64,000 nucleotides of DNA from Methylosinus trichosporium OB3b (GTDB lineage Bacteria > Pseudomonadota > Alphaproteobacteria > Rhizobiales > Beijerinckiaceae), in assembly GCF_002752655.1 (NCBI RefSeq), contig NZ_CP023737.1, forward strand, positions 3,186,001 through 3,250,000, in the 5' to 3' direction. Positions 1 through 64,000 of the stretch are shown here, one piece after another. Position 1 is the stretch's first letter, and every line of letters begins with the position of its first letter. The translations under genes and the position numbers were made by a program. The notes under the pieces are model-generated. The model saw only the letters and a program-made list of their open reading frames with translations. It searched no databases and was not told the DNA's origin.

Positions 1-538
1 TCGAGCTGCGTAAGAAGCTGTGGCCGCATGTGACCGATGGCCATCTGTGGCAACGATTGCATCATGACGGGTTTGCGACCATTCCGCGCACAATGCCGCT
101 GATCCTCACGATCATGGACGATTTGGCCAACGGCCAACCGGTGTCCATGACGTATCTCGACCTTTGGGGGCGTGCCTTCGATGAGTGCTTTGTGACGCTT
201 TCGAAACCGCGCGAGATGGCCTTCCATTCCGGTTTTACGGGCCAACGGGCGGAACGCACATGGCGTGGGCGGATCAAGCTCTTGGCGGAGCTTGGTTTCA
301 TCGAGTTGCAGGCCGGGGCGTCCGGCCCGATGAGCTACGCCGTCATCCTGAACCCGTATTTGGTCATCCGCCGCCTACACGAGCAGAAACATGTGGGCTC
401 CGGGAGGATAAATATAACGCGCTGATCGAGCGCGCGGGAGAAATCGGCGCGACCGACTTTTCCTTGTCCGATCCTTGGAATCCCCCTGTTGTCACGGCAT
501 CCGCCGAAGAAGAAGCGACCGATGATACCGACGAGTAA
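1..538 (+). pseudogene. winged-helix-like mobile-element protein, 5'-truncated by the window and frameshifted
   Basis: The reading frame is open from base 3, before the GTG at 30, so the gene starts outside the window. It encodes a soluble protein with a helix-rich core containing FHSGFTGQRAERTW and LLAELGFIEL, a pattern I associate with hypothetical proteins of alphaproteobacterial ICEs and plasmids. This frame stops at 423-425. The neighbouring frame continues the protein naturally (REDKYNALIERAGEIGATDF) to a TAA at 536-538. A single missing base near 393-398 would restore one continuous protein. Either the gene is inactivated or the base is a sequencing error. DNA binding is a guess from the helix pattern. 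Confidence 0.55.
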
Positions 539-553
539 GAAGCAGAACTCCTT

Positions 554-1366
554 ATGACCAAACGTTTTCACTTATATTTCGATGATTCGGGCAGCCGCCG
601 ACCGGATCATAAACCGAATCCGGCTCGAACGGACGGGATGGACTATTTTGCGTTGGGCGGGATCATCCTCGCCGAGGACGACATCGACGCGCTGATAGCC
701 ATGTACAAGGCGTTCATGGAGAGGTGGGAACTCAACTACCCACTCCATTCGACCAAAATTCGGGGAGCACGCGGGCCGTTCGGTTGGCTGAGGAGCCACC
801 CGGAAAAGGCCGAACGGTTCCTCGCCGACCTAGAGAACTACCTGCTTTCGCTGCCGGTCATCGGTATGGCCTGCGTGATTGACCGACCGGGTTACGTGGC
901 CAGGTACGCCGAAAAGTATGGCGGCCAGCCGTGGCTCATGTGCAAGACCGCCTACGCGATCCTTGTGGAGCGCTCGGCGAAATACGCGCAGCGGCACGGC
1001 GGACAGTTGGAGGTCTTTTTCGAGCAGGCCGGCAAGGCCGAGGACACCGACATCAAGAACTACACCCGACTCATGAAGCGCGATGGAATGCCTTTCGACA
1101 AAGGAACGTCCGCGAATTACGGAGGCTTAACGGCTGAGGATTTGAGAGGGATCATTCTCGGAGAACCCCGGGAACGCACGAAAAAGACGCCGATGATGCA
1201 GGTTGCGGACCTCTACCTCTACCCTATGGTGAAAGGAGGTTACGATCCCAGCTATGGGCCGTACAGGGCGCTGATGAACGCCCGCAGGATCATCGACGCG
1301 CAGTTGACGGCCGAGGAGCTCGGCTCTCTCGGGGTCAAATACAGTTGTTTCGACGGAAAAAGATAA
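554..1366 (+). CDS. DUF3800 domain protein
   Basis: This 270-residue protein begins with FHLYFDDSG, the acidic N-terminal strand typical of DUF3800, and has the second acidic signature near residue 215 (MQVADLYLYPMVKGG). DUF3800 proteins are thought to have an RNase-H-like nuclease fold and are frequent in mobile and defence islands; their biochemical role is unsettled. It starts 15 bases after the stop of the frameshifted upstream gene on the same strand, so the two were probably cotranscribed. No strong Shine-Dalgarno sequence precedes the ATG. The protein is full length and undamaged, unlike its neighbours. Confidence 0.75.
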   Translation: MTKRFHLYFDDSGSRRPDHKPNPARTDGMDYFALGGIILAEDDIDALIAMYKAFMERWELNYPLHSTKIRGARGPFGWLRSHPEKAERFLADLENYLLSLPVIGMACVIDRPGYVARYAEKYGGQPWLMCKTAYAILVERSAKYAQRHGGQLEVFFEQAGKAEDTDIKNYTRLMKRDGMPFDKGTSANYGGLTAEDLRGIILGEPRERTKKTPMMQVADLYLYPMVKGGYDPSYGPYRALMNARRIIDAQLTAEELGSLGVKYSCFDGKR

Positions 1367-1475
1367 AGGCCCCGATTGCTCGAGGCCTTTAATTTGCGGC
1401 CTGCATATCGCAGACCCCCGGGCCGTGCCCACAAAAACATTATGGGGCACATCCCATCGGGGCGCAAGAGTCTCA

Positions 1476-1519
1476 CATCGAATCAGAGGAAATGGATATC
1501 CATTTCCTCTGATTCGATG
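1476..1519. repeat. perfect 44-bp palindrome without loop
   Basis: Bases 1476-1497 are exactly reverse-complementary to 1498-1519, centred on GGAT|ATCC. It lies about 110 bases after the DUF3800 gene and before the hsdR relic. With no loop and no T-tract it is not a typical intrinsic terminator. It could be a scar of two element ends joined head to head, or a protein-binding site. Confidence 0.9.
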
Positions 1520-1643
1520 CGCTTAGTCAAGCCATGGTCGCAAGAAAACAGTGCGCAACACGGAGTTCATAGCAGCCATCGGGTGAGAGGAACACCCCGG
1601 CGGGTCTCCTGTCGGACGACTCGATCAGCCATCGCCGAGGCTG

Positions 1644-1924
1644 AGCCTCAATACCGAAGAGCTGGCGTTGCACGATGCGGTCACCGAGAACAGGTCGAGA
1701 AGGCGCGGAGGACACACGAGCAACTCCGCATCCCAGCCCAAGTTTATTATACAAACGATCCACAGCTCGACAATCGACTGAACGCAATAGTAGAGCGTCC
1801 GCGCGAAGATGCGGATCGAGGTCCGCAAGTCGCTGGCCCGCTACGGTTACCCTCCTGACCTTCAGAAGGCTGCGGTCGACATATCGCGCGGAAAGCCGTG
1901 GCGCTGGCGTGGGGCTGGGGCTGA
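1644..1924 (+). pseudogene. hsdR: hsdR C-terminal relic (type I restriction R subunit)
   Basis: Translation from 1644 gives LNTEELALHDAVTEN, the helical signature after the HsdR helicase domain. From 1794 it gives SVRAKMRIEVRKSLARYGYP followed by PDLQKAAVD, the conserved C-terminal end of type I R subunits. Between them the frame reads I-D-stop-T-Q-stop-stop where the family has IDWT.RE, so three stop codons (1779, 1788, 1791) replace conserved residues. Additional frame changes are needed near 1692-1770 (QLRIPAQ matches in another frame) and near 1890 (KAVALAW in another frame). It is an old, non-functional remnant. No hsdM or hsdS is present in the window. Confidence 0.8.
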
Positions 1925-1973
1925 GAGTCGCTCTCTCGTAGCCCTGGACCCGGGATTGGGTTAGGTGTGGGAC

Positions 1974-2525
1974 ATGACCCTTGGCCGAATCGATCCGCGT
2001 AGCGTCTGCAACCTCATGCTTGATGAGGCGGATCGGGATGGCACCCGTGTAACCAACTTAGCCCTTCAAAAGCTCCTCTACTTTGCGCATGCCCGATATC
2101 TTATTGAAGTGAGGACGCCCCTCGTATCGGGATACTTCGAGGCATGGCAATATGGCCCGGTTCATCCGACCGCCTACCGGGCTTTCAAAGCAGCGGGGGA
2201 TCGGCCGATTGACTTTCGCGCCCACGGCCAAGACCCTTTGACGGGCCAACGCCAACAGCTAGCTTTGCCTGATGATACCTCTGTGTATCGCTTGATCCGG
2301 GCCGTGATGGTGTCTTATGGACGGCTTACGCCCGGCCGCCTCGTCGAAATATCCCACGCCAAGGGGGCGCCGTGGGATTATGTTGTTGGCCAAGCTCGCG
2401 ATAATATGGCGTTTGGACTGCGACTCAGCGACGATGTGATCATGGAGCGCTTCAAGCATCACAAGGTCAGTGTCGGCGCTACGCCGTTACCGGGAGAGCC
2501 CGTTGAAGATTCGCCCTTTACCTGA
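1974..2525 (+). CDS. Panacea-domain antitoxin, SocA-like
   Basis: The 183-residue protein contains the Panacea (SocA/GepA) signature: VTNLALQKLLYFAHARYLI near the start and GYFEAWQYGPVHPTAYRAF about 25 residues later. In Caulobacter, SocA binds the toxin SocB and delivers it to ClpXP for degradation (type VI toxin-antitoxin). The next gene overlaps the end of this one and resembles SocB, supporting the same role here. The ATG at 1974 is preferred over a GTG three codons upstream because an AGG-containing stretch precedes it. The protein appears complete; whether it works as a proteolytic adaptor in this organism is inferred. Confidence 0.75.
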   Translation: MTLGRIDPRSVCNLMLDEADRDGTRVTNLALQKLLYFAHARYLIEVRTPLVSGYFEAWQYGPVHPTAYRAFKAAGDRPIDFRAHGQDPLTGQRQQLALPDDTSVYRLIRAVMVSYGRLTPGRLVEISHAKGAPWDYVVGQARDNMAFGLRLSDDVIMERFKHHKVSVGATPLPGEPVEDSPFT

Positions 2526-3225
2526 TCTCGACTTGGCCCGTATCGCACCGTTGCCATCGGACCAAAAACGTGCAGCCTTGAGACAGATGAAACTCGGTCA
2601 TCCGCCGTATTCGTATCAACCGATGCGGCGGTCGATGCTCGATATCTTAAATGTCGAAGCTGGGCCTCTCGGTGTCGTCTCGCGTGCGCCATGGCAGCAG
2701 GTGGCCGATCAAATCAGCAAAGTCTCGCGATCAGCTGAGGAAGCAGAGGCGAACGTGGCAGTTGCCCTTGCACTGTATGGATACGCCACGGCTGAGGGTA
2801 TCGCCGGTCGTCGACATGAGTTCTTTCCGCTGGCAATCGGCGTATCCGAGAAGGTGTCGTTATGGCTGCCCGCCGTTATCGCGATAGGTGGTAAGCCTTT
2901 GGTCCCCTTCATCGACCCGCGTAGGACCAAGAAGCTCACCAGCGAAGGTCGCCGGTTCGCGTTCTCAGTCATGCACGAGCGGATACGGGCTGCTGATCCT
3001 GACTTTGCTGAAGTCGAGCTCGGCATCCTACAGTTCGGGGGCAATAGCGAAGACCGGAAGACCCGGACACCGAGGCTCTTCACGGCCCGAGATGTGGCCC
3101 TCTTTGATTTCGAGGCCATCGACGCCATGGTTCGTGAGACCTATCAACTTTGGCGTGAGGTCTTGACCGAACGGGAAGCCGAAGCCCGCCGCCGCGGAAC
3201 CGGCACGACTGGCCCCCTGATCTGA
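2503..3225 (+). CDS. SocB-like toxin of a type VI toxin-antitoxin pair
   Basis: The frame encodes about 240 residues starting KIRPLPDLDLARIAPLP, with PPYSYQPMRRSMLDILN near residue 45. I relate it to SocB, the Caulobacter toxin that binds the DNA sliding clamp and blocks replication elongation; this is recognition from memory, less certain than the antitoxin call. The best start is a TTG at 2503 with GGGAG six bases upstream, giving a 23-base overlap with the antitoxin gene. A GTG at 2470 in the same frame is the alternative. The tight overlap and antitoxin-first order suggest translational coupling. No clamp-binding motif was verified. Confidence 0.6.
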   Translation: MKIRPLPDLDLARIAPLPSDQKRAALRQMKLGHPPYSYQPMRRSMLDILNVEAGPLGVVSRAPWQQVADQISKVSRSAEEAEANVAVALALYGYATAEGIAGRRHEFFPLAIGVSEKVSLWLPAVIAIGGKPLVPFIDPRRTKKLTSEGRRFAFSVMHERIRAADPDFAEVELGILQFGGNSEDRKTRTPRLFTARDVALFDFEAIDAMVRETYQLWREVLTEREAEARRRGTGTTGPLI

Positions 3226-3624
3226 CAGTCTCGAGGAGCGCCTCGGTAGCGTTGCCGACAACAGCTCGCCATCTCGGATATAGCAGACGAGCATGGCGTC
3301 CAAGTCAGGGCCGGTCCTGTGCGCGCTCGGGGCGAAGGCTGCGCCCGAGAACCCGGTCGGGTTGATGCCGGCGGAAGCGGAGGCGCCCTCGAATAGTTTC
3401 CGACATCGCGTTTGCCGGAGACGGGCGATGTGTCTCACGAGGTCGGGGCCGAACGCGCGACCGGACTCGCTCATAATCGAGTCGAGAGTCCCCATATGCG
3501 ATTTCATACTGGGTTAAGTTCGCCTCTTCGCTTGGTTTCCGAGAGACGTAGCCCACCGACATGACCTCAGGGAAGTTGCTACCGTTGGCCAAAATTTCTA
3601 TTTCGTCTAACGAGGAGACTCGTC
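3226..3624. other. gap without convincing gene
   Basis: About 400 bases separate the SocB-like gene from the next small gene. Open frames exist on both strands (for example 3293-3517 plus and 3028-3507 minus), but none shows recognisable motifs, a good ribosome site or non-overlap with better genes. It may hold decayed sequence. Confidence 0.5.
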
Positions 3625-3912
3625 GTGCCGAAGCCGATCCACGAATCCGATAATTCGTTTCAGCCGAGCATCAAGCGACGCGCGGTCATGAATACGGCGC
3701 GAGAACTCGGCCTGCTCGGCGGCGAAAAGGACCGGATCGGTGGGCGGATTCGTCGCGACCTGGTGACGGCCGCGAAGATGAAGTGCGGCATAGCCTCCGA
3801 CACCGAATTGCTCGAATATGCGCTGGCGAAAGTGGCGCTCGAGGACGACTTCGGCGCGCAGCTCGTCCGTCGTAAGGGCCAGATCACCGGAGATCTCGAC
3901 CTTGAGTTTTGA
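3625..3912 (+). CDS. orphan antitoxin-like small protein
   Basis: A 95-residue basic-then-acidic protein. Its C-terminal half (IASDTELLEYALAKVALEDD, then RRKGQITGDLDLEF) matches small antitoxin-like proteins that I recall lying immediately before PIN-domain toxins in alphaproteobacterial mobile DNA. Here no toxin follows: after the stop at 3912 only about 140 bases remain before the 3' end of a convergent integrase gene. The partner was probably lost when the integrase-bearing segment arrived. A GAGGAGA ribosome site lies seven bases before the GTG start. Function is inferred from family resemblance only. Confidence 0.5.
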   Translation: MPKPIHESDNSFQPSIKRRAVMNTARELGLLGGEKDRIGGRIRRDLVTAAKMKCGIASDTELLEYALAKVALEDDFGAQLVRRKGQITGDLDLEF

Positions 3913-4052
3913 TCTCGCGTGCTCTGCGGATCAAGCCGCAGCGCAAGGCGGTCACGATCCCCATTTGCCGTCATGTGCAATGTCGTGGACTTTTCAGCAG
4001 TCCTCGCAGCGAATTCGGTCGATTGGTTCGAGGCCGCACGACGACAGCGCGA

Positions 4053-5392
4053 TTAAGGCGCCGCCTGCGGCGGCGCGTCAGCGGCTTCCGGCAATTCCTG
4101 CGATTGGCGCGTCCCGCGTCGACGCGGGCGCGCGATCGTCGCCCGGCCGTCGAGGATGTCGGCCATCTCGTCGGCTACGCGATCCGCCGCCATCCGCAGG
4201 GCTTCGTCGATATGGATATAGCGCTGGGTCACGCCCCGCGAGGCATGTCCCAACAGCGCGGCTATGGTCAGCTCGGAAAAGCCGAGGTCGCCGGCGAGAC
4301 TCGCGAATGTGTGGCGCAGCGTATGCGGCGTGATGTCGGCGAGGCGAGCGCGCTCGCAGATGCGGTCGAGCACTCGGACGACCCCGATGAAATGCCCCTC
4401 CCCCAGTCGGCCGGAAAGAAGAATGGCGACTTTGCTTCGGGCCGAGCGAGGAGCAGGTCGATTGCGGCCTGTCCGATCACGCGGGTCTGCGCGCCGCTCT
4501 TCGTGTCTGGGAATCGGATCGCGCCCTCTTCCTCGTCGAGCCAGCCGCGCTCGACTCCGAGTCCTTCCATGCGGCGGAAGCCTGTCATCAGAAGGAAGCG
4601 GATGGCGGCCAGTGCGGTCGGATGTTCGCCGTCCTCGGCGGCGGCGCGCAGCGTCTTGCCGAGACGCTCGATCTCGGCGCGGCTGAGCCGCCGTTCACGG
4701 GGCGCGCTGGCGAGCCGGCGAACGCCCTTGGCCGGATTGCTCGGGATTTTGCCCACGCGCACCGCATGTTCGAAGATCGCGTGCAGCGTCGACAGCGTTC
4801 GGGCGGCGACCCCTTCGCCGCCGGTAGTTGCGCCGCCGCGGCTGCCCTTGCGCGCCTTCGCCGTCTTCCCGGCGGCGATGTCGGCCTGGGCGGCTTCGAT
4901 ATCTCCGAGCTTCAGGGCGCCGACCTGTCGTCGTCCGAGCAAGGGCTTGATGTGGGAGTCGATCCGGCTGCGGTCCATCGCCAAGGTGGACGCTTTGATC
5001 GGCCGCCGGCGCCGGCCGAGGATGCGACCGGTTTCGGCGTCCGCGAGATACCAGTCACAGAGCTCTGCGACGGTGACGCGTCCTTCGGACTCCGCTTCTG
5101 CGGCGAAAGGGTCGAGGCCCTTGGACACCGCGACCAGTTTTTCGTGCGCGAGATCCCGGGCTTCCTCGACTGTCATCAAGCCGAACCGGCCGATGACCGC
5201 GCGGCGCGGCCTGCCGTCGGGCGTGCGGTAATGGATGACGAAGCTCTTGAGGCCGGACGGCATGACCTGAACGCCGAAGCCGCGCAGCTCCCGATCCCAG
5301 ACGAAATGCTCCCGAACCTTGACCCCAACCTTCGAAGGTTTGGGAGCCTTGAGGGCGTCGACAATCCGCTTTGTGAGCTTTTCTGAAGCCAT
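4053..5392 (-). pseudogene. int: tyrosine recombinase / integrase, frameshifted
   Basis: The N-terminal part carries a prophage-type arm-binding and core-binding region and the first catalytic arginine region (LLMTGFRRMEGLG). The continuation is in another frame from about 4400 downward, with HTLRHTFAS, the LGHAS block and the tyrosine in TQRYIHI. Joining the frames at the C-run around 4394-4405 gives an intact integrase of about 446 residues (FPADWGRG to HFIGVVRVLDRIC). One missing base in the homopolymer therefore removes the R-H-R-Y half of the active site. This could be a real inactivating mutation or a sequencing slip. The ATG at 5392 (ASEKLTKRIVDAL) fits the family start better than the one at 5410. 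Confidence 0.8.
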
Positions 5393-5587
5393 ATCAATCG
5401 CCTGCTGCAAATCTGCTTAGAATGGCCGGATCATACTCCTGATCGGAGCCAATTCCAAGCAGTTCGGAGCAAGTCGGAGGCCACTCGGGCGTAAACACGG
5501 CGGCCTAGCATTCCAATAATAGATTGTTTTATTGTCATATTTCGTAGACGGGCGAAGCGCGGCGCGGCGCGGCGAAGGCTCTGGGAC

Positions 5588-5635
5588 ACCTTGCCAAGGT
5601 TGGGGTCGAGGGTTCGAATCCCTTCGCCCGCTCCA
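5588..5635 (+). other. attachment-site copy: 3' end of tRNA-Gly
   Basis: These 48 bases are identical to the 3' part of the tRNA-Gly gene at 18829-18876 (minus strand), from the anticodon loop through CCA. Identity stops at both ends, and no 5' half of a tRNA lies upstream, so this is not a functional tRNA. It sits 112 bases before an integrase gene pointing away from it, the usual att-int layout. Relative to the intact tRNA it is inverted. Confidence 0.85.
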
Positions 5636-5747
5636 GTTTGCTGGATGGTTTGTCCATCTTTTCAATGGCATACAAGCCATTCCAGTGTCTGACGCGACAG
5701 CGTTGAGCGAAAATGTCCAACATTTCGTCCAACACCGCTCGCGCCCC

Positions 5748-7061
5748 ATGCCTGATTTTCTCACCCGTCGTGGTTCCGTCTGGCACTTTGTCCGTCGCGT
5801 TCCGGCCGAGTTCGCGGCTCTGGATCGCCGTGGCATCGTCCGCCATTCCACCCGTATCCGAATCGCAGATGATCGCGTCGGCCGCCGCGCCGCCCGCGTC
5901 GCCGAAAGGCTGAACGCGGCGCTGGAGCAGCATTGGAAGGCGCTGGCCGCGAACGGCGCGCCCACCGGCTCATCCCGCTACGACGAGGCCCGCCGCCGCG
6001 CCCGCGAGCTCGGCTTCGACTATGTGCCCAATGACCAATTGATCGCCCTGCCGATCGAACGCATCCTCGAGCGGCTGGAAGCGATTGTTTCAAAGGGAGT
6101 CACTCAGGACGCAGGGGCGCGCGCGGCCCTGCTCGGCACCGAAAAGCCAACCGCCTTCCGCCTGTCGCGGCTCTTCGAGGAATATGAGGCCGCGACGAAG
6201 GACGAGACGCGCGATATGTCGCCGGATCAGTTGCGGATCTGGCGCAACAGCCGCATGCGCGCCGTCGCCCAGTTCGTGAAAGTCGCCGGCGACAAGTTGG
6301 TGACGGAGATCAATGAGGGCGACGGCATCGACTATACGGAATGGTGGCGCGAGCGCGTTCGCGAGGACGACGTCGCCGTGAAGAGCGCCAACAAGGATAT
6401 CGGCCAGCTGAGCCGCATGCTCAAAGACATGAGCATTCGCCGCCGGCTCAATCTGCCGGATATTTTCAAAGGCTTGCGGCTGCGCGGTGAAATCGAAAAG
6501 TCGCGCCAACCCTTCGACGCGTCCTTCATTCAGAATCGTCTGCTCACCGACAATGGGCTTTTCGGGCTGAACGAGGATGCGCGGCTTGTGCTCTATGTGA
6601 TGATGGAAACCGGCCTGCGCCCATCCGAAGTCGTCAATCTCCGCGACGGCACCATCTTTCTCGACGCGCCCATTCCTTACGTGCGTGTCGCCGCCGACGG
6701 CCGCCGCCTGAAAACCGAGGACTCAGCCCGCGACATCCCGCTGGTCGGCGTCGCGCTGGCGGCGCTGCGTAAGCGTCCGCATGGATTTCCGAAATACCGC
6801 GACAAAGCGACGGCGCTGTCGGCCACAGTCAACAAATATCTGACCGAGAAGAGTCTGCGCCCGACGCAGGATCACACCGTCTATTCATTGCGCCACAGCT
6901 TCAAGGACCGGCTCGTGGCGGTCGAGGCGCCGGACAGCCTGATCGACAGCCTGATGGGCCATAAGACCTACAAGCCCAAATATGGGCGTGGGCCATCGCT
7001 GGAACTGAAGCTCAAATTCCTGTCGCAAATCGCCTTCGACGCGCCCGACCGACCGCTGTAA
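5748..7061 (+). CDS. int: tyrosine recombinase (tRNA-adjacent integrase)
   Basis: From the ATG at 5748 the protein has 437 residues. It starts with a small beta-rich N-terminal segment (LTRRGSVWHFVRRVP, DUF6538-like) common in integrases of alphaproteobacterial islands. The catalytic domain shows METGLRPSEVVNL (first Arg), YSLRHSFKDRL (His-x-x-Arg region) and MGHKTYKPKYG near the C terminus. The frame is open farther upstream through the att site, but translation there would read tRNA sequence, so the later start is chosen. It probably integrates at tRNA-Gly, because its gene lies directly beside a copy of that tRNA's 3' end. It appears intact. Confidence 0.85.
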   Translation: MPDFLTRRGSVWHFVRRVPAEFAALDRRGIVRHSTRIRIADDRVGRRAARVAERLNAALEQHWKALAANGAPTGSSRYDEARRRARELGFDYVPNDQLIALPIERILERLEAIVSKGVTQDAGARAALLGTEKPTAFRLSRLFEEYEAATKDETRDMSPDQLRIWRNSRMRAVAQFVKVAGDKLVTEINEGDGIDYTEWWRERVREDDVAVKSANKDIGQLSRMLKDMSIRRRLNLPDIFKGLRLRGEIEKSRQPFDASFIQNRLLTDNGLFGLNEDARLVLYVMMETGLRPSEVVNLRDGTIFLDAPIPYVRVAADGRRLKTEDSARDIPLVGVALAALRKRPHGFPKYRDKATALSATVNKYLTEKSLRPTQDHTVYSLRHSFKDRLVAVEAPDSLIDSLMGHKTYKPKYGRGPSLELKLKFLSQIAFDAPDRPL

Positions 7062-7261
7062 TCGGCGAGAAGACGGCGGGCGCGTTCCTTGACACCGGCC
7101 TTGCGTTGCGCGTCGCGCAATTCCGCCTCCATACGCTCGAAAAGCGCGATGTGGATGTCGCCGTCGATCTCGATGAGCCAGGCGATCAGCAGGAGCGCGC
7201 GTTCCATCCGTTCGGCAAGGGACGGCTCCGCATTGGGGGTATCGGACGGATCATTGGTCAT
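6968..7261 (-). CDS. small conserved protein convergent with integrase
   Basis: A 97-residue acidic protein from ATG at 7261: a short variable head, then LAERMERALLLIAWLIEIDG and RKAGVKERARRLL. I recall similar small proteins beside this integrase type in alphaproteobacteria, though I cannot name a family. Its last third overlaps the integrase 3' end by 94 bases on the opposite strand. The overlap makes the exact C terminus uncertain, but the first 60 residues lie in otherwise gene-free DNA and look genuine. A helical, possibly excisionase-like or regulatory role is a guess. Confidence 0.5.
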   Translation of the reverse strand: MTNDPSDTPNAEPSLAERMERALLLIAWLIEIDGDIHIALFERMEAELRDAQRKAGVKERARRLLADYSGRSGASKAICDRNLSFSSSDGPRPYLGL

Positions 7262-7883
7262 GGTGGAACTGCCGTGGCTGCTTACCTGGACATTAAGCAA
7301 CAAGCACAGCCAACTGCACAATTGGCAAGGTTGGGATCGGACGGAAAAGCACCGGAGGGGTCATTAATCCAACGGGCTTCCGCATGAATAACGAAAAGGC
7401 CGGTGAGACGATGCCGAGGGGTCGTGCTTCGCTCCGGGCTGACCTCCGCGAACTCGCGCGCCTCAGCCCTGGCTGAAAGCCCTGTGACCATAAAGATCAG
7501 ATTGAGTCATCGAATGGCAAGGCGCGCGACGGCGTTGCCGCCAACATCCTCGGCAACCCCTCATAAAAGCGCAAAAAGACATTATAGGATCAATATTATA
7601 AACATAGACTCAATCGTATAATTTACTATCCGTTTCAGCTGTCGCACGGTGCAGAAAAATAACCGTATATCGGCGCGCCAATTTTTGTCGATATAGGAAA
7701 ATAATTCCAGTTGCGGTGAAACAATACTGCGTATATTGTTGCCCGGCGCGGTTTCTCAAGGCGTTCCAGCAGGGGCGCGTGAGAGGAAATTCGCCAGCCG
7801 AGACATATCGCATTGAAATTTCAACAAGAATTATCGTGAAACAGAATACGCAGAAATGTTCAACAGCGCCCGGTGATGCCGCC
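7262..7883. other. gene-poor, partly AT-rich stretch upstream of a recombinase
   Basis: No convincing gene is seen. Between about 7570 and 7860 the base composition drops well below the surrounding GC level. This part contains a perfect TTGAAATTTCAA palindrome (7813-7824), an ACAATA-N7-TATTGT inverted repeat (7721-7739) and two similar direct motifs beginning GTGAAACA (from about 7715 and 7836). Such clustered sites upstream of a recombinase could be recombinase or accessory-protein binding sites, or a promoter; this is inference. Confidence 0.45.
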
Positions 7884-8531
7884 ATGAAAGCGCACGTCCA
7901 TCCCGCGCCTGAGGCGACAGCGCTCTACGCGCTCTCCGGCGCGCGCAAATACCTCAACGCTGACGAGCGCCGCGCGGTCCTCGATGAGATCGACACGCTT
8001 CCCCTTGACCGTCGGCTCTTCGCGCTGACCCTCTTCTGGACGGGGGCGCGCATCAGCGAGGTGCTGGCCTTGCGCGGCCTCTCCTTCCAGCCCTCGCGCG
8101 GCGTTGTCGCCATTCACACGCTCAAACGCAGGCGGCGCGCCATCCGCGAGCTCCCCGTTCCGCCTTCGCTCGTCATTGCCCTTGATCGCCGCTTCAATCT
8201 TGCTGCGCTCGGGGATGCCCTGCTTTGGCCGTGGTGCCGCACCACGGGCTGGCGGATCATTCGCGGCGTCATGGACGCCGCTCGCCTTTCAGGCCCCGCC
8301 GCCTCGCCACGGGGCTTACGTCACGGCTTTGCCATCGACGCGCTGCGCCACGCTGTCCCGCTCACCCTTCTGCAAAAATGGATGGGACATGCGCGGCTGG
8401 CGACCACCGCCATTTACGCCGACGCCAGCGGCCCCGAGGAGCGCGCCTTTGCGCAACAGCTGTGGGTGGAGGCGAGTAGCCGCCGGGCAGCGCGGCCCCT
8501 TCATTACAACCCAAGGAGATCCCAGCCATGA
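7884..8531 (+). CDS. short tyrosine recombinase lacking the core-binding domain
   Basis: From the ATG at 7884 the 215-residue protein is essentially a catalytic domain only: TGARISEVLAL (first Arg), RGLRHGFAIDAL (HxxR-like, with G-L-R-H), MGHARLATTAIYADA (His and Tyr nucleophile). The usual N-terminal SAM-like core-binding domain is missing. The frame is open to 7716, but that part has no recombinase features and lies in AT-rich DNA. Single-domain recombinases of this sort are common on plasmids and ICEs. The gene overlaps the next by ATGA, so the two form an operon. Confidence 0.75.
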   Translation: MKAHVHPAPEATALYALSGARKYLNADERRAVLDEIDTLPLDRRLFALTLFWTGARISEVLALRGLSFQPSRGVVAIHTLKRRRRAIRELPVPPSLVIALDRRFNLAALGDALLWPWCRTTGWRIIRGVMDAARLSGPAASPRGLRHGFAIDALRHAVPLTLLQKWMGHARLATTAIYADASGPEERAFAQQLWVEASSRRAARPLHYNPRRSQP

Positions 8532-8743
8532 CAAAAACCTACCGCGTCGCCGTTCAGCAAATGACCTGCTATTCCCTCATCATGGAAGCGGACCACGAGG
8601 ATCACGCGATCGATAAAGCCGCGTCCGCCCTCGCGGCCCTCACGCGCGCGCAGCGCGCCGCCGCCTTCACGTCCGCCGCTGAACCCGACTTCTTTGAAGC
8701 CGAGGAAATCACGCCACAGGCTCGCTGGCCTCGCGGCGTTTAA
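8528..8743 (+). CDS. 71-residue protein cotranscribed with the short recombinase
   Basis: The start codon overlaps the recombinase stop (ATGA), and an AAGGAGAT ribosome site precedes it, so it is very likely translated. The protein (KTYRVAVQQMTCYSLIMEA, later EAEEITPQARWPRGV) has a strand-rich head and an alanine-rich helix; I do not recognise a family. The 3' end of the gene and its downstream flank recur in degraded form at 9769-9940, showing that this piece was once duplicated. Role unknown; its coupling suggests an accessory function to the recombinase. Confidence 0.65.
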   Translation: MTKTYRVAVQQMTCYSLIMEADHEDHAIDKAASALAALTRAQRAAAFTSAAEPDFFEAEEITPQARWPRGV

Positions 8744-8982
8744 CTTCCTCACCGAGTCGCCGTTCGCTGCTCGCTGTTAGGCAAGCAATCTGTCCAGCGT
8801 TCAGCTTTGCGAGTCGCCATAGCGATGGTGAGACCTGCCGATTTTGGTGGCCTGCCTGCGCCCTGCAATTGTTGCAAAAGTTAGGATTGTTCCAGAAGTA
8901 ACCATTGAGCAGCAATGACTTGGCGCGTACAAAAGTTTGTTACAAAATCGCGGGCTACCCACCCACGAAAAGGCCTTGCAAG

Positions 8983-9004
8983 AATGTATCTTTTTTGATA
9001 CATT
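8983..9004. promoter_or_regulatory. inverted-repeat operator before higB-like gene
   Basis: A perfect inverted repeat AATGTATC-TTTTTT-GATACATT ends 11 bases before the toxin start. Its size and place fit a site bound by the XRE-type antitoxin encoded two genes on, giving autorepression of the operon. Binding is inferred. Confidence 0.65.
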
Positions 9005-9015
9005 ACCCGGATTGA

Positions 9016-9366
9016 ATGACCGACGGCTTTGAACCTATCCCGCTCCGCTTCTGGCGCTCTACTTCCGGTCGAGAACCCGTGCGCGAGTGGTTGACCGAAT
9101 TGCCTCTCGATGATCGCCGCGTCATCGGGCGCGACATGGCGAAGGTGCAATTTGGCTGGCCTATTGGCCTCCCCTTATGTCGCCCGTTGAGTGGCGGCCT
9201 TTGGGAAGTCCGCTCGTCGCTTCCCAGCAAGCGGGAAGCGCGGGTGCTGTTTGGTTTTCACGCTGGCGAGCTGATCGCGCTGCATGCCTTCGTCAAGAAG
9301 ACGCAGCGCACCCCGCCGGAGGAACTGGCGCTTGCGCGGCAACGATTGAAGGAGGCTACATCATGA
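9016..9366 (+). CDS. HigB/RelE-superfamily toxin (Gp49-like)
   Basis: A 116-residue protein of the phage Gp49/HigB group: LRFWRSTSGREPVREWL near the N terminus, then DMAKVQFGWPIGLPLCRPLS and GLWEVRSSL, ending with the LIALHAFVKKTQRTP strand. These enzymes are ribosome-dependent mRNA interferases. It is followed by an antitoxin gene overlapping by ATGA, in the toxin-first order usual for this group, and preceded by a perfect inverted repeat. The protein looks intact. Confidence 0.85.
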   Translation: MTDGFEPIPLRFWRSTSGREPVREWLTELPLDDRRVIGRDMAKVQFGWPIGLPLCRPLSGGLWEVRSSLPSKREARVLFGFHAGELIALHAFVKKTQRTPPEELALARQRLKEATS

Positions 9367-9653
9367 CGAAGAAAAAGAATCCGCATGTCGGCTCGACCTT
9401 CGAGAGCTGGCTCGACGCGGAGGGCATCCGGGAGGAAGTCACCGCCGCCGCCATCAAGGAGGTGATTGCGGAGCAGCTTGCCGCCGAGATGAAAAAGAAG
9501 GGCATCACCAAAGTGCGCATGGCCGAGATGATGGAAACCAGCCGAGCCCAGATCGATCGCTTGCTCGACCCGACGAACAACAGCGCCACGCTCGAAACTC
9601 TCATGAGGGCGGCGAAGGTCGTCGGGCGTCAATTGCGGCTTGAATTGGTGTGA
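9363..9653 (+). CDS. HigA-type XRE antitoxin
   Basis: A 96-residue protein: lysine-rich head, helical linker, then a helix-turn-helix (KGITKVRMAEMMETSRAQID, about residues 52-71), and a C-terminal RAAKVVGRQLRLEL strand. It resembles the XRE antitoxins paired with Gp49-type toxins. Start ATG overlaps the toxin stop. It is expected to neutralise the toxin and bind the inverted repeat at 8983-9004. Confidence 0.85.
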   Translation: MTKKKNPHVGSTFESWLDAEGIREEVTAAAIKEVIAEQLAAEMKKKGITKVRMAEMMETSRAQIDRLLDPTNNSATLETLMRAAKVVGRQLRLELV

Positions 9654-9768
9654 AGCGTGATGTGCGGCTTTGCCCGCGTCTCGATGAACGGCCACACCTC
9701 CAGCAAGTTGCTAATTATCCTGCCGCAGCGCGTCGAGCGCCGTTGCGAAGGGCAGAACGAGCGAGCAG

Positions 9769-9858
9769 CGCGCCGCCGCCTTCACATCCGCCGCCGCACC
9801 TGACTTTGTTGAAGCCGAAGAGATCACGTCGCAGGCTCGCTGGCCTCGCGGCGTGTGA
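9769..9858 (+). pseudogene. duplicated 3' end of the 71-residue gene
   Basis: Thirty codons read RAAAFTSAAAPDFVEAEEIT and end QARWPRGV then stop. They match the last 29 codons of the gene at 8528-8743 with about four amino-acid changes. Similarity continues weakly downstream (GATGTTGGCTGCCTGCCT against GATTTTGGTGGCCTGCCT at 8833-8850), so flanking DNA was copied too. There is no start or 5' part. The HigBA pair lies between the two copies. Confidence 0.8.
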
Positions 9859-10076
9859 CCTTCTCCGCGCGGCGACGACTGCTTTTGCTGAGCCAGTGGG
9901 CGAACCGGCGATGTTGGCTGCCTGCCTCATCCCTCGTTCGATTTCTGCGGGGGTTCGTGTCCACGCTCGATCTGCGGCCGACGAGAACTCAGCTCGATTG
10001 AGGATTATTTCAAGCGGAGGACGGTTTGCTCTTGTTCCATTTCACCAACCTGAGCGACGCTAACCCCCGTATTTTT

Positions 10077-10093
10077 AAACTGGCAACCGGTTT
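10077..10093. promoter_or_regulatory. imperfect inverted repeat upstream of abiEi
   Basis: AAACTGG-CAA-CCGGTTT with one mismatch lies 24 bases before the AbiEi start, in the last part of the gap after the HigA gene. AbiEi proteins repress their operon by binding upstream inverted repeats, so this is a candidate site. Weak evidence. Confidence 0.3.
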
Positions 10094-10116
10094 GATTTTG
10101 TGCTAGTTTACTCACC

Positions 10117-10974
10117 ATGAGCGAGCAAAATGCAGGCAAACTAAACCAGCTCGAGCGCCTTCTACCGGAGGGCCTGCTCGTCGATTCCGCTTGGCTTACC
10201 GCGCGCGGCTACTCCACCTCTTTGCGCGCCAAGTATGTCGCCTCGGGCTGGCTCGAGCAGCCTGCTCGCCGGGTCTATCGGCGGCCTCGCGGGCAGCTTG
10301 GCTGGCAACAGGCCGTCATCTCGCTGCAGACACTTCTTGGTCATCGGCTCGTCGTCGGCGGTCGAACCGCGCTCGAACTGCAAGGCTATGCCCATTACCT
10401 CACCCAAAACAGTCCTGAAATCCATATTCACGGATCGACGAAGCCGCCGGGTTGGCTCACCTTGCTGCCACTCAAGGAGCGGTTCGTCTATCGTAACAGC
10501 GTGCCGCTCTTTGGGAGCGACCTGGACGCCGTTGCCTTTCCTCCCCTCGTTCGGGATCGCGCCCGCACGCAGGACGATCCGTCTTTCCAGGAGGCCGGAT
10601 TGCGCGCGCTTTCCTGGGGACAATGGGATTGGCCGCTGACGGCATCGGCGCCCGAACGGGCGATCCTCGAGCTTCTCAACGAACTGCCGGATCATGAAAG
10701 CTTCCATCAGGTCGACATGCTGATGGAGGGACTGAGCAACCTTGCGCCACGGCGGTTGCACACGATGCTTGTCCGCTGCCGCAATGTGAAGGTGAAGCGC
10801 CTCTTCTTCTTCTTTGCCGATCGGCATCGCCACGCATGGCTTAAGCACATCGAGCGGGCAGCGATCGATCTGGGCTCGGGCAAGCGTATGTTGGTCAAAG
10901 ACGGGCGGTTCGATCCCGCCTACCAGATCACCGTGCCGAAAGATCTGCCGAAACAACCGGACGAGGCGCGCTGA
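10117..10974 (+). CDS. abiEi: AbiEi-family antitoxin (type IV toxin-antitoxin)
   Basis: 285 residues with an N-terminal winged-helix segment (LLVDSAWLTARGYSTSLRAK, then WLEQPARRVYRRP) and the AbiEi core containing VVGGRTALELQGYAHYL and the helical LTASAPERAILELLNELPD. In AbiE systems this protein represses the operon and counteracts the AbiEii nucleotidyltransferase without a stable complex. Its stop overlaps the start of the next gene (TGATG), in the standard antitoxin-first order. AbiE modules can abort phage infection or stabilise mobile elements; the location fits either. Confidence 0.85.
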   Translation: MSEQNAGKLNQLERLLPEGLLVDSAWLTARGYSTSLRAKYVASGWLEQPARRVYRRPRGQLGWQQAVISLQTLLGHRLVVGGRTALELQGYAHYLTQNSPEIHIHGSTKPPGWLTLLPLKERFVYRNSVPLFGSDLDAVAFPPLVRDRARTQDDPSFQEAGLRALSWGQWDWPLTASAPERAILELLNELPDHESFHQVDMLMEGLSNLAPRRLHTMLVRCRNVKVKRLFFFFADRHRHAWLKHIERAAIDLGSGKRMLVKDGRFDPAYQITVPKDLPKQPDEAR

Positions 10975-11918
10975 TGGCTTTTGCAGACGCCTATCGACAT
11001 CAGGTCGCACTCCTGATCCGCGCGCTGCCTTCCGTCGCGATGGAAGCTTGTTTCGCGATAAAGGGCGGCACGGCCATCAATCTCTTTATCCGCGACCTGC
11101 CGCGACTCTCGGTCGATATCGATCTCACCTATCTGCCGGTTCAGGATCGCGTGACATCACTGGCTGCGATCGACAAAGCGATGCTTCGCATCGCCTCGCG
11201 CATCTCTGAATCTGTCCGCAACGCGCGCGTCACGCCTTCTCGCTCGCGCGAGAATTTTGTTACCAAGCTCGTGGTTCGCAGCGACGGCGCGCAGATCAAG
11301 ATCGAGGTCACGCCGGTCCTGCGGGGCTGTGTGTTCGAGCCAGAGATGCGCCCGGTCTCACCCCGCGTGGAAGACGCGTTTGGCTTCGCGGAAATGCGGG
11401 TCGTCTCCTTCCCCGATCTCTATGCCGGGAAAATCGTCGCCGCGCTCGACCGGCAGCATCCGCGTGACCTGTTCGACGTGCGCGATCTGCTGGCGAACGA
11501 AGGCATCGACACGGCGCTGCGCCAAGCCTTTCTCGTCTACCTCATCAGCCACGACCGCCCCATGGCCGAGGTGCTGGCGGTACGACGCAAGGACATCACC
11601 GGCGAATTCGAGCGTGGCTTCGTCGGCATGACGCGGGAACCGATCGAACTCGACGACCTTCTGGCAACGCGTGAAGCCTTGATCAGCGAAATTGTCGGCT
11701 CGATGCCCAATTCTCACCGTACGTTCCTGCTGGCGTTCGAACGGGGCGAGCCCGACTGGTCCGCCATCGGCCTGGGCAACGCTGTAAATCTACCTGCCGT
11801 GCGATGGCGGCAACAGAATCTCGATAGTTTGAGCGCCGAGAAACGCGAGGGTTTGGTGAGGCAGCTTGAAGAAGTTCTGGCGCGACCGGCTGAAGCGGTG
11901 ACGGAGAGATTATCCTGA
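10974..11918 (+). CDS. abiEii: AbiEii-family nucleotidyltransferase toxin
   Basis: 314 residues. The nucleotidyltransferase core is visible near the N terminus: FAIKGGTAINLFIRDLPRLS followed by VDIDLTYLP, giving the GG and DxD metal-binding motifs. Downstream comes the FPDLYAGKIVAALDRQHPRDLFDVRDLL block typical of the AbiEii/AbiGii group (shown here as position 140-170). Members such as MenT transfer nucleotides to tRNA and halt translation. The gene is translationally coupled to the antitoxin. It looks complete and catalytic residues are retained. Confidence 0.88.
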   Translation: MAFADAYRHQVALLIRALPSVAMEACFAIKGGTAINLFIRDLPRLSVDIDLTYLPVQDRVTSLAAIDKAMLRIASRISESVRNARVTPSRSRENFVTKLVVRSDGAQIKIEVTPVLRGCVFEPEMRPVSPRVEDAFGFAEMRVVSFPDLYAGKIVAALDRQHPRDLFDVRDLLANEGIDTALRQAFLVYLISHDRPMAEVLAVRRKDITGEFERGFVGMTREPIELDDLLATREALISEIVGSMPNSHRTFLLAFERGEPDWSAIGLGNAVNLPAVRWRQQNLDSLSAEKREGLVRQLEEVLARPAEAVTERLS

Positions 11919-12042
11919 CGGGAGCGCTTTCTCGAGGAATAAAAGACCCGCCATCGGCTGTGATCGGAACGGTGCCATCAACATGGAAGCAGAGGCAAGG
12001 CCGGAGGCGCGGTGCGTCTCCGGCCGCCCATCCCGCCACGCT

Positions 12043-12528
12043 TCACGGATTTGGCGCGCGTTGACCGGATTGCCGCGCGCGCTTGCGCGGGGTGCCGCGC
12101 CGAGTCGTCTGCGAGGGCGGTGCCGGAGCCTCTCCGGTCACGGCGATGGCGAGAACCGTTTCCGGGTCGCTAAGCAGCAGCCGACTTTGGTCGTTGCCAT
12201 CGAGGTCGCGCCACAAGAGACGCGTCGCGTAGGCCTTGGCGGGCGTGAAGCCTTCCGCTGGCACGAACGTCTCCACACGAAAATGCACGAGTGGGTTGGT
12301 CGCCACCTTGTCGATCGGCAGCATGCGGAAGCCGCTTGCCTCGGCGAAGGCCTGCGGGGTTTCCTCGATCAAAATGCTGTCGCGGTTGACCATCACCACG
12401 CGGCCCTGGAAGTCCCGCGAGGTCTGGAAGCGCGGATTGGCGCTGGCATCGTAAGATTCGACAAATGCGATATGCTCGCGGGGAATAAGCCGCCTGCCGA
12501 CGATCACGAAATTGGCCGAAATCCGCAA
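12043..12528 (-). CDS. conserved ICE/plasmid-associated hypothetical protein
   Basis: About 161 residues, beginning RISANFVIVGRRLIPREHIA, with FQGRVVMVNRDSILIEETP and FVPAEGFTPAKAYATRL in the middle and a basic C-terminal tail (RRGTPRKRARQSG). I recall highly similar proteins in alphaproteobacterial conjugative elements, with no assigned function. The only start available in frame is TTG at 12528, and the upstream DNA runs into IS66-related sequence within 100 bases, so the true N terminus may have been altered by the insertion. Same strand as the trbJ fragment beyond the IS, consistent with one former transfer-related cluster. Confidence 0.6.
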   Translation of the reverse strand: MRISANFVIVGRRLIPREHIAFVESYDASANPRFQTSRDFQGRVVMVNRDSILIEETPQAFAEASGFRMLPIDKVATNPLVHFRVETFVPAEGFTPAKAYATRLLWRDLDGNDQSRLLLSDPETVLAIAVTGEAPAPPSQTTRRGTPRKRARQSGQRAPNP

Positions 12529-12626
12529 TCGACATGGCGTCCAGCAAGCGCGGGATGAGCGAAAAAGCTGGGGTCGGACGCATTTTGGGGCGCCACAAAT
12601 CGAAAGATTTGTGATTCACTCGCTAT

Positions 12627-14237
12627 ATGGACGCCATCGGCAAAGCCCTGTTGGACGAAAACGCCGCGCTGAGAGCCGAGCTCGCCGTCGCGCGCGCGAA
12701 GGCGTCGGAAGACATGGCGCTGATCGCCGCGCAGAAGCTTCAGATCGCCAAGCTGGAGCGCCAGATATACGGGCAGAAATCGGAGCGGTCGGCGCGTCTT
12801 CTCGAGCAATTGGCGCTCATGTTCGAAGAGCTGGAAGCGAGCGCGACGGAAGACGAGATCGCCGCGGAACAGGCGGTCGCGAAGACGACGGCGGTCGCCG
12901 GCTTCGCGCGCAAACGGCCGGAGCGCAACACCTTCCCGGAACACCTGCCGCGCGAGCGCGTCGTGATCGAGGCGCCGACGAGCTGCGCCTGCTGTGGCGG
13001 CCAGCGCCTGCGCAAGCTCGGCGAGGATGTGACGCAGACATTGGAGACGACGCCGCGTCAGTGGAAAGTGATCGAGACCGTGCGGGAAAAGTTCTCCTGC
13101 CGGGACTGCGAGAAGATCACGCAGCCGCCGGCGCCATTCCATGTCGTTCCGCGCGGCTGGGCGGGGCCGAGCCTTTTGGCGATGATCGCTTTCGAGAAGT
13201 TCGGCCAGCATCAGCCGCTGAACCGTCAGGCGGATCGTTATGCGCTCGAAGGCGCGCCGATCGCTTTGTCGACCATGGCCGATGCGATCGGCTCCATTTG
13301 CGCCGCGCTCGAGCCACTGCGCCTTCTCATAGAAGAGCATGTTCTCTCTGCCGAGCGCCTGCATGGCGACGATACGATCGTGCCCGTGCTGGCGAAGGGC
13401 AAAACCGACACCGGCCGCTGCTGGGTCTATGTGCGCGACGATGCGCCCTTCGACGGCGCCGGACCGCCCGCTGCGATTTTCTATTACTCGCGTGATCGCA
13501 AAGGCGAACATCCGCAGACCCATTTGGCGAACTACTCCGGCATTCTGCAAGCGGACGCCTATGACGGCTACAACAAGCTGTATGCAGCGGAGCGCAAGCC
13601 TGGTCCGATTCTCGAAGCGGCGTGTTGGGCGCACGCGCGGCGCCCGTTCTTCGTCATGGCCGACATCGATGCGAACGTCCGTCGCAAGGCGGCGGGGAAA
13701 AAGGAGATTCCTTTGTCGCCGATCGCGATAGAGATCGTGCGCCGCATCGATGCGCTGTTCGAGATCGAGAGGTCGATCAACGGCAAGAGCGCGCAAGAAC
13801 GCCTCGCCGTTCGCCGAGCGTCGAGCCGACCTCTCGTCGACGCGCTCGAGAGCTATATGCGCGAACAGGTCGCCAAGCTCTCGCGTGGACATGATCTTGC
13901 CAAAGCGATGCAATATATGCTGAAGCGATGGCCGGCCTTCACGCTGTTCCTCGACGACGGGCGCGTTTGCGTCTCGAACAATGCAGCCGAGCGTGGACTG
14001 CGGGGAATTGCTCTGGGACGAAAATCATGGCAGTTCTGCGGGTCTGACCGTGGAGGCGAGCGCGCCGCCGCTATGTATGGGCTCATCGTCACAGCGAAGA
14101 TGAACGGCGTCGATCCGCAGGCCTGGCTCGCCGACGTCCTCGCGCGCATCGCCGCGCATCCGGCGCATCGGCTCGATGAATTGCTGCCGTGGAACTGGCG
14201 CCAGAAGGATAAAGCTGCGCCGGCGCTGGCGGCCTGA
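12627..14237 (+). CDS. tnpC: IS66-family transposase TnpC
   Basis: 536 residues. N-terminal coiled coil (residues 10-90, with [17 protein letters not shown]), a zinc-finger CxxC pair (SCACCGG, near residue 115), then the DDE core: [15 protein letters not shown] (D), [13 protein letters not shown] (D), and [19 protein letters not shown] (E). The C-terminal IS66_C segment ([20 protein letters not shown]) is present. The protein is full length with no internal stops and may be active, although the element seems to lack its left end. Confidence 0.92.
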
Positions 14238-14239
14238 CC

Positions 14240-14473
14240 ATGCACGTCAACAAGGTCTCTCACGTCACGACCATCGATCGTATCGCTGCGCAGCTCAGCG
14301 AAAGCGTCGACTTCCTCCATGACGTCGCCAATGAAATGGAGCCCGAGGATGGCGTGATCTGGGTCTATGGCCTCGGCGACCTCGAGATCCTGGCATTCAC
14401 CGACTTCGGCATCGAAAACCTCGTCGAACTCATCAAAATCCACAAAGAGATGAAGTTGCCTCGAGAGCGCTGA
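14240..14473 (+). CDS. small IS66 passenger protein
   Basis: 77 acidic residues starting two bases after tnpC and inside the right terminus of the element. Contains ESVDFLHDVANEMEPEDGVI and FTDFGIENLVELIKIHKE. Small ORFs of this sort follow tnpC in some IS66 elements; no function is known. Close spacing suggests cotranscription with tnpC. Confidence 0.6.
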   Translation: MHVNKVSHVTTIDRIAAQLSESVDFLHDVANEMEPEDGVIWVYGLGDLEILAFTDFGIENLVELIKIHKEMKLPRER

Positions 14474-14507
14474 CGCGACGGTCCTGCGGCCCACGGCGAA
14501 TGCTTAC

Positions 14508-14848
14508 CTTGCAGCGCGCCGGTCGCCGTCTGGCTGGCGGAGGTCAGTGACGACATGGCGGAGCCGTTGCTCGAGATGTTGCCGACGACGCCGGCCTGCA
14601 CCTTCAAGGAATCCTCGAAGGCGGCGACGGAATTCCGCCAGCGGGTCTGCGCCGTGGCGATCAATCCAGAGCTGGAGCCGCTGGTCGACGCCGAACCATA
14701 GGTCGTCGCGAAGGCAGTCTCGATCTCCTGGACATCGAAGGCGATATGCTGCGCCTGCGCGAGCAGCGATTGCGTCTTCTGGATAGTCGTCCGGAGCTGG
14801 CTCAGCGTCGAGAGCGGCAGGCTGGCGAGTTGCGAGCTGTTATTCGGC
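14508..14848 (-). pseudogene. trbJ: trbJ fragment (conjugal mating-pair formation)
   Basis: Reading leftwards from 14848 gives a continuous translation with the TrbJ hallmarks: LAQAQHIAFDVQEIETAFAT, then TAQTRWRNSV and LKVQAGVVGNISSNGSAMSS, ending SQTATGALQ at the IS66 border. TrbJ is a periplasmic, VirB5-like component of P-type conjugation systems. The 5' part is cut off by the IS21 element at about 14849 and the 3' part by the IS66 end at 14507, so the gene is dead. It is the only trb gene in the window and shows that this island descends from a conjugative element. Confidence 0.85.
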
Positions 14849-14954
14849 GTGCAAGTTTGACCCCCATACGAGGGGAATCGGCGTTGAAAATTGACCCCCT
14901 CTGGTGAAGGCCGGACAGTCCGCCCGCTTTGGTTGCAAGGGCGGGTGGTGGGGG

Positions 14955-16489
14955 ATGTTGATTGTGGAGACGATCGGGCGAATCCGTCGCGAGCATTTCT
15001 TCAAGGGCAAGACGATCAAGGAGATCGTCCGCGATCTGGGCATTTCACGGAACACGGTCCGCAAGGCGTTGCGCTCGGAGGCGACCTCCTTCGCCTATGA
15101 GCGCGACAATCAGCCTTTGCCCAAGCTCGGACCTTGGTCGGAGAAGCTCGACGGGCTGCTGGCGGAGAATGAGAAGAAGGCGGCGCGCGAGCGGCTGACC
15201 CTGATCCGCGTTTTCGAAGATCTGAGCGGGCTGGGCTATGCAGGCGGTTATGACGCCGTGCGTCGCTACGCGCGCAAATGGCGCAGCGAGCAAGGCGCGG
15301 CGACGGCCGCCGCCTATGTGCCGCTGAGCTTTGCGCCGGGCGAAGCCTACCAGTTCGACTGGAGCCACGAGATCGTTCTGCTCGACGGCGTGACGACGAC
15401 GGTGAAGGTCGCGCACATGCGCCTGTGCCACAGCCGCATGCTGTTCGTTCGCGCCTATCCGCGCGAGACGCAGGAGATGGTTTTCGACGCGCATCAGCGC
15501 GCCTTTACCTTCTTCAGGGGCGCCTGCACGCGCGGAATCTACGACAATATGAAGACGGCGGTGGAGACGATCTTCGTCGGCAAGGAACGCAAGTTCAATC
15601 GTCGCTTCGCGCAAATGTGCAGCCACCATCTCGTCGAGCCGGTCGCCTGCACGCCGGCGTCCGGCTGGGAGAAAGGCCAGGTCGAAAATCAGGTCGGCCT
15701 GGCGCGGGAGCGGTTCTTCACGCCGCGCCTGCGGTTCAAGACCTATGACGATATGAACGCGTGGCTTCTCGATAAATGCGTCGGCTACGCCAAGGCGCAT
15801 CCGCATCCCGAGATGCCGGACAAGACGATTTGGCAGGTTTTCGAGGAAGAGCGGCCGAAGCTCGTCCCGCTGCGCGGGCGGTTCGACGGATTCCACGAGC
15901 TGACGGCGTCGGTGTCGAAGACCTGCCGCGCAAGCAAGTGTACGCAGCTTGCGCAAGCGCAACTGCTATGCGCTTCGACAACAATAAATATTCGGTCAAT
16001 GCGAGCGCTGTCGGCGCCCCGGTCGAGATTCACGCCTACGCTGACCGCATCGTGTTCCGGCAAAAAGGACGCGTCGTCGCCGAACATGCGCGCGCTTTCG
16101 GGCGTGGCGCGACGATCTTCGATCCCTGGCATTATATACCGGTTCTCGCGCGCAAGCCCGGCGCGCTGCGGAACGGCGCGCCTTTCAAGGATTGGGTGCT
16201 GCCGGGCGCGATCGAACGCGTGCGACGCAAGCTCACCGGCGACGATGGCGATCGACAAATGGTCAAGATTCTCGCCGCCGTCGTCGATGATGGATTGACC
16301 GCCGTGGAGGCAGCCTGCGCGGAGGCGCTCGCCCAAGGCGTTCATTCCGCCGACGTCATTCTCAACATTCTCGCGGGCCGGCGCGAGCCGCCGCCACCGC
16401 CGGCGATTCCCACACCCCAGTCGTTGACGCTGCTGCACATGCCGCTCGCCGACTGCGCCCGCTATGATCAATTGAGGAGAACGGCCTGA
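14955..16489 (+). pseudogene. istA: IS21 transposase IstA, frameshifted
   Basis: Begins MLIVETIGRIRREHFFKGKT with a helix-turn-helix (IKEIVRDLGISRNTVRKAL). The DDE core follows: YQFDWSHEIVLLDG (D), GIYDNMKTAVETIF (D) and WEKGQVENQVGLARERFF (E). After VSKTC at about 15926 the frame changes; the family sequence resumes two bases out of phase at RFDNNKYSVNASAVG (15971) and runs to the stop at 16489. The 44 bases between include a GCGCAAG/CTTGCGC inverted repeat, where relatives need only about six bases. A small insertion therefore seems to have broken the gene. The catalytic residues lie before the break. Confidence 0.82.
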
Positions 16490-17217
16490 TGGAACGCACA
16501 CAGTTCTTCGATCTCATGGGAGAGCTCAAGCTCTTCGGCATGAGGAGCGCCTATGACGAGGTGATGTCGAGCGGCATAAAAAGGCAGCATGAGCCGCCGC
16601 GCATCGTCGGCGATCTTCTCCAGGCGGAAATCGCCGAAAAACATGCGCGCTCGATCAAATATCAGATGACGGTCGCGAAGCTGCCATTGGCGAAGGACGT
16701 CGAGGACTTCCAGTTCGAGGGCGCGCCGATCAATGAAGCTCTGGCGCGCGATCTCGCAGGCGGCGGCTTCCTCGACCAACAACGTAATTGCGTTCTCGTC
16801 GGCGGAACCGGCACGGGGAAGACTCATCTTTCGATAGCGATCGCCAGAAGCTGTATTCGCGCTGGAAAACGTGGCCGATTCTTCAACACCGTCGAGCTCG
16901 TCAACCGGCTCGAGAGCGAAGCGCGAGGCGGTCGTCAGGGACGCTTTGCGGACTATCTCACGAGAATGGACTTCATCATACTCGATGAGCTCGGCTACTT
17001 GCCGTTCGCGCAGTCGGGCGGACAATTGCTCTTCCATCTGATCAGTCGGCTCTACGAACGAACCTCGATCATCGTCACCACCAATCTCGCTTTCGGCGAA
17101 TGGCCGAGCGTGTTCGGCGATGCGAAAATGACCAGCGCGCTGCTCGATCGCCTCACCCACCATTGCGACATCGTCGAAACCGGCAACGAAAGCTGGCGCT
17201 TCAAGAACCGCGCCTGA
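16489..17217 (+). CDS. istB: IS21 helper ATPase IstB
   Basis: 242 residues, start overlapping the istA stop (TGATG). AAA+ features: Walker [13 protein letters not shown] at about residue 105, Walker [13 protein letters not shown] at about 163, and sensor region [20 protein letters not shown] terminus [15 protein letters not shown] is typical of IstB. The protein is complete and could serve other IS21 copies in trans even though the local istA is broken. Confidence 0.93.
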
Positions 17218-17355
17218 TCCTCCCGATCACATCGCGAACCGAAACGCACTCGCCCCGGCTGCGCAATCCCGCCAGCTCCGCCGGGGCGAGCGCTCGCGTT
17301 CCGCCCTACGCCAAATGGGGGTCAATTTTGAACGCCGATCGGGGGTCAATTTTGG

Positions 17356-17805
17356 ATGCCGATTGACACGCTGGAGGAGAGGTATCAAGGGATCATGGCT
17401 GCTTGGCTTCCCGACGGAGTGGCGGGCTCTATCAAGCTCGATGGCCACGGTTTGAAGGTCGACGCCGAATTCTCAGGCCGAGGCGAGGTATCGACGGCTG
17501 CCTTGGAGTCCTTGAAGATCGTCGCGTTCGACCTTGCTGCGTTGCATATGGCCGTCGAGGAGAAGGCGGATCTGCCCGCCTTCCTTCTACACGATAGTCC
17601 GCGCGAAACGGACTTGGATGGTCAGCTCTACGACGGCCTGTTCAGACTCGTGCATCAATGGGAGGAGCAGGTAGAAACGCCGTGCTTCCAATACATCATC
17701 ACCACCACGACGGCTCCGCCGACCGAACTCCGGGGCGATCACTATGTCCGCCTCTTGATGAGTTCGACGCCAGCGGAGAAGCGCCTGTTTGCAATGGAAA
17801 TTTGA
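17356..17805 (+). pseudogene. C-terminal remnant of an SMC-like ATPase
   Basis: The 149-residue open frame starts exactly at the IS21 border and reads into a conserved C-terminal ATPase half: ALESLKIVAFDLAALHMAVE, then FLLHDSPRETDLDGQLYDGL (a Walker-B-like strand with following acidic residue) and FQYIITTTTAPP. This pattern belongs to the carboxy ends of large SMC/RecN-like ATPases found in defence-type gene pairs. The N-terminal Walker A and coiled-coil arms are absent, evidently removed by the insertion. Eleven bases separate it from the HNH gene, so the two were probably one operon. The precise family is not certain. Confidence 0.65.
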
Positions 17806-17816
17806 GCCCGGCTTCG

Positions 17817-18575
17817 ATGACGATCGAATCGCCCCAATCCTTTGTGGTCCGCGAGGAATGCCAGAAGGCCGCCTCACAGAACGGCTTCCGCCGCACCATG
17901 GGGGAAGAGGCGGGCTGGAGGGCCTTCGGATCGACCACAGCAAAAGGTACAATCTTTCTGGCGGCCACGGGGCCGTCCGGGCCGTGGTGCCTGGCCCTCG
18001 ACCACCACGGCGTCATCCAAGAACTCAACATCCCCGAAACGAATCTTCCGGGCCCCGGACGAGCCCGTTTCGTCTTCGATACGCTCGGCGCGCTCTATGC
18101 GGTGTTGCGTCGTGTCTATGAACTGGGGGTCTGCCTACCGGATGCGCCGCTACGGGAGTTTGAGCTTCGCGTGGCGGCGCTGCCTCGCGCGACAGAGGCT
18201 GAACGACTCGTGCTGCAGCGGATCGGGCAGGACATCTTTCGCGACCGCCTGATGGATTATTGGCGAGGGCGATGTCCCCTGACCGGAATCTCCGACCCGG
18301 CCCTGCTCCGCGCCTCCCACATCATTCCCTGGGCAGATTGCCAAAGCGATGCCGAGCGGCTCGACGTGCACAACGGGCTCCTCCTTTCTGCGCTCTGGGA
18401 CGCCGCATTCGATCGGGCGCTCGTGACCTTCGACGACCAGGGCAGGCCCGAATTCTCGCCCAGTCTCAGCGAGAAAGCGCGTTTCGAACTTCGCTGGGAA
18501 TCACCGATTCCGCTCACGGACGAGCATCGTCGCCGGCTTGCCCGCCACCGTGAGCGAGCGCAAATTTTATCTTAG
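17817..18575 (+). CDS. HNH endonuclease
   Basis: 252 residues. N-terminal domain of unknown type (FVVREECQKAASQNGFRRTM, then FGSTTAKGTIFLA). The C-terminal HNH fold reads GRCPLTGISDPALLRASHII, then PWADC and ERLDVHNGLLLSALWDAAFD: the H of ASHII, the N of HNGLLL and the later acidic/His region are present. It follows the beheaded ATPase by 11 bases, so it is the likely nuclease partner of that protein. As the last gene before the tRNA-Gly boundary, it sits in a favoured cargo position. The nuclease appears intact while its ATPase is not. Confidence 0.8.
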   Translation: MTIESPQSFVVREECQKAASQNGFRRTMGEEAGWRAFGSTTAKGTIFLAATGPSGPWCLALDHHGVIQELNIPETNLPGPGRARFVFDTLGALYAVLRRVYELGVCLPDAPLREFELRVAALPRATEAERLVLQRIGQDIFRDRLMDYWRGRCPLTGISDPALLRASHIIPWADCQSDAERLDVHNGLLLSALWDAAFDRALVTFDDQGRPEFSPSLSEKARFELRWESPIPLTDEHRRRLARHRERAQILS

Positions 18576-18776
18576 CGTATCGCGCGACATTCTGAATGAC
18601 GGAACCTGCGAGGTCGCGATGGTTTTTAGAAGAGCGGGCGGGCGGCGGGCGGGGATATACCCAGATGCCCCTTGAGAGCGGCCGAGGGTTCTGAACGCGA
18701 GGCGATGCAGTGACTGGGATGGGAGATGGGGATCGACGTCGTGGACACCATGTGGACACCAAGCCAAATAAGCGAA

Positions 18777-18796
18777 GGGCCGCCTTTCGGCGGCCC
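18777..18796 (-). terminator. hairpin downstream of tRNA-Gly
   Basis: GGGCCGCC-TTTC-GGCGGCCC, a perfect 8-bp stem with a four-base loop, lies about 33 bases past the tRNA CCA end in the direction of tRNA transcription. It also reads as a hairpin for the plus strand, 200 bases after the HNH gene. No clear T-tract follows on the minus strand. Confidence 0.5.
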
Positions 18797-18828
18797 GTTC
18801 ATAACGCTCTAATTTTCTTGAGTTATTT

Positions 18829-18903
18829 TGGAGCGGGCGAAGGGATTCGAACCCTCGACCCCAACCTTGGCAAGGTTGTGCTCTACCCCTGAGCTACACC
18901 CGC
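18829..18903 (-). tRNA. tRNA-Gly (GCC)
   Basis: Complete cloverleaf on the minus strand: acceptor GCGGGTG/CGCCCGC, D arm GCTC/GAGC, anticodon stem CAACC/GGTTG with loop TTGCCAA (anticodon GCC), T arm GAGGG/CCCTT containing TTCGAAT, discriminator T and encoded CCA. Its 3' end is the integration target for the island to the left; a 48-bp copy lies at 5588-5635. Confidence 0.97.
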
Positions 18904-18938
18904 ATCCGCGGCCCAGCTCCGTGGCTCGACCGTGCGCC

Positions 18939-18967
18939 CTTATGCCGTAAACGAAACGCCTTTGCAA
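18939..18967 (-). promoter_or_regulatory. candidate sigma-70 promoter of tRNA-Gly
   Basis: On the minus strand TTGCAA and CATAAG are separated by 17 bases, ending 36 bases before the tRNA 5' end. Spacing and place are right for the tRNA promoter; the -10 box is a weak match. Confidence 0.45.
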
Positions 18968-19049
18968 CAGTCTTCCTTCGCTTCCGGCGCCTTGCGCGAG
19001 GGCCCCGTTTTCGTGTAGCGAGCCAGCGCCCCGCAGCCGAGACGCAGCC

Positions 19050-19571
19050 ATGTTCAAGCGCATTTTCGAATCGTCCCTGTTCCTCTCGCGTTGGCTGCTC
19101 GCGCCTTTCTTCCTCATGCTGGCCGTCGGGCTGATCGAGCTGCTGATCAAGGCCGGCTCCCATCTTTGGGAGGCGACCGTGCATCTCTTCGCCTCCGACC
19201 AAGCCAATACGACGCTGCTCGTGCTCGATCTCATCGACACGACGCTCACCGGCGCGCTGGTGGTGATCGTCATGCTGTCGGTCTATGAGAATTTCGTCTC
19301 CAAGGTCGACGCCGCCGCCCATGCCGGCTGGCCGATCTGGATGGGCGCGATCGATTTTTCACAGCTGAAGCTCAAGCTCTTGTCCACCATCGTCGCCATC
19401 TCGGCGATCAAGCTGCTCGAAGCCTTCATGGATGTGAAGCATGTCGACGACCGCGAGCTGCTGTTCCTCGTCGGCATCCATCTCACCTTCGTGCTGTCGA
19501 CCCTCGTTTTCGCCGTTTCGGAGCGGCTGTCCGGCCATGCGCCGGCCGATGCGAGCGAAGAGCCGCACTGA
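19050..19571 (+). CDS. YqhA/UPF0114 family membrane protein
   Basis: 173 residues with about four membrane helices (FLSRWLLAPFFLMLAVGLIE; TTLLVLDLIDTTLTGALVVI; then LLSTIVAISAIKLLEAF and FLVGIHLTFVLSTLVFAV). YqhA-family proteins are inner-membrane proteins with no settled role. It is the first chromosomal gene past the tRNA, transcribed away from it, with its own 146-base upstream region. Looks complete. Confidence 0.85.
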   Translation: MFKRIFESSLFLSRWLLAPFFLMLAVGLIELLIKAGSHLWEATVHLFASDQANTTLLVLDLIDTTLTGALVVIVMLSVYENFVSKVDAAAHAGWPIWMGAIDFSQLKLKLLSTIVAISAIKLLEAFMDVKHVDDRELLFLVGIHLTFVLSTLVFAVSERLSGHAPADASEEPH

Positions 19572-19602
19572 GCGACGCAGCGGGCGGCCCGAAGGCCGCG
19601 AA

Positions 19603-19773
19603 TCAGTTGCGAGGGAGCGCGGTTCCCATCTCGTCGCAGGCGCGCAATTGCGCCTCGGTCGCGGTCCAGTAGGAAATGCCGCAAAGCGCCTGATAGCGGC
19701 TGGCGACGAAGAACGACCAGGCCTCATAGCCGAGAATCGCGGCGATGGCCGCCAGCAGCAGACCCCGGTTCAT
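19603..19773 (-). CDS. 56-residue single-pass membrane protein
   Basis: A short frame from ATG 19773 with a GGAGG ribosome site seven bases upstream. It encodes an N-terminal hydrophobic helix (LLLAAIAAILGYEAWSFFVA) followed by about 35 mostly polar residues with two cysteines (ALCGISYW, RACDEMG). The helix could be a signal anchor. No family recognised. It lies downstream of mak on the same strand (54 bases) and convergent with the YqhA gene. Confidence 0.6.
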   Translation of the reverse strand: MNRGLLLAAIAAILGYEAWSFFVASRYQALCGISYWTATEAQLRACDEMGTALPRN

Positions 19774-19827
19774 AGGCTCCTCCGCAAACGCCGCGACGGC
19801 CGATTCTGTCTCAGGGCCGCTGCCCGG

Positions 19828-20763
19828 TCAATCGCCGCGCGCCGCCGCGCCGGGGCCGCCCCAGAGCCAGGCCGCGCCGCGCACGCCGCTGGCGTCGCCA
19901 TGGCGGTTGCGGACGATCTTCGTGTCGATGGCGTCCGAGAAGGCCTGCCGCTCGACGAGGTCGAAGAGCCCATCATAGATGCGATCGATGTTGGACACGC
20001 CGCCGCCGAGCACGATCACATCCGGGTCGATGAGATTGATGATGGCGGCGAGCGCGCGCGACAGCCGGTCGCGATAGACGTCGAGGCAATCGATCGCCGC
20101 GGCCTCGCCGCCCGCGGCGCGCACGGCGATCTCCTCGCCGCAGAGCCGTTGGCCGCTGCGGACGCCATAATCATAGGCGAGAGCGGGGCCGGACAGAAAG
20201 GTCTCGACGCAGCCGTAATGGCCGCAATAGCAAAGGCGCCCGGGGAATTCGTCCGGCGTCATCCAGGGCAGAGGCGTGTGGCCCCATTCGCCGGCGACCT
20301 TGTTGACGCCCTGCAGCGCCTTCCCCTCGACGACGAGGCCGCCGCCGACGCCGGTTCCGAGAATGACGCCGAACACCACGCGTCCGCCGGCGCCGGCGCC
20401 GTCCACGGCCTCCGAGAGCGCGAAGCAATTGGCGTCGTTCTCGATGCGCACCGGTCGGCCGAGCAGGGCCGCGAGATCCTTGTCCAGCGGCTTGCCGTTG
20501 AGCCCGGTCGTGTTCGAGTTCTTGACGAGGCCGGTGCGCGGCGAGATCACGCCGGGCGTGCCGAGGCCGACGCTGCCGCGCCCGCCGATCTCGCTCTCGA
20601 GGTCGCGCACCAGCGCCGTGATCGTCTGCAGGATCGCGACATAATCATGCGCCGGAGTCGGCGCGCGCCGGCGCGCGAGCGTCTCGCCGCTCGCATCCAT
20701 GGCGATGGCCTCGATCTTGGTGCCGCCGAGATCGACGCCGATTCGGAAGGGTTGCTGTGTCAT
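19828..20763 (-). CDS. mak: ROK-family fructokinase
   Basis: From ATG 20763, 311 residues closely following E. coli Mak along the whole length. IGVDLGGTKIEAIAMD is the phosphate-binding loop, PGVISPRTGLVKNSNTTGLNG the sugar region (positions 70-92), IENDANCFALSEAVDGA carries the catalytic Asp, and EWGHTPLPW with CYCGHYGCVETF forms the ROK zinc site (H and three C all present). C-terminal HGDASGVRGAAWLW is also Mak-like. Expected reaction: ATP-dependent phosphorylation of fructose. Upstream frame to 20877 is excluded because it lacks family sequence. The gene is followed by the small membrane protein gene. Confidence 0.88.
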   Translation of the reverse strand: MTQQPFRIGVDLGGTKIEAIAMDASGETLARRRAPTPAHDYVAILQTITALVRDLESEIGGRGSVGLGTPGVISPRTGLVKNSNTTGLNGKPLDKDLAALLGRPVRIENDANCFALSEAVDGAGAGGRVVFGVILGTGVGGGLVVEGKALQGVNKVAGEWGHTPLPWMTPDEFPGRLCYCGHYGCVETFLSGPALAYDYGVRSGQRLCGEEIAVRAAGGEAAAIDCLDVYRDRLSRALAAIINLIDPDVIVLGGGVSNIDRIYDGLFDLVERQAFSDAIDTKIVRNRHGDASGVRGAAWLWGGPGAAARGD

Positions 20764-20850
20764 CGCCCTTCGTCCATCTAGAGCGGCCATCGGCTGTCGG
20801 CAGTCGGCAATCGCGATTCCGCCTAGCGGTATGCCGATTTGACCGGGCTG

Positions 20851-20916
20851 GAAGAGCGAGCCTGAAGCGCGATCCACGCGCGGTGCTGGACGGCGAGCCT
20901 TCAGGCTCGCTCTTCC
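20851..20916. repeat. 18-bp-armed inverted repeat, dispersed palindrome copy 1
   Basis: GGAAGAGCGAGCCTGAAG at 20851-20868 is exactly complementary to 20899-20916. It lies between the mak start and the end of the pentapeptide gene. The right arm and seven preceding bases recur at 44430-44452. It may end transcription of the pentapeptide operon. Confidence 0.8.
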
Positions 20917-20929
20917 CGCGCTCCCTTCG

Positions 20930-21715
20930 TCAGTGCAGCCGGGCCCGGTCCATGAGCGCGCCCTTCAATGCTTCGGCCGCGCTCTTGTCGATCTGCGCCG
21001 AATCGAGGTCGAGCCCCTCCGCCCGGGCGCCGTCGAGGCGGGCGCGGGTGAGATCGGCGCCGGCCGCGTCGGCGTCCTTCAGCGAGGCGCCGGTGAAATC
21101 GGCCCCGGCGGCGCGCGCGAACCGCAGATCGGCGCGTGCGAGATCGGCGCCGGCGAAGCTCGCACCCTCGAGCCGCGCCGAACGCAGCACCGCGCGCATC
21201 AGCCCCATGGACTGGTTCTTCATATCGGCCGAGAGATCGGCCTTGTCGAAAATGGCGCCGGAGAGATCCGCGCCGGTCATATCGGCGGCGATGCGGCTTC
21301 CCGAGAAGTCCGCCTTCGCGGCCTTGGCGCGCTGCATCTGCGCGGCGAACACATGCGCGCCGCGCAGCGAGGCGCCGCCGAGGTCGGCCTCGAGCAGCCA
21401 TGCCTGATCGAGAATGGCGCGGTCGAGCTTCGCGCCCGAAAGCTTCGCCTTCACGAGCCGCGCCGCCCGCAGATTGACGCCCGAGAGGTCGAGACCCGAA
21501 AGGTCGAGGCCGTTGAGGCTCTTCGACGAGAGATCGACGCCATTCGCGCCGCCGGCGATCTTGCTCTCGATTTCCGCGCGCGAGAATTCCGCCTGTGAAT
21601 AGGCCGGCTGCGACAAATCGACATTGCGCAGCATGTCCTGCGCGCGCGCCGGTCCCGAGACGCAGGAGAGCGCGGCGACGGCGCAGGAGAGCGCGGCGGC
21701 GCGGACGAAGCTCAC
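20930..21715 (-). CDS. exported pentapeptide-repeat protein
   Basis: GTG at 21715 overlaps the stop of the upstream gene by four bases (GTGA), and this start gives a signal peptide (VRAAALSCAVAALSCVSGPA, cleavage near ARA|QD). The 261-residue product is mostly A(D/N)LxxA-type pentapeptide repeats, forming a right-handed quadrilateral helix: LNGLDLSGLDLSGVNLRAAR, later ADLARADLRFARAAGADFTG. There are interruptions in the middle. Periplasmic location is inferred. Third gene of an envelope operon with the OmpA/BON and helix-hairpin-helix genes. No catalytic function is expected. Confidence 0.82.
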   Translation of the reverse strand: MSFVRAAALSCAVAALSCVSGPARAQDMLRNVDLSQPAYSQAEFSRAEIESKIAGGANGVDLSSKSLNGLDLSGLDLSGVNLRAARLVKAKLSGAKLDRAILDQAWLLEADLGGASLRGAHVFAAQMQRAKAAKADFSGSRIAADMTGADLSGAIFDKADLSADMKNQSMGLMRAVLRSARLEGASFAGADLARADLRFARAAGADFTGASLKDADAAGADLTRARLDGARAEGLDLDSAQIDKSAAEALKGALMDRARLH

Positions 21716-22455
21716 GGCGTATCTCCCGTCTTCGCCTCGGCGGCCTCGGCGAGATCCTTGGCCTGGGCGACCCAGCGTCCTTTCTCGAGGCGGCCGGGAA
21801 CGGCGAAGGAGGCGCTCACCCATTTGACATGCTCCGGCGTCCAGGCGGCGATCTGGTCGAAATGATAGACGCCGAGCCCATGCAGCTTCTCGACGCTCTT
21901 GGGGCCGACGCCCTTGATCTTGGAAAGATCGTCCGGCTTTCCATCGCGCGGGCCGGGCAGGCCGGGCGGCTGAACGCCGGGATGTTTCTTCGGCGTCTCG
22001 ATCGGCGCGGCCTTGGGCGCGGGCGGCGCAGGCGGCGTTTCTTCGACCGGCGGCAGCTCGGGGCGAGATTCGAGCTCGGGCGGCGCGGCTTCCGGCGCGG
22101 GCTCGGCGGGCTGCTTCGGCGCGCCGCGCACGACGACATGGGGCGGCTTCTTCTTCGCGGGCGCGGGGGCTGGGCCGGCGGTCAGCAGCCGAACGGCGCC
22201 GCCGAGCGGCAGAGCGAGCGAATAGGCGGTCGCGAGCAGCAGGCCGAGATCGAGATAGAGCCCGGCGCGTCCCGGAACGATCTGCAAATTGCAGCAGAAG
22301 AAACCGCCGAGCAGCAGCAGCGCCGCGGTCAAAATCAGGCCATTGCCGGAAAATCGAGCAGCCCTGTCATTGGTGAAAGCGTAGAGGCCGACGGCCAAGC
22401 CGAGGGCGGCGGCGCCCGCGAGCCACTCCCACGACACGGCGAGCAGATAGAGCAT
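21712..22455 (-). CDS. membrane protein with proline-rich linker and helix-hairpin-helix tail
   Basis: 247 residues. Three or four N-terminal membrane helices (WLAGAAALGLAVGLYAF; LILTAALLLLGGFF; LDLGLLLATAYSLALPL), then a proline/alanine/glutamate linker of about 75 residues, then a helix-hairpin-helix domain (LSKIKGVGPKSVEKLHGLGV, YHFDQIAAWT). Such HhH tails occur in small NADH-dehydrogenase-associated and membrane proteins; the fold can bind DNA but often acts as a protein-interaction module. It sits 28 bases after the OmpA/BON gene and overlaps the pentapeptide gene, so the three are coexpressed. Confidence 0.72.
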   Translation of the reverse strand: MLYLLAVSWEWLAGAAALGLAVGLYAFTNDRAARFSGNGLILTAALLLLGGFFCCNLQIVPGRAGLYLDLGLLLATAYSLALPLGGAVRLLTAGPAPAPAKKKPPHVVVRGAPKQPAEPAPEAAPPELESRPELPPVEETPPAPPAPKAAPIETPKKHPGVQPPGLPGPRDGKPDDLSKIKGVGPKSVEKLHGLGVYHFDQIAAWTPEHVKWVSASFAVPGRLEKGRWVAQAKDLAEAAEAKTGDTP

Positions 22456-22483
22456 GCGCGTTCTCCTTCTCCGCTGGGCCTGC

Positions 22484-24211
22484 TCAATCGACCATGAGCT
22501 CGATGCGCCGCCCCGGCGCGTCGTCGCCGGATGCGCCGCTCGCGGCCGCCTTCAGCCGCGTCGCATCCACTCCCGCCGCCACGAGATAGTCACGCAATGC
22601 CTCGGCGCGTCGCCGTCCGATCGTCTCGTTCTCCGCCTCCGAGCCCGCCCCGTCGAAACGGCCGATGATGGCGACCTTGGCGCGGGGAGCGCGCAGCAGC
22701 ACAAAGGCGAGCGCGTCGGCGACCGGCTCCGCCTCCTCGGCCAGCGCGGAATGATCGGCGCTGAAGGAAAAGCCCGGCGCGACGGTCCGCGCGATCGCCG
22801 CATGGAGCTCGGCCGGCGCGATCTCGTCCTCGGGCGAGGCGAGTCCGAGCAGCGCCGAGCTCTCGAAACCCTCCGGCGTCTCTTTGGCGAGGCGGGCTTT
22901 GATGTCCTCCGCCGCCCGCGCGGTGAAGGCGGCGCCCTCGACGGCGATGCGCCGGTCGGAGATCGCCGCAGCGCCCGTGCGCAACCTCGTCACGGCCCGC
23001 AGAGCGGCGGCGGCCGCGCGGTCGAAACCCGCGGGCGCGCCGGCCGCGACGCCGATCTCACCGGCGATCTCGCCGCCGAAGCGCCGCCGGACCAGCGCGA
23101 CGAGCCGCTCGCGCGCCGCACTGTCGGGGGCGAAGCCGGATAGGGCCAGCACGCCGTCATCCTTGCGCGCGGTCAACACATAGGGCGAGACGATTCCCGC
23201 CGCGATCTCGACTGCGCCCAGCGTGAAGCCTTTCGGCAGAGCGGCGCGCAGCCGCGTCTCGACGGCGGCGGAGGTCATATTCGGCTTGCCGACGCCCGTG
23301 ATCGAGACGCGATCGTCGGCGAGCGCGACCTTGCCGCTTTCGAGTCCGTCGAGCGTTGTGAGAGCCGCGCGCGCGGCGGCGGCGAATTCGCTTGGGGCTC
23401 CGCTCGCGACGCGGCTCTGATCGGCGAGCGTCGCCGCGCCGGCGAGGGCGGCTGCCTCGCTCGCCAGCGCCTCATGGACGGCCGGCGTCGGCGCATAGCC
23501 GAACAGCGACACCGACGCGCCGCTCTTCGTAGCGCTCCAGACGAAGGGCGCGACGCGCGGCGCCGCAACTTCGATCATCTTCACCTCGACGCCGGCGGGC
23601 GGCGATCGCAGCGTCGCCAGCGCGCGGTCATAGGCGTCGAAGCTCGCCGCCGCGCCGCTCGCGGTCAGAGTGGCGTCGGAGAGGACCGCCTCGCCATCGC
23701 CGAGCGCGTCGAGCACGGCGACGGCGTAGGCCGCGAGCGCGTCGAAATTCGCCGGGGCGCCGAAGGCGTAGGCGGTCTCGTCGGTGAGCGTGAGGCCCTC
23801 GGCCGCCGCGGCCGCGCGCAGCGTCTCACGCGCGTTCGGCGGCACATGGCCGGAGAGGGCGAGCGTCTTGCTGTGGCGCGCCAGCGTGAGGACGAAGGGC
23901 TTGGCGAGGCCCGGAGCGGCGGTCATGTCGATGACTGCGCGAACGCCGTCCTCTTTCGCAATTTCCGCGACGACCGGAGCCGCGGCCTCGCGCGACAGGG
24001 CGGTCCCGGACAGAGTCACGTCGCGGCCGTCGACCGTGACGGCAGCGTCGGCGAGGCTCTGCGGCGTCGCGGCCCGAGTCAGAGCCGAGCGGGCGCGGCC
24101 CGCTATATCGGCCTCGATCTTCTCGCCGTTCATGATTGCGGCGATCGTGACGAGTATGGCCAGCGGAAGCAGGCCGATCCACCATTTGCCCGGCTGCATC
24201 ATCGCGCTCAC
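22484..24211 (-). CDS. OmpA-like protein with BON repeats
   Basis: 575 residues. One N-terminal membrane helix (WWIGLLPLAILVTIAAIM), then four to five BON-like repeats with the recurring SLFGYAPTPAVHEAL, LALSGFAPDSAARERLVALV and LALSGHVPPNARETL pattern. The OmpA C-terminal peptidoglycan-binding domain follows (VAIIGRFDGAGSEAENETIG, RRRAEALRDYLVAAG). Architecture resembles ArfA-type and other inner-membrane-anchored OmpA proteins that bridge membrane and peptidoglycan. First gene of the three-gene envelope operon. In the OmpA domain the usual Asp/Arg contacts are only partly evident. Confidence 0.82.
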   Translation of the reverse strand: MSAMMQPGKWWIGLLPLAILVTIAAIMNGEKIEADIAGRARSALTRAATPQSLADAAVTVDGRDVTLSGTALSREAAAPVVAEIAKEDGVRAVIDMTAAPGLAKPFVLTLARHSKTLALSGHVPPNARETLRAAAAAEGLTLTDETAYAFGAPANFDALAAYAVAVLDALGDGEAVLSDATLTASGAAASFDAYDRALATLRSPPAGVEVKMIEVAAPRVAPFVWSATKSGASVSLFGYAPTPAVHEALASEAAALAGAATLADQSRVASGAPSEFAAAARAALTTLDGLESGKVALADDRVSITGVGKPNMTSAAVETRLRAALPKGFTLGAVEIAAGIVSPYVLTARKDDGVLALSGFAPDSAARERLVALVRRRFGGEIAGEIGVAAGAPAGFDRAAAAALRAVTRLRTGAAAISDRRIAVEGAAFTARAAEDIKARLAKETPEGFESSALLGLASPEDEIAPAELHAAIARTVAPGFSFSADHSALAEEAEPVADALAFVLLRAPRAKVAIIGRFDGAGSEAENETIGRRRAEALRDYLVAAGVDATRLKAAASGASGDDAPGRRIELMVD

Positions 24212-24322
24212 GACTCCCTCGAGCGAGAATCATTACGTATGGACTCGAAGTTCTAGCAGGGGCCGGGGGCAAGACCAACTCGCGCGAGCCGCGGCGCGGG
24301 CGGTCGTTCAGGGCTTTTTCGT

Positions 24323-24679
24323 TCAGGACTTTTTCTTTCCGGGGTCGCCGGGGCCGGCGGGCGGGGCCGGATAGAGGTCGATCGCCTTCTCGAGCGTCCA
24401 ATAGCAGTCGAGCGCGCCCGAGGGCCGCACGCACCAGAGCGGGCCGTCGCGCTGATCGACCAGAACCTTTTGATCGCGCACGAGCTGCACGCATTCGCCG
24501 GCGGAGAGCCTCGACTTGAAATAAGCGGCGTCGTCCTTGGCGGTCTTCTCGTTGATGGGCTTGAAGGCGCGCTTGATGTCGGCCGGATCGCGGCAGGCGA
24601 GCACGGCCCCGCGCGCCACGGCGGCCTGCGCCGCGGGAGCGAGACAGAGAGAAACGGCGAAAGCGAGGAGAATGCGCAT
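24323..24679 (-). CDS. small secreted hypothetical protein
   Basis: 118 residues with a clear signal peptide (ILLAFAVSLCLAPAAQA). The mature part has four cysteines (LACRDP, GECVQL, LWCVRP, LDCYWT), fit for two disulfides, and a lysine-rich end. Not recognised as a family. It precedes the OmpA/BON operon on the same strand by 111 bases, so it may be part of the same transcription unit. Confidence 0.65.
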   Translation of the reverse strand: MRILLAFAVSLCLAPAAQAAVARGAVLACRDPADIKRAFKPINEKTAKDDAAYFKSRLSAGECVQLVRDQKVLVDQRDGPLWCVRPSGALDCYWTLEKAIDLYPAPPAGPGDPGKKKS

Positions 24680-24748
24680 AAGCGGTTGCTTAGCCGATAT
24701 CGGCGCGATTTTCCAGCGCGAGGGGCATCACGAGAGCCGCACGAGGCG

Positions 24749-25399
24749 TCAGTTCTGATTCGACGGTTCGAATGGGGGCGTTTTCGACTCGCCGTTTTCC
24801 GGCGCCGGATAGTCGAGAATTTGCTCATCTAGAAGGCGGACCAGATAGGCTTCCATCTTCGGGAACTTCAGCTCCCCATTGCTCCAAGCTCGGTCTGCTT
24901 CGGCGAGCGCTTCGTAATACGGCCCTCTTTCATACCTGATTCGTTCCGGAACAATTACCCTTCCACCAGGCAGCCCTTTGTTTTTGACGCATAAAATATA
25001 ATAGCACGCGGCACGCGCAGTTCTTCCGTTTCCTTCTATGAAGGGATGGATCCAATTCAAGCGCCATAAAACATATGACGCCAGCACATATTCGCTCCAT
25101 ATGTGCCAATTCTCTTGCACTGTGCAAACAAACTGATCCATCAAATGCGGCACCTGCGAAAAATGCGGCGGGATATGACCCTCGAGGTATATCGGTTCCT
25201 CTCTGAATCGCCCGCCGAACTGACTTATATTTGAAACCGCAGCCGCATTCAGCGACCAAAGCATGTATTTATCGAAGGCGCGCACGCCTTGGTCTATGCC
25301 AATTTGGATGCAGTCTATCAAAAGGTCATATTGCCGAGCGAGGTTTCGCTCTTGGACCCGATCGTAGAGGCAGCCCCCATCCTCTTCTGAGACAAACAT
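24749..25399 (-). CDS. Fic-domain protein (AMP-transferase-like toxin)
   Basis: 216 residues with the full Fic motif HPFIEGNGRTARAACYYIL near residue 117, and a beta-hairpin flap region GGRFREEPIYLEGHIPP upstream. The catalytic His, the acidic residue and both Arg/Gly positions are kept, so it should transfer a nucleotide (often AMP) to a target. Preceded by a 70-residue gene that looks like its antitoxin. Base composition is more AT-rich than the neighbours, suggesting recent acquisition. The substrate cannot be told from sequence. Confidence 0.85.
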   Translation of the reverse strand: MFVSEEDGGCLYDRVQERNLARQYDLLIDCIQIGIDQGVRAFDKYMLWSLNAAAVSNISQFGGRFREEPIYLEGHIPPHFSQVPHLMDQFVCTVQENWHIWSEYVLASYVLWRLNWIHPFIEGNGRTARAACYYILCVKNKGLPGGRVIVPERIRYERGPYYEALAEADRAWSNGELKFPKMEAYLVRLLDEQILDYPAPENGESKTPPFEPSNQN

Positions 25400-25446
25400 G
25401 ATAACTTCACCAAGAAAGCCCCCAGGGCTTCGCCATGGGGAAAATG

Positions 25447-25659
25447 CTACCGGGGCAAGACGAGGTTGAGATGCTTAGCTGCATGTCTCGCCGATGCTTT
25501 CGTTATCCCTGAACGCTGCGGAGCGTTGCCGAAGATGAAGCTTGCTTTCTGCTCGGCGAGCTCTTCTTCTGTCATCCCCTTCGCTATGGAAGCCGCGACT
25601 CTGGCGCGCTGCGCCGCTCGATCCGGCGGAGAAAAACCGAGAGATTTTCGTTCGACCAT
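25447..25659 (-). CDS. probable Fic antitoxin
   Basis: From ATG 25659 with GGAGGGG just upstream: a 70-residue basic/helical protein. Its centre, GMTEEELAEQKASFIFGNAP, resembles the small partners encoded before Fic genes (EQxxSFxxGN). That segment is probably the inhibitory helix occupying the Fic nucleotide site, although the classical (S/T)xxxE(G/N) glutamate is replaced by glycine. It lies 47 bases upstream of the Fic gene on the same strand, the normal order. A longer frame running to 26481 is only an overlap with the transporter gene. Confidence 0.62.
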   Translation of the reverse strand: MVERKSLGFSPPDRAAQRARVAASIAKGMTEEELAEQKASFIFGNAPQRSGITKASARHAAKHLNLVLPR

Positions 25660-25772
25660 GCGCCCCTCCTCCGACGGCTGGAACGGCAAATATGTAGCGG
25701 AGATATTGGTTTTTTCCCACTGAAAAGAATAAGAGAGCGCTTTCCGAGAATTCGCTCGACCGAAAGAACGCC

Positions 25773-26513
25773 TCACGGCGCGCGCTGGAACAGGCCGATG
25801 GTGAGCAGCACGCCGACGACGACCACGACGAGGCGCAGCCTGTTCTCCGGAATGCGATGCAGGAGCTTCGCGCCGGCGACGCCGCCGATCGTCGCCCCCG
25901 CCGCGGTGACGAGCGCCTGCGACCAGTGCAGATCGGGAGAGAACAGGAAGATGCCGACGGCGGAGGCGTTCATCACCCCGGCCAGCACATTCTTGGTGGC
26001 GCTGGCGATGCGCACATTCTGGCCGGCCATGGTCAGCGCCGCCACCATCAGAAAGCCGATGCCGCCGCCGAAATAGCCGCCATAGACCGAGATGAGGAAT
26101 TGCGCGACGCCGGCCGCCGGAGCCGGAAGCTGCGCCTGCGCCTCGCCCGGCCGGCGGAAGAAGCTCCCATAGGTGAAGACCACGGTCGCGAACAGCACGA
26201 GCCAGGGCACGAGCTTGGCGAAGAAGGCCGGCGGCGTCACCAGCAGAATGGCCGCGCCGATCGCGCCGCCGACGACGCTGATGGCGAACAGCGCTCGCAT
26301 CGACAGCCCGCCGGCCCCGGCCGAGAACTTGCGCCCGGCCCAGCCCGTCGCCACCTGCGCCGGGAACAGAGCAACGCAGGAGGTGATATTGGCGGCGCGC
26401 GCGTCCATGCCGGTCAGCATCAGCGTCGGCAGAGTGAGGAAGGAGCCGCCGCCGGCGAGCGCATTCTGCGCGCCGGCCCACATGGCGACGAAAAAGAGCA
26501 GGATCAGCAGCAT
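25773..26513 (-). CDS. TauE/SafE-family sulfite/anion exporter
   Basis: 246 residues, about seven or eight membrane helices. Two TauE/SafE half-motifs: GGGSFLTLPTLMLTGMDAR near the N terminus and YGGYFGGGIGFLMVAALT near the middle. The family exports sulfite, sulfonates or other organic anions. It stands alone between the Fic pair and the DapA-family gene, 115 bases away from the latter, so cotranscription with the lyase/cupin genes is possible. Substrate unknown. Confidence 0.85.
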   Translation of the reverse strand: MLLILLFFVAMWAGAQNALAGGGSFLTLPTLMLTGMDARAANITSCVALFPAQVATGWAGRKFSAGAGGLSMRALFAISVVGGAIGAAILLVTPPAFFAKLVPWLVLFATVVFTYGSFFRRPGEAQAQLPAPAAGVAQFLISVYGGYFGGGIGFLMVAALTMAGQNVRIASATKNVLAGVMNASAVGIFLFSPDLHWSQALVTAAGATIGGVAGAKLLHRIPENRLRLVVVVVGVLLTIGLFQRAP

Positions 26514-26627
26514 CGCCCGGTTTTCCCAGCTCGGGCGGAGGAAATCAAGTCGCCGGCGCGACGAGGAGGCGGCGACGCATCGCCGCCTCCCTTCCCTCCC
26601 GCGCGGGCGCGGCGCGGTCGGGAGCGG

Positions 26628-27527
26628 TCACGCCGGGATCGGCCCCACCTTCAGCTCGGCGAGATATTCGGCGAGTTTTCGAAGTTCGGCCTCGACGAGC
26701 GGTTTCAAGGGCGGCCGCGGCGCGCCGGCGGGAAGGCCGCGCAGCGCGAGACCGGCTTTCACCGTGGTCGGCAGGCCGCCGAAGACGATGAAGCGCAGCA
26801 CCGGCAGGATTTCGTAGAAAAGCGCGCGGGCGCGGGCGATGTCGCCCGCCTGCACCAGCTCGAACAGCCGCGCCGGACGGTCGTCGAGCAGATTGGGCGC
26901 GGCCGTGCACCAGCCCGCGGCGCCCGCGGCGATCGCCTCCAGCGCCATGTGGTTGGCGCCATTGTAGAAAGGGATCGTCCCGTTCGACAATTTGTAGATC
27001 GCGTGCATCCGGTTGAGGTCGCCGCTGCTCTCCTTGATGAAGCGCACGGTGGGAAGCTCGCGGACGAGCCGCACCAGGAATTCCGGCGACATGTCGACGC
27101 CGCTGGTCCCGGGATTATTGTAGGCCATGATCGGCAGATCGGTCGCCGTCGCTATGGCGGCGTAATGATCGAAGATCTCTGCCTCGGTCAGCTTCCAATA
27201 GGACACCGGAATGACCATCAGCATGTTCGCGCCGATTTCGCTCGCATAGCGCGCCTTGGCGACGGCCGCCGCCGTGGTCAGCTCGGCGACGCCGACGATC
27301 ACCGGCGTGCGGCCGGCGACGGTCTCGACGCCGAGACGGGCGCCATGCCGCCACTCCTCCTCGGTGAGATAGGCGCTCTCGCCGGCGCTGCCGAGAAAGG
27401 CGACCGCCGCCGGTTTCGAGCGCAGCAGATTCTCGGTCACGCGCCGAAAGGCCCGCTCGTCTATGCCGCCTTCATCGGAAAAGGGCGTGACGGGATAGGC
27501 GACGATTCCTCTGATCGTGTCGGTCAT
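26628..27527 (-). CDS. DapA-family (NAL superfamily) lyase/aldolase
   Basis: 299 residues from ATG 27527 (a GTG four codons upstream overlaps the cupin stop). Class I aldolase features: GSAGESAYLTEEEW at the pyruvate-binding loop, the tyrosine in LPIMAYNNPGTSG, and the Schiff-base lysine in RFIKESSGDLNRM. The usual DapA lysine-pathway context is absent. Pairing with a cupin and a divergent LysR regulator suggests breakdown of a sugar acid or 2-oxo acid, or detoxification. The true substrate is undetermined. Confidence 0.82.
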   Translation of the reverse strand: MTDTIRGIVAYPVTPFSDEGGIDERAFRRVTENLLRSKPAAVAFLGSAGESAYLTEEEWRHGARLGVETVAGRTPVIVGVAELTTAAAVAKARYASEIGANMLMVIPVSYWKLTEAEIFDHYAAIATATDLPIMAYNNPGTSGVDMSPEFLVRLVRELPTVRFIKESSGDLNRMHAIYKLSNGTIPFYNGANHMALEAIAAGAAGWCTAAPNLLDDRPARLFELVQAGDIARARALFYEILPVLRFIVFGGLPTTVKAGLALRGLPAGAPRPPLKPLVEAELRKLAEYLAELKVGPIPA

Positions 27528-27535
27528 GGCGGTCC

Positions 27536-27988
27536 TCACTTCGATTCTTCGCGGATCGCCAAACGGCCGGCGTTCTGCAGCATGGGCGCGTTCTCGCAGG
27601 CGAGATAACGCGCGGGCTTGTCGGGATCGGCGTTGACGTGATGGTGCCAGGCCCAGACGGGGATATAGACGGCGTCGCCGACCTCCCAGTCGATGCGGCG
27701 ATCCTCGATCAGCGAATAGCCGCGCCCCTCCAGCACATAAAGAATGGTCTCATAGGTGTGGCGATGGCGGTTCGAGCGCCCGCCCGGCGTCAGCCCGCCC
27801 ACGGTGAGGCTGATGGCATGGGAGGGCAGGTCGATGAAATGCACCGGATGCTTGCGCTCGGCCGAATAAGCGGCGCGCGCGTCGTCCTTCTCGACGCCGC
27901 GATGGGCGAGCCGTTCGGGCAGCCGAACCTCGAACGAAGGCGGCGTCTTGTCGAAATCGGCGGAGTGGAAAGTCTGCTGGGCGGACAT
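27536..27988 (-). CDS. cupin-domain protein
   Basis: 150 residues from ATG 27988 with a GGGAGGT ribosome site. A single cupin barrel: metal-binding histidines in NRHRHTYETILYVLEGRGYS (H-x-H, then E) and the second motif VGDAVYIPVWAWHHHVN. Likely a small metal-dependent enzyme or ligand-binding protein. First gene of the operon with the DapA-family lyase, divergent from the LysR gene. Confidence 0.8.
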   Translation of the reverse strand: MSAQQTFHSADFDKTPPSFEVRLPERLAHRGVEKDDARAAYSAERKHPVHFIDLPSHAISLTVGGLTPGGRSNRHRHTYETILYVLEGRGYSLIEDRRIDWEVGDAVYIPVWAWHHHVNADPDKPARYLACENAPMLQNAGRLAIREESK

Positions 27989-28069
27989 GGCTACCTCCCG
28001 TCTCGTTGTGACGCTTTTTTCATCAGGCAAAGACGAGAATAGGTCCAAGACTTGTTTTCGATACTGAAA

Positions 28070-28084
28070 ATAGGGATTGCCTAT
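28070..28084. promoter_or_regulatory. LysR-type operator ATAG-N7-CTAT
   Basis: A symmetric 15-bp site of the T-N11-A class sits 14 bases before the LysR gene start and about 80 bases before the cupin start. This is the standard place for a LysR regulator to repress itself and control the divergent operon. Confidence 0.55.
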
Positions 28085-28098
28085 GATAGAGTTCCGCC

Positions 28099-28989
28099 AT
28101 GGACTTCCGTCGGCTTCGCTATCTGATCCAGGTCGGGGAGGCGCGCAGTTTTACGCGCGCGGCGCGGTCGCTCAATGTGTCGCAGCCGACGCTCTCGCAG
28201 CAGATCCAGGACCTCGAGGCCGAGCTCGGCGTGACCCTGTTCATCCGCAGCGCGCACAAGGTCGAGCCGACCGAGGCCGGCCTGCTGACGATCGACTGCG
28301 CGCGCCGGGTGCTGGCCGAGGTCGAGGGGCTGCGCGAGGCGGTGCTGGAGCATCGTGGGCTGAAGCGCGGCCGGCTGCGCATCGGCGTGACGCAGACCTT
28401 CAACGCGCTCTATCTGCCGCGCATCGTCACCGATTTCGCGCGTGACTATCCGGCCATCGACCTCGAGATATTGGAGCTCGCCAATGACGAGATCGACGCC
28501 GGCGTCGAGGCGGGCACGCTGCATCTGGGCGTCGGCCTGCCCCGCGCGCATACGAAGAGCCGCGCCGAGCCGCTCTACGCCGACACGCTGATGCTGGTCT
28601 GCGCGCGCGAGAGCCGGCTCGGCGAGGCCGAGGAGGTCCCCGCGAGCTACATCGCGCAGGAGAGCCTAGCGCTGCTCGGCCATGGCTTTCGCACGCGGGC
28701 GGCGGCCGACGATTATCTCGCCGAGGCGAAGGTGACGCCGCTGCGCATCCTCGCCTTCAACACGTTCGCGGCGATCCTCAATGTCGTCGCCACCGGCGAA
28801 TATGTGTCGATCGTCCCCGCCGACGTGCGCCATGTCTCGGGCGTCGCGACGCTGCATTTCGCCCGGCTCGCGCCGGCGCCGCCGCTGCGCACCATCTGCC
28901 TCCTCAGCGCGCCGGATGGCCGCGCCACCCCGGCGGCGCTGCGCCTCGCCGCCCGCATCCGCGACCATTTCGCCGCGAGCGCGCGGTGA
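28099..28989 (+). CDS. LysR-family transcriptional regulator
   Basis: 296 residues. N-terminal winged helix (FTRAARSLNVSQPTLSQQIQ) and a CynR/CbbR-type effector domain (RLRIGVTQTFNALYLPRIVT; later NTFAAILNVVATGEYVSIVP). Divergent from the cupin/DapA-family genes over a 110-base gap containing an ATAG-N7-CTAT site, so it very likely regulates them in response to the pathway substrate. Complete. Confidence 0.88.
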   Translation: MDFRRLRYLIQVGEARSFTRAARSLNVSQPTLSQQIQDLEAELGVTLFIRSAHKVEPTEAGLLTIDCARRVLAEVEGLREAVLEHRGLKRGRLRIGVTQTFNALYLPRIVTDFARDYPAIDLEILELANDEIDAGVEAGTLHLGVGLPRAHTKSRAEPLYADTLMLVCARESRLGEAEEVPASYIAQESLALLGHGFRTRAAADDYLAEAKVTPLRILAFNTFAAILNVVATGEYVSIVPADVRHVSGVATLHFARLAPAPPLRTICLLSAPDGRATPAALRLAARIRDHFAASAR

Positions 28990-28997
28990 AGGGGGCG

Positions 28998-29324
28998 TCA
29001 GGCCGCTTCGACTTCCGCCCTGATCCGCTCGCCGAAATCGCGCTCGGCGATCTCGAGATCATATTTCGACTGCAGATTCATCCAGAAGGCCGCGCTCGTG
29101 CCGAGATAGCGGGCGAGGCGCAGCGCGGTCTCCGCGGTGACGCCGCGCTTTCCAGCGACGATCTCGCTGATCCGGTTGGCGGGCACCCGCAAGCTCAGCG
29201 CCAGCGCGTGAGCGCTGATTCCGCGCGCTTTCAGCTCGGCGGCGAGGGTGCGGCCCGGATGGATCGGGCCGAAACGGAAGCCGCCGGGCGGGGCCTCGAA
29301 GATGTCCGCGCTTTTCGTCGTCAT
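28998..29324 (-). CDS. higA: HigA-family antitoxin (second HigBA pair)
   Basis: 108 residues with PIHPGRTLAAELKARGISAH, then the XRE helix-turn-helix ALALSLRVPANRISEIVAGK and the GTSAAFWMNLQSKYDLEIAE block that defines HigA/VapI-type antitoxins. Start at ATG 29324; the frame upstream is open but not family-like. The toxin gene lies 127 bases upstream on the same strand, a larger gap than usual, so a separate promoter for higA is possible. Confidence 0.88.
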   Translation of the reverse strand: MTTKSADIFEAPPGGFRFGPIHPGRTLAAELKARGISAHALALSLRVPANRISEIVAGKRGVTAETALRLARYLGTSAAFWMNLQSKYDLEIAERDFGERIRAEVEAA

Positions 29325-29451
29325 GGCCAACCTCACTGAAGCCAGGGCGATTTCGCCCGGATGTCTCGCCATCCCCGGCGAGCCGGGACCCTGTGATGGC
29401 GCTTTAAAAGCAAGTCGTGCGGTTCTACGCCACTGCGGCCGCGCCTTCATC

Positions 29452-29730
29452 TCAATGATAGTCGACGATCTCCACCTCGAACGCATCGCCGTCCTCGAAT
29501 CGAAAGGCGATCCGCCAGGGGCCATTCACTTTGATCGCCCATTGGCCCTTGCGGTCACCCGAGAGCCGGTGAAGTCCGACGCTACGAAGCGGTGGAAGGT
29601 CATCGAGCGAGGCGGCGCTGTCGAGCTCCGCCAGACGTTGCCGCGCGAGCGCTTCGTCGAGGCCGGAAAACTTCGACTTGCCGGTCTCGACGAACTGCCG
29701 AGTCACCGTGCCTTTGACGGAGCGTATCAT
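29452..29730 (-). CDS. higB: HigB-family mRNA interferase toxin
   Basis: 92 residues: family features [40 protein letters not shown] and [20 protein letters not shown]. HigB cleaves mRNA on the ribosome. Just upstream of the start (29731-29743) the DNA is AT-rich with GTATG/CATAC-like half sites, a likely operator. The pair sits immediately upstream of trpA in the divergent direction, where trpB might be expected in relatives. Confidence 0.9.
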
Positions 29731-29846
29731 ACATAAAACATACTATGACAGGCATAGGCCGTCAAACAGCGGATGAAGTCACGGCACCATCCCCCACCGC
29801 GAAACCGCGTTCCCCTTCGCCCGGCCCTATGCTATCGCCTCCCGCC

Positions 29847-30749
29847 ATGAGCACACGCATCGACGCCCGCTTCGAAGCCCTGCGCGCCGAGGGCCGCGCC
29901 GCCCTCGTGACCTTCGTCATGGCCGGCGATCCGGACCTCGAGACCTCGTTTCAGATTATGAGGAGCCTGCCGAAGGCCGGCGCCGATCTCATCGAGCTCG
30001 GCATGCCCTTCACCGATCCGATGGCCGACGGCCCCTCGATCCAGGCGGCGGGCCTGCGCGCCCTGCATGCCGGAATGACGGTCACGAAGACGCTCGACCT
30101 CGTGCGGCGCTTCCGCGAGGAAGACAATGCGACGCCGATCGTGCTGATGGGCTATTACAACCCGATCTATGTGCGCGGCCCGGAGAATTTCCTGGCGGAG
30201 GCCAAGGCCGCCGGCGTCGACGGGCTGATCGTCGTCGATCTGCCGGCCGAGGAGGACCAGGAGCTGTGCCTGCCGGCCCGGGCCATCGGGCTGAGCTTCA
30301 TCCGCCTCGCGACGCCGACCACCGATGACGCGCGCCTGCCCAAGGTGCTCGAAAATTCCAGCGGCTTCGTCTATTATGTCTCGCTGACCGGGATCACCGG
30401 AGCGGCGCTCGTCGATTATGCGGGCGTCGCCGAGGCGGTCGCCCGGCTGAAGCGCCATACGCCGCTGCCGATCGCGGTCGGCTTCGGCGTCAAGACGGCC
30501 GAGAACGCCGTCGCCATCGCGCAATATGCCGATGGCGTCGTGGTCGGCTCGGCGCTGGTCGATGCGCTCGCCCGCTCGCTCGACGCCGAAAAGCGCGCGA
30601 GCGAGCAAACGGCGCCGGCGGTGACGGAACTCGTCGCCGAGCTCGCCCGAGGGGTGCGCGGAGCGCGCGTCCCCCTCGCGCCGGTGAAGAAAGAATCGCC
30701 CTTCTCTCTGAAAGCGACCTTCGGAGCGCTCGCGAGGCTCTGGTCATGA
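29847..30749 (+). CDS. trpA: tryptophan synthase alpha chain
   Basis: From ATG 29847, 300 residues. Catalytic Glu and Asp in [17 protein letters not shown]; phosphate-binding loops in [11 protein letters not shown] and [13 protein letters not shown], then [10 protein letters not shown]. Cleaves indole-3-glycerol phosphate and passes indole to TrpB. The frame extends upstream to 29745 without family sequence. Its stop overlaps the accD start (ATGA). trpB and trpF, usually directly upstream in this order of bacteria, are not here. Confidence 0.95.
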
Positions 30750-31606
30750 ACTGGTATTCGAATGTCGTTCCGCCGAAGATCAAAGCCCTCATCAAGCGCG
30801 AGGCGCCCGAGAACGCCTGGGTCAAATGCCCGGAGAGCGGCCAGCTCGTGTTCCACAAGGACATAGAGGACAATCTCTATGTCATTCCGGGCTCGGGCTA
30901 TCACATGCGCATCCCCGTCGAGGCGCGGCTCGCCAGCCTCTTCGACGAGGGCGAGCACGAATTGCTGCCGACGCCGGAGGTTCCGGCCGATCCGCTGAAA
31001 TTCCGCGACATCAAGCGCTATGTCGACAAGATCAAAGAGTATCGGTTGAAGACCGGCCATATCGACGCGGTGACGCTGGCCTTCGGCAAGCTCGAGGACG
31101 CGCCGGTCACGGTCGCGGTGCAGGATTTCGACTTCATGGGCGGCTCGCTCGGCATGGCGGCGGGCGAGGCGATCGTCACCGGCATGACCCATGCGCTGGA
31201 GAAGCGCACGCCATTCATCATCTTCACCGCCTCGGGCGGCGCGCGCATGCAGGAGGGCATGTTCTCGCTGATGCAGATGCCGCGCACCACGGTCGCGGTG
31301 CGCCGGCTGCGCGAGGCGCGCTTGCCTTATATCGTCGTGCTCACCAATCCGACCACGGGCGGCGTCACCGCCTCCTATGCGATGCTGGGCGACATTCACA
31401 TCGCCGAGCCCGGCGCGATCATCGGCTTCGCCGGCGCGCGCGTCATCGAGCAGACGATTCGCGAGAAGCTGCCGCAGGGTTTTCAGCGCGCCGAATATCT
31501 GCGCGACCATGGCATGGTCGACATGGTCGTGCCGCGCCCCGAGATGCGCGCGACATTGGCGCGGCTCTGCGCTCTGCTGACCAAAGCGCCTCGGCGCGCC
31601 GCCTGA
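30746..31606 (+). CDS. accD: acetyl-CoA carboxylase carboxyltransferase beta subunit
   Basis: 286 residues. Crotonase-fold core with [37 protein letters not shown] and [20 protein letters not shown]. The N-terminal zinc ribbon is degenerate: of four cysteines only the first is left ([12 protein letters not shown], later [11 protein letters not shown]), as also in Rhizobium-type AccD. Makes malonyl-CoA together with AccA. Translationally coupled to trpA and followed 19 bases later by folC. Confidence 0.96.
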
Positions 31607-31625
31607 CGGGAGCGTAGGGCGCATC

Positions 31626-32930
31626 ATGGATCAGCGCGACGCGATTCTGACGCGGCTGCTGGACCTCCATCCAAAGAAGATCGATCTGTCGCTCGGCCGC
31701 ACCGAGCGGCTGCTCGCCGCCATGGGCCATCCCGAGCGGCGCCTGCCGCCGATCATTCATGTCGCCGGCACCAATGGCAAAGGCTCGACGCTGGCGTTTC
31801 TGCGCGCCATGCTGGAGTCGGCGGGCCTCCGCGCGCATGTCTACACATCGCCGCATCTGCTGCGCTTCAACGAGCGCATCCGCCTCGCCGGGACGCTGGT
31901 CGACGACGATCGCCTGCGCCGCATGCTCGAGGACTGCGAGCGGGCCAATGGCGCGCAGCCCGTCACCTTCTTCGAGATCACCACAGTCGCCGCTTTCGCG
32001 CTCTTCGCCGAGGAGCCGGCCGATTGGCTGCTGCTCGAGACCGGGCTCGGCGGTCGCTATGATTCGACCAATGTGATCGAGGCGCCGAAGGCGACCATCA
32101 TCACCTCGATCTCGCACGACCATCACGAGTTCCTAGGCGATACGATCGAGAAGATCGCCTATGAGAAGGCCGGCATCTTCAAGCGCGGCGTTCCGGCGAT
32201 CATCGGCTTTCAGCAGGACGCCGCCCGCAATGTGCTGGAGCGAGAGGCGCGGCGCGTCGGTGCGCCGACCTTCATCGCCGGCGAGGATTTCCATATTCGC
32301 GAGGAGAACGGCCGGCTCGTCTATGAGGACGAGAAGGGCCTGCTCGATCTGCCGCTGCCGCGCCTGCCGGGACGGCATCAGCAGGCCAACGCCGCCGGCG
32401 CCATCGCCGCGCTGCGCGCCGTCGCGCCGGAGATCGGCGCCGAGCATATCGAGGCCGGGCTGCTGCGCGCCGAATGGCCGGCGCGGCTGCAGCTGCTCTC
32501 GCGCGGCCGCGTCGCCGAGCTGGTTCCGCCGGGCTCCGAGGTCTGGCTCGACGGCGGACACAATGACGACGGCGGCCGCGTGCTGGCCGAGGCGATGGCG
32601 GAGTTCGAGGAGAAATCCGCGCGGCCGCTCGTCTTCGTCTGCGGCGCGCAGGTGACCAAAGACATCGGCGCGCTGCTGAAGCATTTCGCCGGCCTCGCCC
32701 GCGAGGTGGTGGCGGTTCCGGTGGAGGGCGAGCACAAGAGCTGGCCGCCCGAGGAGATCGCCGCGCTCGCCTGCGCCGAGGGGATGCGCGCCGCCGGCGC
32801 CGGAAGCGTCGAGGAGGCGCTGTCGATCATTGCGCGCGGCTCCTACGAAGCGCCGCCGCGCATATTGATCGCCGGCTCGCTCTATCTCGCCGCCGGCGTG
32901 CTGGCGCTGAACGGCTCGGTGATCGAGTAG
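31626..32930 (+). CDS. folC: folylpolyglutamate synthase / dihydrofolate synthase
   Basis: 434 residues of the Mur-ligase type: ATP loop HVAGTNGKGSTLAFLRAML, folate region VYTSPHLLRFNERIRL, EITTVAAFALFAEEP and the second-domain LDGGHNDDGGRVLAEAM. Adds glutamate to folates and, in many bacteria, also makes dihydrofolate. Last gene of the trpA-accD-folC operon. An IS4-type element begins 10 bases after its stop, so its terminator may have been displaced. Confidence 0.94.
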   Translation: MDQRDAILTRLLDLHPKKIDLSLGRTERLLAAMGHPERRLPPIIHVAGTNGKGSTLAFLRAMLESAGLRAHVYTSPHLLRFNERIRLAGTLVDDDRLRRMLEDCERANGAQPVTFFEITTVAAFALFAEEPADWLLLETGLGGRYDSTNVIEAPKATIITSISHDHHEFLGDTIEKIAYEKAGIFKRGVPAIIGFQQDAARNVLEREARRVGAPTFIAGEDFHIREENGRLVYEDEKGLLDLPLPRLPGRHQQANAAGAIAALRAVAPEIGAEHIEAGLLRAEWPARLQLLSRGRVAELVPPGSEVWLDGGHNDDGGRVLAEAMAEFEEKSARPLVFVCGAQVTKDIGALLKHFAGLAREVVAVPVEGEHKSWPPEEIAALACAEGMRAAGAGSVEEALSIIARGSYEAPPRILIAGSLYLAAGVLALNGSVIE

Positions 32931-32940
32931 CGACTGGCGC

Positions 32941-34283
32941 ACTCCCTTCTCCCGCTCGCGCACGGCTGTCCGGGGAAAATCAGGCATAGGCGAGCTCCAG
33001 CTGCCTCGGCGATATGCGCCGCCGCGCGGCCTGATATTTGGGCGGCGGCCGTTCGAGTCTGTCGATCGGTCGCCGCTCGAACAGAAACCTGCCGGCGAGC
33101 TCCGAGAACCGCAGATGCGCGAGTTCGATATCGTGGCGGTGGGCGGCGATGCGCAGCAGCACGAAAGCGATCATCGCCGCGATCAGCTGCAGCCGCACGG
33201 CGTTCTCGTTTTCGCCGAGAAACTTGCGGATGTTGAGATGCTGCTTGATCCAGCGGAACAGCAGCTCTATGGCCCAGCGCGCCTTGTAGAGCGCGGCGAT
33301 CTCGACCGCCGAACGCGTCATGTCGTTGGTGATCACGACGATCAGCTGCGGCTTGCCGTCCTTCAGCGCATCGCGTTGAATATGAAGGCGACGCAGCGGC
33401 ATGGGCAGTTTCGAGTCGCCCTTGCTGGCGAGCTCGACCTCGCAATCCCTGAGCACGGTGTAGCCTTCGCCGCGCGTCTGCGGCATCTCCCGATCCGCGA
33501 GGTCGGCGAGGCGGGTGTTGCTCTTGGGGCGCGTGACGAACAAGGCTCGGGCCTCGTGAATGTCCCTCCACCATTTGAAATCATAATAGCCCTTGTCGAA
33601 GACATAGGTCGCGCCGGCCTCGATCGGCGTCTTCTTGCCGATCTCGACATCGTTGACATTGGCGGGCGTGACCTCGACGCAGAAGGGGCGGTCGACCCCG
33701 GGATCGTAGACGACATGCATCTTCATGCCGTGGATGCGGCCGTTCGAGCGGGCGAAGTCGTGGAACTTGCTCAACGGGATAGGCGTCGAATCGATGAGGC
33801 GCAGCAGCTCGGCGCCGTCGCGGCGCGTTCTGCGGTCGAGTTCGCAGGAGAGGCGCGCGAAAAGATCGGCGAAGACGCCGACGGGCCGGCGTGCGTTGGC
33901 TTCGGCGAGGGTGGAGCGGGCGATCCTGCGGACGCCGAGGTGATAATGGGAGCCGCTGTTGGCGTTGAAGGCGGCCTCGAGGCTGCGCAGGCTCGTTTCG
34001 CCGCCGAGCTGAGCGGCGATCAGGACGACGAGATGATCCCAGCTCTTGAAGGATTTGTCGTAGGCGTCGCCCTTGTGGCGCGCGACGATTTGGCCGAACG
34101 CGCGACGATCGATCGGCTTGAGCAAGTCGACAAAAACGCTATTCTGGAAGCGCATGTCTGGTCCTTTATTTTCCAGTCTCGACAACCGGAAAATACCCCG
34201 AAACCTTCGGAAGTACCAGGCATGCGCCCGCGACTTATCGACTCATTCCCCGGACAGCCGTGCGCAGGGCGGGAGAAGGGAGT
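32941..34283 (-). mobile_element. IS4-family insertion sequence
   Basis: About 1343 bp with imperfect terminal inverted repeats of 37-38 bp: both tips read ACTCCCTTCTCCCG inward and share GCACGGCTGTCCGGGGAA, differing by one indel between. Carries one transposase gene. It fills almost the entire gap between the folC and lptF stop codons. A clean target-site duplication was not resolved (GCGC occurs on both flanks). Confidence 0.88.
32980..34155 (-). CDS. IS4-family transposase
   Basis: 391 residues from ATG 34155. N-terminal DUF4372-like domain (FVDLLKPIDRRAFGQIVARH) and a DDE core: LRLIDSTPIPLSKF (D), TYVFDKGYYDFKWW (D), and the YREK block YKARWAIELLFRWIKQH with the catalytic Glu. Full length with no interruptions; both terminal repeats are present, so the element may still move. 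Confidence 0.9.
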   Translation of the reverse strand: MRFQNSVFVDLLKPIDRRAFGQIVARHKGDAYDKSFKSWDHLVVLIAAQLGGETSLRSLEAAFNANSGSHYHLGVRRIARSTLAEANARRPVGVFADLFARLSCELDRRTRRDGAELLRLIDSTPIPLSKFHDFARSNGRIHGMKMHVVYDPGVDRPFCVEVTPANVNDVEIGKKTPIEAGATYVFDKGYYDFKWWRDIHEARALFVTRPKSNTRLADLADREMPQTRGEGYTVLRDCEVELASKGDSKLPMPLRRLHIQRDALKDGKPQLIVVITNDMTRSAVEIAALYKARWAIELLFRWIKQHLNIRKFLGENENAVRLQLIAAMIAFVLLRIAAHRHDIELAHLRFSELAGRFLFERRPIDRLERPPPKYQAARRRISPRQLELAYA

Positions 34284-34289
34284 CGCGCC

Positions 34290-35453
34290 CTAAGCCGCGA
34301 TGCTCTCGCGCTCCCGCTCGACCTGCTCATAATCCGACAGACGGCGCATCGGGCGCGTGGCTCTGTTCCGACGCGAGATCAGTGTGGCCGCGGTCGCGAT
34401 CTCCACGCAGATCAGCGCCGCGAGCAGAATAGCGTAGCGCGGATCCGCGCGCAGCAGGGTCTCGAGCGCCACCAGAAAGAAGATATGCGTCGCCGGAACG
34501 GCGATCATGACGAAGCTGCTCGAGGCGCCGCGCCGGCCGGTGACATTGCCGAAGGTCAGCACCAGCGCCATCGCCAGCAGCGTATGCGCGAAGGAGAGGG
34601 CGGGCATGCCGAAGCGCTTGGCCGCCTCCGCCGCCCATTCGCCGGAGAGGCGGCGGTCGAGCCGGGCGACGCTCCAATTGCCGAGAAACTCGAGCGGGCC
34701 CATCTCATAGACGCCGCGCCAGCTGCGCGCCGGCAGCGATTCGCTGCCCTGCATCGGCAGCGCCATCGCATATTCGTCGAAGCCGGCGATGCGCACCTCG
34801 GTGCTGTCGAAGGGACGCGTCTGAATGCTGCCGTGGGACAGCGCCAGGATGACGCCGGAGGGCGTGCGACGAAATTCGGCGCGCGCGGCGGTGATGGTCT
34901 CTTCCTGGTTTTTCGCCAGCGACAGCTGCCGCACGAACAGATTGACGGCGATGTCGGGCGTCTCCCAGCGCTCGAGGTAGAGCGTCTTCAGCCCATTGTC
35001 GAATGTGTAGAAGCGCGCGGGCTCCAGCATGCGGTGGTTCAGCGTGTTGCGCACCACATTGATGACGTCCTGCAGCGCGCCGGCGTAATGCGGGGCGATG
35101 AGATTGGCGAGGCCGTAGCCGATGAGCACCATCGCGCCGGCGCAGACGATCGCCGGGCGGCACACGGACCAGACCGAGAGCCGCAGCGCATAGAGCACCG
35201 CGATCATGCCCTCGCTGGACATGCGCGCGAATTCGAGCGCCGTCGCGACGCCGATCGCCATGGGGAGGGTGATATAGACGACGGTCGGCGTGGTGCCGAT
35301 CAGCGCCGGCGCCAGCAGTCCGGCGCGAATCGCCGCGGGCGTCAGCGTGTAGAGCAGATAGGACAGAACGACCGGCACGCTGAGCGCGAATTGCACGACC
35401 GCCATGCTGAACAGGATGCGCCGGGCGAGATAGGTGAACAAGAGGCGAGGCAT
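34290..35453 (-). CDS. LptF/LptG-family permease
   Basis: 387 residues: six membrane helices in two groups of three (SMAVVQFALSVPVVLSYLLY early; MALVLTFGNVTGRRGASSSF and LLAALICVEIATAATLI late) separated by a periplasmic beta-jellyroll of about 150 residues. In lipopolysaccharide export, LptF and LptG work with LptB. Only one such gene is here, and neither lptA nor a partner lies beside it, so it may be a paralogue rather than the main LptF. The 3' end lies 7 bases from the IS4 element. Confidence 0.82.
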   Translation of the reverse strand: MPRLLFTYLARRILFSMAVVQFALSVPVVLSYLLYTLTPAAIRAGLLAPALIGTTPTVVYITLPMAIGVATALEFARMSSEGMIAVLYALRLSVWSVCRPAIVCAGAMVLIGYGLANLIAPHYAGALQDVINVVRNTLNHRMLEPARFYTFDNGLKTLYLERWETPDIAVNLFVRQLSLAKNQEETITAARAEFRRTPSGVILALSHGSIQTRPFDSTEVRIAGFDEYAMALPMQGSESLPARSWRGVYEMGPLEFLGNWSVARLDRRLSGEWAAEAAKRFGMPALSFAHTLLAMALVLTFGNVTGRRGASSSFVMIAVPATHIFFLVALETLLRADPRYAILLAALICVEIATAATLISRRNRATRPMRRLSDYEQVERERESIAA

Positions 35454-35540
35454 GGATCCCGTTCCGGCGCGCGGCGCCGCGCGACGCTCCGATCGAGAGC
35501 GCTATCGCCGCATCCACGCATATGAATAGCGGAATTCGGC

Positions 35541-36434
35541 CTATTTGCGAAATCGCTCCCAGGCGCGGCGGGAATAGTCCTTCCAGGCGGCGTCGAACGC
35601 CCGCGTCGACGGCAGCAGCGTCGCGCCGGCCCAATGGGCGAAATAGATTTCAGCGCCATAGGGGTCGAGCGGCTTGCCGTCCTCGAAAGTGATTCCCTTG
35701 GCCTTGTAGAAGCTCTCGGCCGACGCCTTCTCGATGCAATCGGGCAGAGCGGAAATGGCGAGCCGGCGCCGATGCGTCACGAAATTCACGAGCGGCTGCG
35801 CGAATAATTGCCCGCGTTTGCGCACCGCGTGGAAAATCTCCGCGTCCTGCGCGATCGTCTCGATGAAATGCGAGAGCGTCAGATATTTTCGCGAGGTGAT
35901 CCAGAACCCGTCGTTGAAGAGAAAGGCGTCGCGCAGAAAGTCGTAATTGGCCTTCTTCTCGTTATAGACATATTCGAGGCTCGCCGAGGCGACGATGAAC
36001 TCGCGCTTGCCGGCTTCGAGCCGCCCGAAGAGCGGCGCCAAATCGCGAAACAGCACGACGTCGACATCGACATAGGCGACCTCGTCCAGCGGCAGAGCGA
36101 GCGCATGGAGCTTGCGCAGGCGCCGGCGATGGCTGTTGAAGAAGCCGGGATAGAGCTCGAGCGCGAGTCTGTCGATCTCGGTCGGCGTCTCCTCGACGAA
36201 ATGCGCGCCATAGATTTCGGCGGCGCGGCGCGTCAGCGCGACATTCTCGTCATAGGGGATGAGATAGAGCGGTAGATGCGCATTGGTGGCGACATAGCTC
36301 TCGAGGAAGGGCAGCAGCCAGTCGATGATCTTGTCATTGCCGACGATGGCGATCCCGTAGCGCTCGGCCGCCGCGGCGGCGAGAGGCTCGGCGACGGAAA
36401 CGGAAAGGGGTGGATTTGCAGAACCGATGCTCAT
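35541..36434 (-). CDS. nucleotide-sugar glycosyltransferase (DxD type)
   Basis: 297 residues with a GT-A fold: LYLIPYDENVALTRRAAEIY near the N terminus, the metal-binding DxD in VAYVDVDVVLFRDLAPLF, then FLFNDGFWITSRKYLTL and the His/Trp of YFAHWAGATLLPS. Resembles cyanobacterial-type putative glycosyltransferases. Divergent from the tandem glycosyltransferases next to it, separated by 40 bases that must contain both promoters. A role in surface polysaccharide or protein glycosylation is inferred. Confidence 0.78.
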   Translation of the reverse strand: MSIGSANPPLSVSVAEPLAAAAAERYGIAIVGNDKIIDWLLPFLESYVATNAHLPLYLIPYDENVALTRRAAEIYGAHFVEETPTEIDRLALELYPGFFNSHRRRLRKLHALALPLDEVAYVDVDVVLFRDLAPLFGRLEAGKREFIVASASLEYVYNEKKANYDFLRDAFLFNDGFWITSRKYLTLSHFIETIAQDAEIFHAVRKRGQLFAQPLVNFVTHRRRLAISALPDCIEKASAESFYKAKGITFEDGKPLDPYGAEIYFAHWAGATLLPSTRAFDAAWKDYSRRAWERFRK

Positions 36435-36474
36435 ATAAGCCTTCTACTTGGAAATTACGCCTCCGAGCAAGTGA

Positions 36475-37758
36475 ATGCCGGAAAACGGATTTCTCCTTTG
36501 TGTCTCGGAGGTTGCGGGGGAGGTCACAATCAGCGCCGCAGGTTTGAGCGCTATCGACGCTCGCCGGCCGCTGGCCGGACGGACGGTCGCGGTGGTCCAT
36601 GCCGCTTGGCACTCCTGCGGCAGCTATCAGCTCAATGTGAGCCAGATCCTCGCCTATCGCGCGCTCGGCGCGCGGACGATCTCGGTCGCCGTGATGGACG
36701 TTCCGTCGCCGCCTCCGCCGCAGGGCGGGCGCTGGCCGGCCTATCTCGCCGCGACATCCGAATTGCCCGCCGACGCGCGCTATTTCTGTGGCCCGCGCCG
36801 CATGGGCCTGTCCGCATGGCTGCGCGTGATCCATGGCGACGAGGCGGGCTATCTCATCGAGATGATGAAGCGCGTCGAGCTTCCGGACGGGATCGCGCGC
36901 GAGCAGATCGATCTCATCCACGCCAACCATTTCTTCACTCTGCCGCTGGCCGCGCGCCTGCGCGCCGGACGCGACATTCCGACGCTGCTCGAGACGCAGG
37001 ACATTCAGGCGCGTCAATTCGTCCTGCGCAACGAGACGCGCTTTTGCGTTCCGCCAGTCGCGCGCTATGAGAGCATGCTCGCGGTCGAGCTCGAATGGAT
37101 GCGCAAGGCCGATCGCTGCATCCATCTCAACGCCGAAGAGAACGACGACTTCTCGCGGCTGCTGCCCGACGCGTCGCATCGTCTCATCTATCCGGCGATC
37201 GCGCCCGTCGCCTGCGGCCCCGGCGGCGCGCGCGTCATATTCGTCGCCAGCGATAATTTCCCCAATCGCGACAGCCTGCGCTGGCTGCTCGCCGAGGTGA
37301 CGCCGCTGGCCCCGCAGGTTCGCATCGAGGTCTATGGCAATATCGATTCCGGACTGAAGAAGCGCGACCCTGCTCTGTATGAAGCCCATCGCGATGTGCT
37401 GAGAGGCCGGGTCGAGGATTTGAACGCCGTCTATGCCCAATCGGCCGCGGTGTTGCTGCCGACGGTCGAGGGGCACGGCCTCTCGATCAAAACCGTCGAG
37501 GCGATGTCGAGCGGCGCGCCGCTGATCGCGACGCGGCGCGCCTTTCGCGGCATGGGCTTCGATCCCTCGAGACTGCGCAATGTGACGCTCGCCGACGACG
37601 CGCAGAGCTTCGCCGCCGCGCTGCGCGACATCGGGAACAGCCCGGAGGCGACGGCGCGCGTCGATTCCGATACGCGTCGTCTCTATGACGAGAAGTTCAG
37701 CTTCGGCGCCTATGCGCGCGCGCTCGAGGAGGCGGCGGCGCCGCTCCTTCGGCCATGA
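36475..37758 (+). CDS. GT4-type glycosyltransferase A
   Basis: 427 residues. A GT-B protein: N-terminal domain with TVAVVHAAWHSCGSYQLNVS and DLIHANHFFTLPLAARL, C-terminal GT4 donor site with IFVASDNFPNRDSLRWLL and GHGLSIKTVEAMSSGAPLIA (the EX7E-like region). The first 30 residues look poorly conserved, so a later start is possible. Strong full-length resemblance to the next gene, with which it overlaps by ATGA: a tandem duplication. Confidence 0.82.
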   Translation: MPENGFLLCVSEVAGEVTISAAGLSAIDARRPLAGRTVAVVHAAWHSCGSYQLNVSQILAYRALGARTISVAVMDVPSPPPPQGGRWPAYLAATSELPADARYFCGPRRMGLSAWLRVIHGDEAGYLIEMMKRVELPDGIAREQIDLIHANHFFTLPLAARLRAGRDIPTLLETQDIQARQFVLRNETRFCVPPVARYESMLAVELEWMRKADRCIHLNAEENDDFSRLLPDASHRLIYPAIAPVACGPGGARVIFVASDNFPNRDSLRWLLAEVTPLAPQVRIEVYGNIDSGLKKRDPALYEAHRDVLRGRVEDLNAVYAQSAAVLLPTVEGHGLSIKTVEAMSSGAPLIATRRAFRGMGFDPSRLRNVTLADDAQSFAAALRDIGNSPEATARVDSDTRRLYDEKFSFGAYARALEEAAAPLLRP

Positions 37759-38999
37759 GCGAGAATGAGCCGGGGCCGCTGGCCGGTCGCGACGTCGCTC
37801 TGGTGCATCCGGCGTGGCACTCCTGCGGCACTTATCGCGTCGTGCTCGGGCAGATCGCCGCCTATCGCGCGCTCGGCGCCCGCGTCGCGCCGATCGCCGT
37901 CAGCGATCTTCCGGGTTTCGCGCCGGACCGCGCTTGGCGCTGGCGCTGCTTCGTCGCGGCGACGCCGGAGCTTTCGCAAGGCGAGCGCTGGTTCGCCGGC
38001 CCCTCGTTTTGCGCCTATCTCGCGCCACGCTTCCTGCGCGAGGTGCTGTGGCCCTATCTGCACGGCGATCAGGCGATCATCCGCGCCGGAATCGCCGAGC
38101 GTGCGCGGTTCTCCTCCAAATTGACGACGCGCCGTTTCGATCTCGTCCATTGCAATCATTTCTTCCTGATGCCGGTGGCGCAGCGGCTCGCGCACGCGGG
38201 TGCGCCGATCCTGCTCGACACCCATGATCTGCAGGCGCGGCAATTCGCGCTGATGAACGAACGCGCCTTTCTGCTCTCGCCCCGCGTCGGCTACGACGAA
38301 ATGCTCGCCCGCGAGCTCGAGCTGATGCGCGGCGCCGATCTGCTGCTGCATCTCAATGCGGAGGAATACGAGGATTTTCGCGCGCTGCTGCCGGAAAAGC
38401 GCCATGCGCTGCATTATCCGGGCGCGCCGGATGCGCCGCTCGGGCCCGGCGGGGCCGACATCGTGCTGGTCGCGAGCAACAATAGCGCCAATGTCGAAAG
38501 CGTGATCTGGTTCCTGCGCGAGGTTCTCGGGCGCGCCGGCGCGCCATCGGTGAAGATCGTCGGCAATGTCGATGCGGGCGTGAAGGCGCGCGAGCCCGCG
38601 CTCTATCAGTCGGCGCGATCCTGCTTCGTCGGGCGCGTCGAGGACCCTGCCGCAGTCTATGCCGCGGCGCGTCTCGCATTGCTGCCGACGATCAGCGGCC
38701 ACGGCCTCTCGATCAAGACGGTGGAGGCGATGGCGAGCGGCCTGCCGATGATCGCGACGGCTCACGCCTTTCGCGGCATGCGCGCAGACGCCGCGGGTTT
38801 TGCAAATGTCGTGATCGCCGATCGGGCGGAGGATTTCGCCGCCGCCCTGCGCGCCGCGGCGAGCGATTCGCGCATCCCGTCGCAGGAGGAGCGAGCGGCG
38901 AGCGCGACGCGGCGCTTCTATGAGGAGAATTTCTCGCTGTCCTCTTATGCGCGCCGCCTCGCCGCGCTGGTTCCTCCTTTGCTGCACGAGCGGGCCTGA
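37755..38999 (+). CDS. GT4-type glycosyltransferase B (tandem paralogue)
   Basis: 414 residues, collinear with the preceding protein: DVALVHPAWHSCGTYRVVLG, DLVHCNHFFLMPVAQRL, VASNNSANVESVIWFL and GHGLSIKTVEAMASGLPMIA. Conserved donor-site motifs suggest that both copies are active, with acceptor differences. Probably adds consecutive sugars with its twin. A large palindromic repeat follows 50 bases downstream. Confidence 0.83.
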   Translation: MSENEPGPLAGRDVALVHPAWHSCGTYRVVLGQIAAYRALGARVAPIAVSDLPGFAPDRAWRWRCFVAATPELSQGERWFAGPSFCAYLAPRFLREVLWPYLHGDQAIIRAGIAERARFSSKLTTRRFDLVHCNHFFLMPVAQRLAHAGAPILLDTHDLQARQFALMNERAFLLSPRVGYDEMLARELELMRGADLLLHLNAEEYEDFRALLPEKRHALHYPGAPDAPLGPGGADIVLVASNNSANVESVIWFLREVLGRAGAPSVKIVGNVDAGVKAREPALYQSARSCFVGRVEDPAAVYAAARLALLPTISGHGLSIKTVEAMASGLPMIATAHAFRGMRADAAGFANVVIADRAEDFAAALRAAASDSRIPSQEERAASATRRFYEENFSLSSYARRLAALVPPLLHERA

Positions 39000-39049
39000 A
39001 GGCCGGCGCCTCGCGCGAGGCAATCGGGTGAAGGACGACAGCCCCATCA

Positions 39050-39174
39050 CCCTCGTCCTGAGCAAGGAGCCCGCGAAGCGGGCGTCTCGAAGGACGGCAA
39101 CGGGGAGAAACCTGAGATTTCTGACCGTGGCCGTCCTTCGAGACGCCGCCTACGGCGGCTCCTCAGGACGAGGG
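39050..39174. repeat. long imperfect inverted repeat (REP-like palindrome)
   Basis: The arm 39050-39097 (CCCTCGTCCTGAG to GTCTCGAAGGACGG) pairs with 39131-39174, and each arm has its own small hairpin (GCCCGCGAAGCGGGC; GCCGCCTACGGCGGC). Sequences of this kind are dispersed intergenic palindromes in many alphaproteobacteria. It follows the glycosyltransferase operon and could also end its transcription. Confidence 0.85.
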
Positions 39175-39292
39175 TTGGGATTATCCTTCACCGGATTGCC
39201 GTGGCGCCTGCGACGTGGCCATTGCGTTCGCGCGCGCCCGCGTTCACAATAGACCGAGTTTGGACTGGGTTTTTCAAGTGACGGAGAGACCG

Positions 39293-40564
39293 ATGCATTC
39301 GGCGCGACAGTTCCTTGCGGCGCTTTTGCTGATCCTCGCGGCGTTCGGCGTAGCGCCTCGCGCGTTCGCGCAGGAGGCGGAGCCGCAATTCGCCAATGTG
39401 TTCTCGACGATCCACAAATTCTCCAAAGACGGCAATTGGCCGCGCGGCGGCGTCGCCGTCGACGCCGCCGGCAATATCTTCGGCACGACGCTCTATGGCG
39501 GCAATTGCTCGGCCTGCGGCGTCATCTACAAGCTGACCAAGCCAACGACGGGCACGGCCTGGACCTTCAAGGTTCTGCACAAATTCGTGCTCGGACCGGA
39601 CGGCATCGCCCCCACCGGCCCGCTGACAGTCTTCAACGGCAAGATTTACGGAACGACTTCCGCCGGCGCCGATACCTCTTGCGGATGTGGCGAGGTGTTC
39701 AAGCTCACTCCGTCCGGATCGAGCTATGTCTATCAGGTGATCCACCGTTTCGACCGCACCCACGGAACGGCGCCGATCGGCGGCGTGCTGGTGGCGTCCG
39801 ACGGCACGATCTATGGAGCGACGACGGGCGGGGGCGCGAATCAGGCCGGCGTCATCTACAAGATCACCCCGGGCGGCGCTTTCAGCGTGATGCACAGCTT
39901 CACGGGCGGGTTCGGCTCGGGCCCGCAGGGCGAGCTGATGATCGGCAAGGGCAGCGCGATCTACGGCGCGACCTTCGGCGGCGGCAAGTATAATCAGGGC
40001 GTGGTGTTCCGCATCACCAAGGCGGGCGCCTATTCCGTCCTCTATAATTTCAAGGGGATCTATCAGTTTCCCCCGTCGCATGACGGCGCCAATCCGGAAG
40101 GGCGCCTCGCGCTCGGCCCCGACGGAACGATCTATGGAACGACGACCACCGGCGGCAATGCGTCCGGCTACGGAACCGCTTATTCGCTGAAGCCGCCGGC
40201 GACGACCACCGGCGCCTGGACCTATAAGCAGCTCTATATCTACGGCTCGGCGCTCGGCGCGCCCAATCTGCCGCACTCCGGCTTCGTGCGCGATTCCTCG
40301 GGCTCTCTCTACGGGACCAGCGCCGGCGGCGGCGCGAGCGGCGGCGGCACGCTCTACCGGCTCGACCCACCGACCTCCGGCTCGGCGTGGAAGGTGAAGG
40401 TTCTGCGCTCCTTCAAGGCGATGGACGCCGCGGGAGACTCTCCCTATGGCGTGCTTCTGCTGAACAAGGGCGTCATCTATGGAACGACGCTGACCGGCGG
40501 CGACCGCAGCGCCAATTGCCCGAAGGGGCTCACCGGCTGCGGCACGGTGTTTCTCTATAAGTGA
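39293..40564 (+). CDS. secreted GloVer-repeat (beta-propeller-like) protein
   Basis: 423 residues from ATG 39293, with a signal peptide (FLAALLLILAAFGVAPRAFA). The mature part is built from about seven to nine repeats of the DGTIYGTTTTGG / GVIYKITPGG kind, named GloVer (choice-of-anchor) repeats. Four cysteines in the early repeats (CSACG, CGCG) and two at the end may form disulfides. Likely an exported beta-propeller of unknown ligand. The upstream frame to 39215 lacks a signal and is excluded. Confidence 0.82.
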   Translation: MHSARQFLAALLLILAAFGVAPRAFAQEAEPQFANVFSTIHKFSKDGNWPRGGVAVDAAGNIFGTTLYGGNCSACGVIYKLTKPTTGTAWTFKVLHKFVLGPDGIAPTGPLTVFNGKIYGTTSAGADTSCGCGEVFKLTPSGSSYVYQVIHRFDRTHGTAPIGGVLVASDGTIYGATTGGGANQAGVIYKITPGGAFSVMHSFTGGFGSGPQGELMIGKGSAIYGATFGGGKYNQGVVFRITKAGAYSVLYNFKGIYQFPPSHDGANPEGRLALGPDGTIYGTTTTGGNASGYGTAYSLKPPATTTGAWTYKQLYIYGSALGAPNLPHSGFVRDSSGSLYGTSAGGGASGGGTLYRLDPPTSGSAWKVKVLRSFKAMDAAGDSPYGVLLLNKGVIYGTTLTGGDRSANCPKGLTGCGTVFLYK

Positions 40565-40619
40565 GGCGCCTTCTTCAAGCGGTTTGAGCGCACGCCGATA
40601 AGACCCTATAAGCCGCTCG

Positions 40620-41750
40620 ATGACAGTAGAATCCGCCCGTCGCGCCGATGAGCGTGGCGACGACCCCGTCGCTTTCGCGCCGACGCTGAAATCCGTCGCC
40701 GATCTCGTCGCCGCCGGCCTCGTCGCGCCGGAGGCGGCGCCGGCGTTGCGCGCGGTCGAGGCGCGCTACAGCGTCGCGGTGACGGCGGAAACGGCGGCGC
40801 TCCTCGACCGAGCCGATCCGCGCGATCCGATCGCCCGCCAGTTCCTGCCCGACGCGCGCGAGCTCGACACGCTCCCCGAGGAGCTGGCCGATCCCATCGG
40901 CGACGACGCTTTCAGCCCGGTCGAGGGCCTCGTTCATCGCTATTCCGACCGCGTGCTGCTGAAGCTGCTGTCGGTCTGTCCGATCTATTGCCGTTTCTGC
41001 TTTCGCCGCGAGAGCGTCGGGCTCGGCAAAGGCGGCTCGCTCTCGGAGACGGCGCTGACGCGCGCGCTCGACTATATCGCCGAGCGGCCTCGGATTTTCG
41101 AAGTCATCCTCACCGGCGGCGATCCGCTGGCGCTGTCGGCGCGGCGCCTCGGCCTCCTGGCAGAACGGCTGCGCGAGATCGCGCATGTCGCCGTGCTGCG
41201 CATCCACACGCGCGCCCCGACCGTGTCTCCCGATCTCGTCACGCCGGAACGGCTCGCGGCGCTGACCGCGAGCGGCAAGGCCGTCTATATGGCGCTGCAT
41301 GTCAATCATGCGCGCGAGCTGACGCCGCGGGCGCGCGAGGCGATCGCGCGCATCCAGGCCGCCGGCGTCGCGACGCTGGCGCAAACGGTGCTGCTGCGCG
41401 GCGTCAACGACGACGCCGACACGCTCGAGACGCTGATGCGCGCGCTGACGGCGTTGCGGGTAAAACCCTATTATCTGCATCATCCCGATCTCGCGCCCGG
41501 CACCGCGCATTTCCGTCTCTCCATCGAGGAAGGGCGCGCGCTGCATGGCGAGCTGGCGCGGCGCATCTCCGGCATTGCGCTGCCCGCCTATGTCCTCGAC
41601 ATTCCCGGCGGCTACGGTAAGGTTCCGCTGCAGTCTCCACATATCGAGCGAAATCCGGCCGGGGACTGGCTCGTCCGCGACCGCGCGGGCCGCGCCCACG
41701 CCTATCCGGGCGAAGGCGCGGGCCGCGCCGCGAGAATGACGGATTTGTAG
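40620..41750 (+). CDS. KamA/EpmB-type lysine 2,3-aminomutase family protein
   Basis: 376 residues. Radical-SAM cluster CPIYCRFCFRRESVG (CxxxCxxC), SAM-binding ILTGGDPLALS, PLP-binding lysine region near the C terminus in DIPGGYGKVPLQSPHI. The length and features fit the EpmB-like group, which forms beta-lysine for EF-P modification. Neither efp nor epmA is in the window, so the role in EF-P modification is an inference. Stands as a single gene with 56 bases before it. Confidence 0.83.
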   Translation: MTVESARRADERGDDPVAFAPTLKSVADLVAAGLVAPEAAPALRAVEARYSVAVTAETAALLDRADPRDPIARQFLPDARELDTLPEELADPIGDDAFSPVEGLVHRYSDRVLLKLLSVCPIYCRFCFRRESVGLGKGGSLSETALTRALDYIAERPRIFEVILTGGDPLALSARRLGLLAERLREIAHVAVLRIHTRAPTVSPDLVTPERLAALTASGKAVYMALHVNHARELTPRAREAIARIQAAGVATLAQTVLLRGVNDDADTLETLMRALTALRVKPYYLHHPDLAPGTAHFRLSIEEGRALHGELARRISGIALPAYVLDIPGGYGKVPLQSPHIERNPAGDWLVRDRAGRAHAYPGEGAGRAARMTDL

Positions 41751-41776
41751 AGCCTCTACGCCATTCCCGTTCTCTC

Positions 41777-44401
41777 TTGCGCACCGAAAGCCTCGCCTTG
41801 CGTCGATTTACGCTCTCCATCGTCCTCGCCCTCTTCGCTCTTTTCTGCAGCGTGGCCTTCGCCGCCGAGCAGACGACCACGCTCGAGCGCTTCAACGAGC
41901 GGCTCGACGCCGCGCGGGCGACGATCGACGATGTCGAGAAAGCGCTCGCCGATCCGTCGCTGAATGACGCGACCTTGCGCAGCCTGCGCGACCGGATCGA
42001 CCCGCTGCCGGCAGAGCTCGAGGATGTGATCGAGGGGTTGGCGCCGCGCCTCGCCAGCCTGAAGGCGCGGCTCGACGAGCTCGCCGGCCCGGCCAAGCCC
42101 GCGACCGAGACGAAGGAGAAGCCGCCCGAGACGCCGGCGCCGCCGCCCAAGCAAGACGTCCCGACGGGCAAAGGCGCGCAGGGGCCGGCGATCGGCAAGA
42201 TCATGGCGGCGAAAGCGACGGTGGTGGAGCCGAAGCCGGCTCCGGTTTCGACCCCTCCCGCCGACGGCGCATCGCTCGCCGCCGCCAGCGTCAACGCCGA
42301 ATGGGCCGAGCAGAAGAAGCTGTTCGACGAAACCGACGCGACGCTGAAGCGCGCTCGCGCCCTGGCGCTGGAGGCGCGGCAGACGGCGCTGTCGATCAGG
42401 GCGCGCCAGCGCGCGCTCTTCGCCGGCACATTGTTCCTGCGCACCAGCGGATTGTTCTCGCCGTCGCTGTGGAGCGCGGCTCTGCAGGAGGCGCCCTATG
42501 ACGCCAAGGTCTTCGCCATGGCGCTCGGCGAGCGCGCCGGCGCCGTCTCGGCGCGGTTGCGCGACGGCCAGCTCGCCGGCTTCCTCGCCGTCGCCTTCGC
42601 CATCCTGCTCGCCGCCGTCGCCGCGAAGCTGCTCGCCCGGCGCATCGCCGCGCGCGCCGCGGAGGCGGCGGAGCCGAGTCGTTTCCGCAAGGCGGCGGGC
42701 AGCCTCTGGGCGGTCGTCATCGGCGCGGCGATTCCGATCGGGGCGGTCGCGGCGCTGACGCTGGCGCTCGACGCTTTCGATCTCGAGGATCCGGTGCTCG
42801 CGCCGCTCGGGCGGCGCCTCGCCGAGGCGGTGGCCTTCGTCGCCGTGTCGCAGGCCCTGGCGCGAGGCCTGCTGGCGCCCGGCCTGCCGCAATGGCGCCT
42901 GCTGCGCGTCGGCGAACGGCTGGCGCGGCGGATGCTCTATCTCGCCGTGCTGGTCGGCTCCGTGGCCGCCGCGACGCGCGTGCTCGAGCAGATCGCCGAG
43001 CTGGTGCAGGCTGGGCTGCCGGTCGTCGTGCTGACGCGCGGCGTCGGCGCGCTGGTCATCGCGCTCGTGTTTCTGATCGTCAATGTCGCGACACGCCATG
43101 AGAGCCTCGCCGACGATTCCGGCGCGCCTCCGGACGCGCGCGACTGGACCGCGCCGCTGCGCCTCCTGGCCTGGACGGAAATCGTCGTCATCACCGGCGC
43201 GCTTGCGGCTGGCTATGTCGCTTTCGCGAATTTCCTGCTGATGCAAATGGCCTGGCTCGCCGCCGTCGGCGCCGGCCTCACTCTGCTGCTCGCTTTCGTC
43301 GAGGCCGGCGCCGAGCAGGCGTTCCAGCCATCGGCGCCGCTCGGCCGCGTGCTCGTGTCCGGCTTCGGCGCGCGCCCCGAATCGCTCGGCCCCTTCGCGG
43401 TGCTCGTCGCCGGCGTCGCGTCGCTCGCGCTCTACGCCCTCGCTCTATTCGTCGCGCTCGTGCCTTACGGCTTCCAGTCGGACGATATTCTCGGCAATCT
43501 CCAATCCGCCTATTCCGGCTTCAAGATCGGCGAGGTGGTCGTCTCGCCTTCGGGCATAGCGACCGCGCTGGCTCTGTTCGCGCTCACCTATGGCGCGACG
43601 CGGGCGCTGCGGCGCTGGCTGGATCAGCGCTTTCTGCCGCTGACGCGGCTCGACAAGGGGCTGCGCCATTCGATCGGCGCGAGCATCGGCTACGCCGGCT
43701 TCATCGTCGCCTTCTCGGTCGCGCTCTCGGAGCTCGGCCTTAGCCTCGAGCGGCTCGCCATCGTCGCCGGCGCGCTCTCGGTCGGCATCGGCTTCGGCCT
43801 GCAATCGATCGTCGGCAATTTCGTCTCGGGCCTCATTCTCCTCTGGGAGCGAGCGATCCGCGTCGGCGACTGGGTCGTCGTCGGCGACGAGCAAGGCTAT
43901 GTGAAGCGCATCAATGTGCGCTCCACCGAGATCGAGACCTTCGACCGTGCGACCATGATCGTGCCCAATTCCAATCTCGTCGCCGGCGTCGTCAAGAACT
44001 GGGTGCGCAACGATCGCATCGGCCGCATCAAGATCCCGCTGGCGCCGCACGCCGGCGTCGATCCGGAGCAGATTCGGGCGATCCTCTTCGCCGCCGCCAA
44101 GGCGCATGAGGGCGTGCTGCGCATTCCCGCCCCCTCGGTGATGTTCCTCGGCATGGAGCAGACCGCCTTCCGCTTCGAGCTCTGGTGCTATGTGGAGGAT
44201 GTCGAGCAGTCGACACGCATCAAGAGCGATCTGCATTTCGATATTTTCCGCCGTCTCGCCGAGGCCGGCGTCACCGTCGCCCCGCCGGCGCCGCCGGCCA
44301 CAGTGGTGAAGCTCGCCGGCTTCGAGCCCTTCGCGGCGCTACGTCCCGCCGAGCCGGCCGAGGAGAGCGAGCGCGACTATGCGGCGGCGAAGGTCGGATA
44401 G
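41777..44401 (+). CDS. large MscS-family mechanosensitive channel (DUF3772 type)
   Basis: About 874 residues from a TTG at 41777; no early ATG exists in this frame. Signal peptide (LSIVLALFALFCSVAFA), a periplasmic DUF3772 helical region with a proline-rich insert (residues 105-170), about ten membrane helices, and the MscS core: IVAGALSVGIGFGLQSIVGN (pore helix), then LILLWERAIRVGDWVVVGDE and RATMIVPNSNLVAGVVKNW. Protects against osmotic downshock or gates ions. Ends with a cytoplasmic beta/alpha domain. Confidence 0.88.
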   Translation: MRTESLALRRFTLSIVLALFALFCSVAFAAEQTTTLERFNERLDAARATIDDVEKALADPSLNDATLRSLRDRIDPLPAELEDVIEGLAPRLASLKARLDELAGPAKPATETKEKPPETPAPPPKQDVPTGKGAQGPAIGKIMAAKATVVEPKPAPVSTPPADGASLAAASVNAEWAEQKKLFDETDATLKRARALALEARQTALSIRARQRALFAGTLFLRTSGLFSPSLWSAALQEAPYDAKVFAMALGERAGAVSARLRDGQLAGFLAVAFAILLAAVAAKLLARRIAARAAEAAEPSRFRKAAGSLWAVVIGAAIPIGAVAALTLALDAFDLEDPVLAPLGRRLAEAVAFVAVSQALARGLLAPGLPQWRLLRVGERLARRMLYLAVLVGSVAAATRVLEQIAELVQAGLPVVVLTRGVGALVIALVFLIVNVATRHESLADDSGAPPDARDWTAPLRLLAWTEIVVITGALAAGYVAFANFLLMQMAWLAAVGAGLTLLLAFVEAGAEQAFQPSAPLGRVLVSGFGARPESLGPFAVLVAGVASLALYALALFVALVPYGFQSDDILGNLQSAYSGFKIGEVVVSPSGIATALALFALTYGATRALRRWLDQRFLPLTRLDKGLRHSIGASIGYAGFIVAFSVALSELGLSLERLAIVAGALSVGIGFGLQSIVGNFVSGLILLWERAIRVGDWVVVGDEQGYVKRINVRSTEIETFDRATMIVPNSNLVAGVVKNWVRNDRIGRIKIPLAPHAGVDPEQIRAILFAAAKAHEGVLRIPAPSVMFLGMEQTAFRFELWCYVEDVEQSTRIKSDLHFDIFRRLAEAGVTVAPPAPPATVVKLAGFEPFAALRPAEPAEESERDYAAAKVG

Positions 44402-44411
44402 GGGTCCGAAG

Positions 44412-44452
44412 AGAGCGAGCCCTGGACCGCGAGCCTTCAGGCTCGCTCTTCC
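44412..44452. terminator. hairpin after mscS gene, dispersed palindrome copy 2
   Basis: AGAGCGAGCC (44412-44421) pairs with GGCTCGCTCT (44440-44449), 11 bases after the channel gene stop. The right part (GCGAGCCTTCAGGCTCGCTC and following TTCC) equals that of the palindrome at 20851-20916, so this is a repeated sequence used between converging genes, probably as a bidirectional terminator. Confidence 0.6.
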
Positions 44453-44482
44453 AGAGATATAGCCCGCTGGCGGACGAAGGCT

Positions 44483-46819
44483 TCAGAGCCGCAGCGTCGC
44501 GCGGACCCGCGCCCATAGCGCGTCGAAGGGGCGATAGACGAAACGCAGCTCGTGCCGGCCCTCGGGCGTGGCGACCGCGCGGAACATCACATTGGCGCGC
44601 AGCACCGGGACCGGCGCGCCGTCGAGCGTCGCCGTCCAGGCCGGATGATAGACGTCGTTCAGCACCACATGGCCGCCGCCGCGCGGCGCGTCGACATCGA
44701 CGACAATCTCTGTCGGCGTGTAGGAGACGAGACGAACGCCGCCGCCGGCGCCCGATTCGGCGCGGGTGTTGTGACAGATGGGCGATTCCTCGAGCAGCAC
44801 GGTCGTCCGGTAGTCGATCTCCGGCCAGACGCCGTCCTTCGTCATTTGCGCGAAATCGGCCCGCGCCGCGCAGGTGGCGAGCAGCACGCGCGGGAGCGCC
44901 GACTTGTTCTCATAGATATATGCGTCGGCGGTGCGGGCGACGAGCTCCAGGTCGCCGGGCTTGAAAGATTTGTCGATCTCCTCGATCGGAACGCCGACTG
45001 CGATGAAGCGCAGTCCCATGAGATCGGCGAGCGTCGATCGATAGGCCGGAAAAAGTGGCGAGAACACGCGCTGCTCGGGCAGAGCGACATGGTCGCCGGC
45101 GCCGGTCGCCGCCTCGAACAGAGCGAGGCGGATCGGATTATAGCCGAGGTCGTGATCGAAGCCGTGGACGAGCGAGGCGTTCGGCCAATGGAAGCCGAGG
45201 GCGGCGAGCTCGACGCGGTCGCGGCGGTCGGGCGCCGCCGTCGCCGCCAGCTTTTCGCGCAGCAGCGCGATGGTTTCATTGCGCGTGTCGGGGCGCAGCG
45301 CGTCGAACATGGCGGGCGGCAGAGCGGTCGATTCGTTCGGGCCGTTGCTCACGGCGAGATCGAAGCTCATCGTCGCGCCGACGACCAGCAGCAGCGCCAG
45401 CGGGCGCGGAGCGAGCCGGCGCGCGGCGGCGATCACGCCGAAGGCCAGCGCCGCCAGCCCCGCGCTCTCGGCGAGAGGAATGGCCGCGGCGGCGAGACGC
45501 TCCCTGGAGACGGCGACGAGGACGGCGAGGCCGAACAGCGCCACGACCGCGAGGGCGAGCGCGCGCAGCGGCGGCGCGCGCGTGCTCACGACGAGGTGAA
45601 AGCCATAGCCGCCGAGGATCGCCAGAACAGCGCCGAGCGGGAAAGTGGCGTCGGCCGGGCGGCGGAACAGATCGACGCCGGGGAAGTGGAACATCACCGC
45701 GAAGGCCGGGGAAAAACGCCCGATCGCATAGAGTGTGAGCGCCACCGCCGCGCCGGCGAAGAAGCGCATTTCCCGATCCGTCCGCGCGCGGCCGGCGAGG
45801 GCGGCGACGAGCGCGAGCAGCGGCAGCGCGCCCATGTAGATGTCGCACATGTTGCGGGCGAGGAAGAGGTCCTTCACGCCGAAGGCGGCCGACGGCGGGC
45901 CCCAATAATCCTTCAGCGGGCCGTCGGTTCCAAAGAGATTGGCGGAGACGAGGGTGAGCAGCGCGCCCGGATGCAGCGAGCCCTTCAGCGCCCCGTCGAG
46001 ATCGATGGCCGGCCGGTTGGAGGCGGCGGCGAGCTCGAGGGTCAGCGCCAGCGGAACGGCGATGATGGCGATCCCGCAGAGCGCGCCGGCGACCAGCGGC
46101 GCGAGGGCGCTCGCGGCGTCGCGCTCGTCCGAGACGACGCGGAAGAGCGCATAGGCGGAGAGGATCAGCACCTCGAGAAAGGCGACCTGATCGCGCCCGA
46201 GCACCAGAAAGGCGGCGACGATCCCCGCCGCCGCGCCATAGGCGGCCGAGCGGCGGTCGAGCGCGCGGGCGAGCAGGAACAGCGTCACCGGGAAGAAGGC
46301 GAGGCTCATCACCTGGCCCGTGTGCTGGATGCGCCAGGCCGCCGAGCCGCCGAAGGCGAAGGCCAGGGCCGCGATGAGCGCGCCGCTCGCGGCATAGCCG
46401 CGGTCGCGGAAATAGGCCATCAGCGCGAGGCCGCCCATCGCCAGCATGGCGAAAGTGATGGCGTCCTCGAGGATGAAGGAGGGCTCGGCGACCAGCGCGG
46501 CGGCGGCGAGGAAGAAGGGCGCGAAGATCAGCGATTGCGGATCGGCGAGCTGCGGCGAGCCGGCGAAGACATTGGGCGTCCAGAACGGCGACTGCCCATT
46601 GTGCAGCGCATGGGCGAGAAAGACGAATTGCGGATAGAAATGGGCCTTGGCGTCCCAGGGGATGGTCACCCGGCCGCAGAGCCAAGGAGAGGCCAAGAGT
46701 CCCGCGCCGGCGAGAAAGATCAGCGCCGCCGCGCCATAGCCTTGTCGTCGATCGTCCACGCCGTCTCGCTCTCCCCATCGTTCGGCCGCGCCGTATCGCG
46801 CAAGACTATCGCAAATCAA
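44483..46819 (-). CDS. YfhO-like polytopic membrane protein
   Basis: 778 residues with about 13 membrane helices in the first 480 residues. It resembles glycosyltransferase-like YfhO/GT-C proteins: WDAKAHFYPQFVFLAHALHN in the first outer loop (the acidic residue is typical of GT-C active sites) and SPFWTPNVFAGSPQLADPQS next. The C-terminal periplasmic part ends HPAWTATLDGAPVPVLRANV, a typical YfhO end. Probable lipid-linked sugar transferase in the inner membrane. Start could be ATG 46819 or a GTG 20 codons later. Confidence 0.75.
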   Translation of the reverse strand: MICDSLARYGAAERWGERDGVDDRRQGYGAAALIFLAGAGLLASPWLCGRVTIPWDAKAHFYPQFVFLAHALHNGQSPFWTPNVFAGSPQLADPQSLIFAPFFLAAAALVAEPSFILEDAITFAMLAMGGLALMAYFRDRGYAASGALIAALAFAFGGSAAWRIQHTGQVMSLAFFPVTLFLLARALDRRSAAYGAAAGIVAAFLVLGRDQVAFLEVLILSAYALFRVVSDERDAASALAPLVAGALCGIAIIAVPLALTLELAAASNRPAIDLDGALKGSLHPGALLTLVSANLFGTDGPLKDYWGPPSAAFGVKDLFLARNMCDIYMGALPLLALVAALAGRARTDREMRFFAGAAVALTLYAIGRFSPAFAVMFHFPGVDLFRRPADATFPLGAVLAILGGYGFHLVVSTRAPPLRALALAVVALFGLAVLVAVSRERLAAAAIPLAESAGLAALAFGVIAAARRLAPRPLALLLVVGATMSFDLAVSNGPNESTALPPAMFDALRPDTRNETIALLREKLAATAAPDRRDRVELAALGFHWPNASLVHGFDHDLGYNPIRLALFEAATGAGDHVALPEQRVFSPLFPAYRSTLADLMGLRFIAVGVPIEEIDKSFKPGDLELVARTADAYIYENKSALPRVLLATCAARADFAQMTKDGVWPEIDYRTTVLLEESPICHNTRAESGAGGGVRLVSYTPTEIVVDVDAPRGGGHVVLNDVYHPAWTATLDGAPVPVLRANVMFRAVATPEGRHELRFVYRPFDALWARVRATLRL

Positions 46820-47029
46820 GAATGGCGCCGCCGCGGACCGCAGGAGCGGAGACGGCGTTCGACGCCGTTCCTTAGCCGATGTCGACGGATCGCGCCAGAA
46901 GCCGCGGCGCCGCCAAAGAAAAACGGCGGCCCCGCGTCGAGACGGAGCCGCCGAAGCGGGAAGAAAAGGGAATGATCAGTGTCAATCAATGCCGCCGCGG
47001 CGATGGCGCGTCGCGGCGATCTAAAATTT

Positions 47030-47233
47030 TCAAGCCCGGTCGAAGACGGAGCCGAGCGCCGCTCCGATCAGCCCGAAGACGACGGCTCCGGCGATGATGG
47101 CCGGGCCGCCCACCAGCCCATAGCCCACGACGCCGCCCATCACCGCCGCGACGCCGCCGGCGATGAACTTTCCATTGTTGGACTCGGCCTTCTTCTCGGC
47201 CGCCTTGGTCTCGTCCGCGATATTCTCGGCCAT
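47030..47233 (-). CDS. 67-residue glycine-rich membrane protein
   Basis: From ATG 47233, with a GGAG-containing stretch upstream. Acidic/lysine-rich head (ENIADETKAAEKKAESNN), then two helices with many glycines (VAAVMGGVVGYGLVGGPAII; AGAVVFGLIGAALGSVFD). Looks like a small glycine-zipper membrane protein. It lies between the YfhO-like gene and podJ, all on the minus strand. No function assigned. Confidence 0.6.
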   Translation of the reverse strand: MAENIADETKAAEKKAESNNGKFIAGGVAAVMGGVVGYGLVGGPAIIAGAVVFGLIGAALGSVFDRA

Positions 47234-47342
47234 TTGCGCCACTCCTCGAGAGAAGCTCGTCTCGCCGCACCACGCCGCCTCTTTTAGCGAAGGCATGTGA
47301 GGCTATCGTGAGAGTCTCTTGACGGGGGGATGACGAAGCAAA

Positions 47343-47368
47343 GCCCGATCGTCGGGGGACGATCGGGC
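47343..47368 (-). terminator. intrinsic-type hairpin after podJ
   Basis: GCCCGATCGTC-GGGG-GACGATCGGGC: a perfect 11-bp stem with a four-base loop, 42 bases beyond the podJ stop on the minus strand. The downstream sequence in that direction contains TTTGCTTC rather than a long T-run, so termination efficiency is uncertain. Confidence 0.6.
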
Positions 47369-47410
47369 GAATGTGGTCGAGGCCGAGAGGCCCCGCGCGT
47401 TCAGGCGGCG

Positions 47411-50400
47411 TCAGCGGGCCGAGACTTTCGCCTTGGCCGGCTTCACGTCGGGTTTCGCGGGCTTGACGTTCTCCCAGCCGCCCGGCGGCGGCGGCACGTC
47501 ATTGGCGGCCTTGTCCGGCTGCTTCGGCGTGAAGCTCTCCGCCTTCGCCTTGGCGGCGGCGAAGCTCTTGGCGTCGAGCTTCGCCTTGACCTCGTCGCGC
47601 TTCTTGGCGGCGTCCTCGTCGCCCTGGGCGGCGGCGGCGGCGAACCAGACATAGGATTGCTCGAGGCTCTGCGCGACGCCGAGACCGCGCGCGTAGAGAA
47701 TGGCCAGATTGAACTGGCTGTCGCGCACGCCATATTCGGCGGCTTTCTGGAACCATTCGGCGGCCTGGGCGAAATCGGGCTTGCCGTCGCCGCCCTCGGC
47801 GTGGAGCACGGCGAGATTATGCATCGCCCGCGCGTTGCCGGCCTGCGCGGCGCGCTGATACCAGCCGCGCGCCTGCACATAATCGCGATCGACGCCGAGA
47901 CCCTTCTCATAGAAGGAGCCGAGCCGATATTGCGCCGGCGCGAGGCCTTGCTCGGCGGACTTCTGGATCCATTGGAAGGCCGCTTTGGCGTCGCGGCCGA
48001 CGCCCCGGCCATCCGCATAGCGGGAGCCGAGCTCGAATTGCGCCGCGGCGTCGCCGCTCGAGGCGAGATCGCGGATGGTCGCCAGCGCGTCGCGCATCGG
48101 CAGCAGAGCTGCTCCGGCCGAGGCCGCGCCGATGGTCCCGGTCGGCGTCGGATCGACCGCGCCGGCGCCGAGCTTGCCCGGCGGCGCGACGAAGACGCCG
48201 GTCGCCGGCGTCCCGGGCGTCAGCGGAAATTTGGCGGCGGGCGCGGCGGAGGAGGCGGCCGGGGCCGGCGCGGGCTCGGCATCGACGGGCGCCGGAGCCA
48301 CAGAGGCGGCGGTGTCCCGCGGCGCCTCTTCCTTCGCCGCCGGCTCGGAGGTCGTGGCGGCGCTCGGCTCCATGCGCACCGCCGAGGACTGATGCGAAGC
48401 CGGCGCGTCGAGGCTGACGCGGGCGATCTGATAGGCGCCATAGAGCAGCACCAGCGCGCCGAGCCCGAGCAGGATCGGCCGCCGGCGCGTCTGCAGGACG
48501 GCGCCCACCGCGCCCATGGCGCCGGCGGTCGCCGCGCGCGCCGGCTCACGCTCCGACAGCGGCGCGGCGCTCTTGCGGCCGACGCGCTCCTTGGCGGCGG
48601 CGGTCTCGGCGTCGGCGGCGGCCAGCTGGGCGGCGCGGCGCGCGGCGGCGATGAAATCCGCCTGCACCGAGCTCGCCGGCTCGCCCTCGCGACGCGCGGC
48701 GCGGCGCTGGCGGCGATCGCTCGGCTCGACCAGCACGTCCTCTATCTCCGCCGGCTCGCGCTTGCGCTTCTGCTCCACACGCGGCTCGGCGCGCGGAGCC
48801 GGGGTCGGAGCCGGCTGCGGCGCGACGCGCGACTTGCGAATGTCGGTCAATTCGTCCTCGAACACCGCCAGCCGATCGACGACGCGCTGCAGCGTCTCAT
48901 GCACAGCGGACAGCGTCTCATTGGTGCGATGGCCGGTCTCGTCCTGCATCTGACGCAGATCGACGAGCTCTTTTTCCAGAGCCTTCTGCAGAGCGGTCGG
49001 CGCATTGGCCGCGCGCAGCGCTTCCTGCACGGCGACCTGAGCCGCCTCGCGCGCGGCGGTCTCGGCGCCGCGCGCGGCCGCGCCGCGGGTCTCCTCGACG
49101 CGGGCCATCAGCTGGCCGATCGCCGTCTCCAGAGTGGAGAAGGAGGAGACGGTCTGGTCGGTATGGTCGATGCGCTCGGCGAGCCGGCCGATCTGCCGTT
49201 CCAGCGCCGAGAAGGCGGCCCGGTCTGCGGTGGGATCGAGCGCGGCGTCCATCTTCTGGGCGAGCTGGGCGACGAGATCGGTCATATGCGCCGTCGCGCC
49301 GTCGACGCGGCGGCGCGTCTCCTCCTCGACGCGGGTGGAGACCTGCTCGTGGAGCCGGTCCATGCGCTCGGTCAGCTCGCGGAACTGCTCGATTCCATTG
49401 GTCTTATCGGCGACCGCGCGGCGCTCCAGCGCGGCGTCCATCTTCTTGGCGAGCTGGCCGACGAGGTCGGTCAGCTGCGCGGCGCCGTCCACGCGGCGGC
49501 GCGAATCGTCGTCGCGGCGCGCGGCGAGCTGCTCGTGCAGCAGGTCGATGCGCTTGGCGAGCTCGCGGAACTGCTCGTCCTCGGCGGCTTTCTCGGGCTT
49601 GGGCTGCAGCCGCTCCTCGAGCCGCTCGATCTTGCGGCCGAGCTCGTCGAAGGCGGGCTGCGTCGTCCGCGCGTCGATCGCCGCGTCGATCTTCTTGGCG
49701 AGCTCTGTGACCATTCCCTCGAGCTGGCCGGCGCCGGCGCCGCCGCTGCGGTCGATGCGCGCGGCCAGCGATTTGTGAACGCGCTCGATGCGCTCGTTGA
49801 TCTCGTCGAAGCGCTTGCCGCCGCCCGATTTGGTCGAGACGGCGTCGATCTTGGCCGCCACCTCCTCGAGCCGGCGCTCGAGCGTCTGGAAATAGCCGTA
49901 GGTCTCCGTGGCGACGGTGGAGCGGATCGCCGAGACCAGCTCGCCGAGATCGCAGGCCCCCGCCGTGTCGGCGCCGGCCGAGCTCAGCTCGTCGACGCGC
50001 CGCGTGAGCGCGGCGAGCCCGGCCTCCAGCCGGTCGAAGGGCAGCGGACGCTGCGCCACCGTTTTCAAGAGATCGCGGATCTCGCGCGTCTCGGAGGCGA
50101 CCTCCTCCAGCGTCTCGCGATCCGCTCCGCCTTCGGAGCGGCGCTCGGCGAGGCGCGCGCCGAGCGTCCGCACCTCGTCATAGAGGCTGCGGACCATGCG
50201 GCTCGGATCGAGATCGCGGATCATCGCATGAAGATCGGCGGTCAGCCTCTCGACCGGCGCCAGAATATTGTCCTCGACGCCGTAATGGCGTTGCGCCTCG
50301 ACGCGCTCGGAGAGATCGCGCAGCGCCGCTTCGATCGCCGTGACCGAGGCGCGGGGCGCGAGATCGACGAGCACGCGGCCGACTCCGTCGAGCTCGCGGC

Positions 50401-51511
50401 GCAGCTGATCGATCTGCGCCGCGACGGCGGCCTGGCGGCGCTCGTCCTGCGTATTCTGGTCGAAGCGGGTCGAGGCGATCTGCTGCGACAGCGTGTCGAT
50501 CGAACCGGCGAGATCGGCGAAACGCGCGGCCGTGTCCTGCGGCGCCTGCTGCGGCTCGCGTGGCGCGGGCGCCTCGGCGCGGGCGTCGAGCACGCGCTGG
50601 CGCTCGGAGATCTCGGCGACGGCGTCGGCCAGCGGACGTTTCGGCGCGGCGGCGGCCGGCGCCGGCCGGCGCAGACGCTCGCGGGATTCGCGGCGCGCCG
50701 CTTCGACGGCCTCCTGGCGGGTGGCGTCTTGGCGAGCGGCTCCCTGACGCGCGGCCTCGGCGGCGCGGGCGCGAGCCTCGGTCTCGGCGTCGAGCCGGTC
50801 GGAAATATCGGCGAGGCGGCGGTCGAAGGTTTCGATCGCCGTTTCGAGCTCGACCGACCGCTCCTCCTTCGCCAACTCCTCCATGCGCGTCTCGAGCCGC
50901 GACAGAGCCTCGCGAATCGGCCGCGCATTGTCCTCCTCGGCGCGACGCGCGATCTTGTGCTCGATGCGGCCGAGACGGTCGATCACCGCGCCGAGATCGT
51001 CGCCGAGCCGCGCTCTGGTCTTGTGATTGGTCTCGATCAGATCGGCGAGATTCTCGAGCGCTTTGGCGGTCTTGCGCTCGCTCTCGGCGGCGCGGCGCTC
51101 GAACAGGGCGACGGCGTCGTCGACGATGGCCCTGGCCTCGCGGCGCTCGTCGTCGCGGCGCGGGGCGCGGACGCCGTGCTCGCTCTCGCGCAGGCGGTCT
51201 TCCGCAGGGCGCGGCCGCGGCGTCTCGACGGGGTCGGCGCGCAGCGGCGCGTCGCTGCGCGAGCGTCGCTCGCGCTCCGGCCGGCCGAGCACGCGCGCCG
51301 AGCGCAGCGGCCGTCGGCGCGCCGAAATCTCGGCGCCGTCGTCCTCCTCGTCCCGGCGGGGAGCCGGGCGCAAATCCGTGTCGGCCTTTTCGAGGATCAC
51401 ATCGTCGAGCCAGTCGGTGAGGCTTTTTCCCGATCGGCGGGCGGCGGCGCGGGCGACATCCCGCGTCTCATGATCCAGTCCCTTGAAGCTCCAGGCATAT
51501 GCTTCGGTCAT
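47411..51511 (-). CDS. podJ: PodJ-like polarity/localization protein with SEL1 repeats
   Basis: 1366 residues from ATG 51509-51511. Order of parts: an N-terminal conserved segment (AYAWSFKGLDHETRDVARAA, GKSLTDWLDDVI); about 800 residues of coiled coil with repeated LAQKMDAALD and RIDHTDQTV-like heptads; one membrane helix near residue 975 (PILLGLGALVLLYGAYQIAR); a proline/alanine linker; and four to five SEL1 repeats (AAQFELGSRYADGRGVGRDA; YRLGSFYEKGLGVDRDY). This is the architecture of Caulobacter PodJ, which marks the new pole and recruits signalling proteins. Long frames on the opposite strand are shadows. Confidence 0.85.
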   Translation of the reverse strand: MTEAYAWSFKGLDHETRDVARAAARRSGKSLTDWLDDVILEKADTDLRPAPRRDEEDDGAEISARRRPLRSARVLGRPERERRSRSDAPLRADPVETPRPRPAEDRLRESEHGVRAPRRDDERREARAIVDDAVALFERRAAESERKTAKALENLADLIETNHKTRARLGDDLGAVIDRLGRIEHKIARRAEEDNARPIREALSRLETRMEELAKEERSVELETAIETFDRRLADISDRLDAETEARARAAEAARQGAARQDATRQEAVEAARRESRERLRRPAPAAAAPKRPLADAVAEISERQRVLDARAEAPAPREPQQAPQDTAARFADLAGSIDTLSQQIASTRFDQNTQDERRQAAVAAQIDQLRRELDGVGRVLVDLAPRASVTAIEAALRDLSERVEAQRHYGVEDNILAPVERLTADLHAMIRDLDPSRMVRSLYDEVRTLGARLAERRSEGGADRETLEEVASETREIRDLLKTVAQRPLPFDRLEAGLAALTRRVDELSSAGADTAGACDLGELVSAIRSTVATETYGYFQTLERRLEEVAAKIDAVSTKSGGGKRFDEINERIERVHKSLAARIDRSGGAGAGQLEGMVTELAKKIDAAIDARTTQPAFDELGRKIERLEERLQPKPEKAAEDEQFRELAKRIDLLHEQLAARRDDDSRRRVDGAAQLTDLVGQLAKKMDAALERRAVADKTNGIEQFRELTERMDRLHEQVSTRVEEETRRRVDGATAHMTDLVAQLAQKMDAALDPTADRAAFSALERQIGRLAERIDHTDQTVSSFSTLETAIGQLMARVEETRGAAARGAETAAREAAQVAVQEALRAANAPTALQKALEKELVDLRQMQDETGHRTNETLSAVHETLQRVVDRLAVFEDELTDIRKSRVAPQPAPTPAPRAEPRVEQKRKREPAEIEDVLVEPSDRRQRRAARREGEPASSVQADFIAAARRAAQLAAADAETAAAKERVGRKSAAPLSEREPARAATAGAMGAVGAVLQTRRRPILLGLGALVLLYGAYQIARVSLDAPASHQSSAVRMEPSAATTSEPAAKEEAPRDTAASVAPAPVDAEPAPAPAASSAAPAAKFPLTPGTPATGVFVAPPGKLGAGAVDPTPTGTIGAASAGAALLPMRDALATIRDLASSGDAAAQFELGSRYADGRGVGRDAKAAFQWIQKSAEQGLAPAQYRLGSFYEKGLGVDRDYVQARGWYQRAAQAGNARAMHNLAVLHAEGGDGKPDFAQAAEWFQKAAEYGVRDSQFNLAILYARGLGVAQSLEQSYVWFAAAAAQGDEDAAKKRDEVKAKLDAKSFAAAKAKAESFTPKQPDKAANDVPPPPGGWENVKPAKPDVKPAKAKVSAR

Positions 51512-51872
51512 GGCGGTTCCGGCGGGCGTGACCCGGTCAGGTGGGAGAGGACTTGAGAGAGACACGCGGAGCGCGAATCGCGCTGGAACGCGCGGCGCCA
51601 CGGCGCCGCTGGGGGACTTTCCTTCGATCGAGGTAAATAAGAGGTTAATGCTTGCGCGGGGCCATCCTCGCCGCATCGGCCCCTATTGCGCGGCCCTGTC
51701 CCGCTCTCTACCTATTGCTGCGCAGGCCGCCCGCTCGCGGCCGCGATTCGACGAGAGTCGCCAGAGGCTTGCGCGGGCCGCCGCGGGCTGCGGCGCGTCC
51801 CTCGATCATGCGCGCTCAGCCTTAGCCTCCGGGCCGGTCCGGAGGCCGTCGCCCCCCGCATGGAGGCCGTTC

Positions 51873-53660
51873 ATGCCGCTCTATAAAGCCCCCGTGGACG
51901 ATACGCTGTTCCTTCTGACCGATGTTCTCCACATCGAGCGCTTCGGCAATGTGCCGGGTTTTTCCGAGGCGACGCCCGATCTCGTCGCGCAAATCCTCGG
52001 CGAGGGCGCGAAAATCTGCGAGGAGACGCTGGCGCCGCTCAATCGCCGCGGCGACGAGGAGGGCTGCCGGCGCGACGCCGCGGGCGATGTCGCGACGCCG
52101 GGCGGGTTCAAGGAGGCTTTCGACGCTTTCGTCGCCGGCGGCTGGGTCGGGCTCGCGGTCCCGCCGGAATATGACGGACAGGGCCTGCCTTACGCTCTCG
52201 CTCTGGCGATGAGCGAATATGGCTCCTCCGCCAATATGGCGCTCGCCATGTATATGGGCCTCACGCAAGGGGCGCTCGCCGCTCTGCTGCGCCATGGCGA
52301 CGAGGAGCAGAAGCGCCTCTTCGTTCCGCCCATGGCGGCCGGCCGCTGGACCGGCACGATGAATCTGACCGAGCCGCAATGCGGCACCGATCTCGGCCTG
52401 CTGACCACCAAGGCGACGCCACGGGGCGACGGCTCCTATTCGATCACCGGGCAGAAGATCTTCATTTCCGCCGGCGAGCACGACCTTTCCGAGAACATCA
52501 TTCATCTCGTGCTCGCGCGCATCGAGGGCGCGCCGGCGGGCGTGAAGGGCATCTCCCTCTTCATCGTGCCGAAATTCGAGGTCGCGGCCGACGGCTCGCT
52601 CGGCGTGCGCAACAAGGTGGTCTGCGGCGCGATCGAGCATAAGATGGGCATTCATGGCAACGCCACCTGCGTCATGAACTATGACGGCGCGCGCGGCCAT
52701 CTCGTCGGCGAGGCCAATCGCGGGCTGGCGGCGATGTTCGTGATGATGAACGAGGCGCGGCTCGGCGTCGCCGTGCAGGGCCTCGCGCTCTCCGAGGTCG
52801 CCTATCAGAACGCGCTTTCCTACGCCAAGGAGCGCCTGCAGGGCCGCTCGCTCTCCGGCGCGAAAAATCCGAGCGGCGGCGCCGATCCGATCATCGTGCA
52901 TCCGGATGTGCGGCGCAATCTCCTCGAGATCCGCGCCTTCAATGAGGCGGCGCGCGGCCTCGCTCTCCTCGCCGCGCTCGACAGCGACGTCGCTCATCGG
53001 GCCGAGGACGCGAGGGCGCGGCAGGCGGCGGAGGATCGGCTCGGCCTGCTGACGCCGGTGCTGAAGGGCGTCTTCACCGACATGGGCTTCGACAATGCGG
53101 TGAAGGCGCAGCAGATTTGGGGCGGGCATGGCTATATCAACGAGAACGGCATGGAGCAGTTCGTGCGCGACGCCCGCATCGCCATGATCTATGAGGGCGC
53201 GAACGGCATTCAGGCGCTCGATCTCGTCGGCCGCAAGCTGCCCAAGGACAATGGCCGCGCCGCAATGGCATTCTTCGCCGAGGTGAACGAATTCTTGACG
53301 CGCGAGAGCGCCGATGCGGCGATGAAGCCCTATGTCGAGCCGATGAAGGGAGCGCTCGGCGATCTGCAGAAGGCGACGGCCTGGCTAGTGCAGAACGCGC
53401 TGGCCAAGCCCGATAATGGCGCCGGCGTCTCCTACGACTACATGCATCTCTTCGGCCGCGTGGCGCTCGGCTATATGTGGACGCGCATCGCCCGCGCCGC
53501 GCTCGACGCCAAGGCGAAGGGCGACGCCGCATGGCTCGACGCCAAGCTGACGACTGGGAAGTTCTATATGGAGAAGATGCTGCCCGAGACAGGCTATCGT
53601 CTCGCGCGCGTCACGGCGGGCGCTGAGACGATGATGAGCCTGCCGGCGGAGATGTTTTAG
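51873..53660 (+). CDS. acyl-CoA dehydrogenase (long-chain, FadE-like)
   Basis: 595 residues from ATG 51873 with GGAGG eight bases upstream; the longer frame crosses the podJ promoter and is excluded. Features: MNLTEPQCGTDLGLLTTKAT and GQKIFISAGEHDL (FAD/substrate site), MFVMMNEARLGVAVQGLAL, and YEGANGIQALDLVGRKL carrying the catalytic Glu region. The extended C-terminal domain is that of the 590-600-residue type. First beta-oxidation step; FAD-dependent. Followed by thiolase and fadB genes. Confidence 0.92.
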   Translation: MPLYKAPVDDTLFLLTDVLHIERFGNVPGFSEATPDLVAQILGEGAKICEETLAPLNRRGDEEGCRRDAAGDVATPGGFKEAFDAFVAGGWVGLAVPPEYDGQGLPYALALAMSEYGSSANMALAMYMGLTQGALAALLRHGDEEQKRLFVPPMAAGRWTGTMNLTEPQCGTDLGLLTTKATPRGDGSYSITGQKIFISAGEHDLSENIIHLVLARIEGAPAGVKGISLFIVPKFEVAADGSLGVRNKVVCGAIEHKMGIHGNATCVMNYDGARGHLVGEANRGLAAMFVMMNEARLGVAVQGLALSEVAYQNALSYAKERLQGRSLSGAKNPSGGADPIIVHPDVRRNLLEIRAFNEAARGLALLAALDSDVAHRAEDARARQAAEDRLGLLTPVLKGVFTDMGFDNAVKAQQIWGGHGYINENGMEQFVRDARIAMIYEGANGIQALDLVGRKLPKDNGRAAMAFFAEVNEFLTRESADAAMKPYVEPMKGALGDLQKATAWLVQNALAKPDNGAGVSYDYMHLFGRVALGYMWTRIARAALDAKAKGDAAWLDAKLTTGKFYMEKMLPETGYRLARVTAGAETMMSLPAEMF

Positions 53661-53759
53661 AAGTGAGTAGCGAATGGCGAGTAGTGAGTGGTGAGCAGGG
53701 CGCTGCGCGCCGAGCTCGCACTTGTTACTCACTAGTCGCCAAGCGGAGCGGAGTCGTTC

Positions 53760-54968
53760 ATGCCCGAAGCCTATATCTACGACGCCGTGCGCACGCCGCG
53801 CGGGCGCGGCAAGCCCAACGGCTCGCTGCATGAAGTGTCGAGCCTCGGCCTCGCCGTCGCGGCGCTCTCGGCGCTGAAGCAACGCAATCGTCTCGACGGC
53901 GCGCCGGTCGACGACGTCATTCTCGGCTGCGTCGATCCTGTGGGCGAGGCCGGCGGCGACATCGCGCGCGCCGCAGCCATCGCTTCGGGCTTCGGCTATG
54001 AGGTTCCCGGCGTGCAGATCAACCGCTTCTGCGCCTCGGGTCTCGACGCGGTGAATTTCGCCGCGGCGCAGATCATGTCTGGCCAGCACGAGCTCACGAT
54101 CGGCGGCGGCGTCGAGAGCATGAGCCGCGTCGGCATCGGCGCCTCGGGCGGCGCCTGGCCGGCCGATCCGGCCATCGCCATCCCCTCTTATTTCATGCCG
54201 CAGGGCGTCTCCGCGGATCTCATCGCGACGAAATACGGCTTCTCGCGCAATGACGTCGACGCCTATGCGATGCAGTCGCAGCAGCGCGCCGCCCGCGCCT
54301 GGGAGGAGCAGCGCTTCGCGCGCTCCGTGACGCCGGTGAAGGATGTCAACGGCCTCACCATCCTCGATCACGACGAGCATATGCGGCCCTCGACCGACAT
54401 GCAGTCGCTCGGCGCGCTGAAGCCCGCCTTCGCCTTTCTCGCCGAGCAGGCGGGATTCGACGCGGTCGCCATCCAGGCGCATCCGGATGTCGAGAAGATC
54501 AATTACGTGCATCACGCCGGCAATTCGTCGGGCATCGTCGACGGCGCCGCGGCGGTGCTGCTCGGCTCGAAGGAGGCGGGCGAGAAGGCGGGGCTGACGC
54601 CGCGCGCGCGGATTCGCGCTTTCGCCAACATCGGCTCGGAGCCGGCGTTGATGCTGACCGGCCCGGTCGATGTGACGAAGAAACTGCTCGCCAAAGCGGG
54701 CATGACCTTTGGCGACATCGATCTCGTCGAGGTGAACGAGGCTTTCGCGGCGGTGGTGCTACGCTTCCTGCAAGCCTTCTCGCTCGACGATTCCAAAGTG
54801 AATGTGAATGGCGGCGCCATCGCGCTCGGCCATCCGCTCGGCGCCACCGGCGCGATGCTGGTGGGGACGGCGCTCGACGAATTGGAGCGCAGCGGCAAGG
54901 GCGTGGCGCTGGTGACTTTGTGCATCGGCGCCGGAATGGGAACCGCGACGATCATCGAGCGGGTGTGA
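53760..54968 (+). CDS. fadA: acetyl-CoA acyltransferase (thiolase)
   Basis: 402 residues. Nucleophilic cysteine in [46 protein letters not shown], catalytic His in [17 protein letters not shown] and the second Cys in [12 protein letters not shown]. Performs the thiolytic last step of beta-oxidation. Gap to the dehydrogenase is 99 bases and contains repeated GAGTAGTGAGT-like words. Confidence 0.93.
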
Positions 54969-54983
54969 TCATGCGCAGCCGCG

Positions 54984-55067
54984 CCGTCATTGCGAGCGAA
55001 GCGAAGCAATCCAGGGGCCGCCCCGCGGATCTGGATTGCTTCGTCGCTTCGCTCCGCGCAATGACGG
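54984..55067. repeat. inverted repeat between fadA and fadB
   Basis: CCGTCATTGCG...GCAATCCAG on the left is mirrored by CTGGATTGC...GCGCAATGACGG on the right, with GAAGCGAAG-type words between. This palindrome is one of the widespread dispersed intergenic repeats of alphaproteobacteria. It lies inside the fad operon and may attenuate or stabilise the transcript. Confidence 0.82.
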
Positions 55068-55096
55068 GACGCCTCTAGATTTCCGGGAGTGATCCG

Positions 55097-57304
55097 ATGA
55101 ACCTCGTCAATTTCCGTTTCGAGACCGGCGCCGATGGCGTCGCTCTGCTCATTTGGGACATGCCCGAGCGCTCGATGAACGTCATCACCTTCGAGGTGAT
55201 GAGCGAGCTCGAGCAGGTGATCGACAAGGTGGCGGGCGATTTTGAGATCAAGGGCTGCGTCATCACTTCGGGCAAGCCTGCCTTCTCCGGCGGCGCCGAT
55301 CTCTCCATGCTGCAGAAGAGCGCCGCCGATTATGCGAAGGCGGTGCGCGAGCGCGGCGAAGAGGAGGCGATGAAGGAGTTCTTCGAGGGCGCGCGGCGCC
55401 TGTCGCTGCTCTATCGCAAGCTCGAGACCTGTGGAAAGCCTTTCGCCGTCGCCATTGCCGGAACCTGTCTGGGCGGCGCCTTCGAGCTCGCGCTCGCCTG
55501 CCATTATCGCGTGCTCGCCGACAGCGACAAGACGCGCGTCGGCCTGCCGGAGATCAAGGTCGGACTCTTCCCCGGCGCCGGCGGCACGCAGCGCGTCGCA
55601 CGGCTGATGCAGACCGGCGACGCTCTGCAGATGCTGTTCAAGGGCGAGCAGCTGAAGCCTGCGAAAGCGAAAGCCGCCGGCCTCGTGCACGAGCTCGCTC
55701 CCGCGGACGAGATCGTCGCGCGCGCGAAAGACTGGATCGTGAATGGCGGCAAGGCGCAGGCGCCTTGGGACGTCGAGGGCTTCAAGCCGCCGTCGGGCCG
55801 CGTCTATTCGCCGGGCGGAATGATGGTGTGGCCGGCGGCCAACGCCATCTATCGTCGCGAGACCTTCGACAATTACCCCGCAGCCAAGGCCATTCTGCAC
55901 AGCGTGTTCGAGGGGCTGCAGCTGCCCTTCGATCTCGGCCTGCGCGTCGAGGCGCGCTGGTTCGCGCATATTCTGCGCTCGCGACAGGCGGCGGCGATGA
56001 TCCGCACGCTGTTCCTGTCAAAGAGCGAATTGGAGAAGGGCGCGCATCGGCCCAAGGACATTCCGCAAGCGAAATTCAAGAAGATCGGCGTGCTCGGCGC
56101 GGGCTTCATGGGCGCCGGCGTCGCTTATGTGAGCGCGCTCGCCGGGCTCGAGGTGGTGCTGATCGACCGCGATCAGGAGAGCGCCGACAAGGGCAAGGCG
56201 GTCATCGACAAGCTCGTCTCCGGCCAAGTCTCGCGCGGCCGCGCCACGGCGGCGGACAGGCAAGCGCTGCTCGCGCGCATCGCCGCGACGCCGGACTATG
56301 AGACGCTGAAAGGCGTCGATCTCGTCGTCGAGGCGGTGTTCGAGGAGCGCGGCGTGAAGGCCGAGGCGACAAAGAAGGCGCAAGCGGTCGTCGGCGCCGA
56401 GGTGATCTTCGCGTCGAATACCTCGACGCTGCCGATCACCTCGCTCGCCGAGACCTCGCTGAAGCCGGAGAATTTCGTCGGCATCCACTTCTTCTCGCCG
56501 GTCGAGAAGATGCTGCTGGTGGAAGTGATTCGCGGCGAGAAGACGAGCGACCGCGCCGTGGCGACGGCGCTCGATTTCGTGCGCATCCTCAAGAAGACGC
56601 CGATCGTCGTCAATGATTCGCGCGGCTTCTACGCCAATCGCTGCGTGCTGAACTATGTGCGCGAAGGCCATATCATGCTGAGCGAAGGCGTGCCGCCGGC
56701 GATGATCGAGACGGCGGCGCGCATGGCCGGAATGCCGGTCGGCCCGCTGTCGCTCAATGACGAGATCGCGCTCGATCTCGCCTGGAAGATTCATCAGGCG
56801 ACGAAGAAAGATCTCGGCGAGGCCGCCGTCGATCCGACGCAGGAGCGCGTGCTGCAATTCATGGTGGAGCAGGAAGGGCGCCTCGGCCGCAAGAACGGCA
56901 AGGGGTTTTACGACTATCCCGCTGTGGGCAAGAAGAGCCTGTGGCCGCGGCTCTCGGCGCTCGCCGAGACGACGCTCGACCCCGATGCGATCGATGTCGA
57001 GGAGCTGCAGCGGCGTTTTCTCGTCGTGCAGGCGGCGGAGGCGGCGCGCACTTTGTTCGAGGGCGTCGTCACCGATCCGCGCGAGGCCGATGTCGGCTCC
57101 ATCCTCGGCTTCGGCTTCGCGCCCTTCACGGGCGGAACGCTGTCATACATCGACGGGGTCGGCGCCAAGGCCTTCGTCGCCATCTGCGACGCGCTGACGC
57201 GCAAATATGGCGAGCGCTTCACGCCGCCGCTGCAGCTGCGCGAGATGGCGGAGAAGGGCGAGAGCTTCTATGGCCGCTACGCCGCTGAGGCGAAGGCGGC
57301 CTGA
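55097..57304 (+). CDS. fadB: multifunctional beta-oxidation enzyme (enoyl-CoA hydratase / 3-hydroxyacyl-CoA dehydrogenase)
   Basis: 735 residues. N-terminal crotonase half: SGGADLSMLQ, GTCLGGAFELALACHYRV and GLPEIKVGLFPGAGGTQRVA with catalytic Glu positions. C-terminal dehydrogenase half: Rossmann IGVLGAGFMGAGVAYVSALA, FASNTSTLPITSLAE and GIHFFSPVEKMLLVEVI (catalytic His). Second and third steps of fatty-acid beta-oxidation; partner of the thiolase upstream. The whole protein is intact. lipB starts seven bases after its stop. Confidence 0.94.
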   Translation: MNLVNFRFETGADGVALLIWDMPERSMNVITFEVMSELEQVIDKVAGDFEIKGCVITSGKPAFSGGADLSMLQKSAADYAKAVRERGEEEAMKEFFEGARRLSLLYRKLETCGKPFAVAIAGTCLGGAFELALACHYRVLADSDKTRVGLPEIKVGLFPGAGGTQRVARLMQTGDALQMLFKGEQLKPAKAKAAGLVHELAPADEIVARAKDWIVNGGKAQAPWDVEGFKPPSGRVYSPGGMMVWPAANAIYRRETFDNYPAAKAILHSVFEGLQLPFDLGLRVEARWFAHILRSRQAAAMIRTLFLSKSELEKGAHRPKDIPQAKFKKIGVLGAGFMGAGVAYVSALAGLEVVLIDRDQESADKGKAVIDKLVSGQVSRGRATAADRQALLARIAATPDYETLKGVDLVVEAVFEERGVKAEATKKAQAVVGAEVIFASNTSTLPITSLAETSLKPENFVGIHFFSPVEKMLLVEVIRGEKTSDRAVATALDFVRILKKTPIVVNDSRGFYANRCVLNYVREGHIMLSEGVPPAMIETAARMAGMPVGPLSLNDEIALDLAWKIHQATKKDLGEAAVDPTQERVLQFMVEQEGRLGRKNGKGFYDYPAVGKKSLWPRLSALAETTLDPDAIDVEELQRRFLVVQAAEAARTLFEGVVTDPREADVGSILGFGFAPFTGGTLSYIDGVGAKAFVAICDALTRKYGERFTPPLQLREMAEKGESFYGRYAAEAKAA

Positions 57305-57310
57305 GCCATC

Positions 57311-58027
57311 ATGTCCCGCGATGCTCGCGACGTCTCTTTTCTTCCGCGCCCCGGCTCGCCGCCGGCGCAATGGGTCGTCACCCCTGGCCACGTCGGCTAT
57401 GAGGAGGCTGTCGCCGAGATGGAAACGCTCGCCGAGCGCATCGCCCTAGGCGACGCGCTCGAGCGCTGCTGGCTGGTGGAGCATCCGCCGATCTACACGG
57501 CCGGAACCTCGGCCAAGGAGTCCGATCTGCTCGACGCGCGTTTTCCCGTGCATCGCACCGGACGCGGCGGACAATTCACCTATCACGGGCCGGGCCAGAG
57601 GGTGGCTTATGTGATGCTCGACCTCTCGCGGCGCCGGCGCGACGTGCGCGCCTTCGTGTGCGCGCTCGAAGCGTGGCTGATCGAGACGCTCGCGGCTTTC
57701 GGCGTCGTCGGCGAGCGGCGCGAGGCGCGCGTCGGCGTCTGGACGCCGCGCCCGGACAAGCCCGCCGGGATTAGCGGCGAGCCGGCCGAGGACAAGATCG
57801 CCGCCATTGGCGTGCGCGTCCGGCGCTGGGTGAGCTTTCACGGCGTCGCGCTCAATGTCGCGCCGGACCTCACGCATTTTTCCGGCATCGCGCCCTGCGG
57901 CGTGCGCCAGTCGCATCTTGGCGTCACGAGCCTCGCCGATCTTGGGGTCGACGCTGATATGGCGCGCGTCGACGTGGAGCTGCGCCGCGCCTTCGAGACG
58001 ATCTTCGGCGCAACGATCGACGGCTGA
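57311..58027 (+). CDS. lipB: lipoyl(octanoyl) transferase
   Basis: 238 residues. Motifs: [33 protein letters not shown] (substrate site), [20 protein letters not shown] (catalytic Lys) and [16 protein letters not shown] (catalytic Cys). Moves octanoate from acyl carrier protein to lipoyl domains. Directly follows fadB by six bases, so it is cotranscribed with it. Confidence 0.94.
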
Positions 58028-58037
58028 GGCGCTCGCG

Positions 58038-58538
58038 TCAGTCCTGCGGTTCGAGCGCTCGCAGCGTCGGACGCTCGGCTTCGCGGCGCGCGCGCCAGGC
58101 GGCGCCGACAATGAGCACGGCGGAGGCGAGAAAGCCGACGGTGGTCAATGTGAAGCTCACGGCCGCGAGCGGCGGGAAATGCTCGACGACAGTCGAGGGG
58201 TCGACCTTGGGGCTGAAGCCTCGCCTCACGAAAGAGGACGCATTGACGAAGGCGCCGAAGCAGCTCGCGCCGACGACCCATAGAGGCGGAACGATCGCAT
58301 ATTGGCGGAACAGCAGCGCGAATAGAAAGAGGAACTGCGACATCATCAGAAAATCGATGTGGCCGCGAATGATGTCGGCGCGCTCCACCATCAGGCTCGC
58401 GAGCGCGCTATGCGGGAAGAACAAGGTCACGCCCAGCGCCCAGGCTATGACGAGCGCGACCGCGAGCTCGAAAGTCGCGAATGCGAGCAGAAATGTGACG
58501 CGCGACGGCGCGCGCGCCCTGATCGCCTGCAGGCTCAT
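58038..58538 (-). CDS. four-helix membrane protein, unknown function
   Basis: 166 residues with four hydrophobic helices (FELAVALVIAWALGVTLFF; IDFLMMSQFLFLFALLF; PPLWVVGASCFGAFVNAS; FTLTTVGFLASAVLIVGAAW) and a short polar tail. A histidine and arginine/aspartate lie between helices (ADIIRGHIDFL). Not recognised as a known family with confidence. Convergent with lipB, separated by 10 bases; it has its own upstream region shared with the divergent sensor kinase gene. Confidence 0.6.
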   Translation of the reverse strand: MSLQAIRARAPSRVTFLLAFATFELAVALVIAWALGVTLFFPHSALASLMVERADIIRGHIDFLMMSQFLFLFALLFRQYAIVPPLWVVGASCFGAFVNASSFVRRGFSPKVDPSTVVEHFPPLAAVSFTLTTVGFLASAVLIVGAAWRARREAERPTLRALEPQD

Positions 58539-58766
58539 GTTTCATCCTCCCTGTCGGTTTCGCCAAGCGCTTGTCGATTTCGCCGGGAGCTTGCCCATCG
58601 GCGGGCGCCGCCGCCAGGGTCCGCGGCCTCCGGCGCGCTGGGCAAATTTCCCGATGGCGCCGGCGGCGAGCCGGATCGCATTGGCGGAAATGGGGATTGC
58701 GATTACGCTGCCGACGTGAGCCGGCGCACGGAGCGCCCCGGTCCAGCGTTCGGGAGCTAGAGTGAC

Positions 58767-60161
58767 ATGCAGCTGATCGTTCGCCTGCTTCTGCGCCTCG
58801 CCGGCGTCGTGCTGCTGTGTTTGTCGCTGGCCATCGGCTGGGTGATGCTCGACGCGCATCGCACCATCCACGCCGAGACCGCCGCCTCCGCCGAGCGCGT
58901 CGCCCATGAATTGGAGAATTTGTTCTGGCGCGAGATTCTCTGGCGCGGCAGCATGCGGCGCGACAAAATCCTGCCGATCCCCAATTGGGAGTCGCTGGCG
59001 ACGTTGAAGCTCGTGTCGCCGGGCGTCTGCATCGGCTTCGCGCCGGGCGCCGAGGCGCCGCGCGAGTTATGCAGCCAGACGGAGGGGGTCGGCGCACCGG
59101 CGCCGCCGTGGTTCGCGCGCCTGTTCGATGTTGTGTTCGGCCCGCCGGCGCCGATCCGGCGCCCGCTCACCGTGCGCCAGCCGGAGACCGGAGCCGTCGT
59201 CGCGCGCGCCGATCCGGAAGCCGCGGTGCGGCAGGCGTGGCGCGAGATTTCCATGGTCGCGAGCGTCGCGGTGTTCATGGCCGTCGGCCTGTCGCTGCTC
59301 GCAGCGCTCGTCATCATTCACGCGCTGGCGCCGACGCGCGTCGTCATCGACGGGCTGCGCCGATTGGAGAGCGGCAATTACCGCCACAGGATTCGCGCCT
59401 TCACCAGCGGCGAGTTCGGCCTCATCGCCCGCGCCGTCAATGATCTCGCCGAGCGTCTCGCGCAGACCACCGCCGAGCGCGTCGCGCTGACGAAGCGCCT
59501 GTTCGAGGTGCAGGAGGAGGAGCGCCGCGCATTGGCGCGCGATCTGCACGACGAGTTCGGCCAATGCCTCACGGCGACCACGGCTTTCGCCGCGGCGATC
59601 GAGGCGGGCGCGCAGGATCGTCCCGATCTCGCCGCCGATGCGCGTTCGATCGGCAAGGCGGCGCGGCGCATGACCGCGACGCTGCGCGAAGCGCTGGCGC
59701 GGCTGCGCTCGCAAGATCTGGAGGAATTGGGGCTCGAGGCCTGTCTCGTGCAGCTCGTCGCCGGGTGGAACGCGCAAACGGCGCCGCGCGCGGTCGTGCA
59801 TCTCGATCTGATGGGCGATCTCGCCGCCGTGCCGTCGTCGGTCTCCACCAGCGTCTTTCGCATCGCGCAGGAGTGCCTCACCAACGCCATGCGCCACGGG
59901 CGCCCGCATGACGTCTATCTGCGTGTCGAACGTCTCGCCTCCAATGACGGCGTTGTCGCCCTGACGGTCGAGGACGACGGCGGCGGCGATCCGACGCGCA
60001 TCGATGTTTCCGCGGGCCATGGCCTGCTCGGCATGCGCGAGCGCGTCTCCGCTTTCGGCGGCAGCCTGGAGATCGGCCGCGCCGCGCGCGGCGTCTGCGT
60101 CGCCGCGCGCATTCCGCTCGTTTCCGCCAACGCCGGCGCGCTGGAGCGCAAGGCCGCATGA
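58767..60161 (+). CDS. sensor histidine kinase (NarX/UhpB-type, HisKA_3)
   Basis: 464 residues. Two membrane helices (LAGVVLLCLSLAIGWVML at 12-29; VAVFMAVGLSLLAALVII at 167-184) enclosing a periplasmic sensor of about 135 residues, a HAMP segment, then HisKA_3 with the phospho-accepting His at about 261 in ALARDLHDEFGQCLTATTA. The ATPase follows with FRIAQECLTNAMRHG (N box) and GHGLLGMRERVSAFGGSLEI. It overlaps the response-regulator gene by ATGA. The stimulus is unknown. Confidence 0.9.
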   Translation: MQLIVRLLLRLAGVVLLCLSLAIGWVMLDAHRTIHAETAASAERVAHELENLFWREILWRGSMRRDKILPIPNWESLATLKLVSPGVCIGFAPGAEAPRELCSQTEGVGAPAPPWFARLFDVVFGPPAPIRRPLTVRQPETGAVVARADPEAAVRQAWREISMVASVAVFMAVGLSLLAALVIIHALAPTRVVIDGLRRLESGNYRHRIRAFTSGEFGLIARAVNDLAERLAQTTAERVALTKRLFEVQEEERRALARDLHDEFGQCLTATTAFAAAIEAGAQDRPDLAADARSIGKAARRMTATLREALARLRSQDLEELGLEACLVQLVAGWNAQTAPRAVVHLDLMGDLAAVPSSVSTSVFRIAQECLTNAMRHGRPHDVYLRVERLASNDGVVALTVEDDGGGDPTRIDVSAGHGLLGMRERVSAFGGSLEIGRAARGVCVAARIPLVSANAGALERKAA

Positions 60162-60814
60162 AGCCGGTTTCGGTCCTGCTCGTCGACGATCATCCGGTGG
60201 TGCGCGAGGGCTATCGCCGCCTGCTCGAGCGCCAGAAGAATTTCGCCGTGGTGGCGGAAGCAGAGGACGCGGCCGCGGCCTATCAGGCCTATCGCGATCA
60301 TTCGCCCGATGTCGTGGTGATGGATCTGTCGCTGCGCGGCGGCGCCGGCGGGCTCGAGGCCGTGCGCCACATCCGCCAATGGGACAAGCGCGCGCGCATT
60401 CTCGTGTTCACCATGCACAGCGCCGCGGCCTATGCGCTCAAAGCCTTCGAGGCGGGCGCGAGCGGCTTCATCACCAAGGGCGGCGAGGCGAGCGAATTGG
60501 TGCGAGCTGTGGGCTTGGTCGCGCGTGGCGGCCGCGCGCTCGGCGACGATGTCGCCCGCGAGATCGCCGCCGAGCGTCTCGCCGACGGGCGCTCGCCGCT
60601 CGCCGATCTCGGCCCGCGCGAGACGGAGATTCTGCGCCTCGTCGCTTCCGGCCACACCACCGAGGACATCGCCGACGCTCTGCATCTCAGCCCCAAGACG
60701 GTGCAGAATTACCATTATCAGATCAAATCCAAGGTCGGCGCGCGCACCGACGCGCATCTCGTCTGGCTCGCGCTCGGCGCCGGACTCGTCGCCGCCGACG
60801 CGCCGCCGCTCTGA
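60158..60814 (+). CDS. LuxR/NarL-type response regulator
   Basis: 218 residues. Receiver domain with VLLVDDHPVVREGYRRLLE (acidic pocket), phospho-acceptor Asp in DVVVMDLSLRGGAGG, and FITKGGEASELVRAV (Lys). C-terminal LuxR helix-turn-helix: LGPRETEILRLVASGHTTED and LHLSPKTVQNYHYQIKSKV. Partner of the kinase upstream. A gene for a secreted DUF2380-like protein follows 95 bases later and could be in its regulon. Confidence 0.92.
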   Translation: MKPVSVLLVDDHPVVREGYRRLLERQKNFAVVAEAEDAAAAYQAYRDHSPDVVVMDLSLRGGAGGLEAVRHIRQWDKRARILVFTMHSAAAYALKAFEAGASGFITKGGEASELVRAVGLVARGGRALGDDVAREIAAERLADGRSPLADLGPRETEILRLVASGHTTEDIADALHLSPKTVQNYHYQIKSKVGARTDAHLVWLALGAGLVAADAPPL

Positions 60815-60909
60815 GCGCGGGAATTTTTCCCATGCCGCGACGGGAGAGATAGACTGGCCGGCGTGGTCTTTCGCGCGCATCTTGAGCGCATCCAGACAGG
60901 AGGCGCGCT

Positions 60910-61446
60910 GTGACTCGTTTCTTCTCGATCATTCTGCTCGGCGCTGTCGCCCTCCTCTCCTCGCCGGCGCTCGCGGCGCCGCCGTTGAAGCTCGTCGTCT
61001 TCGATCTCGAGCTCGATGATTTCAGCGCCGGCGGTCCGCTTGCCGGGGAGAGCGCCGAAGAGACCGAACGTCTGCGCAAGATGACGCGGCTCGCCCGCGA
61101 ATTGCTCGCCGCCTCTGGCCTGTTCGAGATCGTCGACGCGGGCGCGACCGATGAGGCGAGAGTGGCGCAGCATTGGCTGCGCAAATGCAACGGCTGCGAC
61201 GCCGATGTGGCGCGCGCGGCGGGCGCCGATCTCTCCTTCGTCGGCCTCTTCCGCAAGATCAGCGTGATGGAGCAGGTTCTCGAATTTCGCATCCGCGACG
61301 CGCGCAGCGGCGAGCTGGTCAATATTTCGCAGACCGATCTGCGCGGCGAGACGGACGAATCCTGGCGCCGCGCCCTGACCTATCTGATCCGCTACAATCT
61401 GGTCGAGCCGGAGCTGGCGCGGCGGGGTGGGAAAACAGAGCGGTGA
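60910..61446 (+). CDS. secreted DUF2380/DUF3280-like protein
   Basis: 178 residues from GTG 60910 with GGAGG six bases upstream. Signal peptide (FFSIILLGAVALLSSPALA). The mature part reads LKLVVFDLELDDFSAGGPLA, LRKMTRLARELLAASGLFEI and NGCDADVARAAGADLSFVGL, as in DUF2380/DUF3280 periplasmic proteins. I recall these near two-component systems and PQQ-linked alcohol oxidation genes in methylotrophs; no such genes are visible here. Function unknown. Confidence 0.7.
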   Translation: MTRFFSIILLGAVALLSSPALAAPPLKLVVFDLELDDFSAGGPLAGESAEETERLRKMTRLARELLAASGLFEIVDAGATDEARVAQHWLRKCNGCDADVARAAGADLSFVGLFRKISVMEQVLEFRIRDARSGELVNISQTDLRGETDESWRRALTYLIRYNLVEPELARRGGKTER

Positions 61447-61491
61447 CGATCATTGCGAATCTCGCTGCGCGCTGCTTCTCCCTCAGAGCGC

Positions 61492-61793
61492 GCGAGCGGG
61501 GAGAGGAGAGGCGGAGGCGCCGCGGCCTTTGCTTGGAGGAAGCCCGGATTGGCCGAGAGAATCGCACGGCGCCGGCCGCCCCCTCGCCCCGCTCGCGGGG
61601 AGAGGTACGGAGAGGGGCCCGGGAGAGTTCGCGGCGTCGCCATCGCGCCCACCCGCCTCGCCCCTCACCTCACCTCTCCCCGCGAGCGGCGCGAGCGGGG
61701 AGAGGGGGCGGAGGCGCCGCGGCCTTTGCTGGAGGAAGCCCGGATTCGTCGAGAGAATCGCATGGCGCCGACCGCCCCCTCTCCCCGCTTGCG
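61492..61793. repeat. two ~104-bp direct repeats with CTCCCCGC/GCGGGGAG borders
   Basis: Copy 1 (61492-61596) and copy 2 (61691-61793) share GCGAGCGGGGAGAG, a GGAGGCGCCGCGGCCTTTGC core, GGAGGAAGCCCGGATT, and GAGAGAATCGCA near the far end, with few differences. Each copy is bounded by inverted GCGGGGAG/CTCCCCGC words that can pair within or between copies. Copy 2 is translated on the minus strand as the tail of the YhiN-type protein. Probably a dispersed intergenic element inserted twice. Confidence 0.82.
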
Positions 61794-63082
61794 ATCGCAG
61801 AGCGGGAGAAGGGTGCGCCCTTCAAATCGAGTCTACGCGACACTCCACGCGCCGCGGCCATGCCGGTCGAGAACGCCGCCTGCAGCAGATAGCCGCCGGT
61901 GGGCGCGTCGAAATCCAGCATCTCGCCGGCGACGAACGCGCCCGGCAGGCGCTTCAGCATCAAATCCTCGTTGAGCTCGTCGAAAGCGACGCCGCCGCTG
62001 GTCGAGATCGCGCGCGCGAGGCCGGCAGTCGCGGCGATCGGCAAGGGCAGCGCCTTGATGAGCGCGGCGAGACCCTGCGCGTCCTCGGGCGGCGTCGGCG
62101 CGGCGATGCGCAGCAGTGCGATCTCGAGCTTGGAGAGCCCGGCCGCCTTGCGCAGAAAATTGGCGAAGGACTGCTTTGCGCGCTCGCGGCCGAGCTTTGC
62201 GGCGAGCGCTTCGAGCGACAGCGTCGGGCGCAGGTCGACGAGCATCGTCGCGGCTCCGTCGCGCTCGATCGCGCGGCGCAGCGCGGAGGCGAGCGCATAG
62301 ACCGGCCCGCCCTCGAGCCCGCCGCGCGTGACGACGACGTCGCCGGCGATGCGCGCCTCGCCGTGACGCAGCGCGATCGTCTTCAGCGGCGCGCCTTCGA
62401 AAGCGGCGCGAAACGCCTCGGGCCAATCGATCAGAACGCCGCAATTGGCGGGCGCGAGCGGCGTCACCGCGACGCCTGTCGCCGCGAGCATGCCGGCCCA
62501 GGCGCCATCGGCGCCGAGCCGCGGCCAGGAGGCGCCGCCGAGCGCGAGCACGACCGCATCGGCGCGCCGAAGCATCGCCTCCCCGCCGGCGCCGATCAGC
62601 CGCAGCGCGCCCTCCTCGTCGAAACCGTCGAAGCGATGGCGCGTGGCGATGGTCACGCCATTGGCGGCAAGACGCGCGAGCAGCGCGCGCAGCAGCGGCG
62701 CCGCTTTGAAGCTCTTCGGGAACACGCGCCCGCTGGACCCCACGAATGTTTCCTCGCCGAGCTCCGCGCAAAAAGCGCGCAGCGCATCCGGCGGAAAATC
62801 ACGGAGAATGGGCTCGAGCCGAGCGGAAGCCGCGCCATAGCGCGTCACAAATTTGTCCAGGCTCTCGCTATGCGTGATATTGAGGCCGCCGCGCCCGGCC
62901 ATGAGCAATTTGCGCGCAGGGCTCGGCTTGTGCTCGTAGACGGTCACTCGCGCGCCGAGCCGCGCGAGACGATCGGCGGCGACGAGGCCGGCGGGACCGG
63001 CGCCGAGGATGGCGCAGCTGGGACTTTCGGGCGAAACGAGGATGGCGGCGGCTCCGAGGCGAGGACGCCGCTCCGTTAGCAC
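61670..63082 (-). CDS. YhiN/HI0933-family FAD-dependent oxidoreductase with repeat-encoded tail
   Basis: 470 residues from GTG 63082. FAD-binding CAILGAGPAGLVAADRLARL, KLLMAGRGGLNITHSE, FPKSFKAAPLLRAL and the C-terminal GAFVAGEMLDFDAPTGGYLL, then QAAFSTG, all typical of the family. Normally the protein ends shortly after that motif; here about 55 more residues (rich in Pro, Ala, Ser, Arg) are read from the direct-repeat block at 61691-61793. The natural stop was evidently lost by repeat insertion. The enzymatic role of this family is poorly defined. Confidence 0.85.
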   Translation of the reverse strand: MLTERRPRLGAAAILVSPESPSCAILGAGPAGLVAADRLARLGARVTVYEHKPSPARKLLMAGRGGLNITHSESLDKFVTRYGAASARLEPILRDFPPDALRAFCAELGEETFVGSSGRVFPKSFKAAPLLRALLARLAANGVTIATRHRFDGFDEEGALRLIGAGGEAMLRRADAVVLALGGASWPRLGADGAWAGMLAATGVAVTPLAPANCGVLIDWPEAFRAAFEGAPLKTIALRHGEARIAGDVVVTRGGLEGGPVYALASALRRAIERDGAATMLVDLRPTLSLEALAAKLGRERAKQSFANFLRKAAGLSKLEIALLRIAAPTPPEDAQGLAALIKALPLPIAATAGLARAISTSGGVAFDELNEDLMLKRLPGAFVAGEMLDFDAPTGGYLLQAAFSTGMAAARGVSRRLDLKGAPFSRSAIASGERGRSAPCDSLDESGLPPAKAAAPPPPLPARAARGER

Positions 63083-63111
63083 GCCGACGACAGAACAATC
63101 GAAGGAATTCC

Positions 63112-64000
63112 ATGCGCGAGGCGGATGACGAGACGATCGAGGATTTGTTGTTCGCTTTCGAGGTTCCGCCCGAGGCGGCGGGGACGCGGCTGGACCGTTT
63201 CCTCGCCGAGCGGCCGGAGATCGTCGCCGCGTCTCTCTCGCGCACGCGGCTGAAGGCGCTGATCGAGGACGGGCGCCTCACCATCGGCCCGGCGCCGACG
63301 CGCGACGCCGCGCGCAAGCTCGCCGCCGGCGACCGCGTGTCTCTGGCGGTGCCGCCGCCGCAGCCGCCGGAGCCGCAGCCCGAGAATATTCCGCTCGATA
63401 TCCGTTTCGAGGACGCGCATCTCATCGTCGTCGACAAGCCGGCGGGGCTCGTCGTGCATCCGGCGCATGGCCATGAATCGGGCACTCTGGTCAATGCGCT
63501 GCTCGGCCACTGCGGCGACAGCCTCTCCGGCATCGGCGGGGTCAAGAAGCCCGGCATCGTGCATCGCATCGACAAGGACACGTCCGGGCTTCTGGTGGTC
63601 GCCAAGACCGACGCCGCGCACAAGGGCCTCTCGCGCCTCTTCGAGGACCATGGCCGCAGCCTCGGCCTCATGCGCGAATATCTCGCCTTCGTCTGGGGCG
63701 TTCCCGAGCGCGCGCGCGGCACGGTGGAGGCGCCGATCGGCCGCCATTCGATCCAGCGCGAGAGAATGGCGGTGGTTTCGGAGGAGCGCGGCCGCGAGGC
63801 GATCACCCATTGGGAGCTGATCGAGAGCTTTGGCGTCGTCTCGCTCGTCGCCTGCCGGCTCGAGACCGGCCGCACGCATCAGATTCGCGTGCATATGGCC
63901 CATATCGGCCATCCGCTGATCGGCGACGCGACCTATGGCGCGGGCTTCAAGACCAAGACCGCGCTGCTCGCGCCCGCGGCGCGCGCCGTCGTCGAGGCGC
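63112..64000 (+). CDS. RluD/RluC-type 23S rRNA pseudouridine synthase (3'-truncated by window)
   Basis: The frame from ATG 63112 stays open to the window end, giving the first 296 residues. S4 RNA-binding domain at the start (GTRLDRFLAERPE, then SRTRLKALIEDGRL), then the catalytic core: LIVVDKPAGLVVHPAHGHES, catalytic Asp in GIVHRIDKDTSGLLVVAKTD, and TGRTHQIRVHMAHIGHPLIG. Modifies uridines in large-subunit rRNA. Divergent from the YhiN-type gene across a 29-base gap. The last residues lie beyond the window. Confidence 0.92.
   Translation, partial: MREADDETIEDLLFAFEVPPEAAGTRLDRFLAERPEIVAASLSRTRLKALIEDGRLTIGPAPTRDAARKLAAGDRVSLAVPPPQPPEPQPENIPLDIRFEDAHLIVVDKPAGLVVHPAHGHESGTLVNALLGHCGDSLSGIGGVKKPGIVHRIDKDTSGLLVVAKTDAAHKGLSRLFEDHGRSLGLMREYLAFVWGVPERARGTVEAPIGRHSIQRERMAVVSEERGREAITHWELIESFGVVSLVACRLETGRTHQIRVHMAHIGHPLIGDATYGAGFKTKTALLAPAARAVVEA

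What the first reader, a model, noticed from the sequence alone, without database searches (positions are those of the whole stretch)
5588..18903. tRNA-Gly 3' end present twice in inverted orientation across the island
The 48 bases at 5588-5635 are identical to the 3' part of tRNA-Gly at 18829-18876 but lie on the opposite strand. Attachment sites flanking a simple integrated element are direct repeats, so this geometry needs another cause. Options are an inversion within the island, an array of elements integrated at different tRNA-Gly genes and later joined, or homologous inversion between the copies. The int gene at 5748 sits next to the inverted copy as a normal att-int unit.
Basis: partly seen in the sequence, partly recalled or inferred. 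Interest (0 to 1): 0.72.

Follow-up and report, generated by a model that had tools for sequence, protein, structure and literature searches.

The report
Flipped block in tRNA-Gly element array
A stack of mobile DNA elements sits beside one tRNA gene of a methane-eating bacterium (Methylosinus), and the odd backward copy of that tRNA's end is best explained by a roughly 135-kb block of the stack having been flipped between two matching insertion sequences.

Summary
In detail: window 5588-5635 (C) and 18829-18876 are exact 48-bp inverted copies. The host is a Methylosinus. Its genome holds three exact truncated copies of the tRNA-Gly(GCC) 3' end (A-, B+, C+), one intact gene (-) and one degenerate copy. 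B and C bracket a 97-kb trb-type ICE as direct repeats. A and the tRNA carry the two arms of another integrase. Why C is inverted: an IS66 copy lies between C and the tRNA (window 12511-14507), with a 99.95% inverted partner 137 kb to the left. An 8-bp target duplication and a trbJ gene are split between these copies; the halves abut in 9 of 9 uninterrupted alleles used. The simplest reading: the block holding A, B and C was flipped, and C lay in the tRNA's orientation before. An opposed pair A-int-B recurs in two other Methylosinus genomes, so some opposition is older. Rivals: inverted docking without a flip, an IS66 deletion scar, misassembly. A known kind of rearrangement in an unusual multi-integrase array.

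The parts
5588..5635 (+). Core C: 48-nt tRNA-Gly 3' fragment; right-hand attachment site of the 97-kb ICE, fused to the tRNA-side arm of int2
4268..5392 (-). int(C): tyrosine integrase of the 97-kb ICE, 374-aa frame that shifts near residue 333 relative to the intact 446-aa relative in Methylosinus sp. Sm6
1..5635 (.). Right end of the 97-kb ICE (B 3094634 to C 3191635), whose trb, coupling-protein and relaxase genes and efflux cargo lie to the left of the window
5714..5734 (+). Arm-like repeat TGTCCAACATTTCGTCCAACA before int2; a similar motif stands upstream of 24 of 26 relatives examined
5748..7061 (+). int2: tyrosine integrase, 437 aa, no stop inside; relatives sit 3' of intact tRNA genes
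7240..12133 (.). Stretch absent from the Sm6 counterpart (4.9 kb here, 0.3 kb unaligned there): int3 (7884-8531), AbiEi/AbiEii pair (10117-11918)
12043..12507 (-). 154-aa gene with no Pfam match; its Sm6 relative is the next gene called after int2
12511..14507 (+). IS66-family element (transposase ORF 12627-14237), truncated at one end; right breakpoint of the inferred inversion; partner at C1:3061586-3064345
14508..14515 (+). CTTGCAGC, reverse complement of GCTGCAAG: one half of the split 8-bp IS66 target duplication; the other half is at C1:3064346
14508..14834 (+). trbJ relic (half 1); half 2 starts at C1:3064346, about 136 kb away on the opposite strand
14835..17369 (.). IS21-family element (rve-domain ORF 14955-16298, IstB 16489-17217); inverted partner C1:3082365-3084900, 97.75%
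18741..18760 (-). Arm repeat GGTGTCCACATGGTGTCCAC; its only other exact copy in 333 kb is at C1:3093106, beside core A
18829..18903 (-). Intact tRNA-Gly(GCC), host integration site

Best explanation
The island is an array of several ICEs and remnants stacked at the single tRNA-Gly(GCC) gene. C (5588) is the ordinary outer attachment site of a 97-kb ICE whose other site, B, lies on the same strand. C points against the tRNA because a ~135-kb block (C1:3063582-3198510, holding A, B and C) was inverted by exchange between two nearly identical, oppositely oriented IS66 copies, one of which (window 12511-14507) lies between C and the tRNA. SHOWN: the copies and their pairing; the inverted IS66 pair; an 8-bp target duplication and a trbJ gene split between the two IS66 copies, on opposite strands, so that un-flipping the block rejoins them. 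INFERRED: that one inversion did this (the simplest single step); that it was homologous recombination rather than inversion accompanying transposition; that C was on the tRNA's strand just before; that an older event placed an ICE in opposite orientation beside int(A), since that junction is shared by other species.
For: The IS66 copies are inverted and 99.95% identical over 1,997 bp. Read from the X end to the Y end of the element, the 8 bases before the X end of the window copy are GCTGCAAG and the 8 bases after the Y end of the partner are GCTGCAAG; the partner's own two flanks differ (GCAGAGCC, GCTGCAAG), while 2 of the 4 full-length copies in the genome have matching 8-bp flanks. The two trbJ halves meet with a 6-7-bp aligned overlap in 9 of 9 uninterrupted alleles used. 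In Sm6 an ICE backbone (ParB, 85.9%) lies left of the tRNA in the same direction as the trbJ relic here, so the relic looks native to this place and the other half moved. B and C are on one strand and bracket trb, coupling-protein and relaxase genes. The C-int2 junction exists at 89.8% over 3.2 kb in Sm6, so C itself is not an artefact.
Against: Un-flipping makes A opposed to the tRNA, although A and the tRNA carry the two arms of one integrase and are direct repeats as they stand. In G128, A is followed by sequence that in G174 also lies beyond A (170 bp, 92%), so A there is probably on the tRNA's strand with B opposed, and nothing points to IS66: opposed cores are older than the flip and the orientation may have changed more than once. 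The partner IS66 has a parB 5' fragment (51 codons, 74.5% aa identity) on its left and trbJ half 2 on its right, in the order and direction of one ICE, so it could also be an in-place deletion scar. The other end of the window IS66 is truncated, so the reciprocal flank pair cannot be checked. Half 1 is at most 93.3% and half 2 at most 90.1% identical to any other allele used, which neither proves nor excludes one parent gene. One of the other full-length IS66 copies (C1:1657386) also lacks matching flanks. IS66 repeats are classic misassembly points; no reads were available.
Confidence: 0.6

Rival explanations
1. No flip is needed: the 97-kb ICE docked in opposite orientation at a tRNA-Gly core carried inside a resident element, just 3' of the resident integrase gene and beside int2, so C and B were inverted from the start. 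(Not exclusive of a later flip.)
For: B lies 48 bp 3' of int(A) here, and the same A-int(A)-B junction is 93% identical in G128 and Sm6 C120. In Sm6 C85 the same order (int gene, core, ICE, int(C), core, int2) follows a dusA-type integrase instead of int(A), with a short similar sequence 5' of the core. G174 has int(A) without core B. A and the tRNA are direct repeats with matching arms as they stand.
Against: Does not account for the split target duplication and split trbJ. The similar 15-17 bp 5' of B are too short to prove that an attP sits there.
Confidence: 0.22
2. IS66 deletion scar: the partner IS66 marks a deletion between parB and trbJ inside one ICE that ends at A, and the trbJ relic in the window is a leftover of the deleted piece or of another ICE with the same IS66 insertion.
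For: The parB fragment and trbJ half 2 beside the partner are in the order and direction of one ICE.
Against: Needs the other half to arrive separately, on the opposite strand, next to another IS66. The parB fragment is more diverged from the other two ICEs (73-76% in DNA) than trbJ half 2 is (87-88%), so the two may not come from one ICE.
Confidence: 0.1
3. Assembly error: the two IS66 copies were mis-joined and the real order has C on the tRNA's strand.
For: Five near-identical IS66 copies exist in the genome; a mis-join inside the repeat would create exactly this flank swap.
Against: The assembly is 4 contigs with a 4.5-Mb chromosome, which suggests long reads (inference). A misjoin would need two matching errors.
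Confidence: 0.1
4. Integrase-mediated or homologous inversion between the tRNA-Gly cores themselves.
For: Cores occur in both orientations; an archaeal integrase inverts DNA between opposed tRNA sites in vitro (PMC5495485, passages read). The junction at A joins the arm of int(A) to an arm of the other ICE type, as a past core exchange would.
Against: A core exchange between C and the tRNA would move the tRNA 5' half or arms; no orphan 5' half was found. It does not explain trbJ.
Confidence: 0.1
5. Elements integrated at two different tRNA-Gly genes were later joined.
For: Opposed cores would follow directly.
Against: 8 of 10 Methylosinus genomes show exactly one full-length identical gene; the other two, both drafts, show none. 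No second exact 5' half in 333 kb.
Confidence: 0.03

Closest known systems
Tandem accretion of ICEs/IMEs at one tRNA site (PMC5704250, passages read)
   Same: Several elements with unrelated integrases share one tRNA 3' end; hybrid att sites join neighbours (C joins the arms of int(C) and int2; A joins those of int(A) and another ICE).
   Different: Here cores lie on both strands; the passages seen speak of tandem arrays and do not mention opposed cores (that such arrays keep one strand is recalled).
Nested/composite ICE, such as a Tn1806-like ICE inside an ICESa2603-family ICE (PMC12942858, passages read)
   Same: One ICE inside the limits of another element (B..C inside A..tRNA).
   Different: There the target is a gene (snf2) carried by the host ICE; here it would be a tRNA-Gly core next to an integrase gene.
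Polypartite ICEs of Mesorhizobium and Bradyrhizobium (PMC5882170, PMC9174649, PMC8627217; passages read)
   Same: Several tyrosine integrases per system; an internal attP facing a host site can cause inversions.
   Different: No evidence here for one ICE split between separate chromosomal sites; all five cores in this genome derive from one tRNA and several ICE backbones are present.
Integrase-driven inversion between opposed tRNA sites, pTN3 of Thermococcus (PMC5495485, passages read)
   Same: Opposed tRNA-derived sites beside tyrosine integrases.
   Different: Here the traceable breakpoints are IS66, not the tRNA-derived cores.
IS-mediated inversion (IS66 family)
   Same: Inverted IS pair bounding a block, with a split target duplication; matching 8-bp flanks measured at 2 of 4 full-length copies.
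   Different: Nothing essential; that IS66 normally makes 8-bp duplications is also recalled knowledge. No literature search was made for this point.

Membership tests
Integrative and conjugative element (B..C, 97 kb) | Direct-repeat attachment sites at both ends | tested here: met
   B 3094634-3094678 and C 3191588-3191635, both +, identical over 45 nt
Integrative and conjugative element (B..C, 97 kb) | Type IV secretion, coupling protein and relaxase genes | tested here: met
   TrbI, CagE_TrbE_VirB, T2SSE (TrbB-type), TrbL, T4SS-DNA_transf, DUF3363 with Relaxase just under its cut-off (22.6 against 24.6 bits)
Integrative and conjugative element (B..C, 97 kb) | Own intact integrase | tested here: not met
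   int(C) shifts frame near residue 333 compared with Sm6; so probably not mobile by its own integrase
Integrative and conjugative element (B..C, 97 kb) | Excision and transfer | not testable with these tools
   needs PCR for attB/attP and mating
IS-mediated inversion | Two IS copies in opposite orientation at the ends of the block | tested here: met
   3061586-3063581 and 3200507-3198511, 99.95% over 1,997 bp
IS-mediated inversion | Target duplication split between the two copies | tested here: met
   GCTGCAAG at one end of each copy, a differing flank at the partner's other end
IS-mediated inversion | Reciprocal flank pair also matches | tested here: inconclusive
   window copy is truncated at that end
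Polypartite ICE | Parts of one ICE at several chromosomal sites, each with mismatched att ends | tested here: inconclusive

The most novel reading that the evidence does not exclude
Methylosinus ICEs carry several integrase modules, one of which (int2 with a tRNA-Gly core) stays unused inside an element integrated by another integrase (int(A) at tRNA-Gly, or a dusA integrase). This internal core acts as a landing pad for other tRNA-Gly ICEs in opposite orientation, and the opposed cores and backbones then make the array flip repeatedly, a single-site analogue of polypartite ICEs.
Probability: 0.25. Interest if true: 0.6.

Novelty: new variant of a known kind. Interest (0 to 1): 0.42.

Why it matters
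Island borders are usually called from direct repeats of a tRNA end. Here a repeat that looks wrong is a genuine att site, probably displaced by an inversion, so border-calling by repeats alone would mis-assign elements. The genus also shows ICEs sitting directly behind the integrase gene of a resident element at two host loci (tRNA-Gly and dusA). That offers a testable route by which composite ICEs with several integrases form.

Tried and rejected
Window 7322-7339 (TTGGCAAGGTTGGGATCG) looked like the far end of the int2 element. Rejected: in Sm6 the int2 module runs on to the 154-aa gene, and window 7240-12133 is extra DNA in this genome.

I first took A..tRNA as the original limits of one element with the ICE nested inside. 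The arms support A and the tRNA as the two ends of the int(A) system, but nesting alone leaves the split trbJ unexplained, so it is kept as the main rival.

On checking the draft against the calls I had left out a result against my reading: the parB fragment beside the partner IS66 (seen, measured). I therefore lowered the main confidence from 0.7 to 0.6, added the deletion-scar rival at 0.1 and raised the docking rival from 0.2 to 0.22. The rivals are not all exclusive.

Finding the left border of the array failed. The native 3' flank of the tRNA from G146 (1,281 bp) matched the own genome only at two stretches of about 40 bp. The stretch 2917001-3250000 shares only about 6.5 kb with the 200 kb of G146 around its tRNA; since the right-hand side of the tRNA, presumably native, matched nothing in G146 either, this comparison says nothing about where the array ends.

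Comparing the sequence 3' of the dusA-type integrase in Sm6, G078, G187 and G174 to find an unoccupied docking site gave similarity near the integrase end, not at the core: inconclusive. A family-wide search (397 genomes) with the stretch right of int2 found only the own genome apart from 11 genomes with matches of 23-45 bp. In the plasmid collection 31 records matched, none over 80% of the query; the 20 listed matches were tRNA-sized, 11 were not listed.

Literature searches found accretion, nesting and polypartite ICEs. One search required 3 of its 4 terms; none of the 12 papers listed (of 493) contains the word Methylosinus. I did not search for IS66 inversions, so no claim is made that such a case is unpublished.
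Full report
OBSERVATION. The 48-bp inverted pair is real and not chance: a 25-nt core with up to 3 mismatches has 2 matches in the window and none in 100 shuffles. The window lies at C1:3186001-3250000 of a 5.18-Mb, 4-contig genome.

ALL COPIES. A 75-nt tRNA-Gly query gives nine matches: the intact gene 3204829-3204903 (-); A 3092933-3092984 (-), 52 nt exact; B 3094634-3094678 (+), 45 nt exact; C 3191588-3191635 (+) = window 5588-5635; a degenerate copy 2927726-2927775 (+), 94%; and four weaker ones (77-90%) that I set aside. A local search adds one more weak match inside the island, 3026986-3027040, 77%, also set aside. No second exact 5' half exists in the 333 kb held. In the genus, 8 of 10 genomes show exactly one full-length identical gene; G128 and G200, both drafts, show none.

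ELEMENTS. B and C are direct repeats around 97 kb with TrbI, a TrbE/VirB4-type ATPase, a TrbB-type ATPase, TrbL, a coupling protein and a DUF3363/relaxase protein, ParA- and ParB-like proteins, an RND transporter and a P-type ATPase: an ICE. Its integrase int(C), left of C, is frameshifted here and intact in Sm6. Int(A) (3093194-3094585, +) lies between A and B. The motif GGTGTCCACATGGTGTCCAC occurs exactly twice in 333 kb, beside A and beside the tRNA. It sits 144-145 nt 5' of the core in 5 of 5 int(A) ends tested. Of the 3' flanks of the tRNA's type, 7 of 7 carry at least one exact GTGTCCAC at 69 or 80 nt from the core; 0 of 9 rows of the other flank types tested carry it, some of them short. 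So A and the tRNA hold the two halves of the int(A) site. Int2 (window 5748-7061) belongs to a family found directly 3' of tRNA genes: of 30 loci given to the script, 26 had enough upstream sequence and similarity (own copy and two duplicate pairs included); 24 of 26 have an arm-like GTCCAAC-type motif and 21 of 26 a tRNA-like 3' end. ARAGORN on four of them finds tRNA-Gly(gcc) in L127 and L130, tRNA-Gly(tcc) in L132 and tRNA-Arg(ccg) in L133, each ending 111-113 nt before the integrase.

THE ARRAY IS LARGER. A second ICE backbone lies at 2945259-2981739 in the opposite orientation (four blocks, 88-92%, 32.6 kb in all) and a partial third at 3064345-3072456. The partial copy is 100% identical to the 97-kb ICE over 22 successive 250-bp windows (to 3070550) and diverges on both sides, a sign of recent exchange between opposed copies. 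The left border of the array was not found.

THE FLIP. Between C and the tRNA lies an IS66-family element (window 12511-14507; transposase domains), then a 327-bp trbJ relic, then an IS21-family element. A nearly identical IS66 lies inverted at 3061586-3064345. Read from its X end to its Y end, the 8 bases before the X end of the window copy are GCTGCAAG; the 8 bases after the Y end of the partner are GCTGCAAG as well. There the other part of trbJ begins. Of 18 other matches to the relic in 10 genomes, I used the 9 that cover it at about 90% or more and dropped 9 weaker ones; in 9 of 9 the two halves abut with a 6-7-bp aligned overlap. At the partner the two flanks differ; of 4 full-length copies in the genome, 2 have matching 8-bp flanks and 2 (the partner and the copy at 1657386) do not. 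One IS66 insertion in one trbJ has thus been pulled apart, its halves now on opposite strands about 136 kb apart. Inverting 3063582-3198510 restores it. That block holds A, B and C; un-flipped, C and B lie on the tRNA's strand and A does not. In Sm6 an ICE backbone stands left of the tRNA in the direction of the relic (ParB 23566-21458, tRNA 33775, contig C97), which fits the relic being in its native place. Homologous recombination between IS66 copies and inversion accompanying transposition both fit.

AGAINST THE FLIP. As they stand, A and the tRNA are direct repeats with matching arms; the flip would have created that. The partner IS66 is flanked by a parB 5' fragment (51 codons) and trbJ half 2 in the order and direction of one ICE, as an in-place deletion would leave them; yet the parB fragment is more diverged from the other ICEs (73-76% in DNA) than trbJ half 2 is (87-88%).

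OLDER LAYER. The opposed pair A-int(A)-B is not explained by the flip, because both lie inside the block. It recurs in G128 (93% over 1.9 kb) and Sm6 C120 (93% over 2.0 kb; flanks of A and B there 98.6% identical over 210 bp). In G174 a close int(A) (95%) lies between tRNA 2043184 and A 2067247, same strand, without B; its tRNA-side flank lacks the int(A) arm motif, so that element is itself composite. In Sm6 C85 the order core, ICE, int(C), core, int2 follows a complete 353-aa integrase beside a dusA gene (Dus domain). So ICEs of this type sit just 3' of a resident integrase gene at two host loci. Whether the landing site was a core belonging to int2 (an internal attP) or a secondary site is open: the similar sequence 5' of B is only 15-17 bp.

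LIMITS. No reads were available. IS66 repeats can be mis-joined; against this stands the 4-contig assembly (inference). The genus comparison rests on 10 genomes, several of them drafts.

VERDICT. A genuine attachment site in a multi-ICE array; the last step is most simply an IS66-bounded inversion. Known kind of event, unusual array.

Noticed in passing
C1:about 3065050-3070550 and its opposed counterpart near 3125000-3130500 (outside the window; second place calculated): Two opposed trb copies are 100% identical over about 5.5 kb and 87-88% on one side, suggesting recent gene conversion or a second inversion endpoint.
   Followed up: partly
window 10117-11918: AbiEi/AbiEii type IV toxin-antitoxin pair inside DNA that Sm6 lacks next to int2.
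   Followed up: no
window 7884-8531: Third integrase-family gene, 215 aa; a 58% relative lies at Sm6 C85:127241-127861.
   Followed up: no
window 1965-2525: SocA/Panacea antitoxin-like protein; partner not identified.
   Followed up: no
window 1476-1519: Perfect 44-nt palindrome, seen as a self-inverted match.
   Followed up: no
window 7322-7339: Core-like TTGGCAAGGTTGGGATCG without the tRNA 3' end, near the edge of the extra DNA.
   Followed up: partly
tRNA-Gly anticodon arm, window 18829-18903: AACCTTGCCAAGGTT is a perfect inverted repeat about one central base, so the likely crossover stretch TTGCCAA is nearly symmetric (read).
   Followed up: no
C1:1657386-1659381 (locus L176): Another full-length IS66 copy whose two 8-bp flanks do not match: a possible further rearrangement.
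   Followed up: no
G161 C94:5428, G187 C5:143699 and 3182451: tRNA-Gly cores away from the gene share a 5' flank that looks to the eye like a decayed tRNA.
   Followed up: no
C1:2920121-2926652: Many direct repeats (72-79%) near the degenerate core at 2927726, perhaps a repetitive protein gene.
   Followed up: no
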